Positions 1 to 64,000 of a stretch of 64,000 nucleotides of DNA are shown piece by piece; the first letter of the stretch is position 1, and each line of letters begins with the position of its first letter. The notes beneath the pieces were generated by a model that was not told where the DNA came from, ran no database searches, and saw only the letters and a program-made list of their open reading frames with translations. This stretch comes from Apostichopus japonicus. Lineage: Eukaryota > Echinodermata > Holothuroidea > Aspidochirotida > Stichopodidae. The translations under genes were made by a program, and so were the position numbers. The DNA is taken from assembly GCF_037975245.1 (NCBI RefSeq), contig NC_092571.1, positions 4,422,001-4,486,000 of the forward strand. The letters are read 5' to 3'.

Positions 1-221
1 CCGGACCACAAATATCTCCGCAATTAGTCGCCCAAAAACATCTGATGTCATCAACGTCAACATCGCGAACTACAATGATGAACCATCTCCTATCATTAAT
101 TAACTTGATTAAAAGGTTCATGTTGTAAATACGTTACTATTACAGCACCATGCACCAGAACAAAAAAAGTTGTAAAGTTGCAGATATACCTATAATCACA
201 TGATACATGTCTCTCTTTCAG

Positions 222-341
222 CGTGTTGTTCTACAAACATTAGAATGTATTTTTTTTTTTGACTAAGTCAATCATATATGTGCTCTTACATTTAGAAACA
301 ACAGCAAGTATTCTCTTGTTTCGGTCTTATTCAAACAGATT
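222..341. repeat. Dispersed duplication, copy 1 (partner 1260-1362)
   Basis: Starts near GTGTTGTTCTACAAACATT and ends near CTCTTGTTTCGG. The same order of words recurs at 1260-1362 in the same orientation, with about 80 percent identity by eye. The partner copy lies just downstream (gene sense) of exon 3 of the minus-strand secreted-protein gene, so the duplication covers intronic sequence beside its donor but not the exon itself. No coding meaning is seen. Confidence 0.6.
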
Positions 342-779
342 TGTACAGTTGACAAACGTTCATTGTTGTTCCAGTGTGGGGATTACATGTTCAAAGAAAG
401 ACTTGAGGGATTTTTCACAATGTGTCCTGACAAACAAACATATATCGTCAATGTAGATATAATAATGCAAGTGGAGAGCATTTCCTGTTCCAATTTGTGC
501 AGGGGAAACAAGGGAAACGTTTATTTCTTAATATAAAACGCAAAAGGGGATAACATGTTACCCCGGGCACTGTGGTTAAATTTCCCAATGTTAACTATGG
601 TCTGAATTGAGGGCGTATTATCCAAGTGTTGTGATTGTACAGAGTGCACCACAGGTGTTTTGAATTTGACAATTTACACAGAATAACCACTCTTGATAGG
701 CAAGCCAATCCGTAAATAAGAAATTAATGTGTAGCAAGTGGCATGACGGATATATAGTAGATAAATAAAGAAACAACAC

Positions 780-905
780 ACCAACACAATTTTCACTTCA
801 CGACCGGTTTCGTCCTCTTGGGACTCATCAGGCGAAGTTAGGAATCGAACCCCGGATCTTGTGTCACAGACCGAAGTCCGTACCACTCGACCACAGTGAT
901 TCTAC
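780..905 (-). mobile_element. tRNA-like retroposon (SINE-like) carrying a hammerhead motif
   Basis: Read on the minus strand, 905-842 has a pol III promoter pair: an A-box-like TGGTCGAGTGG and a perfect B-box GGTTCGATTCC, spaced as in a tRNA. The spacer does not fold as a clean cloverleaf, so this is tRNA-derived rather than a working tRNA. A hammerhead core follows directly (838-795), then an AT-rich tail whose end I cannot fix (it may reach about 700). tRNA-headed retroposons with hammerheads are known, for example the schistosome Sm-alpha family. Whether this one is mobile cannot be judged from a single copy. Confidence 0.6.
795..838 (-). ncRNA. Hammerhead ribozyme-like motif (short stem III, open stem I)
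   Basis: On the minus strand the invariant core CTGATGA (831-825) is followed by stem II (GTCC, loop CAAGA, GGAC; 824-812), then GAAA (811-808), ACCGGT (808-803) and the cleavable C at 802. Stem I pairs ACTTCGC (838-832) with GTGAAGT (801-795): seven pairs, including one G-U. Stem III would be the self-complementary ACCGGT. That is too short to close within one copy but could pair between two copies, as in the dimeric hammerheads of other metazoan retroposons. Every core position I can check is present; activity is inference. Confidence 0.7.
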
Positions 906-972
906 TGGTGTGTGAATGCGTATAAACTGGCTATAATAAGCCCTCAAAGACAGTTATACAAAGCTATGGACG

Positions 973-1130
973 CTGATTGTATGTCCAGAGGTTCGAAACC
1001 GGTGAGGAAGGTCGGAATTCCCTATAAGTGGTTAGGGTGTCCGCATATAAAGCGGGAGGGCCAGGTTCAAATCCCAGTAGAGGGTGGAAGTTTTTTCACT
1101 GTTCTGGATTTTTCAACTCACTTCGATTTC
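973..1130 (+). mobile_element. Second tRNA-like SINE-type sequence
   Basis: Positions 1028-1039 (GTGGTTAGGGTG) resemble an A-box and 1063-1073 (GGTTCAAATCC) is a good B-box, followed by a short unique tail that runs into a TA microsatellite. Just upstream, 973-1003 looks like a decayed hammerhead (CTGAT ... GTCC AGA GG ... CGAAACCGGT) in which the GATGA core and the cleavage base are lost. It lies close to the minus-strand hammerhead element in the opposite orientation. Element limits are approximate. Confidence 0.45.
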
Positions 1131-1132
1131 AA

Positions 1133-1174
<42 letters not shown>
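1133..1174. repeat. (TA)n microsatellite
   Basis: About 21 uninterrupted TA dinucleotides directly after the tail of the plus-strand tRNA-like element, a usual place for a SINE-associated simple repeat. Confidence 0.9.
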
Positions 1175-1177
<3 letters not shown>

Positions 1178-1372
1178 TTTGCCTTTGTCGTTTACCTCCA
1201 TTTCATTAACAAAGTCTGTTCAAAGTATCTCTTTCGAGGTCCAGCCCTAGGAATCACTCTGTGTTGTTCTACAAATATTAGAATCTGTTTTGTTTTGACC
1301 AAACCAACCACATTGTGCTGTCATATTTAGAAACCGCAGCAAATATTCCTTGTTTCGGTATTAATCTCTCAC

Positions 1373-1548
1373 CGGGTATCATAAGGATGTTGGTACAGCC
1401 ATTTTTGAACGGAACCACTGGGGCTATATCGGTCACCGGCGCACTGTTGACCATGCCGGTATCATCGCGTACTGTCACATCTACCATAGTGCGTAAGTCC
1501 CAGGCACCACCGCCATTAATAAAACCTAACCAACAACACCCAGAAAAT
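1373..1548 (-). CDS. Secreted ectodomain protein, exon 3
   Basis: This 176-nt exon starts after an acceptor (TTATTTATTTTCTC...CCAG) at 1549 and ends at a GTGAGA donor. Exon 2 ends with two bases of a codon, and the first base here completes it as Arg, so the phases agree. It encodes 58 residues with FSGCCW near the start, GGGAWDLRT, DDTGMVNSAPVT and NGCTNI. I know this order (SGCCW, then DTG-N-SPVT, then a GC pair) from uncharacterised secreted or membrane proteins of many marine invertebrates. No biochemical role can be given. The donor leaves one base of the next codon; exon 4 is not visible and should lie left of the window. A weak alternative is a decayed exon, but no stop or frameshift is seen. 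Confidence 0.72.
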
Positions 1549-1972
1549 CTGGATTTGAGAGAAAATAAATAAATTTAAAAAATCCAGGGAGGTGAAATTA
1601 TATCTCCTTGCAAACACCTGTCATGAAAAATTGATTCTTTTTTTTTCCTAGCTTAGTTCTTCTCCCGGGAGGGTTGCCAGGTCTGAAGCAGCCTCCCAGT
1701 ATTTAAGTTTCCCTTCGTTGTAGATTTAAAGATTCCATGATGTGAATATTGCTTGTCTTCTTTACCCTTACCGTTGTATTAATTTTTAATAGTCTTTAAA
1801 TTAAATGGCTAAACTGTAGGACACTATATGAACAATGACACTGATACTATGAACAATTGATTATGGGCTTCATAACATCACACCATCCTTTATTCATCCA
1901 TTCAGTGCGGAATCCATGAATAAAGGGCTATGGACTTTAGACATGGTTAGTATTTAGCTCGTAATCAATCAA

Positions 1973-2318
1973 CCATGAAGGGTGTTTGCGATGAGATATG
2001 CACCTCCGTGTATTGCCCTTTTACCCCATCCCTCCTACGGGAAGTAATGTGATACTGTAATCGATGTGGTTGTGTTTCGGTGTCCACTTAACCATGAAGG
2101 GTGTTTGCGATGAGATATGCACCTCCGTGTATTGCCCTTTTACCCCATCCCTCCTACGGGAAGTAATGTGATACTGTAATCGATGTGGTTGTGTTTCGGT
2201 GTCCACTTAACCATGAAGGGTGTTTGCGATGAGATATGCACCTCCGTGTATTGCCCTTTCATTCCATCCCTCCTACGGGATATAATGAGATACTGTAATC
2301 GGTTTGGGTGTGTTACGG
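1973..2318. repeat. 119-bp tandem repeat, array 1 (about 3 units)
   Basis: Units begin at 1973, 2092 and 2211 (CCATGAAGGGTGTTTGCG), with an exact period of 119 bp. The first two are almost identical; the third is diverged and cut by the MITE that starts at 2319. The same unit forms a second array at 12473-12922. Open frames through the units exist only because the unit lacks stops in some frames, so they are not called as genes. Confidence 0.9.
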
Positions 2319-2582
2319 CAGGGGCGTATCCAGGATTTTCTAACCCGGGGGGCGCAAAGTACTATCTAAGCGGAGCGCCACCATCTTGGCGATGTCTTGG
2401 CGTTTTTCTTCTGCTCCCTCCTTTTCTCCCTTTCTACTTTTTCTCCTCTTTTTCTTTTTCTTTTCCCTTCCTTCCTCCTCATTTTCCCCCTCTTTTTTTC
2501 CCTTTTTTCTCTTTTCTTTTTCTCTCCTCTTTTTCTTACCCGAGGGCGCACACCCCAACGCCTCTCCCTGGATACGCGCCTG
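2319..2582. mobile_element. MITE with CAGGGGCGTATCCAGG termini, copy 1
   Basis: The left end CAGGGGCGTATCCAGG mirrors the right end CCTGGATACGCGCCTG with one mismatch. In between are the sub-motif CTAAGCGGAGCGCCACC and a long C/T tract (2403-2540). Short CAGGGG-type inverted ends are typical of hAT-like non-autonomous elements, but no clean 8-bp target duplication flanks this copy, so the superfamily is inference. The left flank is a 119-bp repeat unit. Confidence 0.7.
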
Positions 2583-4578
2583 AGAGTGTATGTTCAGCTG
2601 GCATTCACCAGCCAGCCATGTAGATGATGAAGGGGGCTAGTAGTCCCAATATTGTGATATTGTGATATGTTGTGGGCGGAGGTCATATATTCGTTTGAGT
2701 TCACAAGGGGTCAAATTGTGGAAACCATTGTTTATCACAATATTTTAACAAGGACAGATGTCATATTTAGTATTTTGATGTATCACATTTAGTACAAGAA
2801 GCCAGTTGTTGAGGTCAATGGTCATTTCAGGACAGCCTGTGTCATTGTGAATTATTGTTTGTCACATCACACTGCTTTTCACTGTATTACTAAGATCAAA
2901 ATGACATCTAATGATCACCGTTTTATCTTTGTAACCATAACTTTGAAACAGCTTTGAACAATGAAAGGATCTAATTGAAATGGAGTTATATTGTGAGAAT
3001 TACCGTATACACACAGTCTCTATATAAATTACAAAGCCACTATCGTTTATGCCAAAGAATCTACGATATGACGAATAGCAGCAACCAATCAAAGCATTGG
3101 CTTCATTTGATTTGCTTTAAACAAGAAGATATTCATTGTATGTGTGGCTAAATGTGTAAGACTGCATTGACTCCTTACATAAGTGCTCAAATTGGAATTG
3201 GTCTAAAGTCCGAGTGCAGAAAACTGGACTCGAGTACTATAAACGTGTGGGTATTACACATTTCTTTGTGGGTATACTGTACGGGTGGGATCTATGGCGG
3301 GCCATCAGTCTCAAATCATGGGAGATCGACTTATACCGATTTAAATCGACATATACCAGTTTCCTTCGACTTATACCAGTTTCCAGCAGCTGAAATTGAC
3401 TTCTACCGATTTAAATCGACATATACCAGTTTCATTCTACATATCATCGATTTAAATCGACATATACCAGTTTCATTCTACATATCATCGATTTAATTTA
3501 CTTATCATCGATTTAAATCGATGATAAGTAAAATAAATCGATGATATGTCGAAGTAAACTGGTATATTTCGATTTAAATCGATGATATGAAGAATGAAAC
3601 TGGTATATGTCAATTTAAATCGACATATACCAGTTTCATTCTACATATCATCGATTTATTTCACTTATCATCGATTTAAATCGATGATAAGTAAAATAAA
3701 TCGATGATATGTCGAAGTAAACTGGTATATGTCGATATAAATCCATGATATGTAGAATGAAACTGGTATATGTCAATTTAAATCGACATATACCAGTTTC
3801 ATTCTACATATCATCGATTTATTTTACTTATCATCGATTTAAATCGATGATAAGTAAAATAAATCGATGATATGTCGAAGTAAACTGGTATATTTCGATT
3901 TAAATCGATGATATGAAGAATGAAACTGGTATATGTCAATTTAAATCGACATATACCAGTTTCATTCTACATATCATCGATTTATTTCACTTATCATCGA
4001 TTTAAATCGATGATAAGTAAAATAAATCGATGATATGTCGAAGTAAACTGGTATATGTCGATATAAATCCATGATATGTAGAATGAAACTGGTATATGTC
4101 AATTTAAATCGACATATACCAGTTTCATTCTACATATCATCGATTTATTTTACTTATCATCGATTTAAATCGATGATATGTAAAATAAATCGATGATATG
4201 TTCATTTAAATCGACAAAATTACGAAGCTAGCAAGGGTGTTCATCATGGTTATGTCAATGGTAATTATGAACAATTACTTGCAAAAAGATTTCGGTGTAA
4301 AAATACGCCTGAAAAAAACTGATATGTCAATGACGTGCAATTATCTCAATGCAAACTGGGCTTGTCTACTCAAACACGTGGCGCTATAGTATAGGAATAC
4401 ACATGCAACTGAATAGGCCCACAGTACGTACACAGATGAAATTACCTACTCCAGTTACACCATAAACAGAGATGATATTGTTCTGCAGCGAGGCCTACTG
4501 TAAGGTTACGTTTGTAGCTAAATATATACCCATGGGGTTTAACAATTACAGTATTCAAGCTCAAATCATGCATTCCAC

Positions 4579-4603
4579 CAGGGAGTTGTTATGGAACTCC
4601 CTG
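4579..4603. repeat. Short hairpin CAGGGAGTT / AACTCCCTG
   Basis: Nine-base arms around a short spacer (GTTATGG), inside the centre of the palindromic element. A similar hairpin with the same CAGGG..GTTGTTA start lies at 50058-50085, and a lone half (CCAGGGAGTTG) at about 6210. Probably a family of tiny inverted-repeat elements. Confidence 0.5.
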
Positions 4604-4625
4604 ATTCCACTGTGCTCGTGTTTAG

Positions 4626-4912
4626 GTGGCATACTCCTATTAGAGTCTATATCAATCCGCTCGATTGTTCTCCTTCAGGAAAAGTGCCAAAAAGCAGCAG
4701 GAGAACATCTTTTGTGACCTGTTATCAATCATAATCTAGTTTTTTTTTTTTTGTGGCTTGCATGTTGAAGAGCATGAATGGAAGTACATGTGGTGAGAAA
4801 ATTGGGTCAATTGAGGCAATTTTAGACCCCTTTAGGCTTCCCAGGAGCAGCGTAGGAAATTTGTTTACCACTGAGTGAAGAGGTTTGTTTACAAGTGACG
4901 AAAACTTCCGAC
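4626..4912. repeat. Dispersed repeat, copy A (inverted partner 15971-16243)
   Basis: GGTGGCATACTCCTATTAGA through GTTTACAAGTGACGAAAACT is found again, reverse-complemented, at 15971-16243 with high identity over about 280 bp. Copy A is inside the palindromic element; copy B is in unrelated sequence, so this is a separate mobile repeat nested in the larger one. Confidence 0.75.
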
Positions 4913-5957
4913 TCGGATAGCAAAACAATTTCACGGTCATGGTACGGAAAATTGATGGTGCCATGAAAGGCCAACTTGTCGGCTATCCGGTGATGGGTAG
5001 CGTTAAGCTAGTGAAAACTTCTATCTAGACTTAGAAACCACATTACTTTTGTGATTTAGTGTGTAAGTCAATGGGGCTTTTAATGGGCGTATGCTACCTT
5101 TATTTTCAATTATTCGCCCGCCTTGTCAGGTGACTACACGTGATGTATCTCCACATGTCAATCATCACCGAAATCGGGATTTGGAATATGTTAATGAGCT
5201 AAATCGATGATACGTCGATTTAAATAGGTATATGTCAATTTGGGACGCTAGAAACTGGTATAAGTCCACGGAAATTGACTTCTACCGATTTACTTCGACA
5301 TATCATCGATTTAAACTGGTAGATGTCGATTTAAATGAACATATCATCGATTTATGTTACATATCATCGATTTAAATCGATGATAAGTAAAATAAATCGA
5401 TGATATGTAGAATGAAACTGGTATATGTCGATTTAAATTGACATATACCAGTTTACTTCGACATATCATCGATTTAAATCGACATATACCAGTTTACTTC
5501 GACATATCATCGATTTATTTTACTTATCATCGATTTAAATCGATGATAAGTAAAATAAATCGATGATATGTAGAATGAAACTGGTATATGTCGATTTAAA
5601 TCGATGATATGTAGAATGAAACTGGTATATGTCGATTTAAATCGGTAGAAGTCAATTTCAGCTGCTGGAAACTGGTATAAGTCGAAGGAAACTGGTATAT
5701 GTCGATTTAAATCGGTATAAGTCGATCTCCCGTGATTTGAGACTGATGGCCCTCCATAATCTACATTAAATACGTGTTTGTTGCCACATTGTTCAGTTCA
5801 GTTCAGTGGTGTTGTTATTGTTTGTTGTGTAGGGCAATAAATCTTGTAAAGCTTTATACAACAGACACATCACTACCTGTGATTCATTGATTAACGGTAA
5901 ACTGTAACCGTGGGTGCTTTTTTGTTTTTAAATTATGTGATGCAACTTACCCTGCAG

Positions 5958-6137
5958 GTAGAAAAAATTAAACACAAGAACACTCTGTGTGATACAACAA
6001 ATTTGAACACATTGTTAGTAACAGATGATGAAGCCACAAATGAAAGTATGAGTTCATGTATAAGAATTCAAAATAATAACAATTTTGGAAGCTTGGAAAG
6101 TTTTAAAGAAAATGGTTACACATCTCTAAAAGAGTAA
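5958..6137 (+). CDS. Candidate 3'-terminal exon, unknown gene
   Basis: An acceptor-like TTACCCTGCAG ends at 5957 after a T-rich stretch, followed by 59 codons to a TAA at 6135. The peptide is hydrophilic, rich in Asn, Ser and Glu, has no Cys or membrane segment, and ends ENGYTSLKE. A receptor cytoplasmic tail would look like this, but I do not recognise it and see no upstream exons. An AATAAA lies at 6623-6628. It may be a chance frame: it is short and unsupported by any homologue. Confidence 0.25.
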   Translation, partial: VEKIKHKNTLCDTTNLNTLLVTDDEATNESMSSCIRIQNNNNFGSLESFKENGYTSLKE

Positions 6138-9058
6138 TGGCGTTCCGTTATAACAATTCCTCATTCATATAAACACTTAATAGACATGCCGTTTTACCTG
6201 CAACTCTAGACCAGGGAGTTGAAAAAAATATTCATCTGTTTGCACAAATCGTAGATATAACCCTCAGTGTCAACGTGTAAATTGTGTAAACAAGAGTACA
6301 ACGACACAGGATTCGGTATTTGAGCAGGTTTCCAATAACATGTTTTCGTACTTTTTGGAATAATATCTTTCTTTCTTTCTTTAAAAAAAAACTTCTCAAA
6401 AGAACCAACATTCTTCCAATCCTTTGTATAGATGATTGAATTTGTTTCAAAACAAATGAATGATAACAATCAACCGCAAAGTAGAATGTTAAAAACACTC
6501 CCCGGCGTTACAAAGAAGTTTCATGCTGAAAGCAGTCAATGATGCGTTCCCAAATTTCCTGTGATTTGTTTGGCTAATAGTCCCTACCATTGTCTGCAAA
6601 AAAATTTTCATTTATCGTGCTCAATAAACACAACGTATTATGTTTAAATAACTTATTTATATAGCGCATTATACCGACGGTCTCAATGCAACTAATTCAG
6701 TGTAACGTTGCTGTCCTGTGTAGAGATAGCAAAGTTTGTAGTATAGGCTCTCATGTGTGTGCACTCTCAAATATCACAACGTGTAAGGTTGGCCACAGTG
6801 GACAAAATTCAGAAATTATGACGACATATCAGGAGGCAGGACTTTTTTATGTCTACATAAAATTGATTTGATGTGGACATAAATTCAAATTAATGCTGGC
6901 ATATATTAAAATAACCGTACCAGCTGCGTACTGATAATTCAGTTGGCACCTTCCTCTTTCAATCTGTTTCAATCTGTGTGAATATTAATGTACATTTAAA
7001 GAGTTGTGTATGTATTGCATGTATGGGCTACCACATTATGTCAAAATATTCTTGCTATGAGTTGCACTTCTCGTTATGTAGTAAGTACACCTTGTAAAGG
7101 GTTTCAGTGCAAACACATGAATTTATTTGTAATCTAAGATAGTACATATAATATTAATGTCCCCACGCTTCCATAGGCATGAGTTGTATAATTGACATTT
7201 ATGATTTTCAATATGCACATTATAAACCTATAACTATAGGATATCCGTTGCGCACAAGCCAATGTTTTTGTCAGGGGTCATTATAACTAAGTATTGTGCG
7301 TTCCTGTAGAGGTAATTTAAAGTGCATGTTTTCATGCAGGAACGTGGGGACGCAAGTTTTTTCTGAGCGGACGCAAACAATTTTTAAGATGTTGTATCCC
7401 GGCGCTGGCGCAACTCTTAAAATCCCAGTAACATTACTGAGAATAATACTTGGTAGTAATATAAGATTTTTCTATTTGTACAGCTTTCTGCTGATTTCTC
7501 AAGTCTTGCTAATGTAAACCTGTGAAACTACATTCTTTTCATTCCTTGATCAACATCTGGACAGAATGTTAGACAAGTTTACTAAAACAAGCTAAGGTTT
7601 CAATGCACACAAAATGCAAGCAAGCTGCAGAATGTTCAGGTTGGTTGTGCATGATAAATTAATGGTAGTTTTATCATTTCAATTTGTATATGGTGGCATC
7701 CAATAAATATATGTTTGAACAAGAGTGGATAGAGGGTGTGGGTCGAACCTCTTTTTCATAGCACACATAAACTCAAAAGAAACATGCCCTAGCTGTGTTA
7801 GATCTAGTTATAGTTTCAGTTTCCGTTCCTTCATTCCAGTATAAATAGCATAAAATACAATTATGTTTAATAAGAGAGAATAAAACGTATGATAGATAAA
7901 TTCCATAAAAGCGATTAAAGGCAAATTAAGAGTTAGTAAAAAAAGCAACAGTTTTCAAAGTGTTAGTCAACTGAAAATAATTAGGAAATATCAATAAACA
8001 TATATTAAATCAAATCATTTAAGATACCATTTTGAATAAAAAAATATGCTCTGCATAGAAATGAATTTGTGATAATTTTAACCCAATATTATGTTGGTGC
8101 TATTGCACGATGTCATAGAAGTATGATGCTTTCATCGGTTTGAGTGCATGTGTGTGTATGTATGTTTGCATGTGTGTGTACGTGTGTGTTTGTGTGAACG
8201 CTCGCGTACTCGTACTTCAAGTCTGCGTGCGTTTTTAAGAATAATCCTTCTTTCGGGGTTTCTGCAATCCCTCTTGCGTTCTTGATAAATGTAATGTGAA
8301 CGGTCGCGGACTTATGGTGAGTTGGTGACCTGAGATTTCCGACTAAGTTATAATATCCGCTCTATCCAGTTGTAATTTGGCGGGTATTTTTGAACGTGCA
8401 ATAGGCGTGAGGTATACCATGGAGCTGTTTATAGCTCCATGGGTATACCTACGTTGTGTTTGTTCAAATGTCAGGCCGGGCCTTTCTTAACAGAAACACT
8501 ACCTAACGACGCTATACGTAAACACATTTTATTTTTCTTCGCACCGATTCGACCAACACTACACAAAAGTCACCGTTAAGTTCGTGAGACTAGAACAAAC
8601 TGAATGACAGTCCACTTAAATCTAATAAACTATAATTCATTGTACGCCAAACTCACAGGGTTTTGAAGAGGCCCAAAAAAAAAACGGTAATTTATGATTA
8701 CTTCGAAACGGATGATTTTGGACTCGGTTTCTACGGCAGTTACTAAAAGGCTAGAACCCTTACGTATGGCCTAGCATATAATGACGTTACATTAGCCTAC
8801 GCATTTACCTTCCTAGGTGTTAAGACCTAATATTAAATGCCTTCGATGTTGGATTAGCCTCAAATACGACATCAGCAGTAAAACAGTGACTAGCAAGATC
8901 GTTCGCTCATCCATTTGAAATGTTTGTAAGAAATTTGAATCTGGGTTAACGTGTAATGAATATAGTAAAACGGATTGGTTTGAAATTTGAATACAGTATA
9001 CTGTTTACGTTTATGCGCAGTGGTGTATGCAGTAGAACCTACCAAAATAGTACAGCAC
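6138..9058. other. Gene-poor intronic or intergenic stretch
   Basis: No convincing exon on either strand. It contains a TG-rich purine/pyrimidine-alternating tract at about 8143-8200 and a strong hairpin at 8410-8450. The minus-strand secreted-protein gene spans this stretch as intron 2. Confidence 0.6.
8410..8450. repeat. Hairpin with 17-base arms
   Basis: AGGTATACC.ATGGAGCT pairs with AGCTCCATGGGTATACCT across the loop GTTTAT, with one bulged base. It could form a stable cruciform. No function is evident. Confidence 0.7.
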
Positions 9059-9060
9059 TA

Positions 9061-9718
9061 TGGCGGGCAATCAGTCTCAAATTGTGGGGAATCGACTTAT
9101 ACCGATTTAAATCGACATATACCACTTTCCTTCGACATATACTAGTTTCCAACAGCTTAAATTGACTTCTACCGATTTAAATCGACATATACCAGTTTAA
9201 TTCTACATATAATCGATCTAAATCGACATATACCAATTTAATTCGACATATCATCGATCTAAATCGACATATACAATTTAAATCGATGATAAGTAAAATA
9301 AATCGGTATATGTCAATTTAAATCGACATATACCAATTTAATTCGACTTATACCAGTTTAAATCGACATATTTAAATCGACATATACCAATTTAAAACGA
9401 TGATATGTAAAATAAATCGGTATATGTCAATTTAAATCGACATCTACTAGTTTAAATCGATGATATGTCGAATTAAATCGGTAGAAGTCAATTGCCTTGG
9501 ACTTATACCAGTTTCTAGCAACTCAAATTGACATATACCTATTTAAATCGACATATCATCGATATGGCTCATTAACATATTCCAAATTCCGATTTTGGTG
9601 ATAATTGACATGTGAAGATACATCACGTGCAGTCACCTGACAAGGCGGGCGAATAATTAAATAGTTCCCAATTTACCAAGCTAGCAAGGCTGTTCATCAT
9701 GATTATGTCAATGGTAAT
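9061..9718. mobile_element. Palindromic TA-flanked element, truncated second copy
   Basis: Starts after TA (9059-9060) with TGGCGGGCAATCAGTCTC and carries the same CGACATATACCA and TTTAAATCG modules as the 3295-5756 element. Its inner part matches the reverse complement of 5100-5290 (AGTCACCTGACAAGGCGGGC) and then 4218-4253 in forward orientation, so the centre is rearranged against copy 1. The right arm is absent: the sequence stops at GTCAATGGTAAT, where a MITE left end begins. Confidence 0.7.
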
Positions 9719-9800
9719 CAGGGGCGTATCCAGGATATTTTAACCCTGGGGAGGGGGGCGCGAATTACTATCTAAGCGGAGCGCCACCGCAGCGTACAAG
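9719..9800. mobile_element. MITE left end (CAGGGGCGTATCCAGG), copy 2
   Basis: Same left terminus as the element at 2319, followed by CTATCTAAGCGGAGCGCCACC. It begins exactly where the palindromic element breaks off, so it is nested in it. After about 9800 the sequence leaves the short MITE and is unlike copy 1 (it contains a C13 run), which suggests a longer relative whose right end I cannot assign. Confidence 0.6.
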
Positions 9801-10571
9801 ATAATTTCTGGTTTTGATACCCCCCCCCCCCCAGATCACCGGAAATGGCACTTTTCGGGCTTGAAATGACCAACCAGATGTACACTTCTGCCTGAGAACC
9901 AAGAATTTCCCAATAGTTTTTTTCATCCATTACCTTTTTGAAGATGTCACCAGTCACACATCATGTTCGACCTCACCGCATCTCCTGTGGATCATTGCTT
10001 TTTGTAGGTGATTCTACGTCGCGGCCCACAATACCCGTAAGCCCCACTTTTCAAGGTTTTAAGCCCATTATTTGTTCAGAAGTTGAAAATTCACAAATTC
10101 TCGTGAATAAATTCACTTCAAAACATACCCATATTGTTGCAAAAAATTTCATCTGTGGACAACCAATACAGGAAATCCTTCAACGCCTAACAGACCGGTA
10201 AAAATTGCATGGAGGGAATAATGATGAAAAATGGTGGTCAGGGAATTTTCGAAAATTCAGACACAGTTAATTTATTGATGTACATCTATTAAAACCTCTT
10301 ATAACGGCTACTAAAAAACTTCGTTGAAGGAAATGAAAAAATACCAGATATTTCCGAAACCGAACACTACACATATCTACAGTTGGAGGCTGTTCATCCC
10401 GGAGCGCCATTTTCATGCTCACTGATATGATGTGATATCTGCTGTTTGCTTTAAAAATTCGAATAGTTGAAAGGAGACTGAAATAAGTAACTATTATCTG
10501 TTTATTGTGTAATGCTCCACCCGGGTGTAACGATGAGCCTGGCGGGCTCCTGGCCCAAAGGGGCCCCTATC

Positions 10572-10700
10572 AGGAGGTCTAAGCAAGGGCGTCCTCAGAA
10601 ATGTTTACAAGGGGGGGGGGGGGGGAGTCAGTAGGTCATAAAGGTGTAACACACTACTTGATACTATCTAAGCGGAGCGCCACCATCAGTTGGCGCGGAG
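10572..10700. repeat. Related MITE-like fragment
   Basis: CAAGGGCGTCCTCAG, a G14 run and then CTATCTAAGCGGAGCGCCACCATC, the sub-motif shared with the elements at 2319 and 9719. It looks like the left part of a diverged family member; no right terminus was found. Confidence 0.4.
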
Positions 10701-12282
10701 CGGACGACGATTTCTTTGCCAAAAAATACTCCTAGATCGTCGGAAAAGACACTTCCCGTTCAAGTTGCATTTACACATCGGTTATTTTGAGATCTCATGT
10801 CTTAGGATTTTGACTTTCAATAATTTCAGTAATGCATTATGGGTCCGTATGCAATTAACATAACTAGAGAACTGTCGGTTGGGGGAAATCATTGAAATGT
10901 CAAATGCTTAACTTTTTTTTTAATTTGTGATTTTCCAGGAGAGTGGGCAAGTGCCCCCCTATACTGTATGGAGTAAAATTGAGACTACTGTACAAATACA
11001 GTAATCAAACCTTAGCATAAACCTAATTTCGGCTGAAACTTTGTCTCCATCTAAGCCTAATTTCCCGTGCTTTTTTACTTACCAGATACACCGAAGGCAT
11101 CTTTATTCTTACCTTGTATATTATATTTATATGCAAGCCCTGCCTTCTTTTTCAAATGAACGCAGTTTCAAGTCTGTGGGGTGGTGGGTTATTGTTTTAG
11201 AATTTTTCAAAATATCATATGTCCCGATGTTGTACTCAGTACAACATTGGCTGGAATTGGGTTTTAAATAATATACTTCGTTTTCGATTATAATAATAAA
11301 TAACATAACTAGCTCGACACAGACATTAATACCCAATGAGCCCATGATGTCCGTATTCCGTATCACGTGAAAATATGTATATTGTCTTGTTCAGTCTTTG
11401 CATGAGTTTTTCTTTCCCAGTAAAACGGGCCCTCCCTATCCAAAGAGGTATACCCTTTTTCTGTGCTTCAGTATAGCGGGGCCCCCTTTTGGTCGGGGCC
11501 ACCTGGTTAGCACGGTCTGAGCCCATAGGAGTTAGGCTACTTTGCCCCACATTCTTTTCATTTCGAAAGACGCACAGTTTCAAGTTCATTACACACTGAA
11601 GGCTTCGATTCTTTATCTGCCTTCAGTTAAGGGAAGATCTTAGGATTTTCATCCCTATCGCTAGATATTGCTAGATATCCATACAGTACAGTGCCCTTGG
11701 GATTTCTTGGATTTTTCGGGGCCTGATCTTGGGAAATTGCAAAGTCGGAAGTGGTCACACTCTATGTAGGTCAGTTGCACGACCTCTAGACGTCACTAAT
11801 ATACCCGATCACTTGTTATCGATGAAGTGGTGTGTTGTCGGATTTTGTCAAGGTCTTGGTACTACGGGCGAAGGTCATTAATTAAGTTTCGTAACTCATC
11901 GGGAAGCGATTAGAGGGGTGGGCGTATGTTTGTGGGCGCGCGTTTTCATGCAGATGGGAACAATCTCAAGAAGTGATGGGTTCGTCATGTTCCCCGACGA
12001 CTCGGTCGAGTTCGAGACCAGCCACAGTTGGTTTCATAGCACAATTGTACAATTTAAGGCGTCCATACACACACACTTGTTATCATATATAGTACCGGTA
12101 TATATATAGATATCTACATTAGTGAGAGAGGAAAAATGGAAACGTCAAAAATGGAGTTGGTCGGTGTAAGGGGGAAGGGTGAGGCGCACACCCCCTCCGT
12201 AATCCTCGATTCGTCACTGGCTACCCTGTGTATATAATAGTGATCAGCGCTGTAATTATGACTGTTCCTCTTCTCTTCCCGG
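10701..12282. other. No gene seen
   Basis: Intron 2 of the minus-strand gene. It contains a T-run, a short TA microsatellite near 12098 and a G/C-rich patch at 12170-12220 that resembles the end of a DNA transposon. No exon is supported. Confidence 0.5.
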
Positions 12283-12472
12283 TATCTTGGCGTTAATCTT
12301 CTACTCCCTCCTTTTCTCCTTTTTCTCTCTTTCTTCTTTTTCTTTTCCCTTCCTTCCTCTCCTTCCTCCTCTTTTTTTCTCCCTCTTTTTCCTTTTTTTC
12401 TTCTCTTTTTTCTCTCCTCTTTTTCTTACCTGGGGGGCGCACGCCCCAACGCCCCCCCTGGATACGCGCCTG
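12283..12472. mobile_element. MITE right part, copy 3 (pyrimidine tract plus right terminus)
   Basis: ATCTTGGCGTTAATCTTCTAC, a long C/T tract (12298-12428) and CCTGGATACGCGCCTG repeat the right half of the 2319-2582 element. The left terminus is missing. Its right end joins the 119-bp repeat directly (TTCGGTGTCC at 12473). Copy 1 has 119-bp repeat on its left side, so this family and that repeat are associated at both places. Confidence 0.65.
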
Positions 12473-12922
12473 TTCGGTGTCCACTTAACCATGAAGGGTG
12501 TTTGCGATGAGATATGCACCTCCGTCGATTGCCCTTTTACCCCATCCCTCCTACGGGAAGTAATGTGATACTGTAATCGATGTGGTTGTGTTTCGGTGTC
12601 CACTTAACCATGAAGGGTGTTTGCGATGAGATATGCACCTCCGTCAATTGCCCTTTTACCCCATCCCTCCTACGGGAAGTAATGTGATACTGTAATCGAT
12701 GTGGTTGTGTTTCGGTGTCCACTTAACCATGAAGGGTGTTTGCGATGAGATATGCACCTCCGTCGATTGCCCTTTTACCCCATCCCTCCTACGGGAAGTA
12801 ATGTGATACTGTAATCGATGTGGTTGTGTTTCGGTGTCCACTTAACCATGAAGGGTGTTTGCGATGAGATATGCACCTCCGTCGATTGCCCTTTTATCCC
12901 ATCCTTCCTTCGGGAAGTAATG
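12473..12922. repeat. 119-bp tandem repeat, array 2 (about 4 units)
   Basis: Units begin at 12489, 12608, 12727 and 12846, period 119 bp, nearly identical to each other and to array 1. They differ from array 1 mainly at one spot (CCGTCGATTGCC or CCGTCAATTGCC instead of CCGTGTATTGCC), so the two arrays were homogenised separately. Confidence 0.9.
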
Positions 12923-13440
12923 AGTGTGCTTCTGTATGTCTGTTACATCTACAAATTTGTGTCAACATTTCCTCCCTAACCGATCGATATTCTTCAAACT
13001 TGGTAGGAAGGTGCCCATGATGGTAACTTGTGTCTCGTAGACCCTCAAAACGAAAGGTCAGAGGTCAAATGTCAAATGCATAGTCTTAGTGTAAGTTTGT
13101 GTCACTTCTTAATTATACGGCAAAGACAATTTTCTTCAAATTTGGGAGGATCGAGATGCAACTGACCTTAGACGATACAACGTTGTAAACGAAAATATTA
13201 TGATTATGATATTATGATTGATCGATGTATAGGAGACAGGTGAGGGTGAAAGGTAAACTCCGGAATGGGTTAGTAGCTGAGGTGAAGTGAAAATAGTATG
13301 ACTGATTAATGTAAGATAGATAGATCGGAGTAAGTATACGTATAGGACACACGTAAGGGAGAAATACATTGATTATATAGTGATTGTAGTGAAATTTATA
13401 CAATTATTTGTTCTATAAATTATATGTAGATGTAACTAAC

Positions 13441-13667
13441 CTTAGATCAAACAACGTTTCACTTGCAGTATACGTTGCTGTATTTATTCCTGTCGTCCAG
13501 TCTTCTGAGGAGCTGTAGTCTGTACAAAAATATGACAATTGTATATTAGGCTCTGGACAGCTACATACAAGACTTCCTTCACCCGGACTTAGGATACTAT
13601 TAGCGATGGTAGCATCAGTACAACCATACACAGATCTTCGCCATGACATCCTCCACGATATTTCAAG
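13441..13667 (-). CDS. Secreted ectodomain protein, exon 2
   Basis: Acceptor TTTTTTTTGTCAG just before 13667 and donor AAG/GTTAGT after 13441 bound 227 nt. It follows exon 1 in phase 0 and ends with two bases of a codon, matching exon 3. The 75 residues include ISWRMSWRRS, GCTDATI, GSLVC, YFCTDYSSSEDW and TATYT. This W-R-x-S-W-R-R / C-T-D / S-x-x-E-D-W pattern belongs to an extracellular domain I know from uncharacterised metazoan secreted proteins, where it precedes the SGCCW segment found here in exon 3. Even Cys spacing suggests disulfides. The fit of three separate exons, all on one strand, is the main support. Confidence 0.78.
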
Positions 13668-14363
13668 CTGACAAAAAAAACAACAATAAAAAACGACAAA
13701 ATAAAAACAACAGTTGAAAGGTTCTTTTTATGCTATGAAATAACTACACAACTCCGTCTTTCAGTCTGTTCTATCAATGAGGCAGTTTTTTTCTTAACCT
13801 TTCTTAGTGCAAAAAAAGGGGGGAGGCGAAGGATAGGGTCATGAAGAAGCCAAATAAAGGTGGGATCGACAGAATCAAAAGTAAAACCGACCGAAAATGT
13901 TTAATTTACAGAGAGAAGAAACTGCTACCCCCCCCCCCCTTTTTCTTTGATGTATACCTACGAACTTAAGGATGACTCTAACCATGCACGAAATTGATTT
14001 TGGATTTGGTTTTAGACTGTTAGAAATGACAGCTATATATATCAGTCCAGACTATATTTCTATAACAAACTGACCCTTTAAACATCTAACGTTCATCAAT
14101 TGAAGTGATGGATGAACTAGTCAGCATGACACACAGTTCCTCAGATCAAACAAAAATTAAATTGAAAGACGATACTTTTTATGGACACAAACAGAACATC
14201 TTCACGATGTATTAAAAATGTATCAAAGAAAGGTGTTGATGATTGTCAGCCAATGGTGCTCTGTTGTTTCTATGTGAAGTTAGCAGAACATGTCTAGACA
14301 AAAAGTTCTACAAAATAGCTATATCAATTTTGTGGCTTAAGTCATCCGTTAACAGTTCCTTAC

Positions 14364-14513
14364 CATCACGGTTTCCCCATCAGCTGGTTGCGGATTCAGT
14401 GGCCGCCATGATATCAGACCTCCACGAAAATGGCTGGCATCGATTTGATCAGTTTGTGTAGTCAGGATCAATAGCCAAAATAAGAAAAAGTCTGACGAAA
14501 TCATTTTCAACAT
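14364..14513 (-). CDS. Secreted ectodomain protein, exon 1 (start and signal peptide)
   Basis: The ATG at 14513-14511 opens 50 codons ending at a GTAAGG donor (14363). Residues 4-18 (MISSDFFLFWLLILT) are a classic hydrophobic signal peptide; a second ATG four codons in could also serve as start. The mature part has HFRGGLISWRPLNP, which in this family sits just before the segment encoded by exon 2. Exon 1 ends in phase 0 and exon 2 begins in phase 0, across a 696-bp intron. The product should enter the secretory pathway; its function is unknown. The visible part totals 184 residues. Confidence 0.75.
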
Positions 14514-14850
14514 CTTTGCTAAAAGTAATAGATATAAAATAGTTTGATATAGGCGTATATCATCAGAATTACAGGATAAATGTTATTGTAATTGCATAGA
14601 AGAGGAAAAACGGGGTGGATTCTAAATTTTCCCAGATGGATTTAAGTAGTGCAGGAACCTTTATAGAATGGGCCTTGAGAGGTTTAAGGTTGAGGTCGAC
14701 TCTCATTTTGGATTATCTAGAGGCCTCCCCCAGGAAAGAAAATACAAGTGATATTGAATGATATCATGTCTATCTCTGCATGTTTGCAAAACAAACAGGC
14801 TGACCCCTTTTGCAAGTCATCCACTGTGTATATGTATTGCTCTGGAGTTT

Positions 14851-14974
14851 CCTCAGAATGTCCAAAATCACTTCTCTTGATCAGAAACAGATTTAGTTGG
14901 TGTACTTACATTCCTCAGAATGTACAAAATCACTTCTCTCGATCAGAAATAGGTTTAGTTGGTGTACTTACAAA
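14851..14974. repeat. 62-bp tandem duplication
   Basis: CCTCAGAATGT...GTGTACTTACA at 14851 is repeated at 14913 with a few substitutions. Two copies only. Confidence 0.85.
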
Positions 14975-15204
14975 AGATTGTACTGTGTGTCCATGAAGAT
15001 AAAACTCACACCACACATGCATGCGTACGATGTTTCGAATGGCTTTACTGGAATATGCCAGAAGAAAGATTATTTAAGAATGCCTAAGATTATCCAAACG
15101 ATAACAGATCATCCACCGAGATATATTTCCTTTCCCAGTCCGGTTAGCTCTCACTGGCTGCTTTCACAAATCATGTGGGACGATATTTGGTGTCGATAAA
15201 ACGT

Positions 15205-15545
15205 GTCGCCTTCACCTGCATAATGGCAGGATTTTTTTTCTTCGTCATTCATCAACCATACAATACCAACCAGAATATTTACCCTAGACAATGAAACATA
15301 ACCCAGCAGTCACCGTTACGAATAAATATAGGTCGGTTGAAGTATGTATTGTATCACATGATTGACAGGGCATCCCGCACCTACAAAATGGCATGAATTT
15401 GTGATACGTCATTGATCAACCATACAATACCAACCAGTATATTTCACTTAGACAATGAAACATTAATTCAGCAGTCACCGTTACGAATAAATAAAGGTCG
15501 GTTGAAGTAAATACTGTATCACAAGATTGACTGGGCAGTGATCGT
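15205..15545. repeat. 164-bp tandem duplication
   Basis: ATCAACCATACAATACCAAC at 15251 recurs at 15415, with matching flanks (AGTCACCGTTACGAATAAAT, GGTCGGTTGAAGTA). A third, very partial copy follows at about 15535 (CAGTGATCGTGACGAATAGA). Divergence is about 10-15 percent by eye. Confidence 0.8.
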
Positions 15546-18500
15546 GACGAATAGATATAGGGTCCATAGAACTACACTGAACAATAAATAATTAATTAGG
15601 CTTACTAACAACAGTAATCCCATCCGCTAAAATGCATATCAATGTGAGTAACAATATTCGTTAATAATGAGTGTAATCTACTCAGAAGCATGGTACAATT
15701 ACTTGCTAACTACTTGCCCATCCGCCGTGGTACTCGCTATATATGTGTGAGTAAAGTTACTCACCTTAACCAAAAATTACTCAGGACAGTTTAAACATAC
15801 ACATAAAAATCATAAATTAGTTTTCTCTTTTTATTCACTAACACGGGAATAACAAAAGCATCTTGAACATGATGGGTTAAGAGATTACTAGCTTAAAGAA
15901 ACCTTTGACTAGTAACTACAAATGTAAGATGTAAAATATCAGTCCAACTTTAGATGTATGATATGAGTTTTCGTCACTTGTAAACGAACCTCTTCACTCA
16001 GTGGTAAACAATTTTCCTTCGCTGCTCCTGGGAGGCCTCAAGGGGTCTAAAATTGTCTCAATTGACCCAATTTTCTCACCACATGTACTTCCATTCATGT
16101 TCTTCAACATGCAAGCCACAAAAAACTAGATCATGGTTGATAACAGGTCAAAAAAAGATGTTCTCCTGCTGCTTTTTGGCACTTTTTCTGAAGGAGAACA
16201 ATCGAGCGGATGGATATAGATTCTAATAGGAGTATGCCACCTTAAGTGAGAGATGATTTTTTGTTATTACCAAAATGATACTTTTCATAGTCGTCACAGT
16301 ATATATAAACCACAACAGAATTCTATGCAATTATCATTTTTGGTCCATAAAGATGTATTTTCAGAGATTTCAGTATGCACGGTGCAGTGTGTAAATACAC
16401 ATATGAGCAAAACTGTGTAAGCAGTAACCAGGTCTACGTCTGCAACAACATTTCCAGTCACCAATTTTGATAAGCTTGACCAATTTGGGTGCATTTATTA
16501 TTCTTGCAGGTTTTATTGGTATCCCTGATCACAGTCCACTTGGTCTGGCTTGCCCTACCTGCAAAAACATCATCCAGAGAAGGGTCAGGGGAGAGCTTTT
16601 TCGTCTCTGGCTCTGAAAAGTGATGAAAACTACTTTTGTTTAGCTCAGCTGATTCCTCCCAAACTGACCTACAGGACATACCCCAATGTATTCCTGAACT
16701 GTTTGGAACATGTTAAACTGATATTGCCTGTCACTCCAGTGCAACTGTTAAGTTACTAAGAATAAGAGAAGAGAATTGAAGGTGTTCTTTGCCAAAACTG
16801 GATCATCTGGATTTGTAAACCACAGCCTCACTGTAACAGTATGTACAGTAGTCTAAAGGAAAGCTTACTGAAATGCTATCTAGATACACTGTTCACCTCA
16901 ATAGCATATCCAATCCATTTAAAGGTTTGCGCATCGGTTGTTACAATGTATTAAAGACAGGTATAAGGGAACAGAGGTGGATAGGGGGGCATATTTCATG
17001 ATAAAACATTCAAATTTTTTGCTCGGCAAATAACAACAACGTCAAATTACCTTATTTTCCATTGGTGGCAGGCACTGGTTCCTATAGTTACTACAGTAGA
17101 TCTCCCATGGAAGCATCAGGATATCTCTTTCTGCTGTCAGAGTTGTTTGGGATGTGTTGTTACCTCATCTAACCAGTTGAGTCCATTGATACCACACCCA
17201 TTCAAAGTATATAGCTGTGAATGCAGAGGACTTACCACATCAACTTTCTCTGAAAATTGACAAAACAACAGAAAATTAATGATAGTGAGTAGGCTCAAAA
17301 ACCCCTTGATGCACATATGCAGGAGCAGAAATGCATACCTTTGTGGATTATTTGCTAAATAAGACTCAAATCATTCTCAGTGCAAGGTATTAGCACTCAG
17401 CAGCTACTCCACTTAGGATACAGACCCCTACAGCATTGTGCTCATGCATTGAAACTGAGTTGTTGTCCTAAGTTAAACACATGAATGTTAGTTCTTTCAT
17501 GAATTTGAATCCATTTCAGATATGTGCTGATCAAATTGGTTTTGTTTTAAGCTTTGAACACCCTCCCCCCAGTTTTGCAAGTTTCTTGGTATTTGAAAAT
17601 CTTACTCCCTAAAAATAACCCAAATTACCTCAAAATGATACCAATACTCTCTGGGACCTGACCTGTCAGAGCTTAGAGGCTCAGAGCAAAGCAAACAGCA
17701 TCCAAAGTCAATGAATGTATACTTAAGCCTACACTACAGTTAGCTTATTGACGAATGCGTCAGTTTAGGGTATGAAAGAACTTGACACGGAAGGCATTTT
17801 GTGGTCTAAATCTGCTCCAGTGTACGTTGCGTAGGCACAAAACAATAAATACTTTGAGATCATTTCATTTTGAGGAACTACACATATAAAATCGCATACA
17901 GTTGAGTGATTCGAACTTTTCGTTGATAGACATCATTAATCAAATCATTAAGTGCATCAATTATGAGCCCACCATGCTACTACTGGGCAGGATGATAACG
18001 TTTGTCTCATTTAAGAAGTTTGCCCAAGCTAAAAAGTTAATATTTTATTGTTCATCTTGTTAGAGTTTCCTTTAAAGACCTACTATATTGGCTCCAATTT
18101 TAATATGCTCTTTCTCTTTGTGAATGTAAATGCAAAACTCCACAATGGTTGTAGAATGGCATCTTTAGCATCAACTGCTTCTCGTGTAAATAACTTGGTT
18201 TTACCTCATTAGCTATGTGGCCTTAAGAAAGTAGGCAGGCTTAGAAAAAACAATAAATGTTGTTTCTTGGCTGAATAGGAACTTAATTCAATGAGTGATT
18301 GAGCACAAAGTACTTGCAGTGTTAAGCATCTTGCATTTGGGGCCAATAAAAATGTTTTAATAGTTGCAGTACGATTTTGAGCATGAATTACATCAACATT
18401 AGGCTGTATGTTCCCCAAATCTCTTGATTATCTCAAAAAGACTTGAGTTAACCACTCAATAGTGGCGGTCATCATCGCCAAGCGATGTAATTGATGATGG

Positions 18501-18596
18501 ATCCTGGATATAAGTCTTAAGTTGGAGTTTAGAGAGGGAATGGTTTCAGGGTTCTTTATTTTTCCTCAAGATCTCCATCGTCTAGTTCATCATCAG
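15546..18596. other. Gene-poor stretch with one dispersed repeat
   Basis: Apart from the repeat copy at 15971-16243 I find no supported exon. Short minus-strand frames near 16458-16679 and 17050-17230 have exon-like borders but nothing recognisable; they could belong to the same decayed gene as the exon at 18597-18857. Confidence 0.45.
15971..16243. repeat. Dispersed repeat, copy B (inverted partner 4626-4912)
   Basis: Reverse complement of 4626-4912 over its whole length, including the GTAAACGAACCTCTTCACTC end and the GAGTATGCCACCTTA end. No target duplication is obvious. Confidence 0.75.
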
Positions 18597-18857
18597 TCAG
18601 GATTTGTCCGTGTGTTTTGTTACAGTTCCTTCATTCACACTTGCAAGATCAGTACATGGAGTTTTTTGTAGACAGGTGCAAGTTTTAGAATCACTGCAAT
18701 TGTTCTGTCCCTTTTTGCAGGTGTTGGAGCAGTTGACCAGCCCCATGATACAATCTGGTGCAGGAGGAAGATCCATCCAGTTGACTAGTAGTGCCTCATC
18801 TTCAGTTTGCCATCCATGTCTAACTTGGAGAGAGTATATTAGGAGTCTGATACAAAG
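18597..18857 (-). pseudogene. Last exon with Cys-rich C-terminal domain, transposon-type gene
   Basis: After an acceptor (TTGTTCTTTTCAG) the minus strand reads 86 codons to a TGA. It contains WQTEDEALL, NWMDLPPAPD, then LVNCSNTCKKGQNNC, KTCTC and PCTDL. The order W-x-x-LPPAP, C-x-C, C-x(4)-C-x-C, PCT is the C-terminus of a family of multi-copy, probably transposon-borne proteins seen in cnidarian, mollusc and echinoderm genomes; this parallel is from memory. Some expected Cys are replaced and the usual CxC cluster at the end is missing. No upstream exon could be joined, so it is called a remnant. Confidence 0.45.
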
Positions 18858-18899
18858 CTGAAAAGAACAATTTCATATAAAATATGAAAATTTTTGTTT

Positions 18900-20551
18900 G
18901 CTGGAAAATGCAGTACCGTAGACCGTGTACTGCAGATTGCAAATTGTCAAAACAGTTACCAAAAGTAAATCAAAAGCAATAGAACCATGTAAACTGGAGA
19001 TGTTTAAATCATTCCCAAATGTGAACCATTTTGTGAACACAAGTTACTTCAAATGCCAGTGTCCACACTGTGAGAATTTTCACTTACAGTAACCACATCC
19101 CGCACAACTTTCCTAACACCGAATACCTAGGCCAGTGCCAGTATACTACACATGCTATGAAAGTGACCCTTACAATTCTGGTTTTCAGCAGAAATTTGAT
19201 ACTGGAGTTCGCACTTCCAACTGTAAAGATGGGTGCTTATCACTCTTTTGCACACAAACTGCATGGCCATGCAACACCACTGTTTATTACGCTTGGACAA
19301 CTTCAGAGTTGGCTTCTTTGCAGAGTGCTTAAATTTTATGTTACTGTTCCAAAGAAAGATAATCTTCTTAGACAGATAAGACTCATAGCCAAGAAATCAG
19401 AGACAGTTGGTTTGTTGACTCAAATGATTATCATTGGATGCAAGGCTGCATAATTTGTGTCAATTTATGTAAGGGGCATTTGATGTCATGTCTGCCTAAT
19501 TTTGTGCAAGGCCCAGTTTCTTGCGCCCTATTGCATTCCCAGTGTACCATTTGCAAGTAACAAACACATTAGCTTGGAGTGCTTCCTTTTTAAAACTTGT
19601 TTGTAACAATTAATGATAACAATTATTTAGCGTACGAGGCTGGCCTATGTCGTATGATTATATTTTGAAGTTGATTAACCAGACAACCACTTGCCTAACA
19701 TCATAATATGCTATTCATAAGTAGTAGGTAAAAACATCGTGAACTCTTGGCAACAAATAGGTTGCTTCTATACTGTTGCTCACCGCTCAATGAGTGCCTT
19801 TTTACGATGAAATCAAGAAATCTCTACCATGTGCTAAGACAGTGAACTTGCGAATTTGCTATTCGGCTCGAGTTGAAATGCACATGTAACATTTCAAGGC
19901 GTTTTCATCTCCCGTAGGAGCTGAGTTGCTGGTAAATGCTGCGAACGTCATGTCAGTTCATAAGGGGTTACAGCTTTGCACGTTGCATTTAATGATACTA
20001 AAATATATACCGATATCCGACAGTGAAACACTTAGTTTCACACTAGCCCATGCATTAGCCTCGCGAAAAATTGACGGTAGTAAAAAACAAACAAGCTCTT
20101 CATCACCCATGTGAACAAACAGTTTTTAAATTTTTACCCCCGATGTGCGTCCCGAAGTTAAACAAAAATGGAGCACTGATTGCTGCCTCCCCACATTTAT
20201 CCCCATATTCAGATTTACCACCAGATTAATCCCCACTTTCAGATTTATCAAAATATATGAATAACTAGATCCAGTTTATTTTAGGATTTCCACGAGGTTT
20301 TGCGTTTATGCGATATGTGTTGGATTTCTTTTCACAGAAATCACATAGTCGTATTCAGTCAGATCCCTGTGTGTTTTGTGAACCAAAGCCTTATTTTTTT
20401 TAAGACCGCCCATCATATTTACTGGTCCAGGTGGAACAAGCAAGCAAATTACGTTCATGACGGCCCTCGACAATTCCAAACCAATGAATGTTTTTGATCC
20501 TCTTCATAGAAGACTTCAAGAAGAAAGCACGACTTCAAGTAGAAGTACTTA
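18900..20551. other. No gene seen
   Basis: A plus-strand open frame of 127 codons at 19070-19453 and overlapping shorter ones have no recognisable domain, no splice context and ordinary AT-rich composition. I treat them as chance frames. Confidence 0.5.
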
Positions 20552-20975
20552 TATATAATATGTAGATGCGGCAATTTATCTTTATGTTATTGTTTTCCAT
20601 GGTCCTATCAACACCAACAAGTTGGAAAAGATCCTTCTTGATGAAGACCACCTAGTCCGCGAGTTTCTGGATAGAGCGATCCTCCCTAGAAGTGGTAGGA
20701 TGAGGCTGCCGTTGGCTGGAACTAACAGACACCCCTCTTCCTTCATTCCAAAATGCATGAAACGACACAACCTACTTCTTAGACGTTAATGCTTGCCCTG
20801 TTGGTATTTTCGTTATTATTTTCGTCCTCTCCTCACAGTGCAATGTATTGTTTCGGATTTTTGATCTTTCCTCCTGTTGTATATGTACACATGTTATATA
20901 TACTTCTTTTATACGAGCATTCAATTACCCTTTGTGGGGTTTAATAAAGTTTATCTTATCTTATCTTATCTTATT
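20552..20975 (+). mobile_element. 3' end of a non-LTR retrotransposon (LINE)
   Basis: Plus-strand frame 20552-20791 ends with LVREFLDRAILPRS, RMRLPLAGTNRH and SSFIP before a TAA. This is the usual C-terminal tail of jockey/CR1/L2-group LINEs (R-x-P-R-T-x-R-x-x-SF-x-P). It is followed by a 3' UTR, AATAAA (20943) and a (TTATC)n tail at 20953-20975, the microsatellite end typical of these LINEs. The copy is 5'-truncated, as most are. It ends 20 bp before the U2-headed element. Confidence 0.7.
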
Positions 20976-20995
20976 TAATTTACCACATACTTGTT

Positions 20996-21190
20996 ATCGC
21001 TTCTCGGCCTTTTGGCTAAGATCATGTGTAGTATCTGTCCCTTTCGAAGGGAATGGTGATGCACACCCGACGATGATCACACAGTCACAGTCCCGAGGCA
21101 TGCAAGGGGACTGGGTTTGAGAGCGGATCAGTCGTTTGGTTGTTTGGTTTTCGTGCCAAGGTTCTTTCGTGGGCGACTTTTTCTTAAAAA
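20996..21190 (+). mobile_element. U2 snRNA-headed retroposon, left copy
   Basis: Bases 20996-21038 match the 5' end of U2 snRNA (ATCGCTTCTCGGCC, TTTTGGCTAAGATCA, GTGTAGTATCTGT) with one change (A to T before GTGTAG), including the GUAGUA branch-site pairing segment. After that the sequence is not U2. It continues with a distinct ~150-bp body (CACACCCGACGATGATCACA, AGAGCGGATCAGTCGTT) and ends GGGCGACTTTTTCTTAAAAA. The same body follows the same head at 44179, so head plus body is one repeat family rather than a broken U2 gene. SINEs with snRNA-derived heads have been described in some animals. It lacks the Sm site and 3' stem-loops, so it is not a working U2. Confidence 0.8.
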
Positions 21191-21299
21191 GTATAACATA
21201 CTTTTTATCTTCCGCAGTGACCATAATGGACATACTTTCGATTACTCTACTCAGCCGACACAGCCTCTGTATATTTAGCGGCGAAGTCTTCCATTCGCG

Positions 21300-24200
21300 C
21301 TTAAAGGTTGCAATTCGGGAAAAATGACCGTGTTTCGTTACAGAATTAACTGATTGCGAAAGAGATCAAATTACAGGAGTTGCGAGAACAGTCTCAGATT
21401 AATCAAACTGTAAATGATGGCTAAACTAAAACGTAGACGTGTCATCTTTCATGCGTCGTTCAGTACTTGAGAAAGTTGATTTATTTTAAGTGGCGACTTT
21501 TGTAGAACACTGTTAGTTCACTCTGGATTCTTCACAATACGCATAAATCTTTCGCCTTTTACTAAAGATTTCCGTGTGAAGGATCAATATGAGATTATCT
21601 CAATTTTTCTCGCCCTCTGAAAAGGGGGAAACCATATCACACTTAAAAGAACGTAGAAAGTAGGAAAACTGGTAAAGTTGCATCCAACCTTTCGTATAGT
21701 GTTCATATTTTCCGTCATTTCCTTATTGATGATAATTACTTCTTTGCTTTTCATCGTTGATAGCATCATTGTAGCGCGGTTTTGCACATTTTACACGACT
21801 GTGCATCGTTTTTCCGGAAGTACTGTGCGCGCATTCGCGATGATCAGCGTCATGTGCTCATAAATATGTAATTATCGCAGCCAATCAGATTGTTGCAGAG
21901 TTTTTCTGCTGACAAATGTGGCTTAAATGTTGCAATTCGGGAAAATTGACCGTGTTTCGTTACAGAATTAACTGATTGCGAAAAGAGAACAAATTACAGG
22001 AGTCGCGAGAACAGTCTCAGATTAATCAAACTGTAAATGATGGCTAAACTAAAACGTAGACGTGTCACCTTTCATGCGTCGTTCAGTACTTAAGAAAGTT
22101 AATTTATTTTAAGTGGCGACTTTTGTAGAACACTGTTAGTTCACTCTGGATTCTTCACAATACGCATAAATCTTTCGCCTTTTACTAAAGATTTCCGTGT
22201 GAAGGATCAATATGAGATTATCTCAATTTTCTCGCCCTCTGAAAAGGGGGAAACCATATCACACTTAAAAGAACGTAGAAAGTAGGAAAACTGGTAAAGT
22301 TGCATCCAACCTTTCGTATAGTGTTCATATTTCCGTCATTTCCTTATTGATGATAATTACTTCTTTGCTTTTCATCGTTGATATCATCATTGTAGCTCGG
22401 TTTTGCACATTTAACACGAGTGTGCATCGATTTTCCGGAAGTACGTGTGCGCGCATTCGCGATGATCAGCGTCATGTGCTCATGAATATGTAATTATCAT
22501 ATCCAATCAGATTGTTGCAGAGTTTTTCTGCTGACAAATGTGGCTTAAATGTTGCAATTCGGGAAAATTCAGCGTGTTTCGTTACAGAATTAACTGATTG
22601 CGAAAAGGGAACAAATTACAGGAGTTGCGAGAACAGTCTCAGATTAATCAAACTGTAAATGATGGCTAAACTAAAACGTAGACGTGTCATCTTTCATGCG
22701 TCGTTCAGTACTTGAGAAAGTTAATTTATTTTTGGTGGCCACTTTTGTAGACCACTGTTACCGCACTCTGGATTCTTCACAATACGCATAAATCTTTCGC
22801 CTTTTACTAAAGATTTCCGTGTGAAGGATCAATATGAGATTATCTCAATTTTTCTCGCCCTCTGAAAAGGGGGAAACCATATCACACTTAAAAGAACGTA
22901 GAAAGTAGGAAAACTGGTAAAGTTGCATCCAAGCTTTCGTATAGTGTTCATATTTCCGTCATTTCCTTATTGATGATAATTACTTCTTTGCTTTTCATCG
23001 TTGATAGCATCATTGTAGCGCGGTTTTGCACATTTTACACGACTGTTCATCGTTTTTCCGGAAGTACTGTGCTCGCATTCGCGATGATCAGCGTCATGTG
23101 CTCATAAATATGTAATTATCATATCCAATCAGATTGTTGCAGAGTTTTTCTGCTGACAAATGTGGCTTAAATGTTGCAATTCGGGAAAATTCAGCGTGTT
23201 TCGTTACAGAATTAACTGATTGCGAAAAGGGAACAAATTACAGGAGTTGCGAGAACAGTCTCAGATTAATCAAACTGTAAATGATGGCTAAACTAAAACG
23301 TAGACGTGTCATCTTTCATGCGTCGTTCAGTACTTGAGAAAGTTAATTTATTTTTGGTGGCCACTTTTGTAGACCACTGTTAGTTCACTCTGGATTCTTC
23401 ACAATACGCATAAATCTTTCGCCTTTTACTAAAGATTTCCGTGTGAAGGATCAATATGAGATTATCTCAATTTTTCTCGCCCTCTGAAAAGGGGGAAACC
23501 ATATCACACTTAAAAGAACGTAGAAAGTAGGAAAACTGGTAAAGTTGCATCCAAGCTTTCGTATAGTGTTCATATTTCCGTCATTTCCTTATTGATGATA
23601 ATTACTTCTTTGCTTTTCATCGTTGATAGCATCATTGTAGCGCGGTTTTGCACATTTTACACGACTGTTCATCGTTTTTCCGGAAGTACTGTGCTCGCAT
23701 TCGCGATGATCAGCGTCATGTGCTCATAAATATGTAATTATCGCAGCCAATCAGATTGCTGCAGAGTTTTTCTGCTGACAAATGTGGCTTAAATGTTGCA
23801 ATTCGGGAAAATTCAGCGTGTTTCGTTACAGAATTAACTGGTTGCGAAAAGGGAACAAATTACAGGAGTCGCGAGAACAGTCTCAGATTAATCAAACTGT
23901 AAATGATGGCTAAACTAAAACGTAGACGTGTCATCTTTCATGCGTCGTTCAGTACTTGAGAAAGTTAATTTATTTTAAGTGGCCACTTTTGTAGACCACT
24001 GTTAGTTCACTCTGGATTCTTCACAATACGCATAAATCTTTCGCCTTTTACTAAAGATTTCCGTGTGAAGGATCAATATGAGATTATCTCAATTTTTCTC
24101 GCCCTCTGAAAAGGGGGAAACCATATCACACTTAAAAGAACGTAGGAAGTAGGAAAACTGTTTAAGTTGTATTCAACCTTTGGTATAGTGTTCATATTTT

Positions 24201-27200
24201 CCGTCATTTCCTTATTGATGATAATTACTTCTTTGCTTTTCATCGTTGATAACATCATTGTAGCGCGGTTTTGCACATTTTACACGACTGTGCATCGTTT
24301 TTCCGGAAGTACTGTGCTCGCATTCGCGATGATCAGCGTCATGTGCTCATAAATATGTAATTATCGCAGCCAATCAGATTGCTGCAGAGTTTTTCTGCTG
24401 ACAAATGTGGCTTAAATGTTGCAATTCGGGAAAATTCAGCGTGTTTCGTTACAGAATTAACTGGTTGCGAAAAGGGAACAAATTACAGGAGTCGCGAGAA
24501 CAGTCTCAGATTAATCAAACTGTAAATGATGGCTAAACTAAAACGTAGACGTGTCATCTTTCATGCGTCGTTCAGTACTTGAGAAAGTTTATTTATTTTA
24601 AGTGGCCACTTTTGTAGACCACTGTTAGTTCACTCTGGATTCTTCACAATACGCATAAATCCTTCGCCTTTTACTAAATATTTCCGTGTGAAGGATCAAT
24701 ATGAGATTATCTCAATTTTTCTCGCCCTCTGAAAAGGGGGAAACCATATCACACTTAAAAGAACGTAGGAAGTAGGAAAACTGTTTAAGTTGTATTCAAC
24801 CTTTGGTATAGTGATCATATTTTCCGTCATTTCCTTATTGATGATAATTACTTCTTTGCTTTTCATCGTTGATAGCATCATTGTAGCGCGGTTTTGCACA
24901 TTTTACACGACTGTGCATCGTTTTTCCGGAAGTACTGTGCTCGCATTCGCGATGATCAGCGTCATGTGCTCATAAATATGTAATTATCGCAGCCAATCAG
25001 ATTGCTGCAGAGTTTTTCTGCTGACAAATGTGGCTTAAATGTTGCAATTCGGGAAAATTCAGCGTGTTTCGTTACAGAATTAACTGGTTGCGAAAAGGGA
25101 ACAAATTACAGGAGTCGCGAGAACAGTCTCAGATTAATCAAACTGTAAATGATGGCTAAACTAAAACGTAGACGTGTCATCTTTCATGCGTCGTTCAGTA
25201 CTTGAGAAAGTTTATTTATTTTAAGTGGCCACTTTTGTAGACCACTGTTAGTTCACTCTGGATTCTTCACAATACGCATAAATCTTTCGCCTTTTACTAA
25301 AGATTTCCGTGTGAAGGATCAGTATGAGATTATCTCAATTTTTCTCGCCCTCTGAAAAGGGGGAAACCATATCACACTTAAAAGAACGTAGGAAGTAGGA
25401 AAACTGTTTAAGGGTTGTTGTTATCGCAGCCATCGTCGTTCATTGTTATCGTTGTTCGTCGTTCAGTTATCGTTGTTTACTAAAGATTTCCGTGTGAAGG
25501 ATCAATATGAGATTATCTCAATTTTTCTCGCCCTCTGAAAAGGGGGAAACCATATCACACTTAAAAGAACGTAGGAAGTAGGAAAACTGGTAAAGTTGTA
25601 TCCAAGCTTTGGTATAGTGTTCATATTTCCCGTCATTTCCTTATTGATGATAATTACTTCTTTGCTTTTCATCGTTGATATCATCATTGTAGCTCGGTTT
25701 TGCACATTTAACACGAGTGTGCATCGATTTTCCGGAAGTACGTGTGCGCGCATTCGCGATGATCAGCGTCATGTGCTCATGAATATGTAATTATCATATC
25801 CAATCAGATTGTTGCAGAGTTTTTCTGCTGACAAATGTGGCTTAAATGTTGCAATTCGGGAAAATTCAGCGTGTTTCGTTACAGAATTAACTGATTGCGA
25901 AAAGGGAACAAATTACAGGAGTTGCGAGAACAGTCTCAGATTAATCAAACTGTAAATGATGGCTAAACTAAAACGTAGACGTGTCATCTTTCATGCGTCG
26001 TTCAGTACTTGAGAAAGTTAATTTATTTTTGGTGGCCACTTTTGTAGACCACTGTTACCGCACTCTGGATTCTTCACAATACGCATAAATCTTTCGCCTT
26101 TTACTAAAGATTTCCGTGTGAAGGATCAATATGAAATAATCTCAATTTTTCTCGCCCTCTGAAAAGGGGGAAACCATATCACACTTAAAAGAACGTAGGA
26201 AGTAGGAAAACTGTTTAAGTTGTATCCAAGCTTTGGTTATAGTGTTCATATTTCCCGAAATTTCTTTATTGATGATAATTACTTCTTGCTTTTCATCGTT
26301 GATATCATCATTGTAGCTCGGTTTTGCACATTTTACACGAGTGTGCATCGTTTTTCCGGAAAAACGTGTGCGCGCATTCGCGATGATCACCGTCATGTGA
26401 AAATGAATATGTAATTATCACATCCAATCAGATTGTTGCAGAGTTTTTCTGCTGACAAATGTGGCTTAAATGTTGCAATTCGGGAAAATTCAGCGTGTTT
26501 CGTTACAGAATTAACTGGTTGCGAAAAGGGAACAAATTACAGGAGTTGCGAGAACAGTCTCAGATTAATCAAACTGTAAATGATGGCTAAACTAAAACGT
26601 AGACGTGTCACCTTTCATGCGTCGTTCAGTACTTAAGAAAGTTAATTTATTTTAAGTGGCGACTTTTGTAGAACACTGTTAGTTCACTCTGGATTCTTCA
26701 CAATACGCATAAATCTTTCGCCTTTTACTAAAGATTTCCGTGTGAAGGATCAATATGAGATTATCTCAATTTTTCTCGCCCTCTGAAAAGGGGGAAACCA
26801 TATCACACTTAAAAGAACGTAGAAAGTAGGAAAACTTGTAAAGTTGTATCCAAGCTTTGGTATAGTGTTCATATTTCCCGTCATTTCCTTATTGATGATA
26901 ATTACTTCTTTGCTTTTCATCGTTGATATCATCATTGTAGCTCGGTTTTGCACATTTAACACGAGTGTGCATCGATTTTCCGGAAGTACGTGTGCGCGCA
27001 TTCGCGATGATCAGCGTCATGTGCTCATGAATATGTAATTATCATATCCAATCAGATTGTTGCAGAGTTTTTCTGCTGACAAATGTGGCTTAAATGTTGC
27101 AATTCGGGAAAATTCAGCGTGTTTCGTTACAGAATTAACTGATTGCGAAAAGGGAACAAATTACAGGAGTCGCGAGAACAGTCTCAGATTAATCAAACTG

Positions 27201-30200
27201 TAAATGATGGCTAAACTAAAACGTAGACGTGTCATCTTTCATGCGTCGTTCAGTACTTGAGAAAGTTAATTTATTTTTGGTGGCCACTTTTGTAGATTTT
27301 ACCGCTCTGGATTCTTCACAATACGCATAAATCTTTCGCCTTTTACTAAAGATTTCCGTGTGAAGGATCAATATGAGATTATCTCAATTTTTCTCGCCCT
27401 CTGAAAAGGGGGAAACCATATCACACTTAAAAGAACGTAGAAAGTAGGAAAACTGGTAAAGTTGCATCCAAGCTTTCGTATAGTGTTCATATTTCCGTCA
27501 TTTCCTTATTGATGATAATTACTTCTTTGCTTTTCATCGTTGATAGCATCATTGTAGCGCGGTTTTGCACATTTTACACGACTGTGCATCGTTTTTCCGG
27601 AAGTACTGTGCTCGCATTCGCGATGATCAGCGTCATGTGCTCATAAATATGTAATTATCGCAGCCAATCAGATTGCTGCAGAGTTTTTCTGCTGACAAAT
27701 GTGGCTTAAATGTTGCAATTCGGGAAAATTCAGCGTGTTTCGTTACAGAATTAACTGGTTGCGAAAAGGGAACAAATTACAGGAGTCGCGAGAACAGTCT
27801 CAGATTAATCAAACTGTAAATGATGGCTAAACTAAAACGTAGACGTGTCATCTTTCATGCGTCGTTCAGTACTTGAGAAAGTTAATTTATTTTAAGTGGC
27901 CACTTTTGTAGACCACTGTTAGTTCACTCTGGATTCTTCACAATACGCATAAATCTTTCGCCTTTTACTAAAGATTTCCGTGTGAAGGATCAATATGAGA
28001 TTATCTCAATTTTTCTCGCCCTCTGAAAAGGGGGAAACCATATCACACTTAAAAGAACGTAGGAAGTAGGAAAACTGTTTAAGTTGTATTCAACCTTTGG
28101 TATAGTGTTCATATTTTCCGTCATTTCCTTATTGATGATAATTACTTCTTTGCTTTTCATCGTTGATAACATCATTGTAGCGCGGTTTTGCACATTTTAC
28201 ACGACTGTGCATCGTTTTTCCGGAAGTACTGTGCTCGCATTCGCGATGATCAGCGTCATGTGCTCATAAATATGTAATTATCGCAGCCAATCAGATTGCT
28301 GCAGAGTTTTTCTGCTGACAAATGTGGCTTAAATGTTGCAATTCAGGAAAATTCAGCGTGTTTCGTTACAGAATTAACTGGTTGCGAAAAGGGAACAAAT
28401 TACAGGAGTCGCGAGAACAGTCTCAGATTAATCAAACTGTAAATGATGGCTAAACTAAAACGTAGACGTGTCATCTTTCATGCGTCGTTCAGTACTTGAG
28501 AAAGTTTATTTATTTTAAGTGGCCACTTTTGTAGACCACTGTTAGTTCACTCTGGATTCTTCACAATACGCCTAAATCTTTCGCCTTTTACTAAAGATTT
28601 CCGTGTGAAGGATCAATATGAGATTATCTCAATTTTTCTCGCCCTCTGAAAAGGGGGAAACTATATCACACTTAAAAGAACGTAGGAAGTAGGAAAACTG
28701 TTTAAGTTGTATTCAACCTTTGGTATAGTGTTCATATTTTCCGTCATTTCCTTATTGATGATAATTACTTCTTTGCATTTCATCGTTGATAGCATCATTG
28801 TAGCTCGGTTTTGCACATTTTACACGAGTGCGCATCGTTTTTCCGGAAATACGTGTGCGCGCATTCGCGATGATCAGCGTCAAGTGCTCATAAATATGTA
28901 ATTATCGCAGCCAATCAGAATGTTGCAGAGTTTTTCTGCTGACAAATGTGGCTTAAATGTTGCAATTCGGGAAAATTGACCGTGTTTCGTTACAGAATTA
29001 ACTGATTGCGAAAAGAGAACAAATTACAGGAGTTGCGAGAACAGTCTCAGATTAATCAAACTGTAAATGATGGCTAAACTAAAACGTAGACGTGTCATCT
29101 TTCATGCGTCGTTCAGTACTTAAGAAAGTTAATTTATTTTAAGTGGCGACTTTTGTAGAACACTGTTAGTTCACTCTGGATTCTTCACAATACGCATAAA
29201 TCTTTCGCCTTTTACTAAAGATTTCCGTGTGAATGATCAATATGAGATTATCTCAATTTTTCTCGCCCTCTGAAAAGGGGGAAACCATATCACACTTAAA
29301 AGAACGTAGGAAGTAGGAAAACTGGTAAAGTTGTATCCAAGCTTTGGTATAGTGTTCATATTTCCCGTCATTTCCTTATTGATGATAATTACTTCTTTGC
29401 TTTTCATCGTTGATATCATCATTGTAGCTCGGTTTTGCACATTTAACACGAGTGTGCATCGATTTTCCGGAAGTACGTGTGCGCGCATTCGCGATGATCA
29501 GCGTCATGTGCTCATGAATATGTAATTATCATATCCAATCAGATTGTTGCAGAGTTTTTCTGCTGACAAATGTGGCTTAAATGTTGCAATTCGGGAAAAT
29601 TCAGCGTGTTTCGTTACAGAATTAACTGATTGCGAAAAGGGAACAAATTACAGGAGTTGCGAGAACAGTCTCAGATTAATCAAACTGTAAATGATGGCTA
29701 AACTAAAACGTAGACGTGTCATCTTTCATGCGTCGTTCAGTACTTGAGAAAGTTAATTTATTTTTGGTGGCCACTTTTGTAGACCACTGTTACCGCACTC
29801 TGGATTCTTCACAATACGCATAAATCTTTCGCCTTTTACTAAAGATTTCCGTGTGAAGGATCAATATGAAATAATCTCAATTTTTCTCGCCCTCTGAAAA
29901 GGGGGAAACCATATCACACTTAAAAGAACGTAGGAAGTAGGAAAACTGTTTAAGTTGTATCCAAGCTTTGGTTATAGTGTTCATATTTCCCGAAATTTCT
30001 TTATTGATGATAATTACTTCTTGCTTTTCATCGTTGATATCATCATTGTAGCTCGGTTTTGCACATTTTACACGACTGTGCATCGTTTTTCCGGAAAAAC
30101 GTGTGCGCGCATTCGCGATGATCACCGTCATGTGAAAATGAATATGTAATTATCACATCCAATCAGATTGTTGCAGAGTTTTTCTGCTGACAAATGTGGC

Positions 30201-33200
30201 TTAAATGTTGCAATTCGGGAAAATTGAGCGTGTTTCGTTACAGAATTAACTGGTTGCGAAAAGGGAACAAATTACAGGAGTTGCGAGAACAGTCTCAGAT
30301 TAATCAAACTGTAAATGATGGCTAAACTAAAACGTAGACGTGTCATCTTTCATGCGTCGTTCAGTACTTGAGAAAGTTAATTTATTTTTGGTGGCCACTT
30401 TTGTAGAACACTGTTAGTTCACTCTGGATTCTTTACAATACGCATAAATCTTTCGCCTTTTACTAAAGATTTCCGTGTGACGGATCAATATGAGACTATC
30501 TCAATTATTCCGCCCTCTGAAAAGGGGGAAGCCATATCACACTTAAAAGAATGTTGGAAGTAGGAAAACTGTTTAAGTTGTATTCAACCTTTGGTATAGT
30601 GTTCATATTTCCCGTCATTTCCTTATTGATGATAATTACTTCTTTGCTTTTCATCGTTGATAGCATCATTGTAGCTCGGTTTTGCACATTTAACACGAGT
30701 GTGCATCGATTTTAAGGAAGTACTTGTGCGCGCATTCGCGATGATCAGCGTCATGTGCTCATGAATATGTAATTATCGCAGCCAATCAGATTGTTGCAGA
30801 GTTCTTCTGCTGACAAATGTGGCTGAAAGGTTGCAATTCGGGAAAATTCAGCGTGTTTCGTTACAGACTTAACTGATTGCGAAAAGGGAACAAATTACAG
30901 GAGTTGCGAGAACAGTCTCAGATTAATCAAACTGTAAATGATGGCTAAATTGAAACGTAGACGTGTCATCTTTCATGCGTCGTTCAGTACTTGAGAAAGT
31001 TTATTTATTTTAAGTGGGGACTTTTGTAGACCACTGTTACCGCACTCTGGATTCTTTACAATACGCATAAATCTTTCGCCTTTTACTAAAGATTTCCGTG
31101 TGAAGGATCAATATGAGATTATCTCAATTTTTCTCGCCCTCTGAAAAGGGGGAAACCATATCACACTTAAAAGAACGTAGGAAGTAGGAAAACTGGTAAA
31201 GTTGTATCCAAGCTTTGGTATAGTGTTCATATTTCCCGTCATTTCTTTATTGATGATAATTACTTCTTTCTTTTCATCGTTGATATCATCATTGTAGCTC
31301 GGTTTTGCACATTTTATACGAGTGTGCATCGTTTTTCCGGAAATACGTGTGCGCGCATTCGCGATGATCAGCGTCATGTGCTCATAAATATGTAATTATC
31401 GCAGCCAATCAGATTGTTGCAGAGTTTTTCTGCTGACAAATGTGGCTTAAATGTTGCAATTCGGGAAAATTCAGCGTGTTTCGTTACAGAATTAACTGGT
31501 TGCGAAAAGAGAACAAATTACAGGAGTCGCGAGAACAGTCTCAGATTAATCAAACTGTAAATGATGGCTAAACTAAAACGTAGACGTGTCATCTTTCATG
31601 CGTCGTTCAGTACTTGAGAAAGTTTATTTATTTTAAGTGGGGACTTTTGTAGACCACTGTTAGTTCACTCTGGATTCTTCACAATACGCATAAATCTTTC
31701 GCCTTTTACTAAAGATTTCCGTGTGAAGGATCAATATGAGATTATCTCAATTTTTCTCGCCCTCTGAAAAGGGGGAAACCATATCACACTTAAAAGAACG
31801 TAGGAAGTAGGAAAACTGTTTAAGTTGTATTCAACCTTTGGTATAGTGATCATATTTTCCGTCATTTCTTAATTGATGATAATTACTTCTTTGCTTTTCA
31901 TCGTTGATAGCATCCTTGTAGCTCGGTTTTGCACATTTTACACGAGTGTGCATCGTTTTTCCGGAAAAACGTGTGCGCGCATTCGCGATGATCAGCGTCA
32001 TGTGAAAATGAATATGTAATTATCATATCCAATCAGATTGTTGCAGAGTTTTTCTGCTGACAAATGTGGCTTAAAGGTTGCAATTCGGGAAAATTGACCG
32101 TGTTTCGTTACAGAATTAACTGATTGCGAAAAGAGAACAAATTACAGGAGTTGCGAGAACAGTCTCAGATTAATCAAACTGTAAATGATGGCTAAACTAA
32201 AACGTTGACGTGTCATCTTTCATGCGTCGTTCACTACTTGAGAAAGTTGATTTATTTTTGGTGGCCACTTTTGTAGACCACTGTTACCGCACTCTGGATT
32301 CTTCACAATACGCATAAATCTTTCGCCTTTTACTAAAGATTTCCGTGTGAAGGATCAATATGAGATAATCTCAATTTTTCTCGCCCTCTGAAAAGGGGGA
32401 AACCATATCACACTTAAAAGAACGTAGGAAGTAGGAAAACTGTTTAAGTTGTATCCAAGCTTTGGTATAGTGTTCATATTTCTCGTCATTTCTTTATTGA
32501 TGATAATTACTTCTTGCTTTTCATCGTTGATATCATCATTGTAGCTCGGTTTTGCACATTTTATACGAGTGTGCATCGTTTTTCCGGAAAAACGTGTGCG
32601 CGCATTCGCGATGATCAGCGTCATGTGAAAATGAATATGTAATTATCACATCCAATCAGATTGTTGCAGAGTTTTTCTGCTGACAAATGTGGCTTAAATG
32701 TTGCAATTCGGGAAAATTCAGCGTGTTTCGTTACAGAATTAACTGGTTGCGAAAAGAGAACAAATTACAGGAGTCGCGAGAACAGTCTCAGATTAATCAA
32801 ACTGTAAATGATGGCTAAACTAAAACGTAGACGTGTCATCTTTCATGCGTCGTTCAGTACTTGAGAAAGTTGATTTATTTTAAGTGGCGACTTTTGTAGA
32901 CCACTGTTAGTTCACTCTGGATTCTTCACAATACGCATAAATCTTTCGCCTTTTACTAAAGATTTCCGTGTGAAGGATCAATATGAGATTATCTCAATTT
33001 TTCTCGCCCTCTGAAAAGGGGGAAACCATATCACACTTAAAAGAACGTAGGAAGTAGGAAAACTGTTAAAGTTGTATCCAAGCTTTGGTTATAGTGTTCA
33101 TATTTCCCGAAATTTCTTTATTGATGATAATTACTTCTTGCTTTTCATGGTTGATATCATCATTGTAGCTCGGTTTTGCACATTTTACACGAGTGTGCAT

Positions 33201-36200
33201 CGTTTTTCCGGAAAAACGTGTGCGCGCATTCGCGATGATCAGCGTCATGTGAAAATGAATATGTAATTATCACATCCAATCAGATTGTTGCAGAGTTTTT
33301 CTGCTGACAAATGTGGCTTAAATGTTGCAATTCGGGAAAATTGAGCGTGTTTCGTTACAGACTTAACTGATTGCGAAAAGGGAACAAATTACAGGAGTTG
33401 CGAGAACAGTCTCAGATTAATCAAACTGTAAATGATGGCTAAACTAAAACGTAGACGTGTCATCTTTCATGCGTCGTTCAGTACTTGAGAAAGTTTATTT
33501 ATTTTTGGTGGCCACTTTTGTAGACCACAGTTAGTTCACTCTGGATTCTTCACAATACGCATAAATCTTTCGCCTTTTACTAAAGATTTCCGTGTGAAGG
33601 ATCAATATGAGATTATCTCAATTTTTCTCGCCCTCTGAAAAGGGGGAAACCATATCACACTTAAAAGAACGTAGGAAGTAGGAAAACTGTTTAAGTTGTA
33701 TTCAACCTTTGGTATAGTGTTCATATTTTCCGTCATTTCTTAATTGATGATAATTACTTCTTTGCTTTTCATTGTTGATAGCATCATTGTAGCTCGGTTT
33801 TGCACATTTTACACGAGTGCGCATCGTTTTTCCGGAAATACGTGTGCGCGCATTCGCGATGATCAGCGTCAAGTGCTCATAAATATGTAATTATCGCAGC
33901 CAATCAGATTGTTGCAGAGTTTTTCTGCTGACAAATGTGGCTTAAATGTTGCAATTCGGGAAAATTGACCGTGTTTCGTTACAGAATTAACTGATTGCGA
34001 AAAGAGAACAAATTACAGGAGTTGCGAGAACAGTCTCAGATTAATCAAACTGTAAATGATGGCTAAACTAAAACGTAGACGTGTCATCTTTCATGCGTTG
34101 TTCAGTACTTAAGAAAGTTAATTTATTTTAAGTGGCGACTTTTGTAGAACACTGTTAGTTCACTCTGGATTCTTCACAATACGCATAAATCTTTCGCCTT
34201 TTACTAAAGATTTCCGTGTGAAGGATCAATATGAGATTATCTCAATTATTCCGCCCTCTGAAAAGGGGGAAGCCATATCACACTTAAAAGAATGTTGGAA
34301 GTAGGAAAACTGTTTAAGTTGTATCCAAGCTTTGGTATAGTGTTCATATTTCCCGTCATTTCCTTATTGATGATAATTACTTCTTTGCTTTTCATCGTTG
34401 ATAGCATCATTGTAGCTCGGTTTTGCACATTTAACACGAGTGTGCATCGATTTTAAGGAAGTACGTGTGCGCGCATTCGCGATGATCAGCGTCATGTGCT
34501 CATGAATATGTAATTATCGCAGCCAATCAGATTGTTGCAGAGTTCTTCTGCTGACAAATGTGGCTGAAAGGTTGCAATTCGGTAAAATTGACCGTGTTTC
34601 GTTACAGAATTAACTGATTGCGAAAAGGGAACAAATTACAGGAGTTGCGAGAACAGTCTCAGATTAATCAAACTGTAAATGATGGCTAAATTGAAACGTA
34701 GACGTGTCATCTTTCATGCGTCGTTCACTACTTGAGAAAGTTGATTTATTTTTGGTGGGGACTTTTGTAGACCACTGTTACCGCACTCTGGATTCTTTAC
34801 AATACGCATAAATCTTTCGCCTTTTACTAAAGATTTCCGTGTGAAGGATCAATATGAGATTATCTCAATTTTTCTCGCCCTCTGAAAAGGGGGAAACCAT
34901 ATCACACTTAAAAGAACGTAGGAAGTAGGAAAACTGGTAAAGTTGTATCCAAGCTTTGGTATAGTGTTCATATTTCCCGTCATTTCTTTATTGATGATAA
35001 TTACTTCTTTCTTTTCATCGTTGATATCATCATTGTAGCTCGGTTTTGCACATTTTATACGAGTGTGCATCGTTTTTCCGGAAATACGTGTGCGCGCATT
35101 CGCGATGATCAGCGTCATGTGCTCATAAATATGTAATTATCGCAGCCAATCAGATTGTTGCAGAGTTTTTCTGCTGACAAATGTGGCTTAAATGTTGCAA
35201 TTCGGGAAAATTCAGCGTGTTTCGTTACAGAATTAACTGGTTGCGAAAAGAGAACAAATTACAGGAGTCGCGAGAACAGTCTCAGATTAATCAAACTGTA
35301 AATGATGGCTAAACTAAAACGTAGACGTGTCATCTTTCATGCGTCGTTCAGTACTTGAGAAAGTTTATTTATTTTAAGTGGGGACTTTTGTAGACCACTG
35401 TTAGTTCACTCTGGATTCTTCACAATACGCAAAAATCTTTCGCCTTTTACTAAAGATTTCCGTGTGAAGGATCAATATGAGATTATCTCAATTTTTCTCG
35501 CCCTCTGAAAAGGGGGAAACCATATCACACTTAAAAGAACGTAGGAAGTAGGAAAACTGTTTAAGTTGTATTCAACCTTTGGTATAGTGATCATATTTTC
35601 CGTCATTTCTTAATTGATGATAATTACTTCTTTGCTTTTCATCGTTGATATCATCATTGTAGCTCGGTTTTGCACATTTTACACGAGTGCGCATCGTTTT
35701 TCCGGAAAAACGTGTGCGCGCATTCGCGATGATCAGCGTCATGTGCTCATGAATATGTAAATATCATATCCAATCAGATTGTTGCAGAGTTTTTCTGCTG
35801 ACAAATGTGGCTTAAAGGTTGCAATTCGGGAAAATTGACCGTGTTTCGTTACAGAATTAACTGATTGCGAAAAGAAAACAAATTACAGGAGTTGCGAGAA
35901 CAGTCTCAGATTAATCAAACTGTAAATGATGGCTAAACTAAAACGTTGACGTGTCATCTTTCATGCGTCGTTCACTACTTGAGAAAGTTGATTTATTTTT
36001 GGTGGCCACTTTTGTAGACCACTGTTACCGCACTCTGGATTCTTCACAATACGCATAAATCTTTCGCCTTTTACTAAAGATTTCCGTGTGAAGGATCAAT
36101 ATGAGATAATCTCAATTTTTCTCGCCCTCTGAAAAGGGGGAAACCATATCACACTTAAAAGAACGTAGGAAGTAGGAAAACTGTTTAAGTTGTATCCAAG

Positions 36201-39200
36201 CTTTGGTATAGTGTTCATATTTCTCGTCATTTCTTTATTGATGATAATTACTTCTTGCTTTTCATCGTTGATATCATCATTGTAGCTCGGTTTTGCACAT
36301 TTTATACGAGTGTGCATCGTTTTTCCGGAAAAACGTGTGCGCGCATTCGCGATGATCAGCGTCATGTGAAAATGAATATGTAATTATCACATCCAATCAG
36401 ATTGTTGCAGAGTTTTTCTGCTGACAAATGTGGCTTAAATGTTGCAATTCGGGAAAATTGAGCGTGTTTCGTTACAGAATTAACTGGTTGCGAAAAGAGA
36501 ACAAATTACAGGAGTCGCGAGAACAGTCTCAGATTAATCAAACTGTAAATGATGGCTAAACTAAAACGTAGACGTGTCATCTTTCATGCGTCGTTCAGTA
36601 CTTGAGAAAGTTGATTTATTTTAAGTGGCGACTTTTGTAGACCACTGTTAGTTCACTCTGGATTCTTCACAATACGCATAAATCTTTCGTCTTTTACTAA
36701 AGATTTCCGTGTGAAGGATCAATATGAGATTATCTCAGTTTTTCTCGCCCTCTGAAAAGGGGGAAACCATATCACACTTAAAAGAACGTAGGAAGTAGGA
36801 AAACTGTTAAAGTTGTATCCAAGCTTTGGTTATAGTGTTCATATTTCCCGAAATTTCTTTATTGATGATAATTACTTCTTGCTTTTCATCGTTGATATCA
36901 TCATTGTAGCTCGGTTTTGCACATTTTACACGAGTGTGCATCGTTTTTCCGGAAATACGTGTGCGCGCATTCGCGATGATCAGCGTCATATGCTCATGAA
37001 TATGTAATTATCATATCCAATCAGATTGTTGCAGAGTTTTTCTGCTGACAAATGTGGCTTAAAGGTTGCAATTCGGGAAAATTCAGCGTGTTTCGTTACA
37101 GAATTAACTGATTGCGAAAAGAGAACAAATTACAGGAGTCGCGAGAACAGTCTCAGATTAATCAAACTGTAAATGATGGCTAAACTGAAACGTTGACGTG
37201 TCATCTTTCATGCGTCGTTCAGTACTTGAGAAAGTTTATTTATTTTTGGTGGCCACTTTTGTAGAACACTGTTAGTTCACTCTGGATTCTTCACAATACG
37301 CATAAATCTTTCGCCTTTTACTAAAGATTTCCGTGTGAAGGAAGAATATAAGATTATCTCAATTTTTCTCGCCCTCTGAAAAGGGGGAAACCATATCACA
37401 CTTAAAAGAACGTAGGAAGTAGGAAAACTGTTTAAGTTGTATCCAAGCTTTGGTATAGTGTTCATATTTCCCGTCATTTCTTTATTGATGATAATTACTT
37501 CTTGCTTTTCATCGTTGATATCATCATTGTAGCTCGGTTTTGCACATTTTATACGAGTGTGCATCGTTTTTCCGGAAATACTTGTGCGCGCATTCGCGAT
37601 GATCAGCGTCATGTGCTCATAAATATGTAATTATCGCAGCCAATCAGATTGTTGCAGAGTTTTTCTGCTGACAAATGTGGCTTAAATGTTGCAATTCGGG
37701 AAAATTGAGCGTGTTTCGTTACAGAATTAACTGGTTGCGAAAAGAGAACAAATTACAGGAGTCGCGAGAACAGTCTCAGATTAATCAAACTGTAAATGAT
37801 GGCTAAACTAAAACGTAGACGTGTCATCTTTCATGCGTCGTTCAGTACTTGAGAAAGTTTATTTATTTTTGGTGGCCACTTTTGTAGAACACTGTTAGTT
37901 CACTCTGGATTCTTCACAATACGCATAAATCTTTCGCCTTTTACTAAAGATTTCCGTGTGAAGGATCAATATGAGATTATCTCAATTTTTCTCGCCCTCT
38001 GAAAAGGGGGAAACCATATCACACTTAAAAGAACGTAGGAAGTAGGAAAACTGTTTAAGTTGTATTCAACCTTTGGTATAGTGATCATATTTTCCGACAT
38101 TTCTTAATTGATGATAATTACTTCTTTGCTTTTCATCGTTGATATCATCATTGTAGCTCGGTTTTGCACATTTTACACGAGTGCGCATCGTTTTTCCGGA
38201 AATACGTGTGCGCGCATTCGCGATGATCAGCGTCATATGCTCATGAATATGTAATTATCATATCCAATCAGATTGTTGCAGAGTTTTTCTGCTGACAAAT
38301 GTGGCTTAAAGGTTGCAATTCGGGAAAATTCAGCGTGTTTCGTTACAGAATTAACTGATTGCGAAAAGAGAACAAAATTACAGGAGTTGCGAGAACAGTC
38401 TCAGATTAATCAAACTGTAAATGATGGCTAAACTAAAACGTTGACGTGTCATCTTTCATGCGTCGTTCACTACTTGAGAAAGTTAATTTATTTTTGGTGG
38501 CCACTTTTGTAGACCACTGTTACCGCACTCTGGATTCTTCACAATACGCATAAATCTTTCGCCTTTTACTAAAGATTTCCGTGTGAAGGATCAATATGAG
38601 ATAATCTCAATTTTTCTCGCCCTCTGAAAAGGGGGAAACCATATCACACTTAAAAGAACGTAGGAAGTAGGGAAACTGGTAAAGTTGTATCCAAGCTTTG
38701 GTATAGTGTTCATATTTCCCGTCATTTCTTTATTGATGATAATTACTTCTTGCTTTTCATCGTTGATATCATCATTGTAGCTCGGTTTTGCACATTTTAT
38801 ACGAGTGTGCATCGTTTTTCCGGAAATACTTGTGCGCGCATTCGCGATGATCAGCGTCATGTGCTCATAAATATGTAATTATCGCAGCCAATCAGATTGT
38901 TGCAGAGTTTTTCTGCTGACAAATGTGGCTTAAATGTTGCAATTCGGGAAAATTCAGCGTGTTTCGTTACAGAATTAACTGGTTGCGAAAAGAGAACAAA
39001 TTACAGGAGTCGCGAGAACAGTCTCAGATTAATCAAACTGTAAATGATGGCTAAACTAAAACGTAGACGTGTCATCTTTCATGCGTCGTTCAGTACTTGA
39101 GAAAGTTGATTTATTTTAAGTGGGGACTTTTGTAGACCCCATTATTTCACTCTGGATTCTTCACAATACGCATAAATCTTTCGCCTTTTACTAAAGATTT

Positions 39201-42200
39201 CCGTGTGAAGGATCAATATGAGATTATCTCAATTTTTCTCGCCCTCTGAAAAGGGGGAAACCATATCACACTTAAAAGAACGCAGGAAGTAGGAAAACTG
39301 TTTAAGTTGTATTCAACCTTTGGTATAGTGATCATATTTTCCGACATTTCTTAATTGATGATAATTACTTCTTTGCTTTTCATCGTTGATAGCATCATTG
39401 TAGCTCGGTTTTGCACATTTTACACGAGTGCGCATCGTTCTTCCGGAAATACGTGTGCGCGCATTCGCGATGATCAGCGTCATATGCTCATGAATATGTA
39501 ATTATCATATCCAATCAGATTGTTGCAGAGTTTTTCTGCTGACAAATGTGGCTTAAAGGTTGCAATTCGGGTAAATTGACCGTGTTTCGTTACAGAATTA
39601 ACTGATTTCGAAAAGTGAACAAATTACAGGAGTCGCGAGAACAGTCTCAGATTAATCAAACTGTAAATGATGGCAAAACTGAAACGTAGACGTGTCATCT
39701 TTCATGCGTCGTTCAGTACTTGAGAAAGTTGATTTATTTTTTTGTGGCCACTTTTGTAGACCACTGTTACCGCACTCTGGATTCTTCACAATACGCATAA
39801 GTCTTTCGCCTTTTACTAAAGATTTCCGTGTGAAGGATCAATATGAGATTATCTCAATTTTTTCGCCCTCTGAAAAGGGGGAAACCATATCACACTTAGA
39901 AGAACGTAGGAAGTAGGAAAACTGTTTAAGTTGTATCCAAGCTTTGGTATAGTGTTCATATTTCCCGTCATTTCTTTATTGATGATAATTACTTCTTGCT
40001 TTTCATCGTTGATATCATCATTGTAGCTCGGTTTTGCACATTTTATACGAGTGTGCATCGTTTTTCCGGAAAAACGTGTGCGCGCATTCGCGATGATCAG
40101 CGTCATGTGAAAATGAATATGTAATTATCACATCCAATCAGATTGTTGCAGAGTTTTTCAGCTGACAAATGTGGCTGAATGGCTGCAATTCGGGTAAATT
40201 GACCGTGTTTCGTTACAGAATTAACTGATTTCGAAAAGTGAACAAATTACAGGAGTCGCGAGAACAGTCTCAGATTAATCAAACTGTAAATGATGGCAAA
40301 ACTGAAACGTAGACGTGTCATCTTTCATGCGTCGTTCAGTACTTGAGAAAGTTTATTTATTTTTTTGTGGCCACTTTTGTAGACCACTGTTACCGCACTC
40401 TGGATTCTTCACAATACGCATAAATCTTTCGCCTTTTACTAAAGATTTCCGTGTGAAGGATCAATATGAGATTATCTCAATTTTTTCGCCCTCTGAAAAG
40501 GGGGAAACCATATCACACTTAGAAGAACGTAGGAAGTATGAAAACTGTTTAAGTTGTATCCAAGCTTTGGTATAGTGTTCATATTTCCCGTCATTTCTTT
40601 ATTGATGATAATTACTTCTTTGCTTTTCATCGTTTATATCATCATTGAAGCTCGGTTTTGCACATTTTACACGAGTGTGCATCGTTTTTCCGGAAATACG
40701 TGTGCGCGCATTCGCGATGATCAGCGTCATGTGAAAATGAATATGTTATTAACACAGCCAATCAGATTGCTGCAGAGTCTTTCTGCTGACAAATGTGGCT
40801 TAAAGGTTGCAATTCGGGAAAATTGACCGTGTTTCGTTACAGAATTAACTGATTTCGAAAAGAGAACAAATTACAGGAGTTGCGAGAACAGTCTCAAATT
40901 AATCAAACTGTAAATGATGGCTAAACTAAAACGTAGACGTGTCATCTTTCATGCGTCGTTCAGTACTTGAGAAAGTTGATTTATTTTTTTGTGGCCACTT
41001 TTGTAGACCACTGTTACCGCACTCTGGATTCTTCACAATACGCATAAATCTTTCGCCTTTTACTAAAGATTTCCGTGTGAAGGATCAATATGAGATTATC
41101 TCAATTTTTTCGCCCTCTGAAAAGGGGGAAACCATATCACACTTAGAAGAACGTAGGAAGTAGGAAAACTGTTTAAGTTGTATCCAAGCTTTGGTATAGT
41201 GTTCATATTTCCCGTCATTTCTTTATTGATGATAATTACTTCTTTGCTTTTCATCGTTTATATCATCATTGAAGCTCGGTTTTGCACATTTTACACGAGT
41301 GTGCATCGTTTTTCCGGAAATACGTGTGCGCGCATTCGCGATGATCAGCGTCATGTGAAAATGAATATGTTATTAACACAGCCAATCAGATTGCTGCAGA
41401 GTCTTTCTGCTGACAAATGTGGCTTAAAGGTTGCAATTCGGGAAAATTGACCGTGTTTCGTTACAGAATTAACTGATTTCGAAAAGAGAACAAATTACAG
41501 GAGTTGCGAGAACAGTCTCAAATTAATCAAACTGTAAATGATGGCTAAACTAAAACGTAGACGTGTCATCTTTCATGCGTCGTTCAGTACTTGAGAAAGT
41601 TGATTTATTTTTAGTGGTCACTTTTGTAGACCACTATTACCGCACTCTGGATTCTTCACAATACGCATAAATCTTTCGCCTTTTACTAAAGATTTCCGTG
41701 TGAAGGATCAATATGAGATTATCTCAATTTTTCTCGCCCTTTGAAAAGGGGGAAACCATATCACACTTAAAAGAACGTAGGAAGTAGGACAACTGTTAAA
41801 ATTGTATCCAACCTTTGGTATAGTGTTCATATTTCCCGTCATTTCTTTATTGATGATAATTACTTCTTGCTTTTCATCGTTTATATCATCATTGTAGCTC
41901 GGTTTTGCACATTTCATACGAGTGTGCATCGTTTTTCCGGAAATACGTGTGCGCGCATTTGCGATGATCAGCGTCATGTGAAAATGAATATGTAATTATC
42001 ACAGCCAATCAGATTGTTGCAGTGTTTTTCTGCTGACAAATGTGGCTTAAAGGTTGCAATTCGGGAAAATTGAGCGTGTTTCGTTACAGAATTAACTGAT
42101 TTCGAAAAGAGAACAAATTACAGGAGTTGCGAGAACAGTCTCAAATTAATCAAACTGTAAATGATGGCTAAACAAAAACGTAGACGTGTCATCTTTCATG

Positions 42201-44178
42201 CGTCGTTCAGTACTTGAGAAAGTTGATTTATTTTTTTGTGGCCACTTTTGTAGACCACTGTTACCGCACTCTGGATTCTTCACAATACGCATAAATTTTT
42301 CGCCTTTTACTAAAGATTTCCGTGTGAAGGATCAATATGAGATTATCTCAATTTTTCTCGCCCTCTGAAAAGGGGAAACCATATCACACTTAAAAGAACG
42401 TAGGAAGTACGAAAACTGTTTAAGTTGTATCCAAGCTTTGGTATAGTGTTCATATTTCCCGTCATTTCTTTATTGATGATAATTACTTCTTGCTTTTCAT
42501 CGTTGATATCATCATTGTAGCTCGGTTTTGCACATTTTATACGAGTGTGCATCGTTTTTCCGGAAAAACGTGTGCGCGCATTCGCGATGATCAGCGTCAT
42601 GTGAAAATGAATATGTTATTAACACAGCCAATCAGATTGCTGCAGAGTCTTTCTGCTGACAAATGTGGCTTAAAGGTTGCAATTCGGGAAAATTGACCGT
42701 GTTTCGTTACAGAATTAACTGATTTCGAAAAGAGAACAAATTACAGGAGTTGCGAGAACAGTCTCAAATTAATCAAACTGTAAATGATGGCTAAACAAAA
42801 ACGTAGACGTGTCATCTTTCATGCGTCGTTCAGTACTTGAGAAAGTTGATTTATTTTTTTGTGGCCACTTTTGTAGACCACTGTTACCGCACTCTGGATT
42901 CTTCACAATACGCATAAATTTTTCGCCTTTTACTAAAGATTTCCGTGTGAAGGATCAATATGAGATTATCTCAATTTTTCTCGCCCTCTGAAAAGGGGAA
43001 ACCATATCACACTTAAAAGAACGTAGGAAGTACGAAAACTGTTTAAGTTGTATCCAAGCTTTGGTATAGTGTTCATATTTCCCGTCATTTCTTTATTGAT
43101 GATAATTACTTCTTTCTTTTCATCGTTGATATCATCATTGTAGCTCGGTTTTGCACATTTTATACGAGTGTGCATCGTTTTTCCGGAAAAACGTGTGCGC
43201 GCATTCGCGATGATCAGCGTCATTATGCTCATGAATATGTAATTATCACAGCCAATCAGATTGTTGCAGTGTTTTTCTGCTGACAAATGTGGCTTAAAGG
43301 TTGCAATTCGGGTAAATTGACCGTGTTTCGTTACAGAATTAACTGATTTCGAAAAGTGAACAAATTACAGGAGTCGCGAGAACAGTCTCAGATTAATCAA
43401 ACTGTAAATGATGGCAAAACTGAAACGTAGACGTGTCATCTTTCATGCGTCGTTCAGTACTTGAGAAAGTTGATTTATTTTTTTGTGGCCACTTTTGTAG
43501 ACCACTGTTACCGCACTCTGGATTCTTCACAATACGCATAAATCTTTCGCCTTTTACTAAAGATTTCCGTGTGAAGGATCAATATGAGATTATCTCAATT
43601 TTTTCGCCCTCTGAAAAGGGGGAAACCATATCACACTTAAAAGAACGTAGGAAGTAGGAAAACTGTTTAAGTTGTATCCAAGCTTTGGTATAGTGTTCAT
43701 ATTTCCCGTCATTTCTTTATTGATGATAATTACTTCTTGCTTTTCATCGTTGATATCATCATTGTAGCTCGGTTTTGCACATTTTATACGAGTGTGCATC
43801 GTTTTTCCGGAAAAACGTGTGCGCGCATTCGCGATGATCAGCGTCATGTGAAAATGAATATGTTATTAACACAGCCAATCAGATTGCTGCAGAGTCTTTC
43901 TGCTGACAAATGTGGCTTAAAGGTTGCAATTCGGGAAAATTGACCGTGTTTCGTTACAGAATTAACTGGTTGCGAAAAGAGAACAAATTACAGGAGTTGC
44001 GAGAACAGTCTCAGATTAATCAAACTGTAAATGATGGCTAAACTAAAACGTAGACGTGTCATCTTTCATGCGTCGTTCAGTACTTGAGAAAGTTTATTCC
44101 TTTTTAGTGGCGACTTTTGTAGACCACTGTTAGCGTACGCCGGATTCTTCACAATACGCATAAATCTTTCGCCTTTTA
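21300..44178. repeat. Satellite-like tandem array of a ~623-bp monomer (~36 copies)
   Basis: The landmark GTGAAGGATCAATATGAG recurs at 21581, 22204, 22826, 23448, 24070, 24693, 25316 and onward to 43576 at steps of 618-625 bp, all in one orientation. One short interval (25316 to 25499, 183 bp) marks a truncated unit. Monomers differ by a few percent and by single-base indels. The array starts in mid-monomer at about 21300 (TTAAAGGTTGCAATTCGGG) and is interrupted at 44178 by a U2-headed element. Unusual copies recur every six units: 30482 and 34223 share TCAATTATTCCGCC, 32352 and 36093 share GAGATAATCTC, with spacing 3741 bp. Each monomer has open frames of 60-90 codons on the minus strand, but their length changes with 1-bp indels (CTTCTTTGC, CTTCTTGC, CTTCTTTC), so coding is not supported. 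Confidence 0.95.
25316..25499. repeat. Truncated monomer with scrambled insert
   Basis: Here a monomer breaks after GGAAAACTGTTTAAG and resumes at TTTACTAAAGATTTCC. The ~70 bases between (GTTGTTGTTATCGCAGCC through TTCAGTTATCGTTG) include TTATCGCAGCCA and CGTCGTTCAGT. Both are words from distant parts of the normal monomer, stitched with GTTATCGTT-type filler. It looks like an end-joining or template-switch scar. Confidence 0.8.
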
Positions 44179-44372
44179 CTTCTCGGCCTTTTCGGCTCTT
44201 TGGCTAAGTTCATGTGTAGTATCTTTTCCTTTCGAGGGGAATGGTAATTCACACCCGACGATGATCACACAGTCACAGTCCTGATGCAAGGGGACCGTGG
44301 TTCAGAGCGGATCAGTCGTTCAGTAGTTTGGTTTTCGTGCCCAGGTTCCTTCCTGGGTGACTTTTCCTTAAA
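44179..44372 (+). mobile_element. U2 snRNA-headed retroposon, right copy inserted in a monomer
   Basis: The monomer runs normally to CGCCTTTTACT, then CTTCTCGGCC...GGCTAAGTTCATGTGTAGTATCT begins. It has an internal TTCGGCTC duplication and lacks the first four U2 bases. The body and the end (GGGTGACTTTTCCTTAAAAAA) match the left copy. Monomer sequence resumes at ACTAAAGATTTCC, exactly where it stopped, with ACT on both sides. This is the structure of an insertion into an existing monomer with a short target duplication and A-rich tail. Confidence 0.8.
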
Positions 44373-44665
44373 AAAACTAAAGATTTCCGTGTAAAGGATC
44401 AATATGAGATTTTCTCAATTTTTCTCGCCCTCTGAAAAGAGGGAAAGCATATCACACTTAAAAGAACGTAGGAAATAGGAACACTGTTTAAGTTGGATCC
44501 AACCTTTGGTGTAGATTTCAAATTGGGAATGGGGTTGAGAGCGGATGAGTCGTTCGGTAGTTTGGGGGGGTTTTTTTTCGCACAGGTTCTTTCCTGGGCG
44601 ACTTTTTCTCAAATAGTACTAAAGATTTCCGTGTGTACGATCAATATGAGATCATCTCAATTTTA
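44373..44665. repeat. Array edge: monomer pieces and a 3' half of the U2-headed element
   Basis: 44373-44518 is a diverged partial monomer. 44521-44622 is the 3' half of the U2-headed element again (GGGTTGAGAGCGGAT, GGGCGACTTTTTCTC). 44623-44665 is again ACTAAAGATTTCCGTGTG plus a little monomer. The junction of element end and ACTAAAG is repeated, so element plus flanking monomer was duplicated together after insertion. Unique sequence begins after about 44665. Confidence 0.75.
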
Positions 44666-46800
44666 ATAGGCATCGTTTAATTGATGTGTCATTTGGTTTG
44701 TGGAAATTTAACACCACCTAAGACAGTTTTGAGAGATACTTCAGCAGGGGGCATCATAGCTTTACTCGGAAGGACACTGCAAACAAAGTTATGTAGACTA
44801 TTTTTCACAACTAGCCTATTCCTATCCTCCTTTAAGGATAACAATGGAAAAGAAGATCAACAAAACTGCATCTTTCGGGCAACAAATATGTTGAATCTTA
44901 CTCTCACAATAGGTTGTTTATGTGAGGACAGAGGGAAGAAATTGCTTCACATCAGTCAGGGGCTCCATTTCTTCTGATATTGATGGAGCTTTCCAGCCCT
45001 GTGAAACCTGATGGAGCTTACCACCCCCGTGAAACTGTATGTCCCCTCCATCCCCTCTTATCTTATGCTCCTTGTGAGCTGGAAAACCACTTAATTTTAA
45101 TAACACACCGGTAAAGGTTTTCATAACAATTACATGTACCGTACATTTCGTGGAAACTAAAGGAAACTAGAACTGCATGTGACTACACACATGCAGTATT
45201 GTAAAGCAAGTCGAGTGCTTGCAGTATGATGAAGAACATTTCGCTTGCTCGTGGTGTTATTTGTTATGCTTTTACAACACACCAGGTAGTGTAGTCATGT
45301 AGGTACCTAAAATGTGAGGGCGCTTGTGAGCGCCGTGACAGGCTCAGAATAAGTTGGCTACACAGCTAGCTTCTGAAACTGAAAATATACAGAGACTATA
45401 TGAAACTGTCAATGTCAAGTCATGTAGGTATCGTTCACTTGGCCAGTAATGCCAATATTGTAGCGCGCACACGCACTACAATAAAAACGACCAATTGATT
45501 ACCTTTGCTGTCAGGACAGACATCGCGAGTGACATCACAGTGGTTAGTTGTTTTTAGTGTCGTTCTCCTCATTGTGGATTTACCTCTCGATATCTGGATC
45601 AGCCACAATCTTAATTGTTGATTAGCAATATGGCATTAAATAAGTTTGCTCAATTGAGTCAAACATCCCTCCAGGATTATATTATTATCACTCGAAGCGA
45701 CAAGAAAAATGTAACTTAGGTACAGGAGAGAGAGGCGTCATTCGGCTTTATGAAATTGGCGTCATCGGAAAGTAACATCGGACACTTCTTGCTCCAAACA
45801 ATACAGAAAAGGTAAGCACAAATGTCACTTTGTAGCTGCAAACCCCCAGGATTAGGCTTGGTGCATTGTATAGGCTAGAAGTGAAGGGAGATTGCCGATT
45901 TTTTCGGGTATGACCAGATGGCGGCATATTAAAAACTACAAGAGTGAAGTTCGTTGGTCTATATGGGAATGGGGTTATTGTTGCGTGATAGGCTAGTCGG
46001 TCATGGGAGATAAACTTTGAAAAGTGTTGTTTAAACGACAAACATGCCCCCACCCATTCCACCCGTAGCATCACCATACGTTTTATTCAAAAATTGAATA
46101 GCCTTAATGAAAATTGCAGCCGTTTATAGCAGAATTTCGGGTCTCTGAGTTTGACTATCCCTTTAAGTGGAACATAATGCCTATCCCTTTAAGAGCAACA
46201 CACAAGTTACATGCTTTAACGTGGTGAAATCAACCGAAAGGGCATACATATAATCGGAGACTAGCCTATATTAAGAGATCTGTAAACGTTTCATAGGCAT
46301 ATAACCCTTGTGGTGGGGGTGTCCTCTTATGGTCATATATTCAGGCTCCCATTTTGTGATGCATACTTTCTTCAGTTTTGCTGGAGGCTTTTAACAAAAA
46401 CCTTTTGGTTTTCAGATACAAATTTAAACTGGGGACAAAATGTCCCGTAGATAGTGTTTTTAATTCAGTTAGCTGGTACTGCTATTCTTCCCAATCATCG
46501 CTGGAGTTAAACAATACGTCAACTGACTTGAAATGTATGGACGTCAAAACTGTGAGGGGTGCGGGACGCATTATGAGCTGGGAGAATACTCATAATTGTT
46601 GTTGTTTATAAACAAACAAACACATAAACGATATTATTTCTAACATTGGTCATACAAATTGGAAGTTACTATTTAACATCGTTTGCTCCGTCTCAAAAGA
46701 ATTAGTGAAGAAAGTTTGTTCAGTTTTAATGCATGGCACGCAAGTGCACAATGATAGCAATGGCTCACAGGGTAGCATATCTTTTACATTGTCATTTCAG
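44666..46800. other. No gene seen
   Basis: Unique, AT-rich sequence without recognisable exons or repeats, apart from a small duplicated phrase CTATCCCTTTAAG at 46155 and 46182. Confidence 0.5.
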
Positions 46801-46929
46801 ATTCGGTTGATTTTGGGGGATTCGCAATGGAGACCAGTCGTGGAAGGAGAGGTCGTCCTACCACGCACGGACTTAGTTGGGTTTAGTGTCAATTGTACTC
46901 CTGGAGCTACTTTCCGACACGCAACTGAA
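46801..46929 (+). pseudogene. SGNH-hydrolase-like protein, exon with the GDS motif
   Basis: Acceptor CATTGTCATTTCAG and donor GAA/GTAAGA bound 43 codons reading IRLILGDSQWRPV, VGFSVNCTPGATF and ATE. GDS is block I of SGNH (GDSL-like) hydrolases, where Ser is the nucleophile; hydrophobic residues before it fit the first beta strand. Phase 0 at the end joins the next exon at 47643. Such SGNH domains occur in many uncharacterised, often multi-copy invertebrate genes. No substrate can be named. Confidence 0.5.
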
Positions 46930-47642
46930 GTAAGAAAAAACACATTTCATTATTGTATGGGATACCAGTGAATCATTTTCAAATAAGCCGCTGTTGTCGT
47001 TTGAATACGCTGTTTCCTCAGAGAGCAAACTCACCTCAAAGCCCCAACGAAAGTAGACAACTCCAAAGAAATTGGAAAACTGGACTCAAATTGGACAGCT
47101 TAATCAAATGGAAAAAATGGAAATTTGCATGTCCCTCAGGTCGTTTCAACGTGAACTAGGATCCCCCTTCTAATGATGTGTATATCATGTAATTTGTATA
47201 TGTATGGTAGTTCAATTAGTTTAGTAAAAAAAATAGTTATGGTCGTACGAGGTTCTTTTTTTCTTGGTCACTATTAATTTGAGAAGGGTATTACTATTTT
47301 TTCAAGTGCCCTTCATAATTCTTTCCAACTGCATTGTCAAGTTTATACTATGTAAACAAAAATTAGGATTTCATTTTATTATAACTTAAAGCCTGTGTTC
47401 CACCGGTAAAAAAGTAAATAAATTAAAATAATAATAATAATCATCGTCATCGTCATTATCATCATGCAATCAAGGAAAATACTACACAACGCCAAAATAA
47501 CTATAGATAATGAATGACCATTATCAAAGTGTTTGATGATAATGTCATGATTATGGTACATTTTACTAAGTGTTTTTTCTTCCTATTCGTGACAAAGCTA
47601 TAAGTCATAACTCTTTATTGGTTGATTTATATTAAATGTTAG

Positions 47643-47798
47643 GAATTGAAGGGTTTACAGATGCAATTAGAACCATCAGTCGTCATATTCTCTATCGTTA
47701 CGAATAACACATCACAGCCACGACGAAGCTTTGAACAAGACATGAGAGACTTCACAAGCATGATACGAGTTGCTAATGAGAAATTCTACCGAAGCCAG
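47643..47798 (+). pseudogene. SGNH-hydrolase-like protein, middle exon
   Basis: Starts after TTAAATGTTAG in phase 0 and ends at CAG/GTACAA, 52 codons. LEPSVVIFSIVTNN is the second core strand, in which the SGNH block III G-x-N-D reads V-T-N-N: the Asn is kept, while Gly and Asp are changed. FEQDMRDFTSMIRVANEKFYRSQ-like helical sequence follows, as expected. The altered block III weakens the case for an active enzyme. Confidence 0.5.
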
Positions 47799-48373
47799 GT
47801 ACAATATGGGTTTCAGTCTCTTTTCCTTAATTACCTTCTATACAATACTTCTACTCTTACTGAAATGGATATTTCGGAGGTAGACCATGTTGAAAGGATA
47901 ATCAGAGTAACAAAGAATATCCCTCGCTTAAAGGAAACAATATTTTTACTGTGAAAGTTAACCTCGTTTTTTCATCTATCGGCCCAATTGCATCAGCTCA
48001 GGCCTACAAGGACAGTTTTCTATACAATGTCGCCTGTAACTGACGTAAATTTGCCTAACTGAGATTGCACAAGTTTAAGAAAAAATCTTCCTGACTAGAT
48101 GCCTCCTCATCCACCCACCACACACCCCTCTCCTTCAGTAGAGTGTACATCAATGAGCTGACTGCGTTGGAGAGTGGCCTAATATGTAGATTTATGGGGT
48201 CGAAAACTGGTTTGCTTCCCCACCAGACATATATCCCCCCTCGCACACGCATCACATTCACACCTGACAGAACAAAATGTTGTAAAGCAACTGACGCTAC
48301 CTGGGATCTTTCATTTGTAAATTGTGCCTACATGTTCAGTAAACATGCTCAAAACTTGGTCATGTGTTTTTAG

Positions 48374-48630
48374 TGGATATTGCATACAGACTGGACGAAT
48401 ATGGCGTGTTGGTGTCGTATTACTACAACGAAATACTGAAGATATGCAAGGAGGAAAACGTGAATTTCATATCCACCCCAAACATAAGGGAAGGGAATTA
48501 CGAACTGTTTGCCTTGATGGTATCCATCTCAGCTTAAGCGGTGTGAAGGAGCTAAGTCGTCATGATTTCAACAATGTTGTGGACAGTGTGTGGCCAATAA
48601 CTCCAGCTCGTGTAGAGACACGTAGATCAG
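48374..48630 (+). pseudogene. SGNH-hydrolase-like protein, exon with DGxH motif, frameshifted
   Basis: After GTGTTTTTAG one frame reads VDIAYRLDEYGV, YNEILKICKEENVNFIS and STPNIREGNYELF. The continuation CLDGIHLSLSGVKELS, with the catalytic D-G-x-H-L motif of SGNH block V, lies in the next frame. One indel at about 48490-48515 therefore separates them. The acceptor phase also does not match the preceding exon. The donor CAG/GTATGT closes it. The three exons look like one gene that has decayed, or whose true splicing I cannot resolve. Confidence 0.5.
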
Positions 48631-48639
48631 GTATGTAAA

Positions 48640-51600
48640 TTTCCCCTCTAAATTGTTTCTTCAAATCTCCTCCCCTATACTCGAAGTAAGAACTAACTCA
48701 CCTAAAAGAGAAATGAACTTCCTGACTATGGAAAAACGTACAGGTGGGTCAAAACACGCATTTTCCCACACACCCATTGGAGAATACAGGCAAAGTGCTC
48801 TTTATCAGATGTTTTGCCTTCGGTCATCAAAATGCTGACATTGTGAAATACTCCTTTTGCAACGGAAGTAACTGAAACTTAAATGTTTTAAACGAGGTAT
48901 GCATGATGGTGAATGTGGACTGTGAATATATATCGGGAACAAGGTCGGCAAAACTGTGTCACGGCATAGCCATATTTTGAAATATTTATGGTAATTTGCA
49001 TTATGATATGTTAACCAGAAAGCCAAAAGGCTTATTCATTACCTGCCATCTGGACCACTGTATATTATCATGATTTTCCCGTAATAGGCCTCAAATGACC
49101 TGTGATGTATATGAGAAACTTTGTGATCTTGTTTTTACCAAGAGCTACATACATATACAGTTTGAAGTTCCAGCCACTTTGACTTCGTGTTAAATATTAT
49201 ATTAAAAGGTTTTCACAATTTAAACATCTTTGAGCTTAAATAACCTTTGAACTCCTTATAAAACAAGTGTATTTGTATCTTATACACACAGTGTACGCAC
49301 AGTAGTACACATGGGAACTACATCAACGGAGGACGCACCTACGTAGAGGGGTTACTGACTTAAACAGTTCTTATTTTCTTATTTTGGTAGTATGTAGGAA
49401 ATCCAGTATTGTTTTTTGGGGGGGACAAGTAGGTGTGTTACGGCTATGCAAAAACTGGTTAATTCATGTTACCCGTGTCTTTTATCATACTCACCGTTTT
49501 TTATAGAAACGTTTTTAATACGATGCTTTGAACTGTACACATTAAAATGCATCTGATTGCACTCAAAAATATGCCGCCGCCAGTAGCAAACTTTTCAGGC
49601 CTATAGTTAGACCACTAGATTGCCCCCTGAACGAACCAGTGGCGTTGACAAGAGGCATGGGAGCACATGATGACAAAAAACAGACCAACACTAACAGCAT
49701 AGGTCGCACTAATGCTTGGATTTTATTCATACAAAGTTCATCCAATAGAAGTCCGTTATCTTTAGGTATTACGCAACGGACGCTAACCCTGTCTTGCAAA
49801 ACTATATGCATGGGAGAAGAAGCTCCCTGGAAAACCACTTAGTCTCTACAGAATTCCCTGCAATTTTGTACTAAAGAAAGGTCTATTGAAAGTTAAATTT
49901 AAGCTTTATGAAACAATTCATTCAGCCATCGGTACTGGCATATAGGGTAGCCTATAACGGTCGTATATTGCAGTACACGAGTAATGCACGGTGACCAACG
50001 GATTCAAAGCCTGTAAAAATTGAGTTTGAGTTGTATTGACTGGCTAGGCTATGTTACCAGGGCGTTGTTATATAACAACTCCCTGCTGCTACCCCTGAGG
50101 CCGTAGTCTGTGACATTATGAAAATTACGGGCATCCTTTCACGCACCAGTGATGTAAGCATAACAGCATCATGCCATTTCCCCTCTAAATTTCGTATTCG
50201 GCTGTCGACTGACGTAACTGTGTTTTAATATAAGCCTAAGTGCTTTGACCACAAAACTAGCTGAAACTAGCTTGATTAAAGGCAATTTGGTTGCATTGTA
50301 ACCTTGCAGTAGAGTCCCGACCATACCCAAATTACAGTATGTCAATGATTTTAGTCGGTGAAGTATGAAGTATACTTCATATGTCTAGGCTATAGGCATA
50401 TAACATAACAGTATGTACTGATTATAACTTTGAAACAGCTGCTAACCTCGACCAGCTTACACATTTGTTTATATGCAATCACACTACAGGGTTCAATGAG
50501 GTGTATTTGCAGTCATCAGTAGTGTAATGATATGTTATTCAGATATCCCTAATACTGTTGTATTGCATCTTAACACGTACACGTACAGAAGCGTTACCTT
50601 GCATTTAATTCAATTTTAAATGGTTTTACGTTTAGTTTCTTCTTGTTAATTAAAGCCCAATTTGGCGAGTGTTATGTCAACAAAACTTCAACATACCAAA
50701 AACTGTCTCTTACATGCCGATAGGTACTGTAGCTTGGTATCACACCACCTTTTTCAATCTCCGGGTTAGAGAGTGGACAACAATAAATTCATCCCTCATC
50801 CCACATGAAGTACTGAACAAGAGGAGTGGATTGCATCTTTGATACATATCCTAATAACTAGAACACTGGTGCTGGAACACTGAAAACAGATTCTTAGGAT
50901 AAGATTTAAAATTGTCAACATCCATGAATTCCTGTAGAACTTAAGTCTTACAGAGCCAAGCAATAAGTCAAGCAATTTGAAAGATTTTTGAAATATTCAC
51001 ATCAAAATGTTAACTCAAAAGTTTAGAAATTTCTTAAATCAAGTTCTAAGGGCTCCATGTACTCTAAACTTAGTATTCATTTTCACACATGGTTTAACTT
51101 TACTTATGGATATATGAAACAGGCTAAATCATATAACACATGATTTTGCTAACAATGAAGACCAGAGACTAACTTACTCTTCATTACACCCTTCCATGAT
51201 GTCTTCATGTTGATTTCAAGGTCCAACAAGATGTTGCACAATAGGAGATGGCATGTAGTCTTCCACAAGTTGTTTTCTGGCTTTTGATGTATGTGGGGTT
51301 GGAGACATTCTCTTCCTATCATCATTCCCTGTATAGACAGTTCAAGAAAACAAATTCACTTATAATTAATTGTTCATTTGTTATTAGAGAAATAACACAA
51401 CAATTGCTGCACAGTAGAAGAAGAGAAACACTTAAGGGCACCGAAGGGCTCTTGAAAAAAATGTTAGCAGAGCCAGTGATCATACAAAAACGTATTACTG
51501 GGAATAAAAACCTTAACGCAAGTAGTTTGTTTGACCTTGAATGTATAGGCTACTGTTGACTGTTACTTTAATTATTTTGTCATTCGATCCTTTTGTTCAT

Positions 51601-52627
51601 ACATGCACCAACTTACATACTATTGCTCCAGTTTTCAAACATTTCTTCATAAGCTTATTCAATTCATATATATATATATATATATACTTTGTGAATACAT
51701 TTTGTATCTATAGTATATAAAATACACTTAACAGAGACTGCAAATGCAACTTTAGTAATAAAATTGGTCTGCAGGCAATGCATGCTTCCACATAGTACAA
51801 ATCATACACCTGGAACATTGGCATTAAAGTTGTAACTGATCAATTATATTTTATGTAAATGTTTTCATGTTGAGCAGGAGCAGGATGAATGTATTTTACG
51901 TTTAGTTCTTCCTCAATGCAGCACTGGTCGTATTATACAGAAATTATTTGGTATTAGTATCCATAAGGATACATTTGAGCAGGCAGTTGTACGTGCAATT
52001 ATTTTTTCCTCCATAGTTTATACATGGATACTGCCAAACTTGTTGGAGACCAAATATATTGCAAGGCTCATTAGGTGCATTTCATATTCAACATGACTAT
52101 TGATCCAAAATGTAACTACATGCAGATCCAATTGCCCTTGTATCTGGTAGTGTATCATCTTTGTTTGTTTGAGTCTCCACTGAAATTTGGTATGATCTAA
52201 AAAACAGAAAGAGTATAATTATTCACAAGATGATTCACAGCTAGTTCAAAGCATGGTCAGATCATGCGAAGGTCAAGAAAAACAAGCTAACTATAAGAAT
52301 ATAGGCTGTAATACATACTGCAATAGCTGCATGCAGAGCAGCCTTTATCTAAAGTAGCCAGCTATAGGCATTTACAAACAAAACTGTTGGTATGTAACTA
52401 GTTTTGCAAACTACAGAATTTTCAAACCTTGAAGGATCATTTGTGTGTATAGCCATATTGAAATATTAATCTACTTTATTGAGTATTTGCTGAATAGACT
52501 GCAACTCAAAGAAGACTTAAAATGTGGCTGCACCAGTGCATTGTCAAAATTAATGTTTGCCAAGGATTACTGAACTCTATTTAGTACATCGTTTGTAAAA
52601 CTGTGAAAGTCCAATAAGAAATCTTAC
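48640..52627. other. Gene-poor stretch
   Basis: No supported exon. It holds a TA microsatellite at 51666-51687, the hairpin at 50058-50085, and a possible small minus-strand exon at about 51185-51310 (reading SPTPHTSKARKQLVEDYMPS) that might belong with the stop-bearing exon at 52628-52905. Confidence 0.45.
50058..50085. repeat. Hairpin CAGGGCGTTGTTA / TAACAACTCCCTG
   Basis: Thirteen-base arms with one mismatch and a 2-base loop. Same opening as the hairpin at 4579 (CAGGG.GTTGTTA). A probable small inverted-repeat element. Confidence 0.55.
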
Positions 52628-52905
52628 CTTTTACATAAACGACACAGTCTGTAGCTGTGATGTTTCAGTAGATGGTTGGCAAACTCCGCAGGCGACGACT
52701 TCTTTCCAGCTTCACCATCTCCAGATGAAGTTTCAAATTCTTTCTTTTGTTATACCCAAGAAGGAAAAGAATCTAAAAGGTACACTCTTGTGCCCTCACG
52801 TTTGGCCCGATCGAGAATATAAGCAGGTTTTGCTGGAGGATTACCACTCGGAGGTCATCCTCTTGGTCGTTTGGGAGGAGGTACACCCGCTCTAACATTC
52901 TCCAT
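52628..52905 (-). pseudogene. First exon with two in-frame stops, unknown transposon-like gene
   Basis: ATG at 52905 opens a frame reading MENVRAGVPPPKRPRG, then a TGA, PPSGNPPAKPAYILDRAKRE, a TAA shortly after DSFPSWV, and FETSSGDGEAGKKSSPAEFANHLLKHHS-type sequence ending LCRLCKR at a GTAAGA donor (52627). Residue character stays protein-like through both stops, and both are one C-to-T step from Arg or Gln. The end may begin a C-x-x-C zinc finger. I do not recognise the family. Confidence 0.4.
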
Positions 52906-55871
52906 AGCTATAACAGATAGTGTAGCCTGTCAGAAAAAGTATAGTATGCGAGAGTGCATAGACAGGTCTAATGGTGCTGAGATGGGTACACACAGCGTAT
53001 ACACTACAGTGTGTACAATATCCTACGCACACCGTCTATAGAAACTTTTCGGCAACGGTTTTCCAAGCTTGGTAGTCCAATAACCGCGCATGTGCAGGAT
53101 ATTGCGACAGATAACTGTCAATGAACGGTGTTCAGGTGTTTAAGGTCATTCCAATGCCAATAGTTGGAAGAGATTTACAAGAGAGACAGATGAAGACATT
53201 CCACTCCGAAATTTGTCATCTATAATATATGATATCATTAAAATAGATTATTTAATTTGAAATGCAGAACTGTTTATTCACAGAAATAGAATCAATGGCC
53301 GAATAAGAATATTGATTTCTACATGAACAGTCAAACAATAATTATTTAAATAAGTGTATGACAGACGAACTCCTACTAAACAAGAACATTTAAGAACGCA
53401 TTGTGAATCTACTCTTTATCACCTAAAGAAATAGGAAGTAAGAATTCAATTATTTCCTCTGTTGTGTAGTGGTACAGCGCCATCTAAGACTAAATGCATA
53501 GGCGCTCCGGTTACTCGCATAAATAACCTAACTTCGTTCGATAATACTAAATAGTTACACAAATATCACATGTGACTTTACGATACGAATGATGGAGTGA
53601 TACTCACCACCTCGTACCCCTCGCCGCAACGAATTGTTTTTTCCCAAACAAATTCGTAATTGTGTGTAAATGAGTCGCTCGTGATTGGTCGGGAAGTTAC
53701 GTCATCACAATAGAAACCTTTACTTCGAGGTTACCAAATGCCTGCATCCATTCGTTGCGACGAAGATATACCGGTTCAAAATTACCCAAAATTGCAAATT
53801 GCAAAATTACAATAATGTTGATATGCCTGGAATAGGTTTAGACATATTTTTATCACACCTTCGCGAGTTCCTGCTTGCGGGAAGATCACATATACATACC
53901 TACCTAGTATTTTATGATATACTTTGATCGAAGTTTTTTGTGGAGGCATTAATCGATAACATCGCACAGTGAAGTTTCGTATTCGTACAGGGTGCATCAC
54001 ACATGTGCTGTAGGCTTATATGTATTATAACTGTGTACAGTGCAGTAACGGAAATATGTCATACTGCAGACTATGCTGTTTTGCGTATTCATTCAAGACT
54101 CGTGAACTCGCGTACTGAGGTTGATTTTAGTGTAGGCTTTCCCATTCCACGAGACGAATTCCGACTTCAAATAAAACGGCTCCCGAATCTTTTTTAACGT
54201 TAACACGAACCCAATAGAATGTAGAGTGTGTACCATAAGTAAGGTCAACATGATCCAAGCTTTGAAGTAAAGTTATGGCGTTTGAAGGGAAACCCCGTAA
54301 CTAGACTTAATTAAGAGTCAGTGTAAAACTCAGTGTGTCTTCGAACTTCCAAGCGATGGTCATTATTGATGCTGACGTCACGAGCAATCTGATTGGCTAA
54401 AAACTCCATAATAGCAAACCTGTTTAGGAAAAACAAATTCGCTCGCCGACAATATGCTCACGTGTAAAACGACACATCCTATCTAAAACATTTACGATCA
54501 CATGTAACAGGGACACTCTATTTATATCATTATATCAACTGTTTAGTTCACAGTACTAAATGTTCTGCATTGAAATAGCCCTCGTATTCCGTTCAACCGC
54601 CCAATTGTCATCGCCTACCCTCATCGCTGAAGAAAAAAATATAACAAAGGGATCCCGAAGAAAATGAGCTAAATTATTAAACTGATATCACCTGTGGTTG
54701 AACAAATTAAGCAACTGATGTCACGTCGTTAAAAGGTCTCAATGGTCCCGATCGTTGTAGCACACATGAGTATTCATAATACAAGTCATAAACTTCCATA
54801 TCCTATTTGATAACATATCTAAACAGATGTACGATTGTTGCTTTTGGCAGTCATTCCTGGTGTCCTGTCACAACCAAATATTAATTTGCGTCCGAACTTC
54901 ATTACTAATTCGTAATAAATTATCTGTCATTTAGGAAACCTCGACTTCAAGCCAATTAATATATACATAGAATTGTTTCGGGTGACATCATTATTAAATT
55001 GCCATAACATGCGTTTAAATTGGGATGGGTGTTGGTGGGAGGCAAAAGGTATGTTTCTTGCCCACATTATTAGCACCGCATGTAATTCACAGCGTTGTTG
55101 GATCATACCACTGTTTTATTGATTTATTAGAAAATAACACTAGGCAACCAACATGGTCGAATTTTAGTTTCATATACCTCGATCATAATGACGTATTGAA
55201 TTTGGAGAACATGCCGAACTTATTGGATAATACACATAAATTTTTGTCACTAAAGTATTTCAAGATGGCTACAATCGCATGCTTAAAACGCCTGTGGTCC
55301 AAACACAGATATTGGGAAAATCTATGTATGGTGTCTCAGTTTCATAATTGCAGTCTTATTTTGAATAATAATCGGTAGTAAATTTGTTGAATATATAACT
55401 CCTTCAATGTTGAACCGAGTTGAGTTAAATATAATTTATTTGAAAATCACCACTTGACCATGAATCATTTCTTTTATAAGCTTAAGATACAAAACATGCT
55501 TGAATTATGTTGAAATAAAATTCCAAAAATCCAAAGAGATTTGAATTTCGTTATATCAAATAAGTATACACTAACCGATACATAACATCACCACATATAT
55601 CAGCAGACTATATCAGAAATAGAAAAGAAAAAAGGTAGCTGAAACAAAGATTTCATTTCATTAGCATACTGGTCAGTTTCATTTTTTATTCAAATGAAAA
55701 CCCACACACGTGTGCGAATGTACAGGCAGTACTTGAGAACGACTCTCTGTTTGATTGATAAACAGCGCTCATCGCTTTGCAGACATATTGCGAACAGTAT
55801 TGCATTAACTTCGGTTACTACATACATCTTAAATACTGTGTATAATTATCACATTACCGTAATCTATCGAT
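52906..55871. other. No gene seen
   Basis: AT-rich sequence. Open frames at 53685-53927 and 55025-55378 have no domain, signal peptide or splice context. The last part upstream of 55872 should hold the promoter of the first Ig-like exon, but no clear TATA box is visible. Confidence 0.45.
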
Positions 55872-56349
55872 ATGGAAGTTTTGTCTGCTTTATCTTATTC
55901 TTTCATGTTCCTTATCACGTTATCACTTTCTGAGGACATAGAGTGTGATTATCACTGTCAAGATGGACCAACAGTAAATTCAACAGACTGTCATGTGGTT
56001 GTAGGTTGTGACTTATCGTTTCCAAATATTTCATTTTCATATGCATCTATATTTGTACTTAGATTAGATTTGAACTTCACCGAACTGGCTACTGATGATG
56101 CTGATCATCAAACTCCCTTTCTTTACTCTGGTACGTTCCGGTGGTACGAGGATCATACTTATGATCGTTATCTATTCCAAGTTGAATACCTGCTCAGGAA
56201 TTCATCGGGGGAGTTTTATGTATTTTCGTTCCTAATCCGAGACATTCAACCAGGAGATGCTGGAACTTATCACGTCAACTTAACGGAGATAGACTATTAC
56301 GACGGGACCGACGGTCCGATTCTCTTACAACACACATACCGTATATTTG
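55872..56349 (+). CDS. Ig-like secreted or receptor protein, first exon (V-like domain 1)
   Basis: The ATG opens 159 codons plus one base, ending at TTTG/GTAAGT. Residues 1-20 are a signal peptide (FMFLITLSLS). Residues 25-46 carry four Cys in C-x3-C-x10-C-x5-C spacing, the last within VVVGCDLSF like an Ig B strand. Residues 129-134 read DAGTYH, the F-strand D-x-G-x-Y motif of V-type Ig domains, but His stands where Cys is expected. There are several N-glycosylation sites (NISF, NFTE, NSSG, NLTE). It is the paralogue of the exon at 57353. No second Ig exon follows before 57353, so the donor (phase 1) may use the in-phase acceptor at 57879. Immune or adhesion receptor role is inference. Confidence 0.72.
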
Positions 56350-57352
56350 GTAAGTTATATGCCCTATGAATACTAGAGCTTACATGGAGCTAGGCAATTT
56401 GAGGATAATAAGAAATAAAAATGCCAATGACTTGAACTAATACATCTTCACTTTGAGTCAAACTCGATGAATTCTATTAATTGTAGTATTTAATTAGGTA
56501 TCCGTGAAAACTGAAGTCAAATTAGAGTTAGCGGTAATCGTTCTATTAAAGATACGCATATAATTTGTCATTTAACCTGTACCTCAGACATAACAGAACG
56601 ACAAACTAATTAAATTAAAGTAAACAAAGAAGAGAGATGAAGAGGTTGGTGGAGAGAAAGTTGGAATAGAGAGAAAATATTACATAACCCACAGAGCAAA
56701 GCATATATAGTTAAACTAGGCCTACTGAGAAAGCCGTGAAATTAGTGGTTCTTTGAATTCTGCTTTTCTGTAAACCCTCACATATTCCTCAGCTGAATGT
56801 TTTCAAATCGTACACTATCAGACACGTAGGGGCGCCAAGCTAAGTGTGTTCACAGAGCAGCCCGGTATGAAAAACTAAGAGTTCGCTCTTCAAACTATTA
56901 AATACCTTCATCACGTCTTTTGGAATGAGCAATTTGCCATGTTTTTTTTAATTAATTAATTATTTTTATCCTTAGGCTTTTATTCTCCCTACATTTATTT
57001 TTACTCAGGCCTAACAAATTAAGAGGTAAAGTATCTACAACTTTTCAAGAATGAAAAGAAATGGTCATAAGGGAATGTTTCAGGAGAGAGAAAGAGAGAG
57101 TGAGAATGACTTTGAAGTTGATGATTAAGTAATAAACTACAGAAATCTTCAAATTTAAGACACAAGAAAGGAAAAACATGGCTTTCAAATGTGAGATATA
57201 GTCTACTCAAATTTCCGGCCATGCGCAGTTACAGGTAAATATACGCATGCGCTAAAAGTATGCTTTCTAAGATCATTACTTGCAGAGAGTATTACACACA
57301 TGCAGTTACGGGCGCAAGTCTCTGACGCGAGGGATCTTTAAAAGTCTTTAAG

Positions 57353-58190
57353 ATGGAAGGATTTTTTGTTTCTTGGTTCTTGGTTCTTGGCCTCTTTCTA
57401 GTATCATGCAATTGTGACGTCACTGACTGTAGTTCTCACTGCAGAGATAGAGAAGCAGTAAATTCAAAAGAATGTTACTCTTTGATAGGCTGTGATTTCT
57501 CGTTCCCGGATATTCCTGTTAATGAAGACTATATTAAATTACATATATATGACAATAAACATATATTAATATATGGTTTACGAGTGGCAATGAACTTTAC
57601 CGGTCGTACTGATGGAGAAGTTCCTTCGAAAGGAACTTACTCATACAACGGAATACAACGACGACTGAATCAGACTGTCAATCGATATTTATTTCAAGTA
57701 AAAGTAGAGTATATCGAGAAAGATTATCCCGTATATTATCCTGAGTTTACCAAGGCTGATGTTTCTTTCTCCTTCTTAAGCCTTCAACGAGAGGATGCTG
57801 GTACTTATCATCTGTCATTGACTGATGATAAATCTCCGTTTACTCTTTACTCTCATCACACCTATCATCTCTTTACAGTATACCAGCCTCCTACACCTCT
57901 TGTGTGTCAAAGACCCTCCTCATCCCCATCTGGTTCCTACCACGTAACAATATCGTGTTCAATAACAAACGGGTTTCCACCGATAAATCTGGAAATGATT
58001 GAGCCCGAGGGCTGTGCTTTCCAGAAACATTACACTGATGAAAACGGTATTCAAGATCTTTCTATTTACGTTATGTCTTGTGATCAGAACTCAACCGTTG
58101 GATGCATCGCTACTCAGGAATCACTGGAATTCTTGTCTACATCACAGTATTCTGACCGATGTGAGTTTAACATCTCTGAAAGTAATCCAG
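57353..58190 (+). CDS. Ig-like secreted or receptor protein, V-like plus C2-like domains in one exon
   Basis: 279 codons plus one base, from ATG to CCAG/GTGAGA. Signal peptide at 1-20 (VSWFLVLGLFLVS). The V-like domain has Cys 26, 30, 41 and 47 spaced as in the paralogue and EDAGTYH at 147-153, again His instead of the F-strand Cys. A linker VYQPPTP at 176-182 leads to a C2-like Ig domain with VTISCS (Cys 202) and STVGCIA (Cys 251), a normal pair, plus Cys 185, 221, 243 and 270. At the domain border the DNA reads CATCTCTTTACAG/TATACC, a good acceptor in the same phase as the donor of the 55872 exon. No membrane segment is present. ATCTTTAAAAG at 57333 could be a TATA-like element. Confidence 0.75.
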
Positions 58191-59417
58191 GTGAGATCTT
58201 TTGTCATTTGTTTTATTAACTGTGTACTCAAATGCTTTGAAAGAGAAAAATGTGCCTAGTCATTACTTATAAAGCCATCGCCTAACATATAAAAATACCT
58301 CACGCCTTAAGAAAAAAAAACGCATTCAATTTCCGAATATTAAATCGCACCAACACAAGCAATGTACTTTTCTGACTGCTAGTTTCTTGTTAATGTTGAA
58401 GTACACAACTTTAATCTAAAATGACTTATAGCTCTTTCAAAGTGTTTCCTTGCACGCGTTGCTCCGAAGTCCGTGGGCTGGTGGGTGTGGTCAAGGGATT
58501 TCTTGTTCCTGATCCCAAGCTCTATTATGCAGGCGCCTCCTGGTATACCTATCTGTGCCTGGTTTATCTTTGTGAACTTTCAACGGAAACGAACAATTTG
58601 TATTTTAACGAACAATATTTATTGATTGTTACAGTGATACAGCGAAGCCATGTTGTGTTAATTATTAGTCTGCAGAAGCAATTGTATGAAAAGGAATACT
58701 GCATGCAGTGGCGGATATAGCTACATTAGAACATATGCTAGTAATAACCATTTAAGACGGCGCCATTGCAGGATTCACATATCCTTTTGACTTAAGAGCC
58801 TTTCAAAGATACTTTTTAAGATGAAGTATCAGTTAAGTATTAAGTATAAGAAACATGAGACAATACTTATGGCTTTTAGGGAATGTGTGGTGACCTAGTT
58901 GAAGCAGCACGTTCTTATGGACTGTTGTTGTTTGGCTGGGTTAAGGTGTGTGTCGATTGTGTGAAGATGAAGGGTGGGTTCATGACAGATATAAATAGTG
59001 GAACGAGCGACATTGTTTCCCTACGTTTAACTATAAGAAACATTCTATCATCTTCAGTTAACATCCGTGTTGGAATAGATCCACCGACATCTGTGCAATA
59101 CCTTGCTAGTTAGTCAATTACTTTTACAAGTATCTTCCAGAACGTACTATTTAAATGTTTCTGTGAAGCAAATTTTTATTGGCAAATTAAAACCAACTAT
59201 CATTGTTCAGTAAATTGGCAGAGTCTCCTGTGTGTATGACGTCACACTTTTTACATTGTGTCTGTTGTCCTTAATCTCACTGTGCTGTACAAGAGCGAAT
59301 TCTTTCTTTTTTCTTTTTCTTTTTTGGCTTGACCCTTGATGTACAAATATGACTCAATTCGTTATACTGTGCTACGCATACCATTTGCATACTTTAAACT
59401 ATATTTTCAATTTTCAG

Positions 59418-59587
59418 CATTAACAAGCTTTAAAAGTGATAGCGGAGCGGCTGATATTCTACAATCAAATATGTATCAGAAGGAGGTTGTTAAACAAATT
59501 CGAACTCCAATATATAAATTATTGTCTTGCCGAGTTATAGGTTATGATATTACAGATTTTTTTTATCAATGGACCTCATTAAAATGA
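59418..59587 (+). CDS. Candidate last exon of the Ig-like gene
   Basis: TTCAATTTTCAG precedes 59418. The upstream donor leaves one base, and with it the frame reads ALTSFKSDSGAAD and on through 55 codons to TGA. An AATAAA follows at 59643-59648 with GT-rich sequence after it, as at a real 3' end. The complete product with the 57353 exon would be 335 residues and secreted, since the tail has no membrane segment. Phase agreement is only a 1-in-3 coincidence, and exons in between could have been missed. Confidence 0.42.
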
Positions 59588-59642
59588 AAACAAAAATTAT
59601 TTCAACTGTGTAGGGGCTATCGTATTGTCAGTTAGAAGAATG

Positions 59643-59648
59643 AATAAA
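59643..59648 (+). terminator. Polyadenylation signal AATAAA
   Basis: AATAAA 56 bases after the stop of the candidate last Ig-like exon, followed by GTTGATGTTTGC. Confidence 0.5.
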
Positions 59649-60329
59649 GTTGATGTTTGCATTTAAGACATCTCACAGTGTTAACAATTTTATTTTTATT
59701 ATAAGGCAACTGAGCAAGGCATTCAAATTGGGATTGCACCTATCTGTTTCATTTATTTGTTCAAGTTATTAAATATTTATTAATCATAGAGCTCGCTATG
59801 CCTTACAACATCATCCGTAAATGATTTTGATAAAGTAATTGAATTTGTAAAAGGTAAAGCTCACTGTAATTAAGTCGATTGTCTCTCAATTGCAACTCAG
59901 TTGACATGTTAGAATTCTTTAGGTGTATAATGTAAAGATCAGATTAAGAATAATATCATCTTGGATGAAAGAGAACAATGTGCACATGTCAAAACAAAAA
60001 CAAATATTAGTAATAAAAAGTCAACAAAAAAATGTTGTAGATTACTCGTAAATTTTATATCGTGATAACTGCTGTTTTGGGGTCGTGATTTAACGTGACC
60101 TACGGGAATCAATACGTCACTGCCAAAACGGCATTTTTCAACCAGCCCACTCTCACAAATTAAACTCAAGTCAAGCGAGCCAAAAAAAGTACACACGCCC
60201 ACCCACCACCCACTCAAACATTCAAAAAATCACAAAAGGACGACCAGCACGCAGCAAAACAACACACTCCTCCCCAGCACACCAGCTCGAAAAAAGGCAG
60301 CCCCAGTTTAACGGCGAAAATCGCCTTCA

Positions 60330-60975
60330 TCCTGAAAGGGAACGCCACACTTTACCTCCTCGAGGACTGCCTCCCAACTGGCAAATTTTCCACACAAAAC
60401 TATATTGCATCTGTTCCTCCCAAAAAGTTTTTTTCTTCTCAAAAATGCTCAGACAAACACACGGTGCAACACAGCAACAGAACAAATTGGAGGGTCCATC
60501 CCATATAACACAAAGCCCTGTTCCACCGACCATGAACGGTCTCCCGTTACACGGTCGGTCAAGTTCTGACACCACTCCCACAAGCTTCAGACAAAGGAAC
60601 AATACCAAAAAACATGAGCAGTAGTCTCTAAGCTATCACAGCCGGTCATTGGGCACAGTCCATTACCCAATCTCCAATATCATATTTTCAAATTTGTCAC
60701 CAAGGCCCCGTGAGCAATCCTCCAGGCAAGATCTCGCAACCTGCAGTTATTCAGCATTGATTGCACGGAACGCCATACTTCGGCAGATTGACGTCCCTGT
60801 ACATATAATGCGTTCATGGCTCTATCCCGCAAGGAACTGTGAACGAGGGCCGGCCGTGACAGGTCAACAGGGGGAAACCCAATAAGCGCGGAACAAATGA
60901 CACGCACTACCCTGCTCGGACAACAACTATGCGGTTCTATGTTGCTAAACAGCGCCGGAACCCACCGACGCAAGT
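60330..60975 (-). pseudogene. LINE C-terminal region with CCHC-like motif
   Basis: NCRLRDLAWRIAHGAL is the usual helix before the Tx1/L1 C-terminal finger. Then, in another frame at about 60660-60600, LCPMTGC, ETTAHVFWYC gives C-x2/4-C...H-x4-C. The frame breaks between them. Confidence 0.65.
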
Positions 60976-61033
60976 GAGACCCGCCCCCAAAACGTACGAA
61001 ATATGAACAAGGCAGCCCTGGGTCAGTTACCCG

Positions 61034-62187
61034 CTACAAACAGTTGCTTAATAAACACAAAGTTCTATTTACTTGAGATGGGTGAAACAAAACGATTGAT
61101 AACAATGACTTTCCCCAAGATCGAAAGCCAGCGCGTGCCAAAGGTTTTGAGCCTGTTCTCAAATACCTCAGCCATCTCGTTCCAGGGGACTTAACAAGGT
61201 GCCACATAGCCGAACCATATACCATTAATTTTGATATTCTGATCCGACCACGATGCACCGAATGGTAAGCCTCTGTATCTCCAGCTACCAACGCGAAGGC
61301 CCTTTGTCTTGTTAGGATTCAACTTCACCCCGGTAGCTCTCTCAAAAATAGATAAATCCTCCGAGAAGGCGCAAAAGGAGCCCAGACTCGAAACCACGCA
61401 CGTAACGTCAGATGCGTATTAAACGCATTTCACTATGACACCCCCTGGCACAACGAATGAAACACGTCTCGAGTCCCTTTCCAAAAGACGTGAGAGGGAC
61501 TCACTAAACAAAACATAAAGTAACGGAGACAGAGGGCACCCCTGGCGCACCCCTCTCTACGTTAAAAATCTCTGAACAAAACCCATTTACGATCAAAGAA
61601 CTGAAACTTTCCTGATACAAAGCATAAATCCATTTACGAAAATTTGGGTGCAACTGAAACGTCTCCAATACATTCATTAAAAACCCGCGATTCACCATGT
61701 CAAAGGCCTTCTGCTGGTCAAGAGAGACAAATGCACATGGCAGATCACGCTCAATAACAGAGTAGGTCAAGTCGCGCATCAACCACAAGTTCTGTTGGAT
61801 GCAATGACCCTTCACTGCACAAGTCTGGAGATCACCCACAAGCTGCGGCATAGCCAGTGCAAGACGGTTGAACAAAGTCTTAGCCAGCAACTTGTAGTCC
61901 ACATTTAACAAGGTAAGCGGGCGCTTGTTACAAGGATCCAAGGGGTCCCCAGACTTGGGCAGCAAAGTTACCATGCCCAGACGTTGACTTTGGTTTAACA
62001 GTCCGTTTTGGAAGGAGTCTTCGAAGACGGCTCTGATGTCACGTCCGGTTATAGCCCAGAAGGTACGGTAAAACTCCCTCGGAAGCCCGTCCGAACCCGG
62101 TGACTTGCCATTCTTCATCTTCGAAAGCGCCTTCCAAAGCTCAACAGTGGTTTTTCCGCACCCCCCCCCCTCAAAAAAAAACATCAT
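61034..62187 (-). pseudogene. LINE reverse transcriptase domain, inactive
   Basis: 62187-61504 reads GKSPGSDGLPREFYR, LLPKSGDP, KRPLTLLNVDYKLLAK, FVSLDQQKAFDMVN and RGAPG: RT blocks in order, including the first catalytic Asp. In the following frame, at about 61415-61401, the YADD box reads YASD with a stop codon just before it, so one of the two essential Asp is lost. Thumb sequence (GVKLNPNKTKGLRVG, IKINGIWFG) continues to 61191, and RLKTFGTRWLSILGK is in a third frame. Block wording matches Tx1 elements best. Confidence 0.8.
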
Positions 62188-62729
62188 TGACCTCGTGGGG
62201 AACAGTTTTTGAGATTTCCCTCAATAAATCGGACTGTGCCGACAAGTCGACATTGCCATGCGTAAACAAACTCTTTTAATAATCTGTATACACGTGGACA
62301 ATGCCGCGAGGGTCGCTTACCACGGTCCCTTCAGTAGCGCGCACAGATGGGACGCGTCTGTCAACCGCTGATGAGCTAACGGACTGGTCCAATCTCAGTG
62401 AAGTGCGCTCCACAGCTTCGACACGAGCCCTGACGCGGGCACCGTGGTTCTTTTCATCGAGATCAGTCTGCAAAGCGATGACGACGAGGGGCCCCCAAAC
62501 TTCACCTCCGCGCATCTTCGAGAATTTTTCTCTCCGCCGCCGTGCCCGGGTCACGCAATACTGAATTGCGTAGCGTTTGTTGCGCAACTTGACATCATCC
62601 CACCATTGGGATGTAAAGGCAAAGGCCGGCTACAATGTTTGCCATCCTTTGTACCTGGTTTCGAAACCTTGACGGAACTCTGCCACGCCAAGTATCTGAC
62701 AGCTAAGCTTCCATAGGCCGCGCCCGATC

Positions 62730-63448
62730 TGGAAAGTGGAAGGCAAACACACCGTGCTACAACATTGCCATGGTCAGAGAGCTGACAGCTCACGCAACCC
62801 GAAAATTACAAACTAACGGGCGCATACACTCGAACTATCTTGGAGGCATCTTCTCCGTTGGGCCTCACCAACGTATACACCGTACAACACGGGTGCATGT
62901 GCCTCTAGAAATCGGCTAAAAGGTGTGCTGAGGTGAATCTGTCCAGTTCTGTGATCCCAGCGTCATGACCAGCAGACATAGAAAACCCCGAGTCTGTCAA
63001 GACCCGAGTCTGGGACACAGTTAAAGTCTCTGACCTTGACACATGGTGCACTACCAGGAACAAAAGAAGGCAGTGTGTCAAAAAAGCTCGATTGGGAGTA
63101 TATACATTACAAAGACAGATATGACCCTGTGGATACTTGAAGAATGCAAACCAATCGGCCCTCGTGGTCCGTCTCCACCCTAGTGGCACTACCCGCCTGA
63201 CGAGGTGACAGAAGGATTACAGTGCAACAGGATGAAGACGAACCAAACGAAGCATGCAGCTCACCACCCCACTCATAAGCCCATTGAGGGACATCTTCCA
63301 AAATGTGTGTTTCTTGCAGGCAAACGCAGTCAACCTCCATTGACTTACAATACTGGAAAATGCGACTGTGCTTGCTATGATCCCTCATGCCATTCACGTT
63401 CAAAGTGGCAATTGAAAGCGTATGGGCCATGAGAGGCCAATGAGGCAA
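62730..63448 (-). pseudogene. LINE AP endonuclease domain, broken
   Basis: 63448-63107 reads IATLNVNGMRD and VCLQETHI, with the Asn and Glu of the active site. NVYTPN follows in a second frame (about 63110-63030), and QLSDHGNVV, the SDH motif, is in a third (about 62785). The GGDFN segment between is missing, so part of the domain is deleted. Confidence 0.7.
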
Positions 63449-63460
63449 AACTACGCCGAC

Positions 63461-64000
63461 GACGATAACAGCTGTAGTACTAAAGCTGTAGTAGGTGGAC
63501 AGCGAGACAGAAAATACGTCCAGACTCGAAGGTGATCAAGGCGATACCCCCAATGTATGAGTGAGCATATGCCTATGCAGAGCAAGTGCACCGAGTTGCC
63601 AATCCATTGACTCAAACCGGAAGTCCGTATTAATCACAAACACTTGAGAAACGAGTTGGTGGAAATGAAATCAATATTTTAAAAGACAACCCAAGATTAG
63701 TTGTTAATTTCGGTTCCCAATACGTGTTTTACTGGTAACCATGGATGCATGAAGATTAGTGCTCTCTACTCAGTTTGCCAAGTTTATTTGACACCCCTAC
63801 TTCTTATTACCGGCCTCATATGCTCACCATTTAAAGAAGACATCAATAACGATACATTTTAACAAAGCAAAACACTGTCATTTTCATAGAAGGGTACCTA
63901 AGGTTGATGACCTTGTGTAAAACAATACCAACTCTTTCATCAATCCGTGTAACGCTAAAGATTCATTACGTGTACACACCAGTTAGCGATGAGAAAGTTT
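63461..64000. other. No gene seen
   Basis: Right edge of the window. No recognisable ORF1 of the LINE and no other exon. Confidence 0.4.

Follow-up and report, generated by a model that had tools for sequence, protein, structure and literature searches.

In this work, we have analysed a 64,000-nucleotide stretch of the Apostichopus japonicus genome (the window, C11:4422001-4486000), with searches extended to the whole genome (671,581,487 bases, 35 contigs), and we describe a SINE whose head is the 5΄ part of the host U2 snRNA and whose copies also reside inside the U2 genes themselves, at the nucleotide that LINEs occupy there. We propose that these U2-resident copies are probably the source genes of the family, which would use the host promoter, take their head from the host gene and be mobilised by a LINE of the Keno type, and that the family is SINEU-like.

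The SINE consensus is identical to host U2 through nt 45, and sequence comparisons strongly support a U2-headed SINE of ~195 nt, in which U2 nt 1-45 lead into a body that has a hairpin on its 3΄ side and the end AAAAAGTA. The first-pass annotation had recognised a U2-headed retroposon family, and the genome bears this out, with 896 head/body junctions (at most 3 mismatches in 44 nt) and 2066 tails (at most 3 mismatches in 32 nt), against none for the reversed-pattern control in either search; with at least this many headed copies, the same annotation's term ‘low-copy’ has to be abandoned. Among the 40 best candidates, taken with their neighbours, 45 matches lie on 18 contigs, and within 30 loci picked by their tail alone, 24 of 49 SINE pieces begin within consensus nt 1-8. 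At several loci two to four copies stand in a row, and one copy lies ~1.2 kb from a U2 gene on contig C15 (L003). Target-site duplications of at least 6 nt flank 37 of 72 distinct insertions, compared with 91 of 1421 mismatched flank pairs, and the family thus shows dispersal by retroposition with target-site duplications, as expected of a SINEU; by the same test, about half of the 72 insertions have no duplication of this length. A target preference is directly observed. After the end AGTA, the dinucleotide YC begins 34 of 65 distinct 3΄ flanks, versus 10.1% nearby (p 2e-17), and YCT begins 22 of them, while A directly precedes the duplication in 26 of the 31 insertions with an exact 8-nt duplication. 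Dispersed insertions thus favour A/YCT (the slash marking the junction), the core of the U2 site (AGTA/TCTG in U2).

U2 genes are the homes of known LINEs. According to the accessible text of PMC4640811, Keno is an APE-type LINE in U2 genes, the downstream U2 part starting at nt 39, and Utopia is an RLE-type LINE at the same nucleotide, recorded from sea urchins and a starfish. Since A/YCT, like the SINE end AGTA, corresponds to the core of the Keno/Utopia site, SINE ends were predicted to be joined to U2 nt 39. This was what we found: SINE-type or other ends are joined to U2 nt 39-63 at 28 places, while the control gave 0. All but one of these junctions lie on contig C16 (27 of 28, at 30.999-31.163 Mb), where U2 genes form an array with a 645-bp unit, and the remaining one is on C20. 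Seven of the 28 are SINE-type, six exactly and one with one mismatch, and the other 21 ends are AAGAAAAGTA (10), AAAGAAAGTA (4) and TTAAAAGAAA (7); more divergent ends would escape this search, and the surrounding sequence was read at all 7 SINE-type places and at 3 of the 21 others.

All seven SINE-type places are SINEs within U2, one of them decayed. The SINE body sits at U2 nt 38/39, and nt 1-45 of the host gene itself serve as the SINE ‘head’. At one locus (L082) three U2 genes each carry a body in this position, with the layout U2 1-45 (twice) or 1-53, body, TTAAAAAGTA and U2 again, at 100% as far as nt 193; the repeated U2 nt 39-45 or 39-53 is the target-site duplication. A second locus (L086) has the same arrangement with one head base changed, and a third (L087) has one U2 gene with two tandem SINE pieces. 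At L088 a LINE end, TCTGTTCTTTTCAGC, a 5΄-truncated SINE and then U2 follow one another within a single U2 gene, while the C20 locus (L089) is a decayed U2 (90%) bearing an older SINE (88%), by its sequence a fossil of the SINE-in-U2 arrangement. All five SINE-bearing genes compared (the three of L082, L086 and L087) have exactly the 150-nt upstream sequence of an intact U2 gene; a pattern search for SINEs behind the other type of U2 upstream region, that of C15, gave 0 matches.

How are the resident copies related to those elsewhere in the genome? Of the 40 places with the best scores for one of them, the copy at C2:21947645-21947835 matches it at 100% over 191 nt, and 37 more outside the U2 array match it at 99%. 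In a FastTree of 69 bodies, read for its branching with support values left aside, the C16 residents L086, L087 and that at position 1599 of L082 fall among recent short-hairpin copies, and the window copies and the C20 fossil fall elsewhere, in the long-hairpin part. The L082 resident at 818 is on a long branch because its aligned row starts with U2 letters, and is hence uninformative.

The U2 array also holds LINEs at the same nucleotide. The one read through (L083) is a ~5.3-kb element flanked by U2 1-50 and, downstream, by U2 from nt 39. Its ORF1 (505 aa) bears a zinc knuckle, and its ORF2 (1173 aa) has an APE endonuclease (Exo_endo_phos, 3.5e-19), a reverse transcriptase (RVT_1, 3.6e-38) and a zf-RVT domain. 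Its nearest solved protein is L1 ORF2 (6e-82), R2 following at 3e-20. Set against the descriptions of Keno and Utopia in the accessible part of PMC4640811, L083 fits a Keno-like LINE by its predicted endonuclease and its target: it is like Keno in having an APE endonuclease, a reverse transcriptase of the L1 group and U2 from nt 39 downstream. Utopia was considered and rejected as an identity for L083, since Utopia has a restriction-like endonuclease and that of L083 is of the APE type. The insertions on C16 nevertheless share with Utopia, as far as PMC4640811 describes it, the U2 nucleotide and the occurrence of tandem insertions, and a weakened specificity with U2-like words at the junctions is common to both. 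At two further loci (L084 and L085) the LINEs were seen at their 3΄ ends alone. The SINE itself is not Keno, and it has nearly nothing in common with the LINE tails read: in the 3 of 21 non-SINE ends examined, L083 shares its last 7 nt with the SINE tail, and the other two share short chance words. No LINE carrying the SINE tail was seen in the 30 loci chosen by tail, where upstream frames were not examined individually. A Tx1-like LINE remnant in the window (60680-63535, minus strand), to which L083 shows a 46% match over 211 aa, was also considered as a partner of the SINE and rejected, because a BLAST search of the window with the left SINE as query found only a 19-nt match there (58809-58827, E 0.12).

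The window holds two further copies and a third SINE piece, next to or within a tandem array (Table 1). The repeat had been taken for a satellite. The Rfam search of the window detected 36 full-length U5 snRNA genes between 21518 and 43623, one in each ~623-bp unit, scoring 77-90 bits against a cut-off of 40, and the ‘satellite’ is therefore a U5 gene array; anonymous satellite DNA, a tandem repeat without genes, is rejected on the same ground. The mean pairwise identity among the 36 units is 95.3%, the loop I word is exact in 34 of them, and the nearest-matching unit is often six units away (pairs 4/10, 5/11, 16/22 and 18/24). The array holds 36 of the 43 genome-wide U5 matches above the cut-off, a lower bound, since 47 candidates were scored. 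Like other tandem snRNA gene arrays it has its genes head to tail and is in itself ordinary; it differs in being broken up by the SINE and by a 63-bp filler in unit 7. The only genome match of this filler is itself, and array words of at least 9 nt cover 37 of its 63 nt, a coverage reached by 1 of 500 shuffles. Being unmatched elsewhere and built largely of array words, it looks like the product of templated break repair, and for the same two reasons a transposon tail was rejected as its identity.

Table 1. Coordinates of the SINE copies and the U5 gene array in the window
Feature	Position	Strand	Description
Target-site duplication of left SINE, 5΄ side	20985..20995		ACATACTTGTT
Left SINE copy	20996..21193	+	U2 head, body, 3΄ hairpin, end AAAAAGTA; 95% to consensus
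Target-site duplication of left SINE, 3΄ side	21196..21206		ACATACTTTTT, one mismatch
U5 snRNA gene array	21299..44133	+	Unit ~623 bp, 36 full-length U5 genes; Rfam and unit BLAST
Filler in U5 unit 7	25413..25475		63 bp; unit position 160 before, U5 from unit position 41 after
5΄ part of interrupted U5 gene	44142..44180	+	Unit positions 8-46
Right SINE copy	44181..44374	+	In loop I of last U5 gene; 91% to consensus
3΄ part of interrupted U5 gene and spacer	44376..44524	+	Unit positions 44-192
Third SINE piece	44525..44618	+	Consensus nt 109-195, 83%; U5 junction at the nucleotide of the right SINE
Final piece of U5 array	44617..44664	+	Unit positions 43-90

The shared non-U2 body behind a U2-like head, claimed for both sides of the array, is confirmed in the left and the right copy, as is the third 3΄ half on the right. 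The claim of one 43-base head common to both copies, mismatched once in the left, holds only in that both heads are U2-like: the left head is identical to host U2 at 43 of 43 positions, and the right one lacks its first ~5 nt and contains an insertion of ~8 nt. The position of elements at both edges of the array likewise stands for the right copy, which interrupts the last U5 gene (junctions ...CGCCTTTTACT, element, ACTAAAGATTTCC...) in loop I, but not for the left, which is separated by ~105 bp of other sequence from the first array similarity. As to the target preference, no YC follows the end of the left SINE, and the U5 site of the right one only partly fits A/YCT. Left and right copies are 86% identical over 191 columns and the left copy and the third piece 79% over 94 columns; because the left and right SINEs diverge differently from the consensus, their sequences indicate separate insertions. 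The third piece, which in the alignment has one derived base in common with the right SINE, may be a tandem duplication of the 3΄ half of that copy together with unit positions 44-192, or a second insertion.

Does the SINE shape the U5 array? The first-pass annotation had suggested that the array expanded between two insertions, or that the element marks array breaks that were repaired. Two copies do occur in 23.7 kb, the last U5 unit holds the right one, and the filler of unit 7, with its break-repaired appearance, ends at the U5 position of the right SINE; this filler, however, contains no SINE, and the left copy lies outside the array with a target-site duplication of its own. How surprising two copies are depends on the density assumed. 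Taking the 2066 tails as the copy number, 0.073 copies are expected in 23.67 kb and P(at least 2) = 0.0025, which counts for the annotation's view, but with the density measured in SINE-flanking DNA, where 157,550 bp hold 6 separate recognisable pieces (a sample biased upwards, corresponding to ~25,000 copies), 0.88 are expected and P = 0.22; neither value is a clean test, because the window was singled out for having two copies. Together with the separate origin and different divergence of the two insertions and the abundance of the SINE genome-wide, this makes a bracketing role hardly credible, and analysis of the window gave no sign or mechanism of an element bounding or expanding the U5 array. 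It is almost as improbable, though a little less so, that retroposons target loop I of U5 specifically, or that it is a break hot spot. Three junctions (right SINE, third piece and filler) do fall at unit positions 41-44, but the third piece may have arisen by duplication of the right SINE, and at the one of four other U5 loci examined that has SINEs, on contig C13, they sit in the spacers of two units, a third unit having the empty site for one of them. Nor did a genome search allowing up to 3 mismatches turn up U5 3΄ halves that were dispersed or linked to LINEs: of its 43 matches, 39 lie in this array, 3 on C13 and 1 at C11:16128542. The C13 SINEs do make a mild excess near U5 genes possible.

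A different objection bears on the U2 genes, where the resident SINE copies could be targets rather than sources. Under this alternative, SINE transcripts would come from dispersed copies with an internal Pol III promoter and would home to U2 through the specificity of the LINE. Most described SINEs carry internal Pol III promoters in their heads, according to the accessible part of PMC7245038, and homing of any SINE RNA would create resident copies just as well. For our SINE, however, shuffled sequences contain A and B boxes as good as its best ones (97.7% and 95% of 1000 shuffles reach them, in what is a weak test for divergent promoters), so that recognisable Pol III boxes are rejected; three oligo-T runs (nt 15, 150 and 180) are of a kind that tends to stop Pol III, and the agreement of the consensus head with host U2 extends through nt 45. 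We consider such a promoter unlikely. The near-identity of a resident to other copies, the place of residents in the tree and the lack of Pol III boxes favour the resident copies as sources. Several observations count against the source model, namely that the LINE tails are nearly unlike the SINE tail, that the 30 loci chosen by tail showed no LINE with that tail, that the window insertions fit A/YCT poorly (the left) or in part (the right), that the C15-type upstream pattern gave no SINE and that half of the insertions have no duplication of at least 6 nt.

We propose that SINE bodies within tandem U2 genes, at nt 38/39 and behind an intact upstream region, are the source genes. Their transcripts would begin at U2 +1, and the first 45 nt of the host gene would become the SINE head; both transcription from the U2 promoter and mobilisation by Keno are steps that we infer, the latter from a Keno-type LINE with the same U2 target nucleotide, which would supply endonuclease and reverse transcriptase. 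The SINE could re-home precisely in U2 genes, and elsewhere would use weaker A/YCT sites. Priming might rely on an RNA that reads on into U2 nt 39-41 (UCU), with which the nicked target would pair, and such pairing would yield both the A/YCT sites and the end AGTA (U2 35-38). Copies outside U2 genes would end up without the U2 promoter and would presumably be inert. In the window, one copy would have inserted ~105 bp away from the U5 array and another in loop I of the last U5 gene, the third piece arising from local duplication or a second hit. Whether the SINE is in the full sense a guest of the U2 genes, with chimeric U2 units, re-homing of the Keno type and UCU read-through setting the A/YCT sites of inert copies, seems to us evenly poised.

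SINEs with snRNA heads, named SINEU, were reportedly described by Kojima in 2015 in Genome Biol Evol, and the crocodilian SINEU is said to be linked to a LINE of the Tx1 clade. In the parts of the literature accessible to us, SINEU is a recognised Repbase class (PMC5753468) known from crocodilians (PMC8010984). Our family is similar in its U2 head, the SINEU head being derived from U1 or U2, a likeness at the level of description. It differs in its echinoderm host, in that U2 genes hold the SINE body and their own 5΄ part is the head, and in that LINEs are found at the SINE's own U2 nucleotide. A literature search, outside which most subscription papers lay, found no report of a sea cucumber SINE with U2 snRNA and nothing useful on U5-targeted retrotransposons.

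For annotators, there is a practical warning that SINE copies may enter U2 gene counts. The left SINE exceeds Rfam's U2 cut-off (51.6 bits versus 46), so such copies can be miscounted as U2 genes. In the table that the accessible part of PMC10344927 gives for an A. japonicus assembly, which may or may not be ours, the SINEs total 159,644 bp and the splicing snRNAs found with Rfam number 996; if the assembly is the same, the 896 headed copies, if full-length, would alone amount to ~175 kb.

What do the resident copies mean for the biology of the family? The promoter of snRNA genes lies outside their transcribed part, so an snRNA-headed SINE is left without an evident way to start its own transcription. 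Copies seated in U2 genes, with the upstream region unchanged and at the nucleotide used by U2-specific LINEs, offer a testable model in which the promoter and the head come from the host and the machinery from the LINE. If the SINE is indeed a guest of the U2 genes, this would explain both the birth and the upkeep of promoterless snRNA-headed SINEs.

In the U2 array on contig C16 of the same assembly (G000:C16:30.999-31.163 Mb), the non-SINE 3' ends fall into three or more types, all at one U2 nucleotide and many spaced at 5.6-6.0 kb, as if several LINE families co-occupied this one array. LINE traces are also present in the window, where the RT of a broken Tx1-like remnant shares 46% identity over 211 aa with that of L083, the U2-resident LINE, and the tail abutting the left SINE resembles the 3' terminus of a different LINE.

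Coordinates of features in the window and at a U5 locus on contig C13
Feature	Position	Strand	Remarks
Type I hammerhead ribozyme	window 796-837	-	36.5 bits (cut-off 34)
AT-rich tandem repeats, multiple blocks	window 3325-5725 and 9112-9514		20- and 41-bp units
(TTATC)n tail	window 20938-20980		preceded by AATAAAG; immediately 5' of left SINE
Two similar open frames	window 55863-58219	+	168 and 297 aa
Broken Tx1-like LINE remnant	window 60680-63535	-	RT and endonuclease pieces in separate frames
Small U5 cluster, L049	G000:C13:20876501-20885000		two antisense SINEs in spacers

The two open frames have C-rich words in common and FxF-type, secreted-looking starts; neither matched Pfam. On the left, the hammerhead ribozyme lies upstream of 119-bp tandem repeats (window 1971-2318) that reappear at 12473-12922, and the AT-rich repeats contain ATTTAAATCGA palindromes.

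Within the U5 array, units resemble those six away (window 21518-43623; pairs 4/10, 5/11, 15/21, 16/22, 17/23 and 18/24), which points to duplication of the array in blocks. At the small U5 cluster on C13, a third unit provides the empty-site counterpart for one of the two spacer SINEs. Elsewhere, SINE tails recur with a 171-bp period at five exact places (G000:C3:3634958-3635672), and eight exact SINE head junctions are spaced at about 3 kb (G000:C5:11042398-11066015); at both loci, SINE copies appear to have been amplified within tandem repeats.
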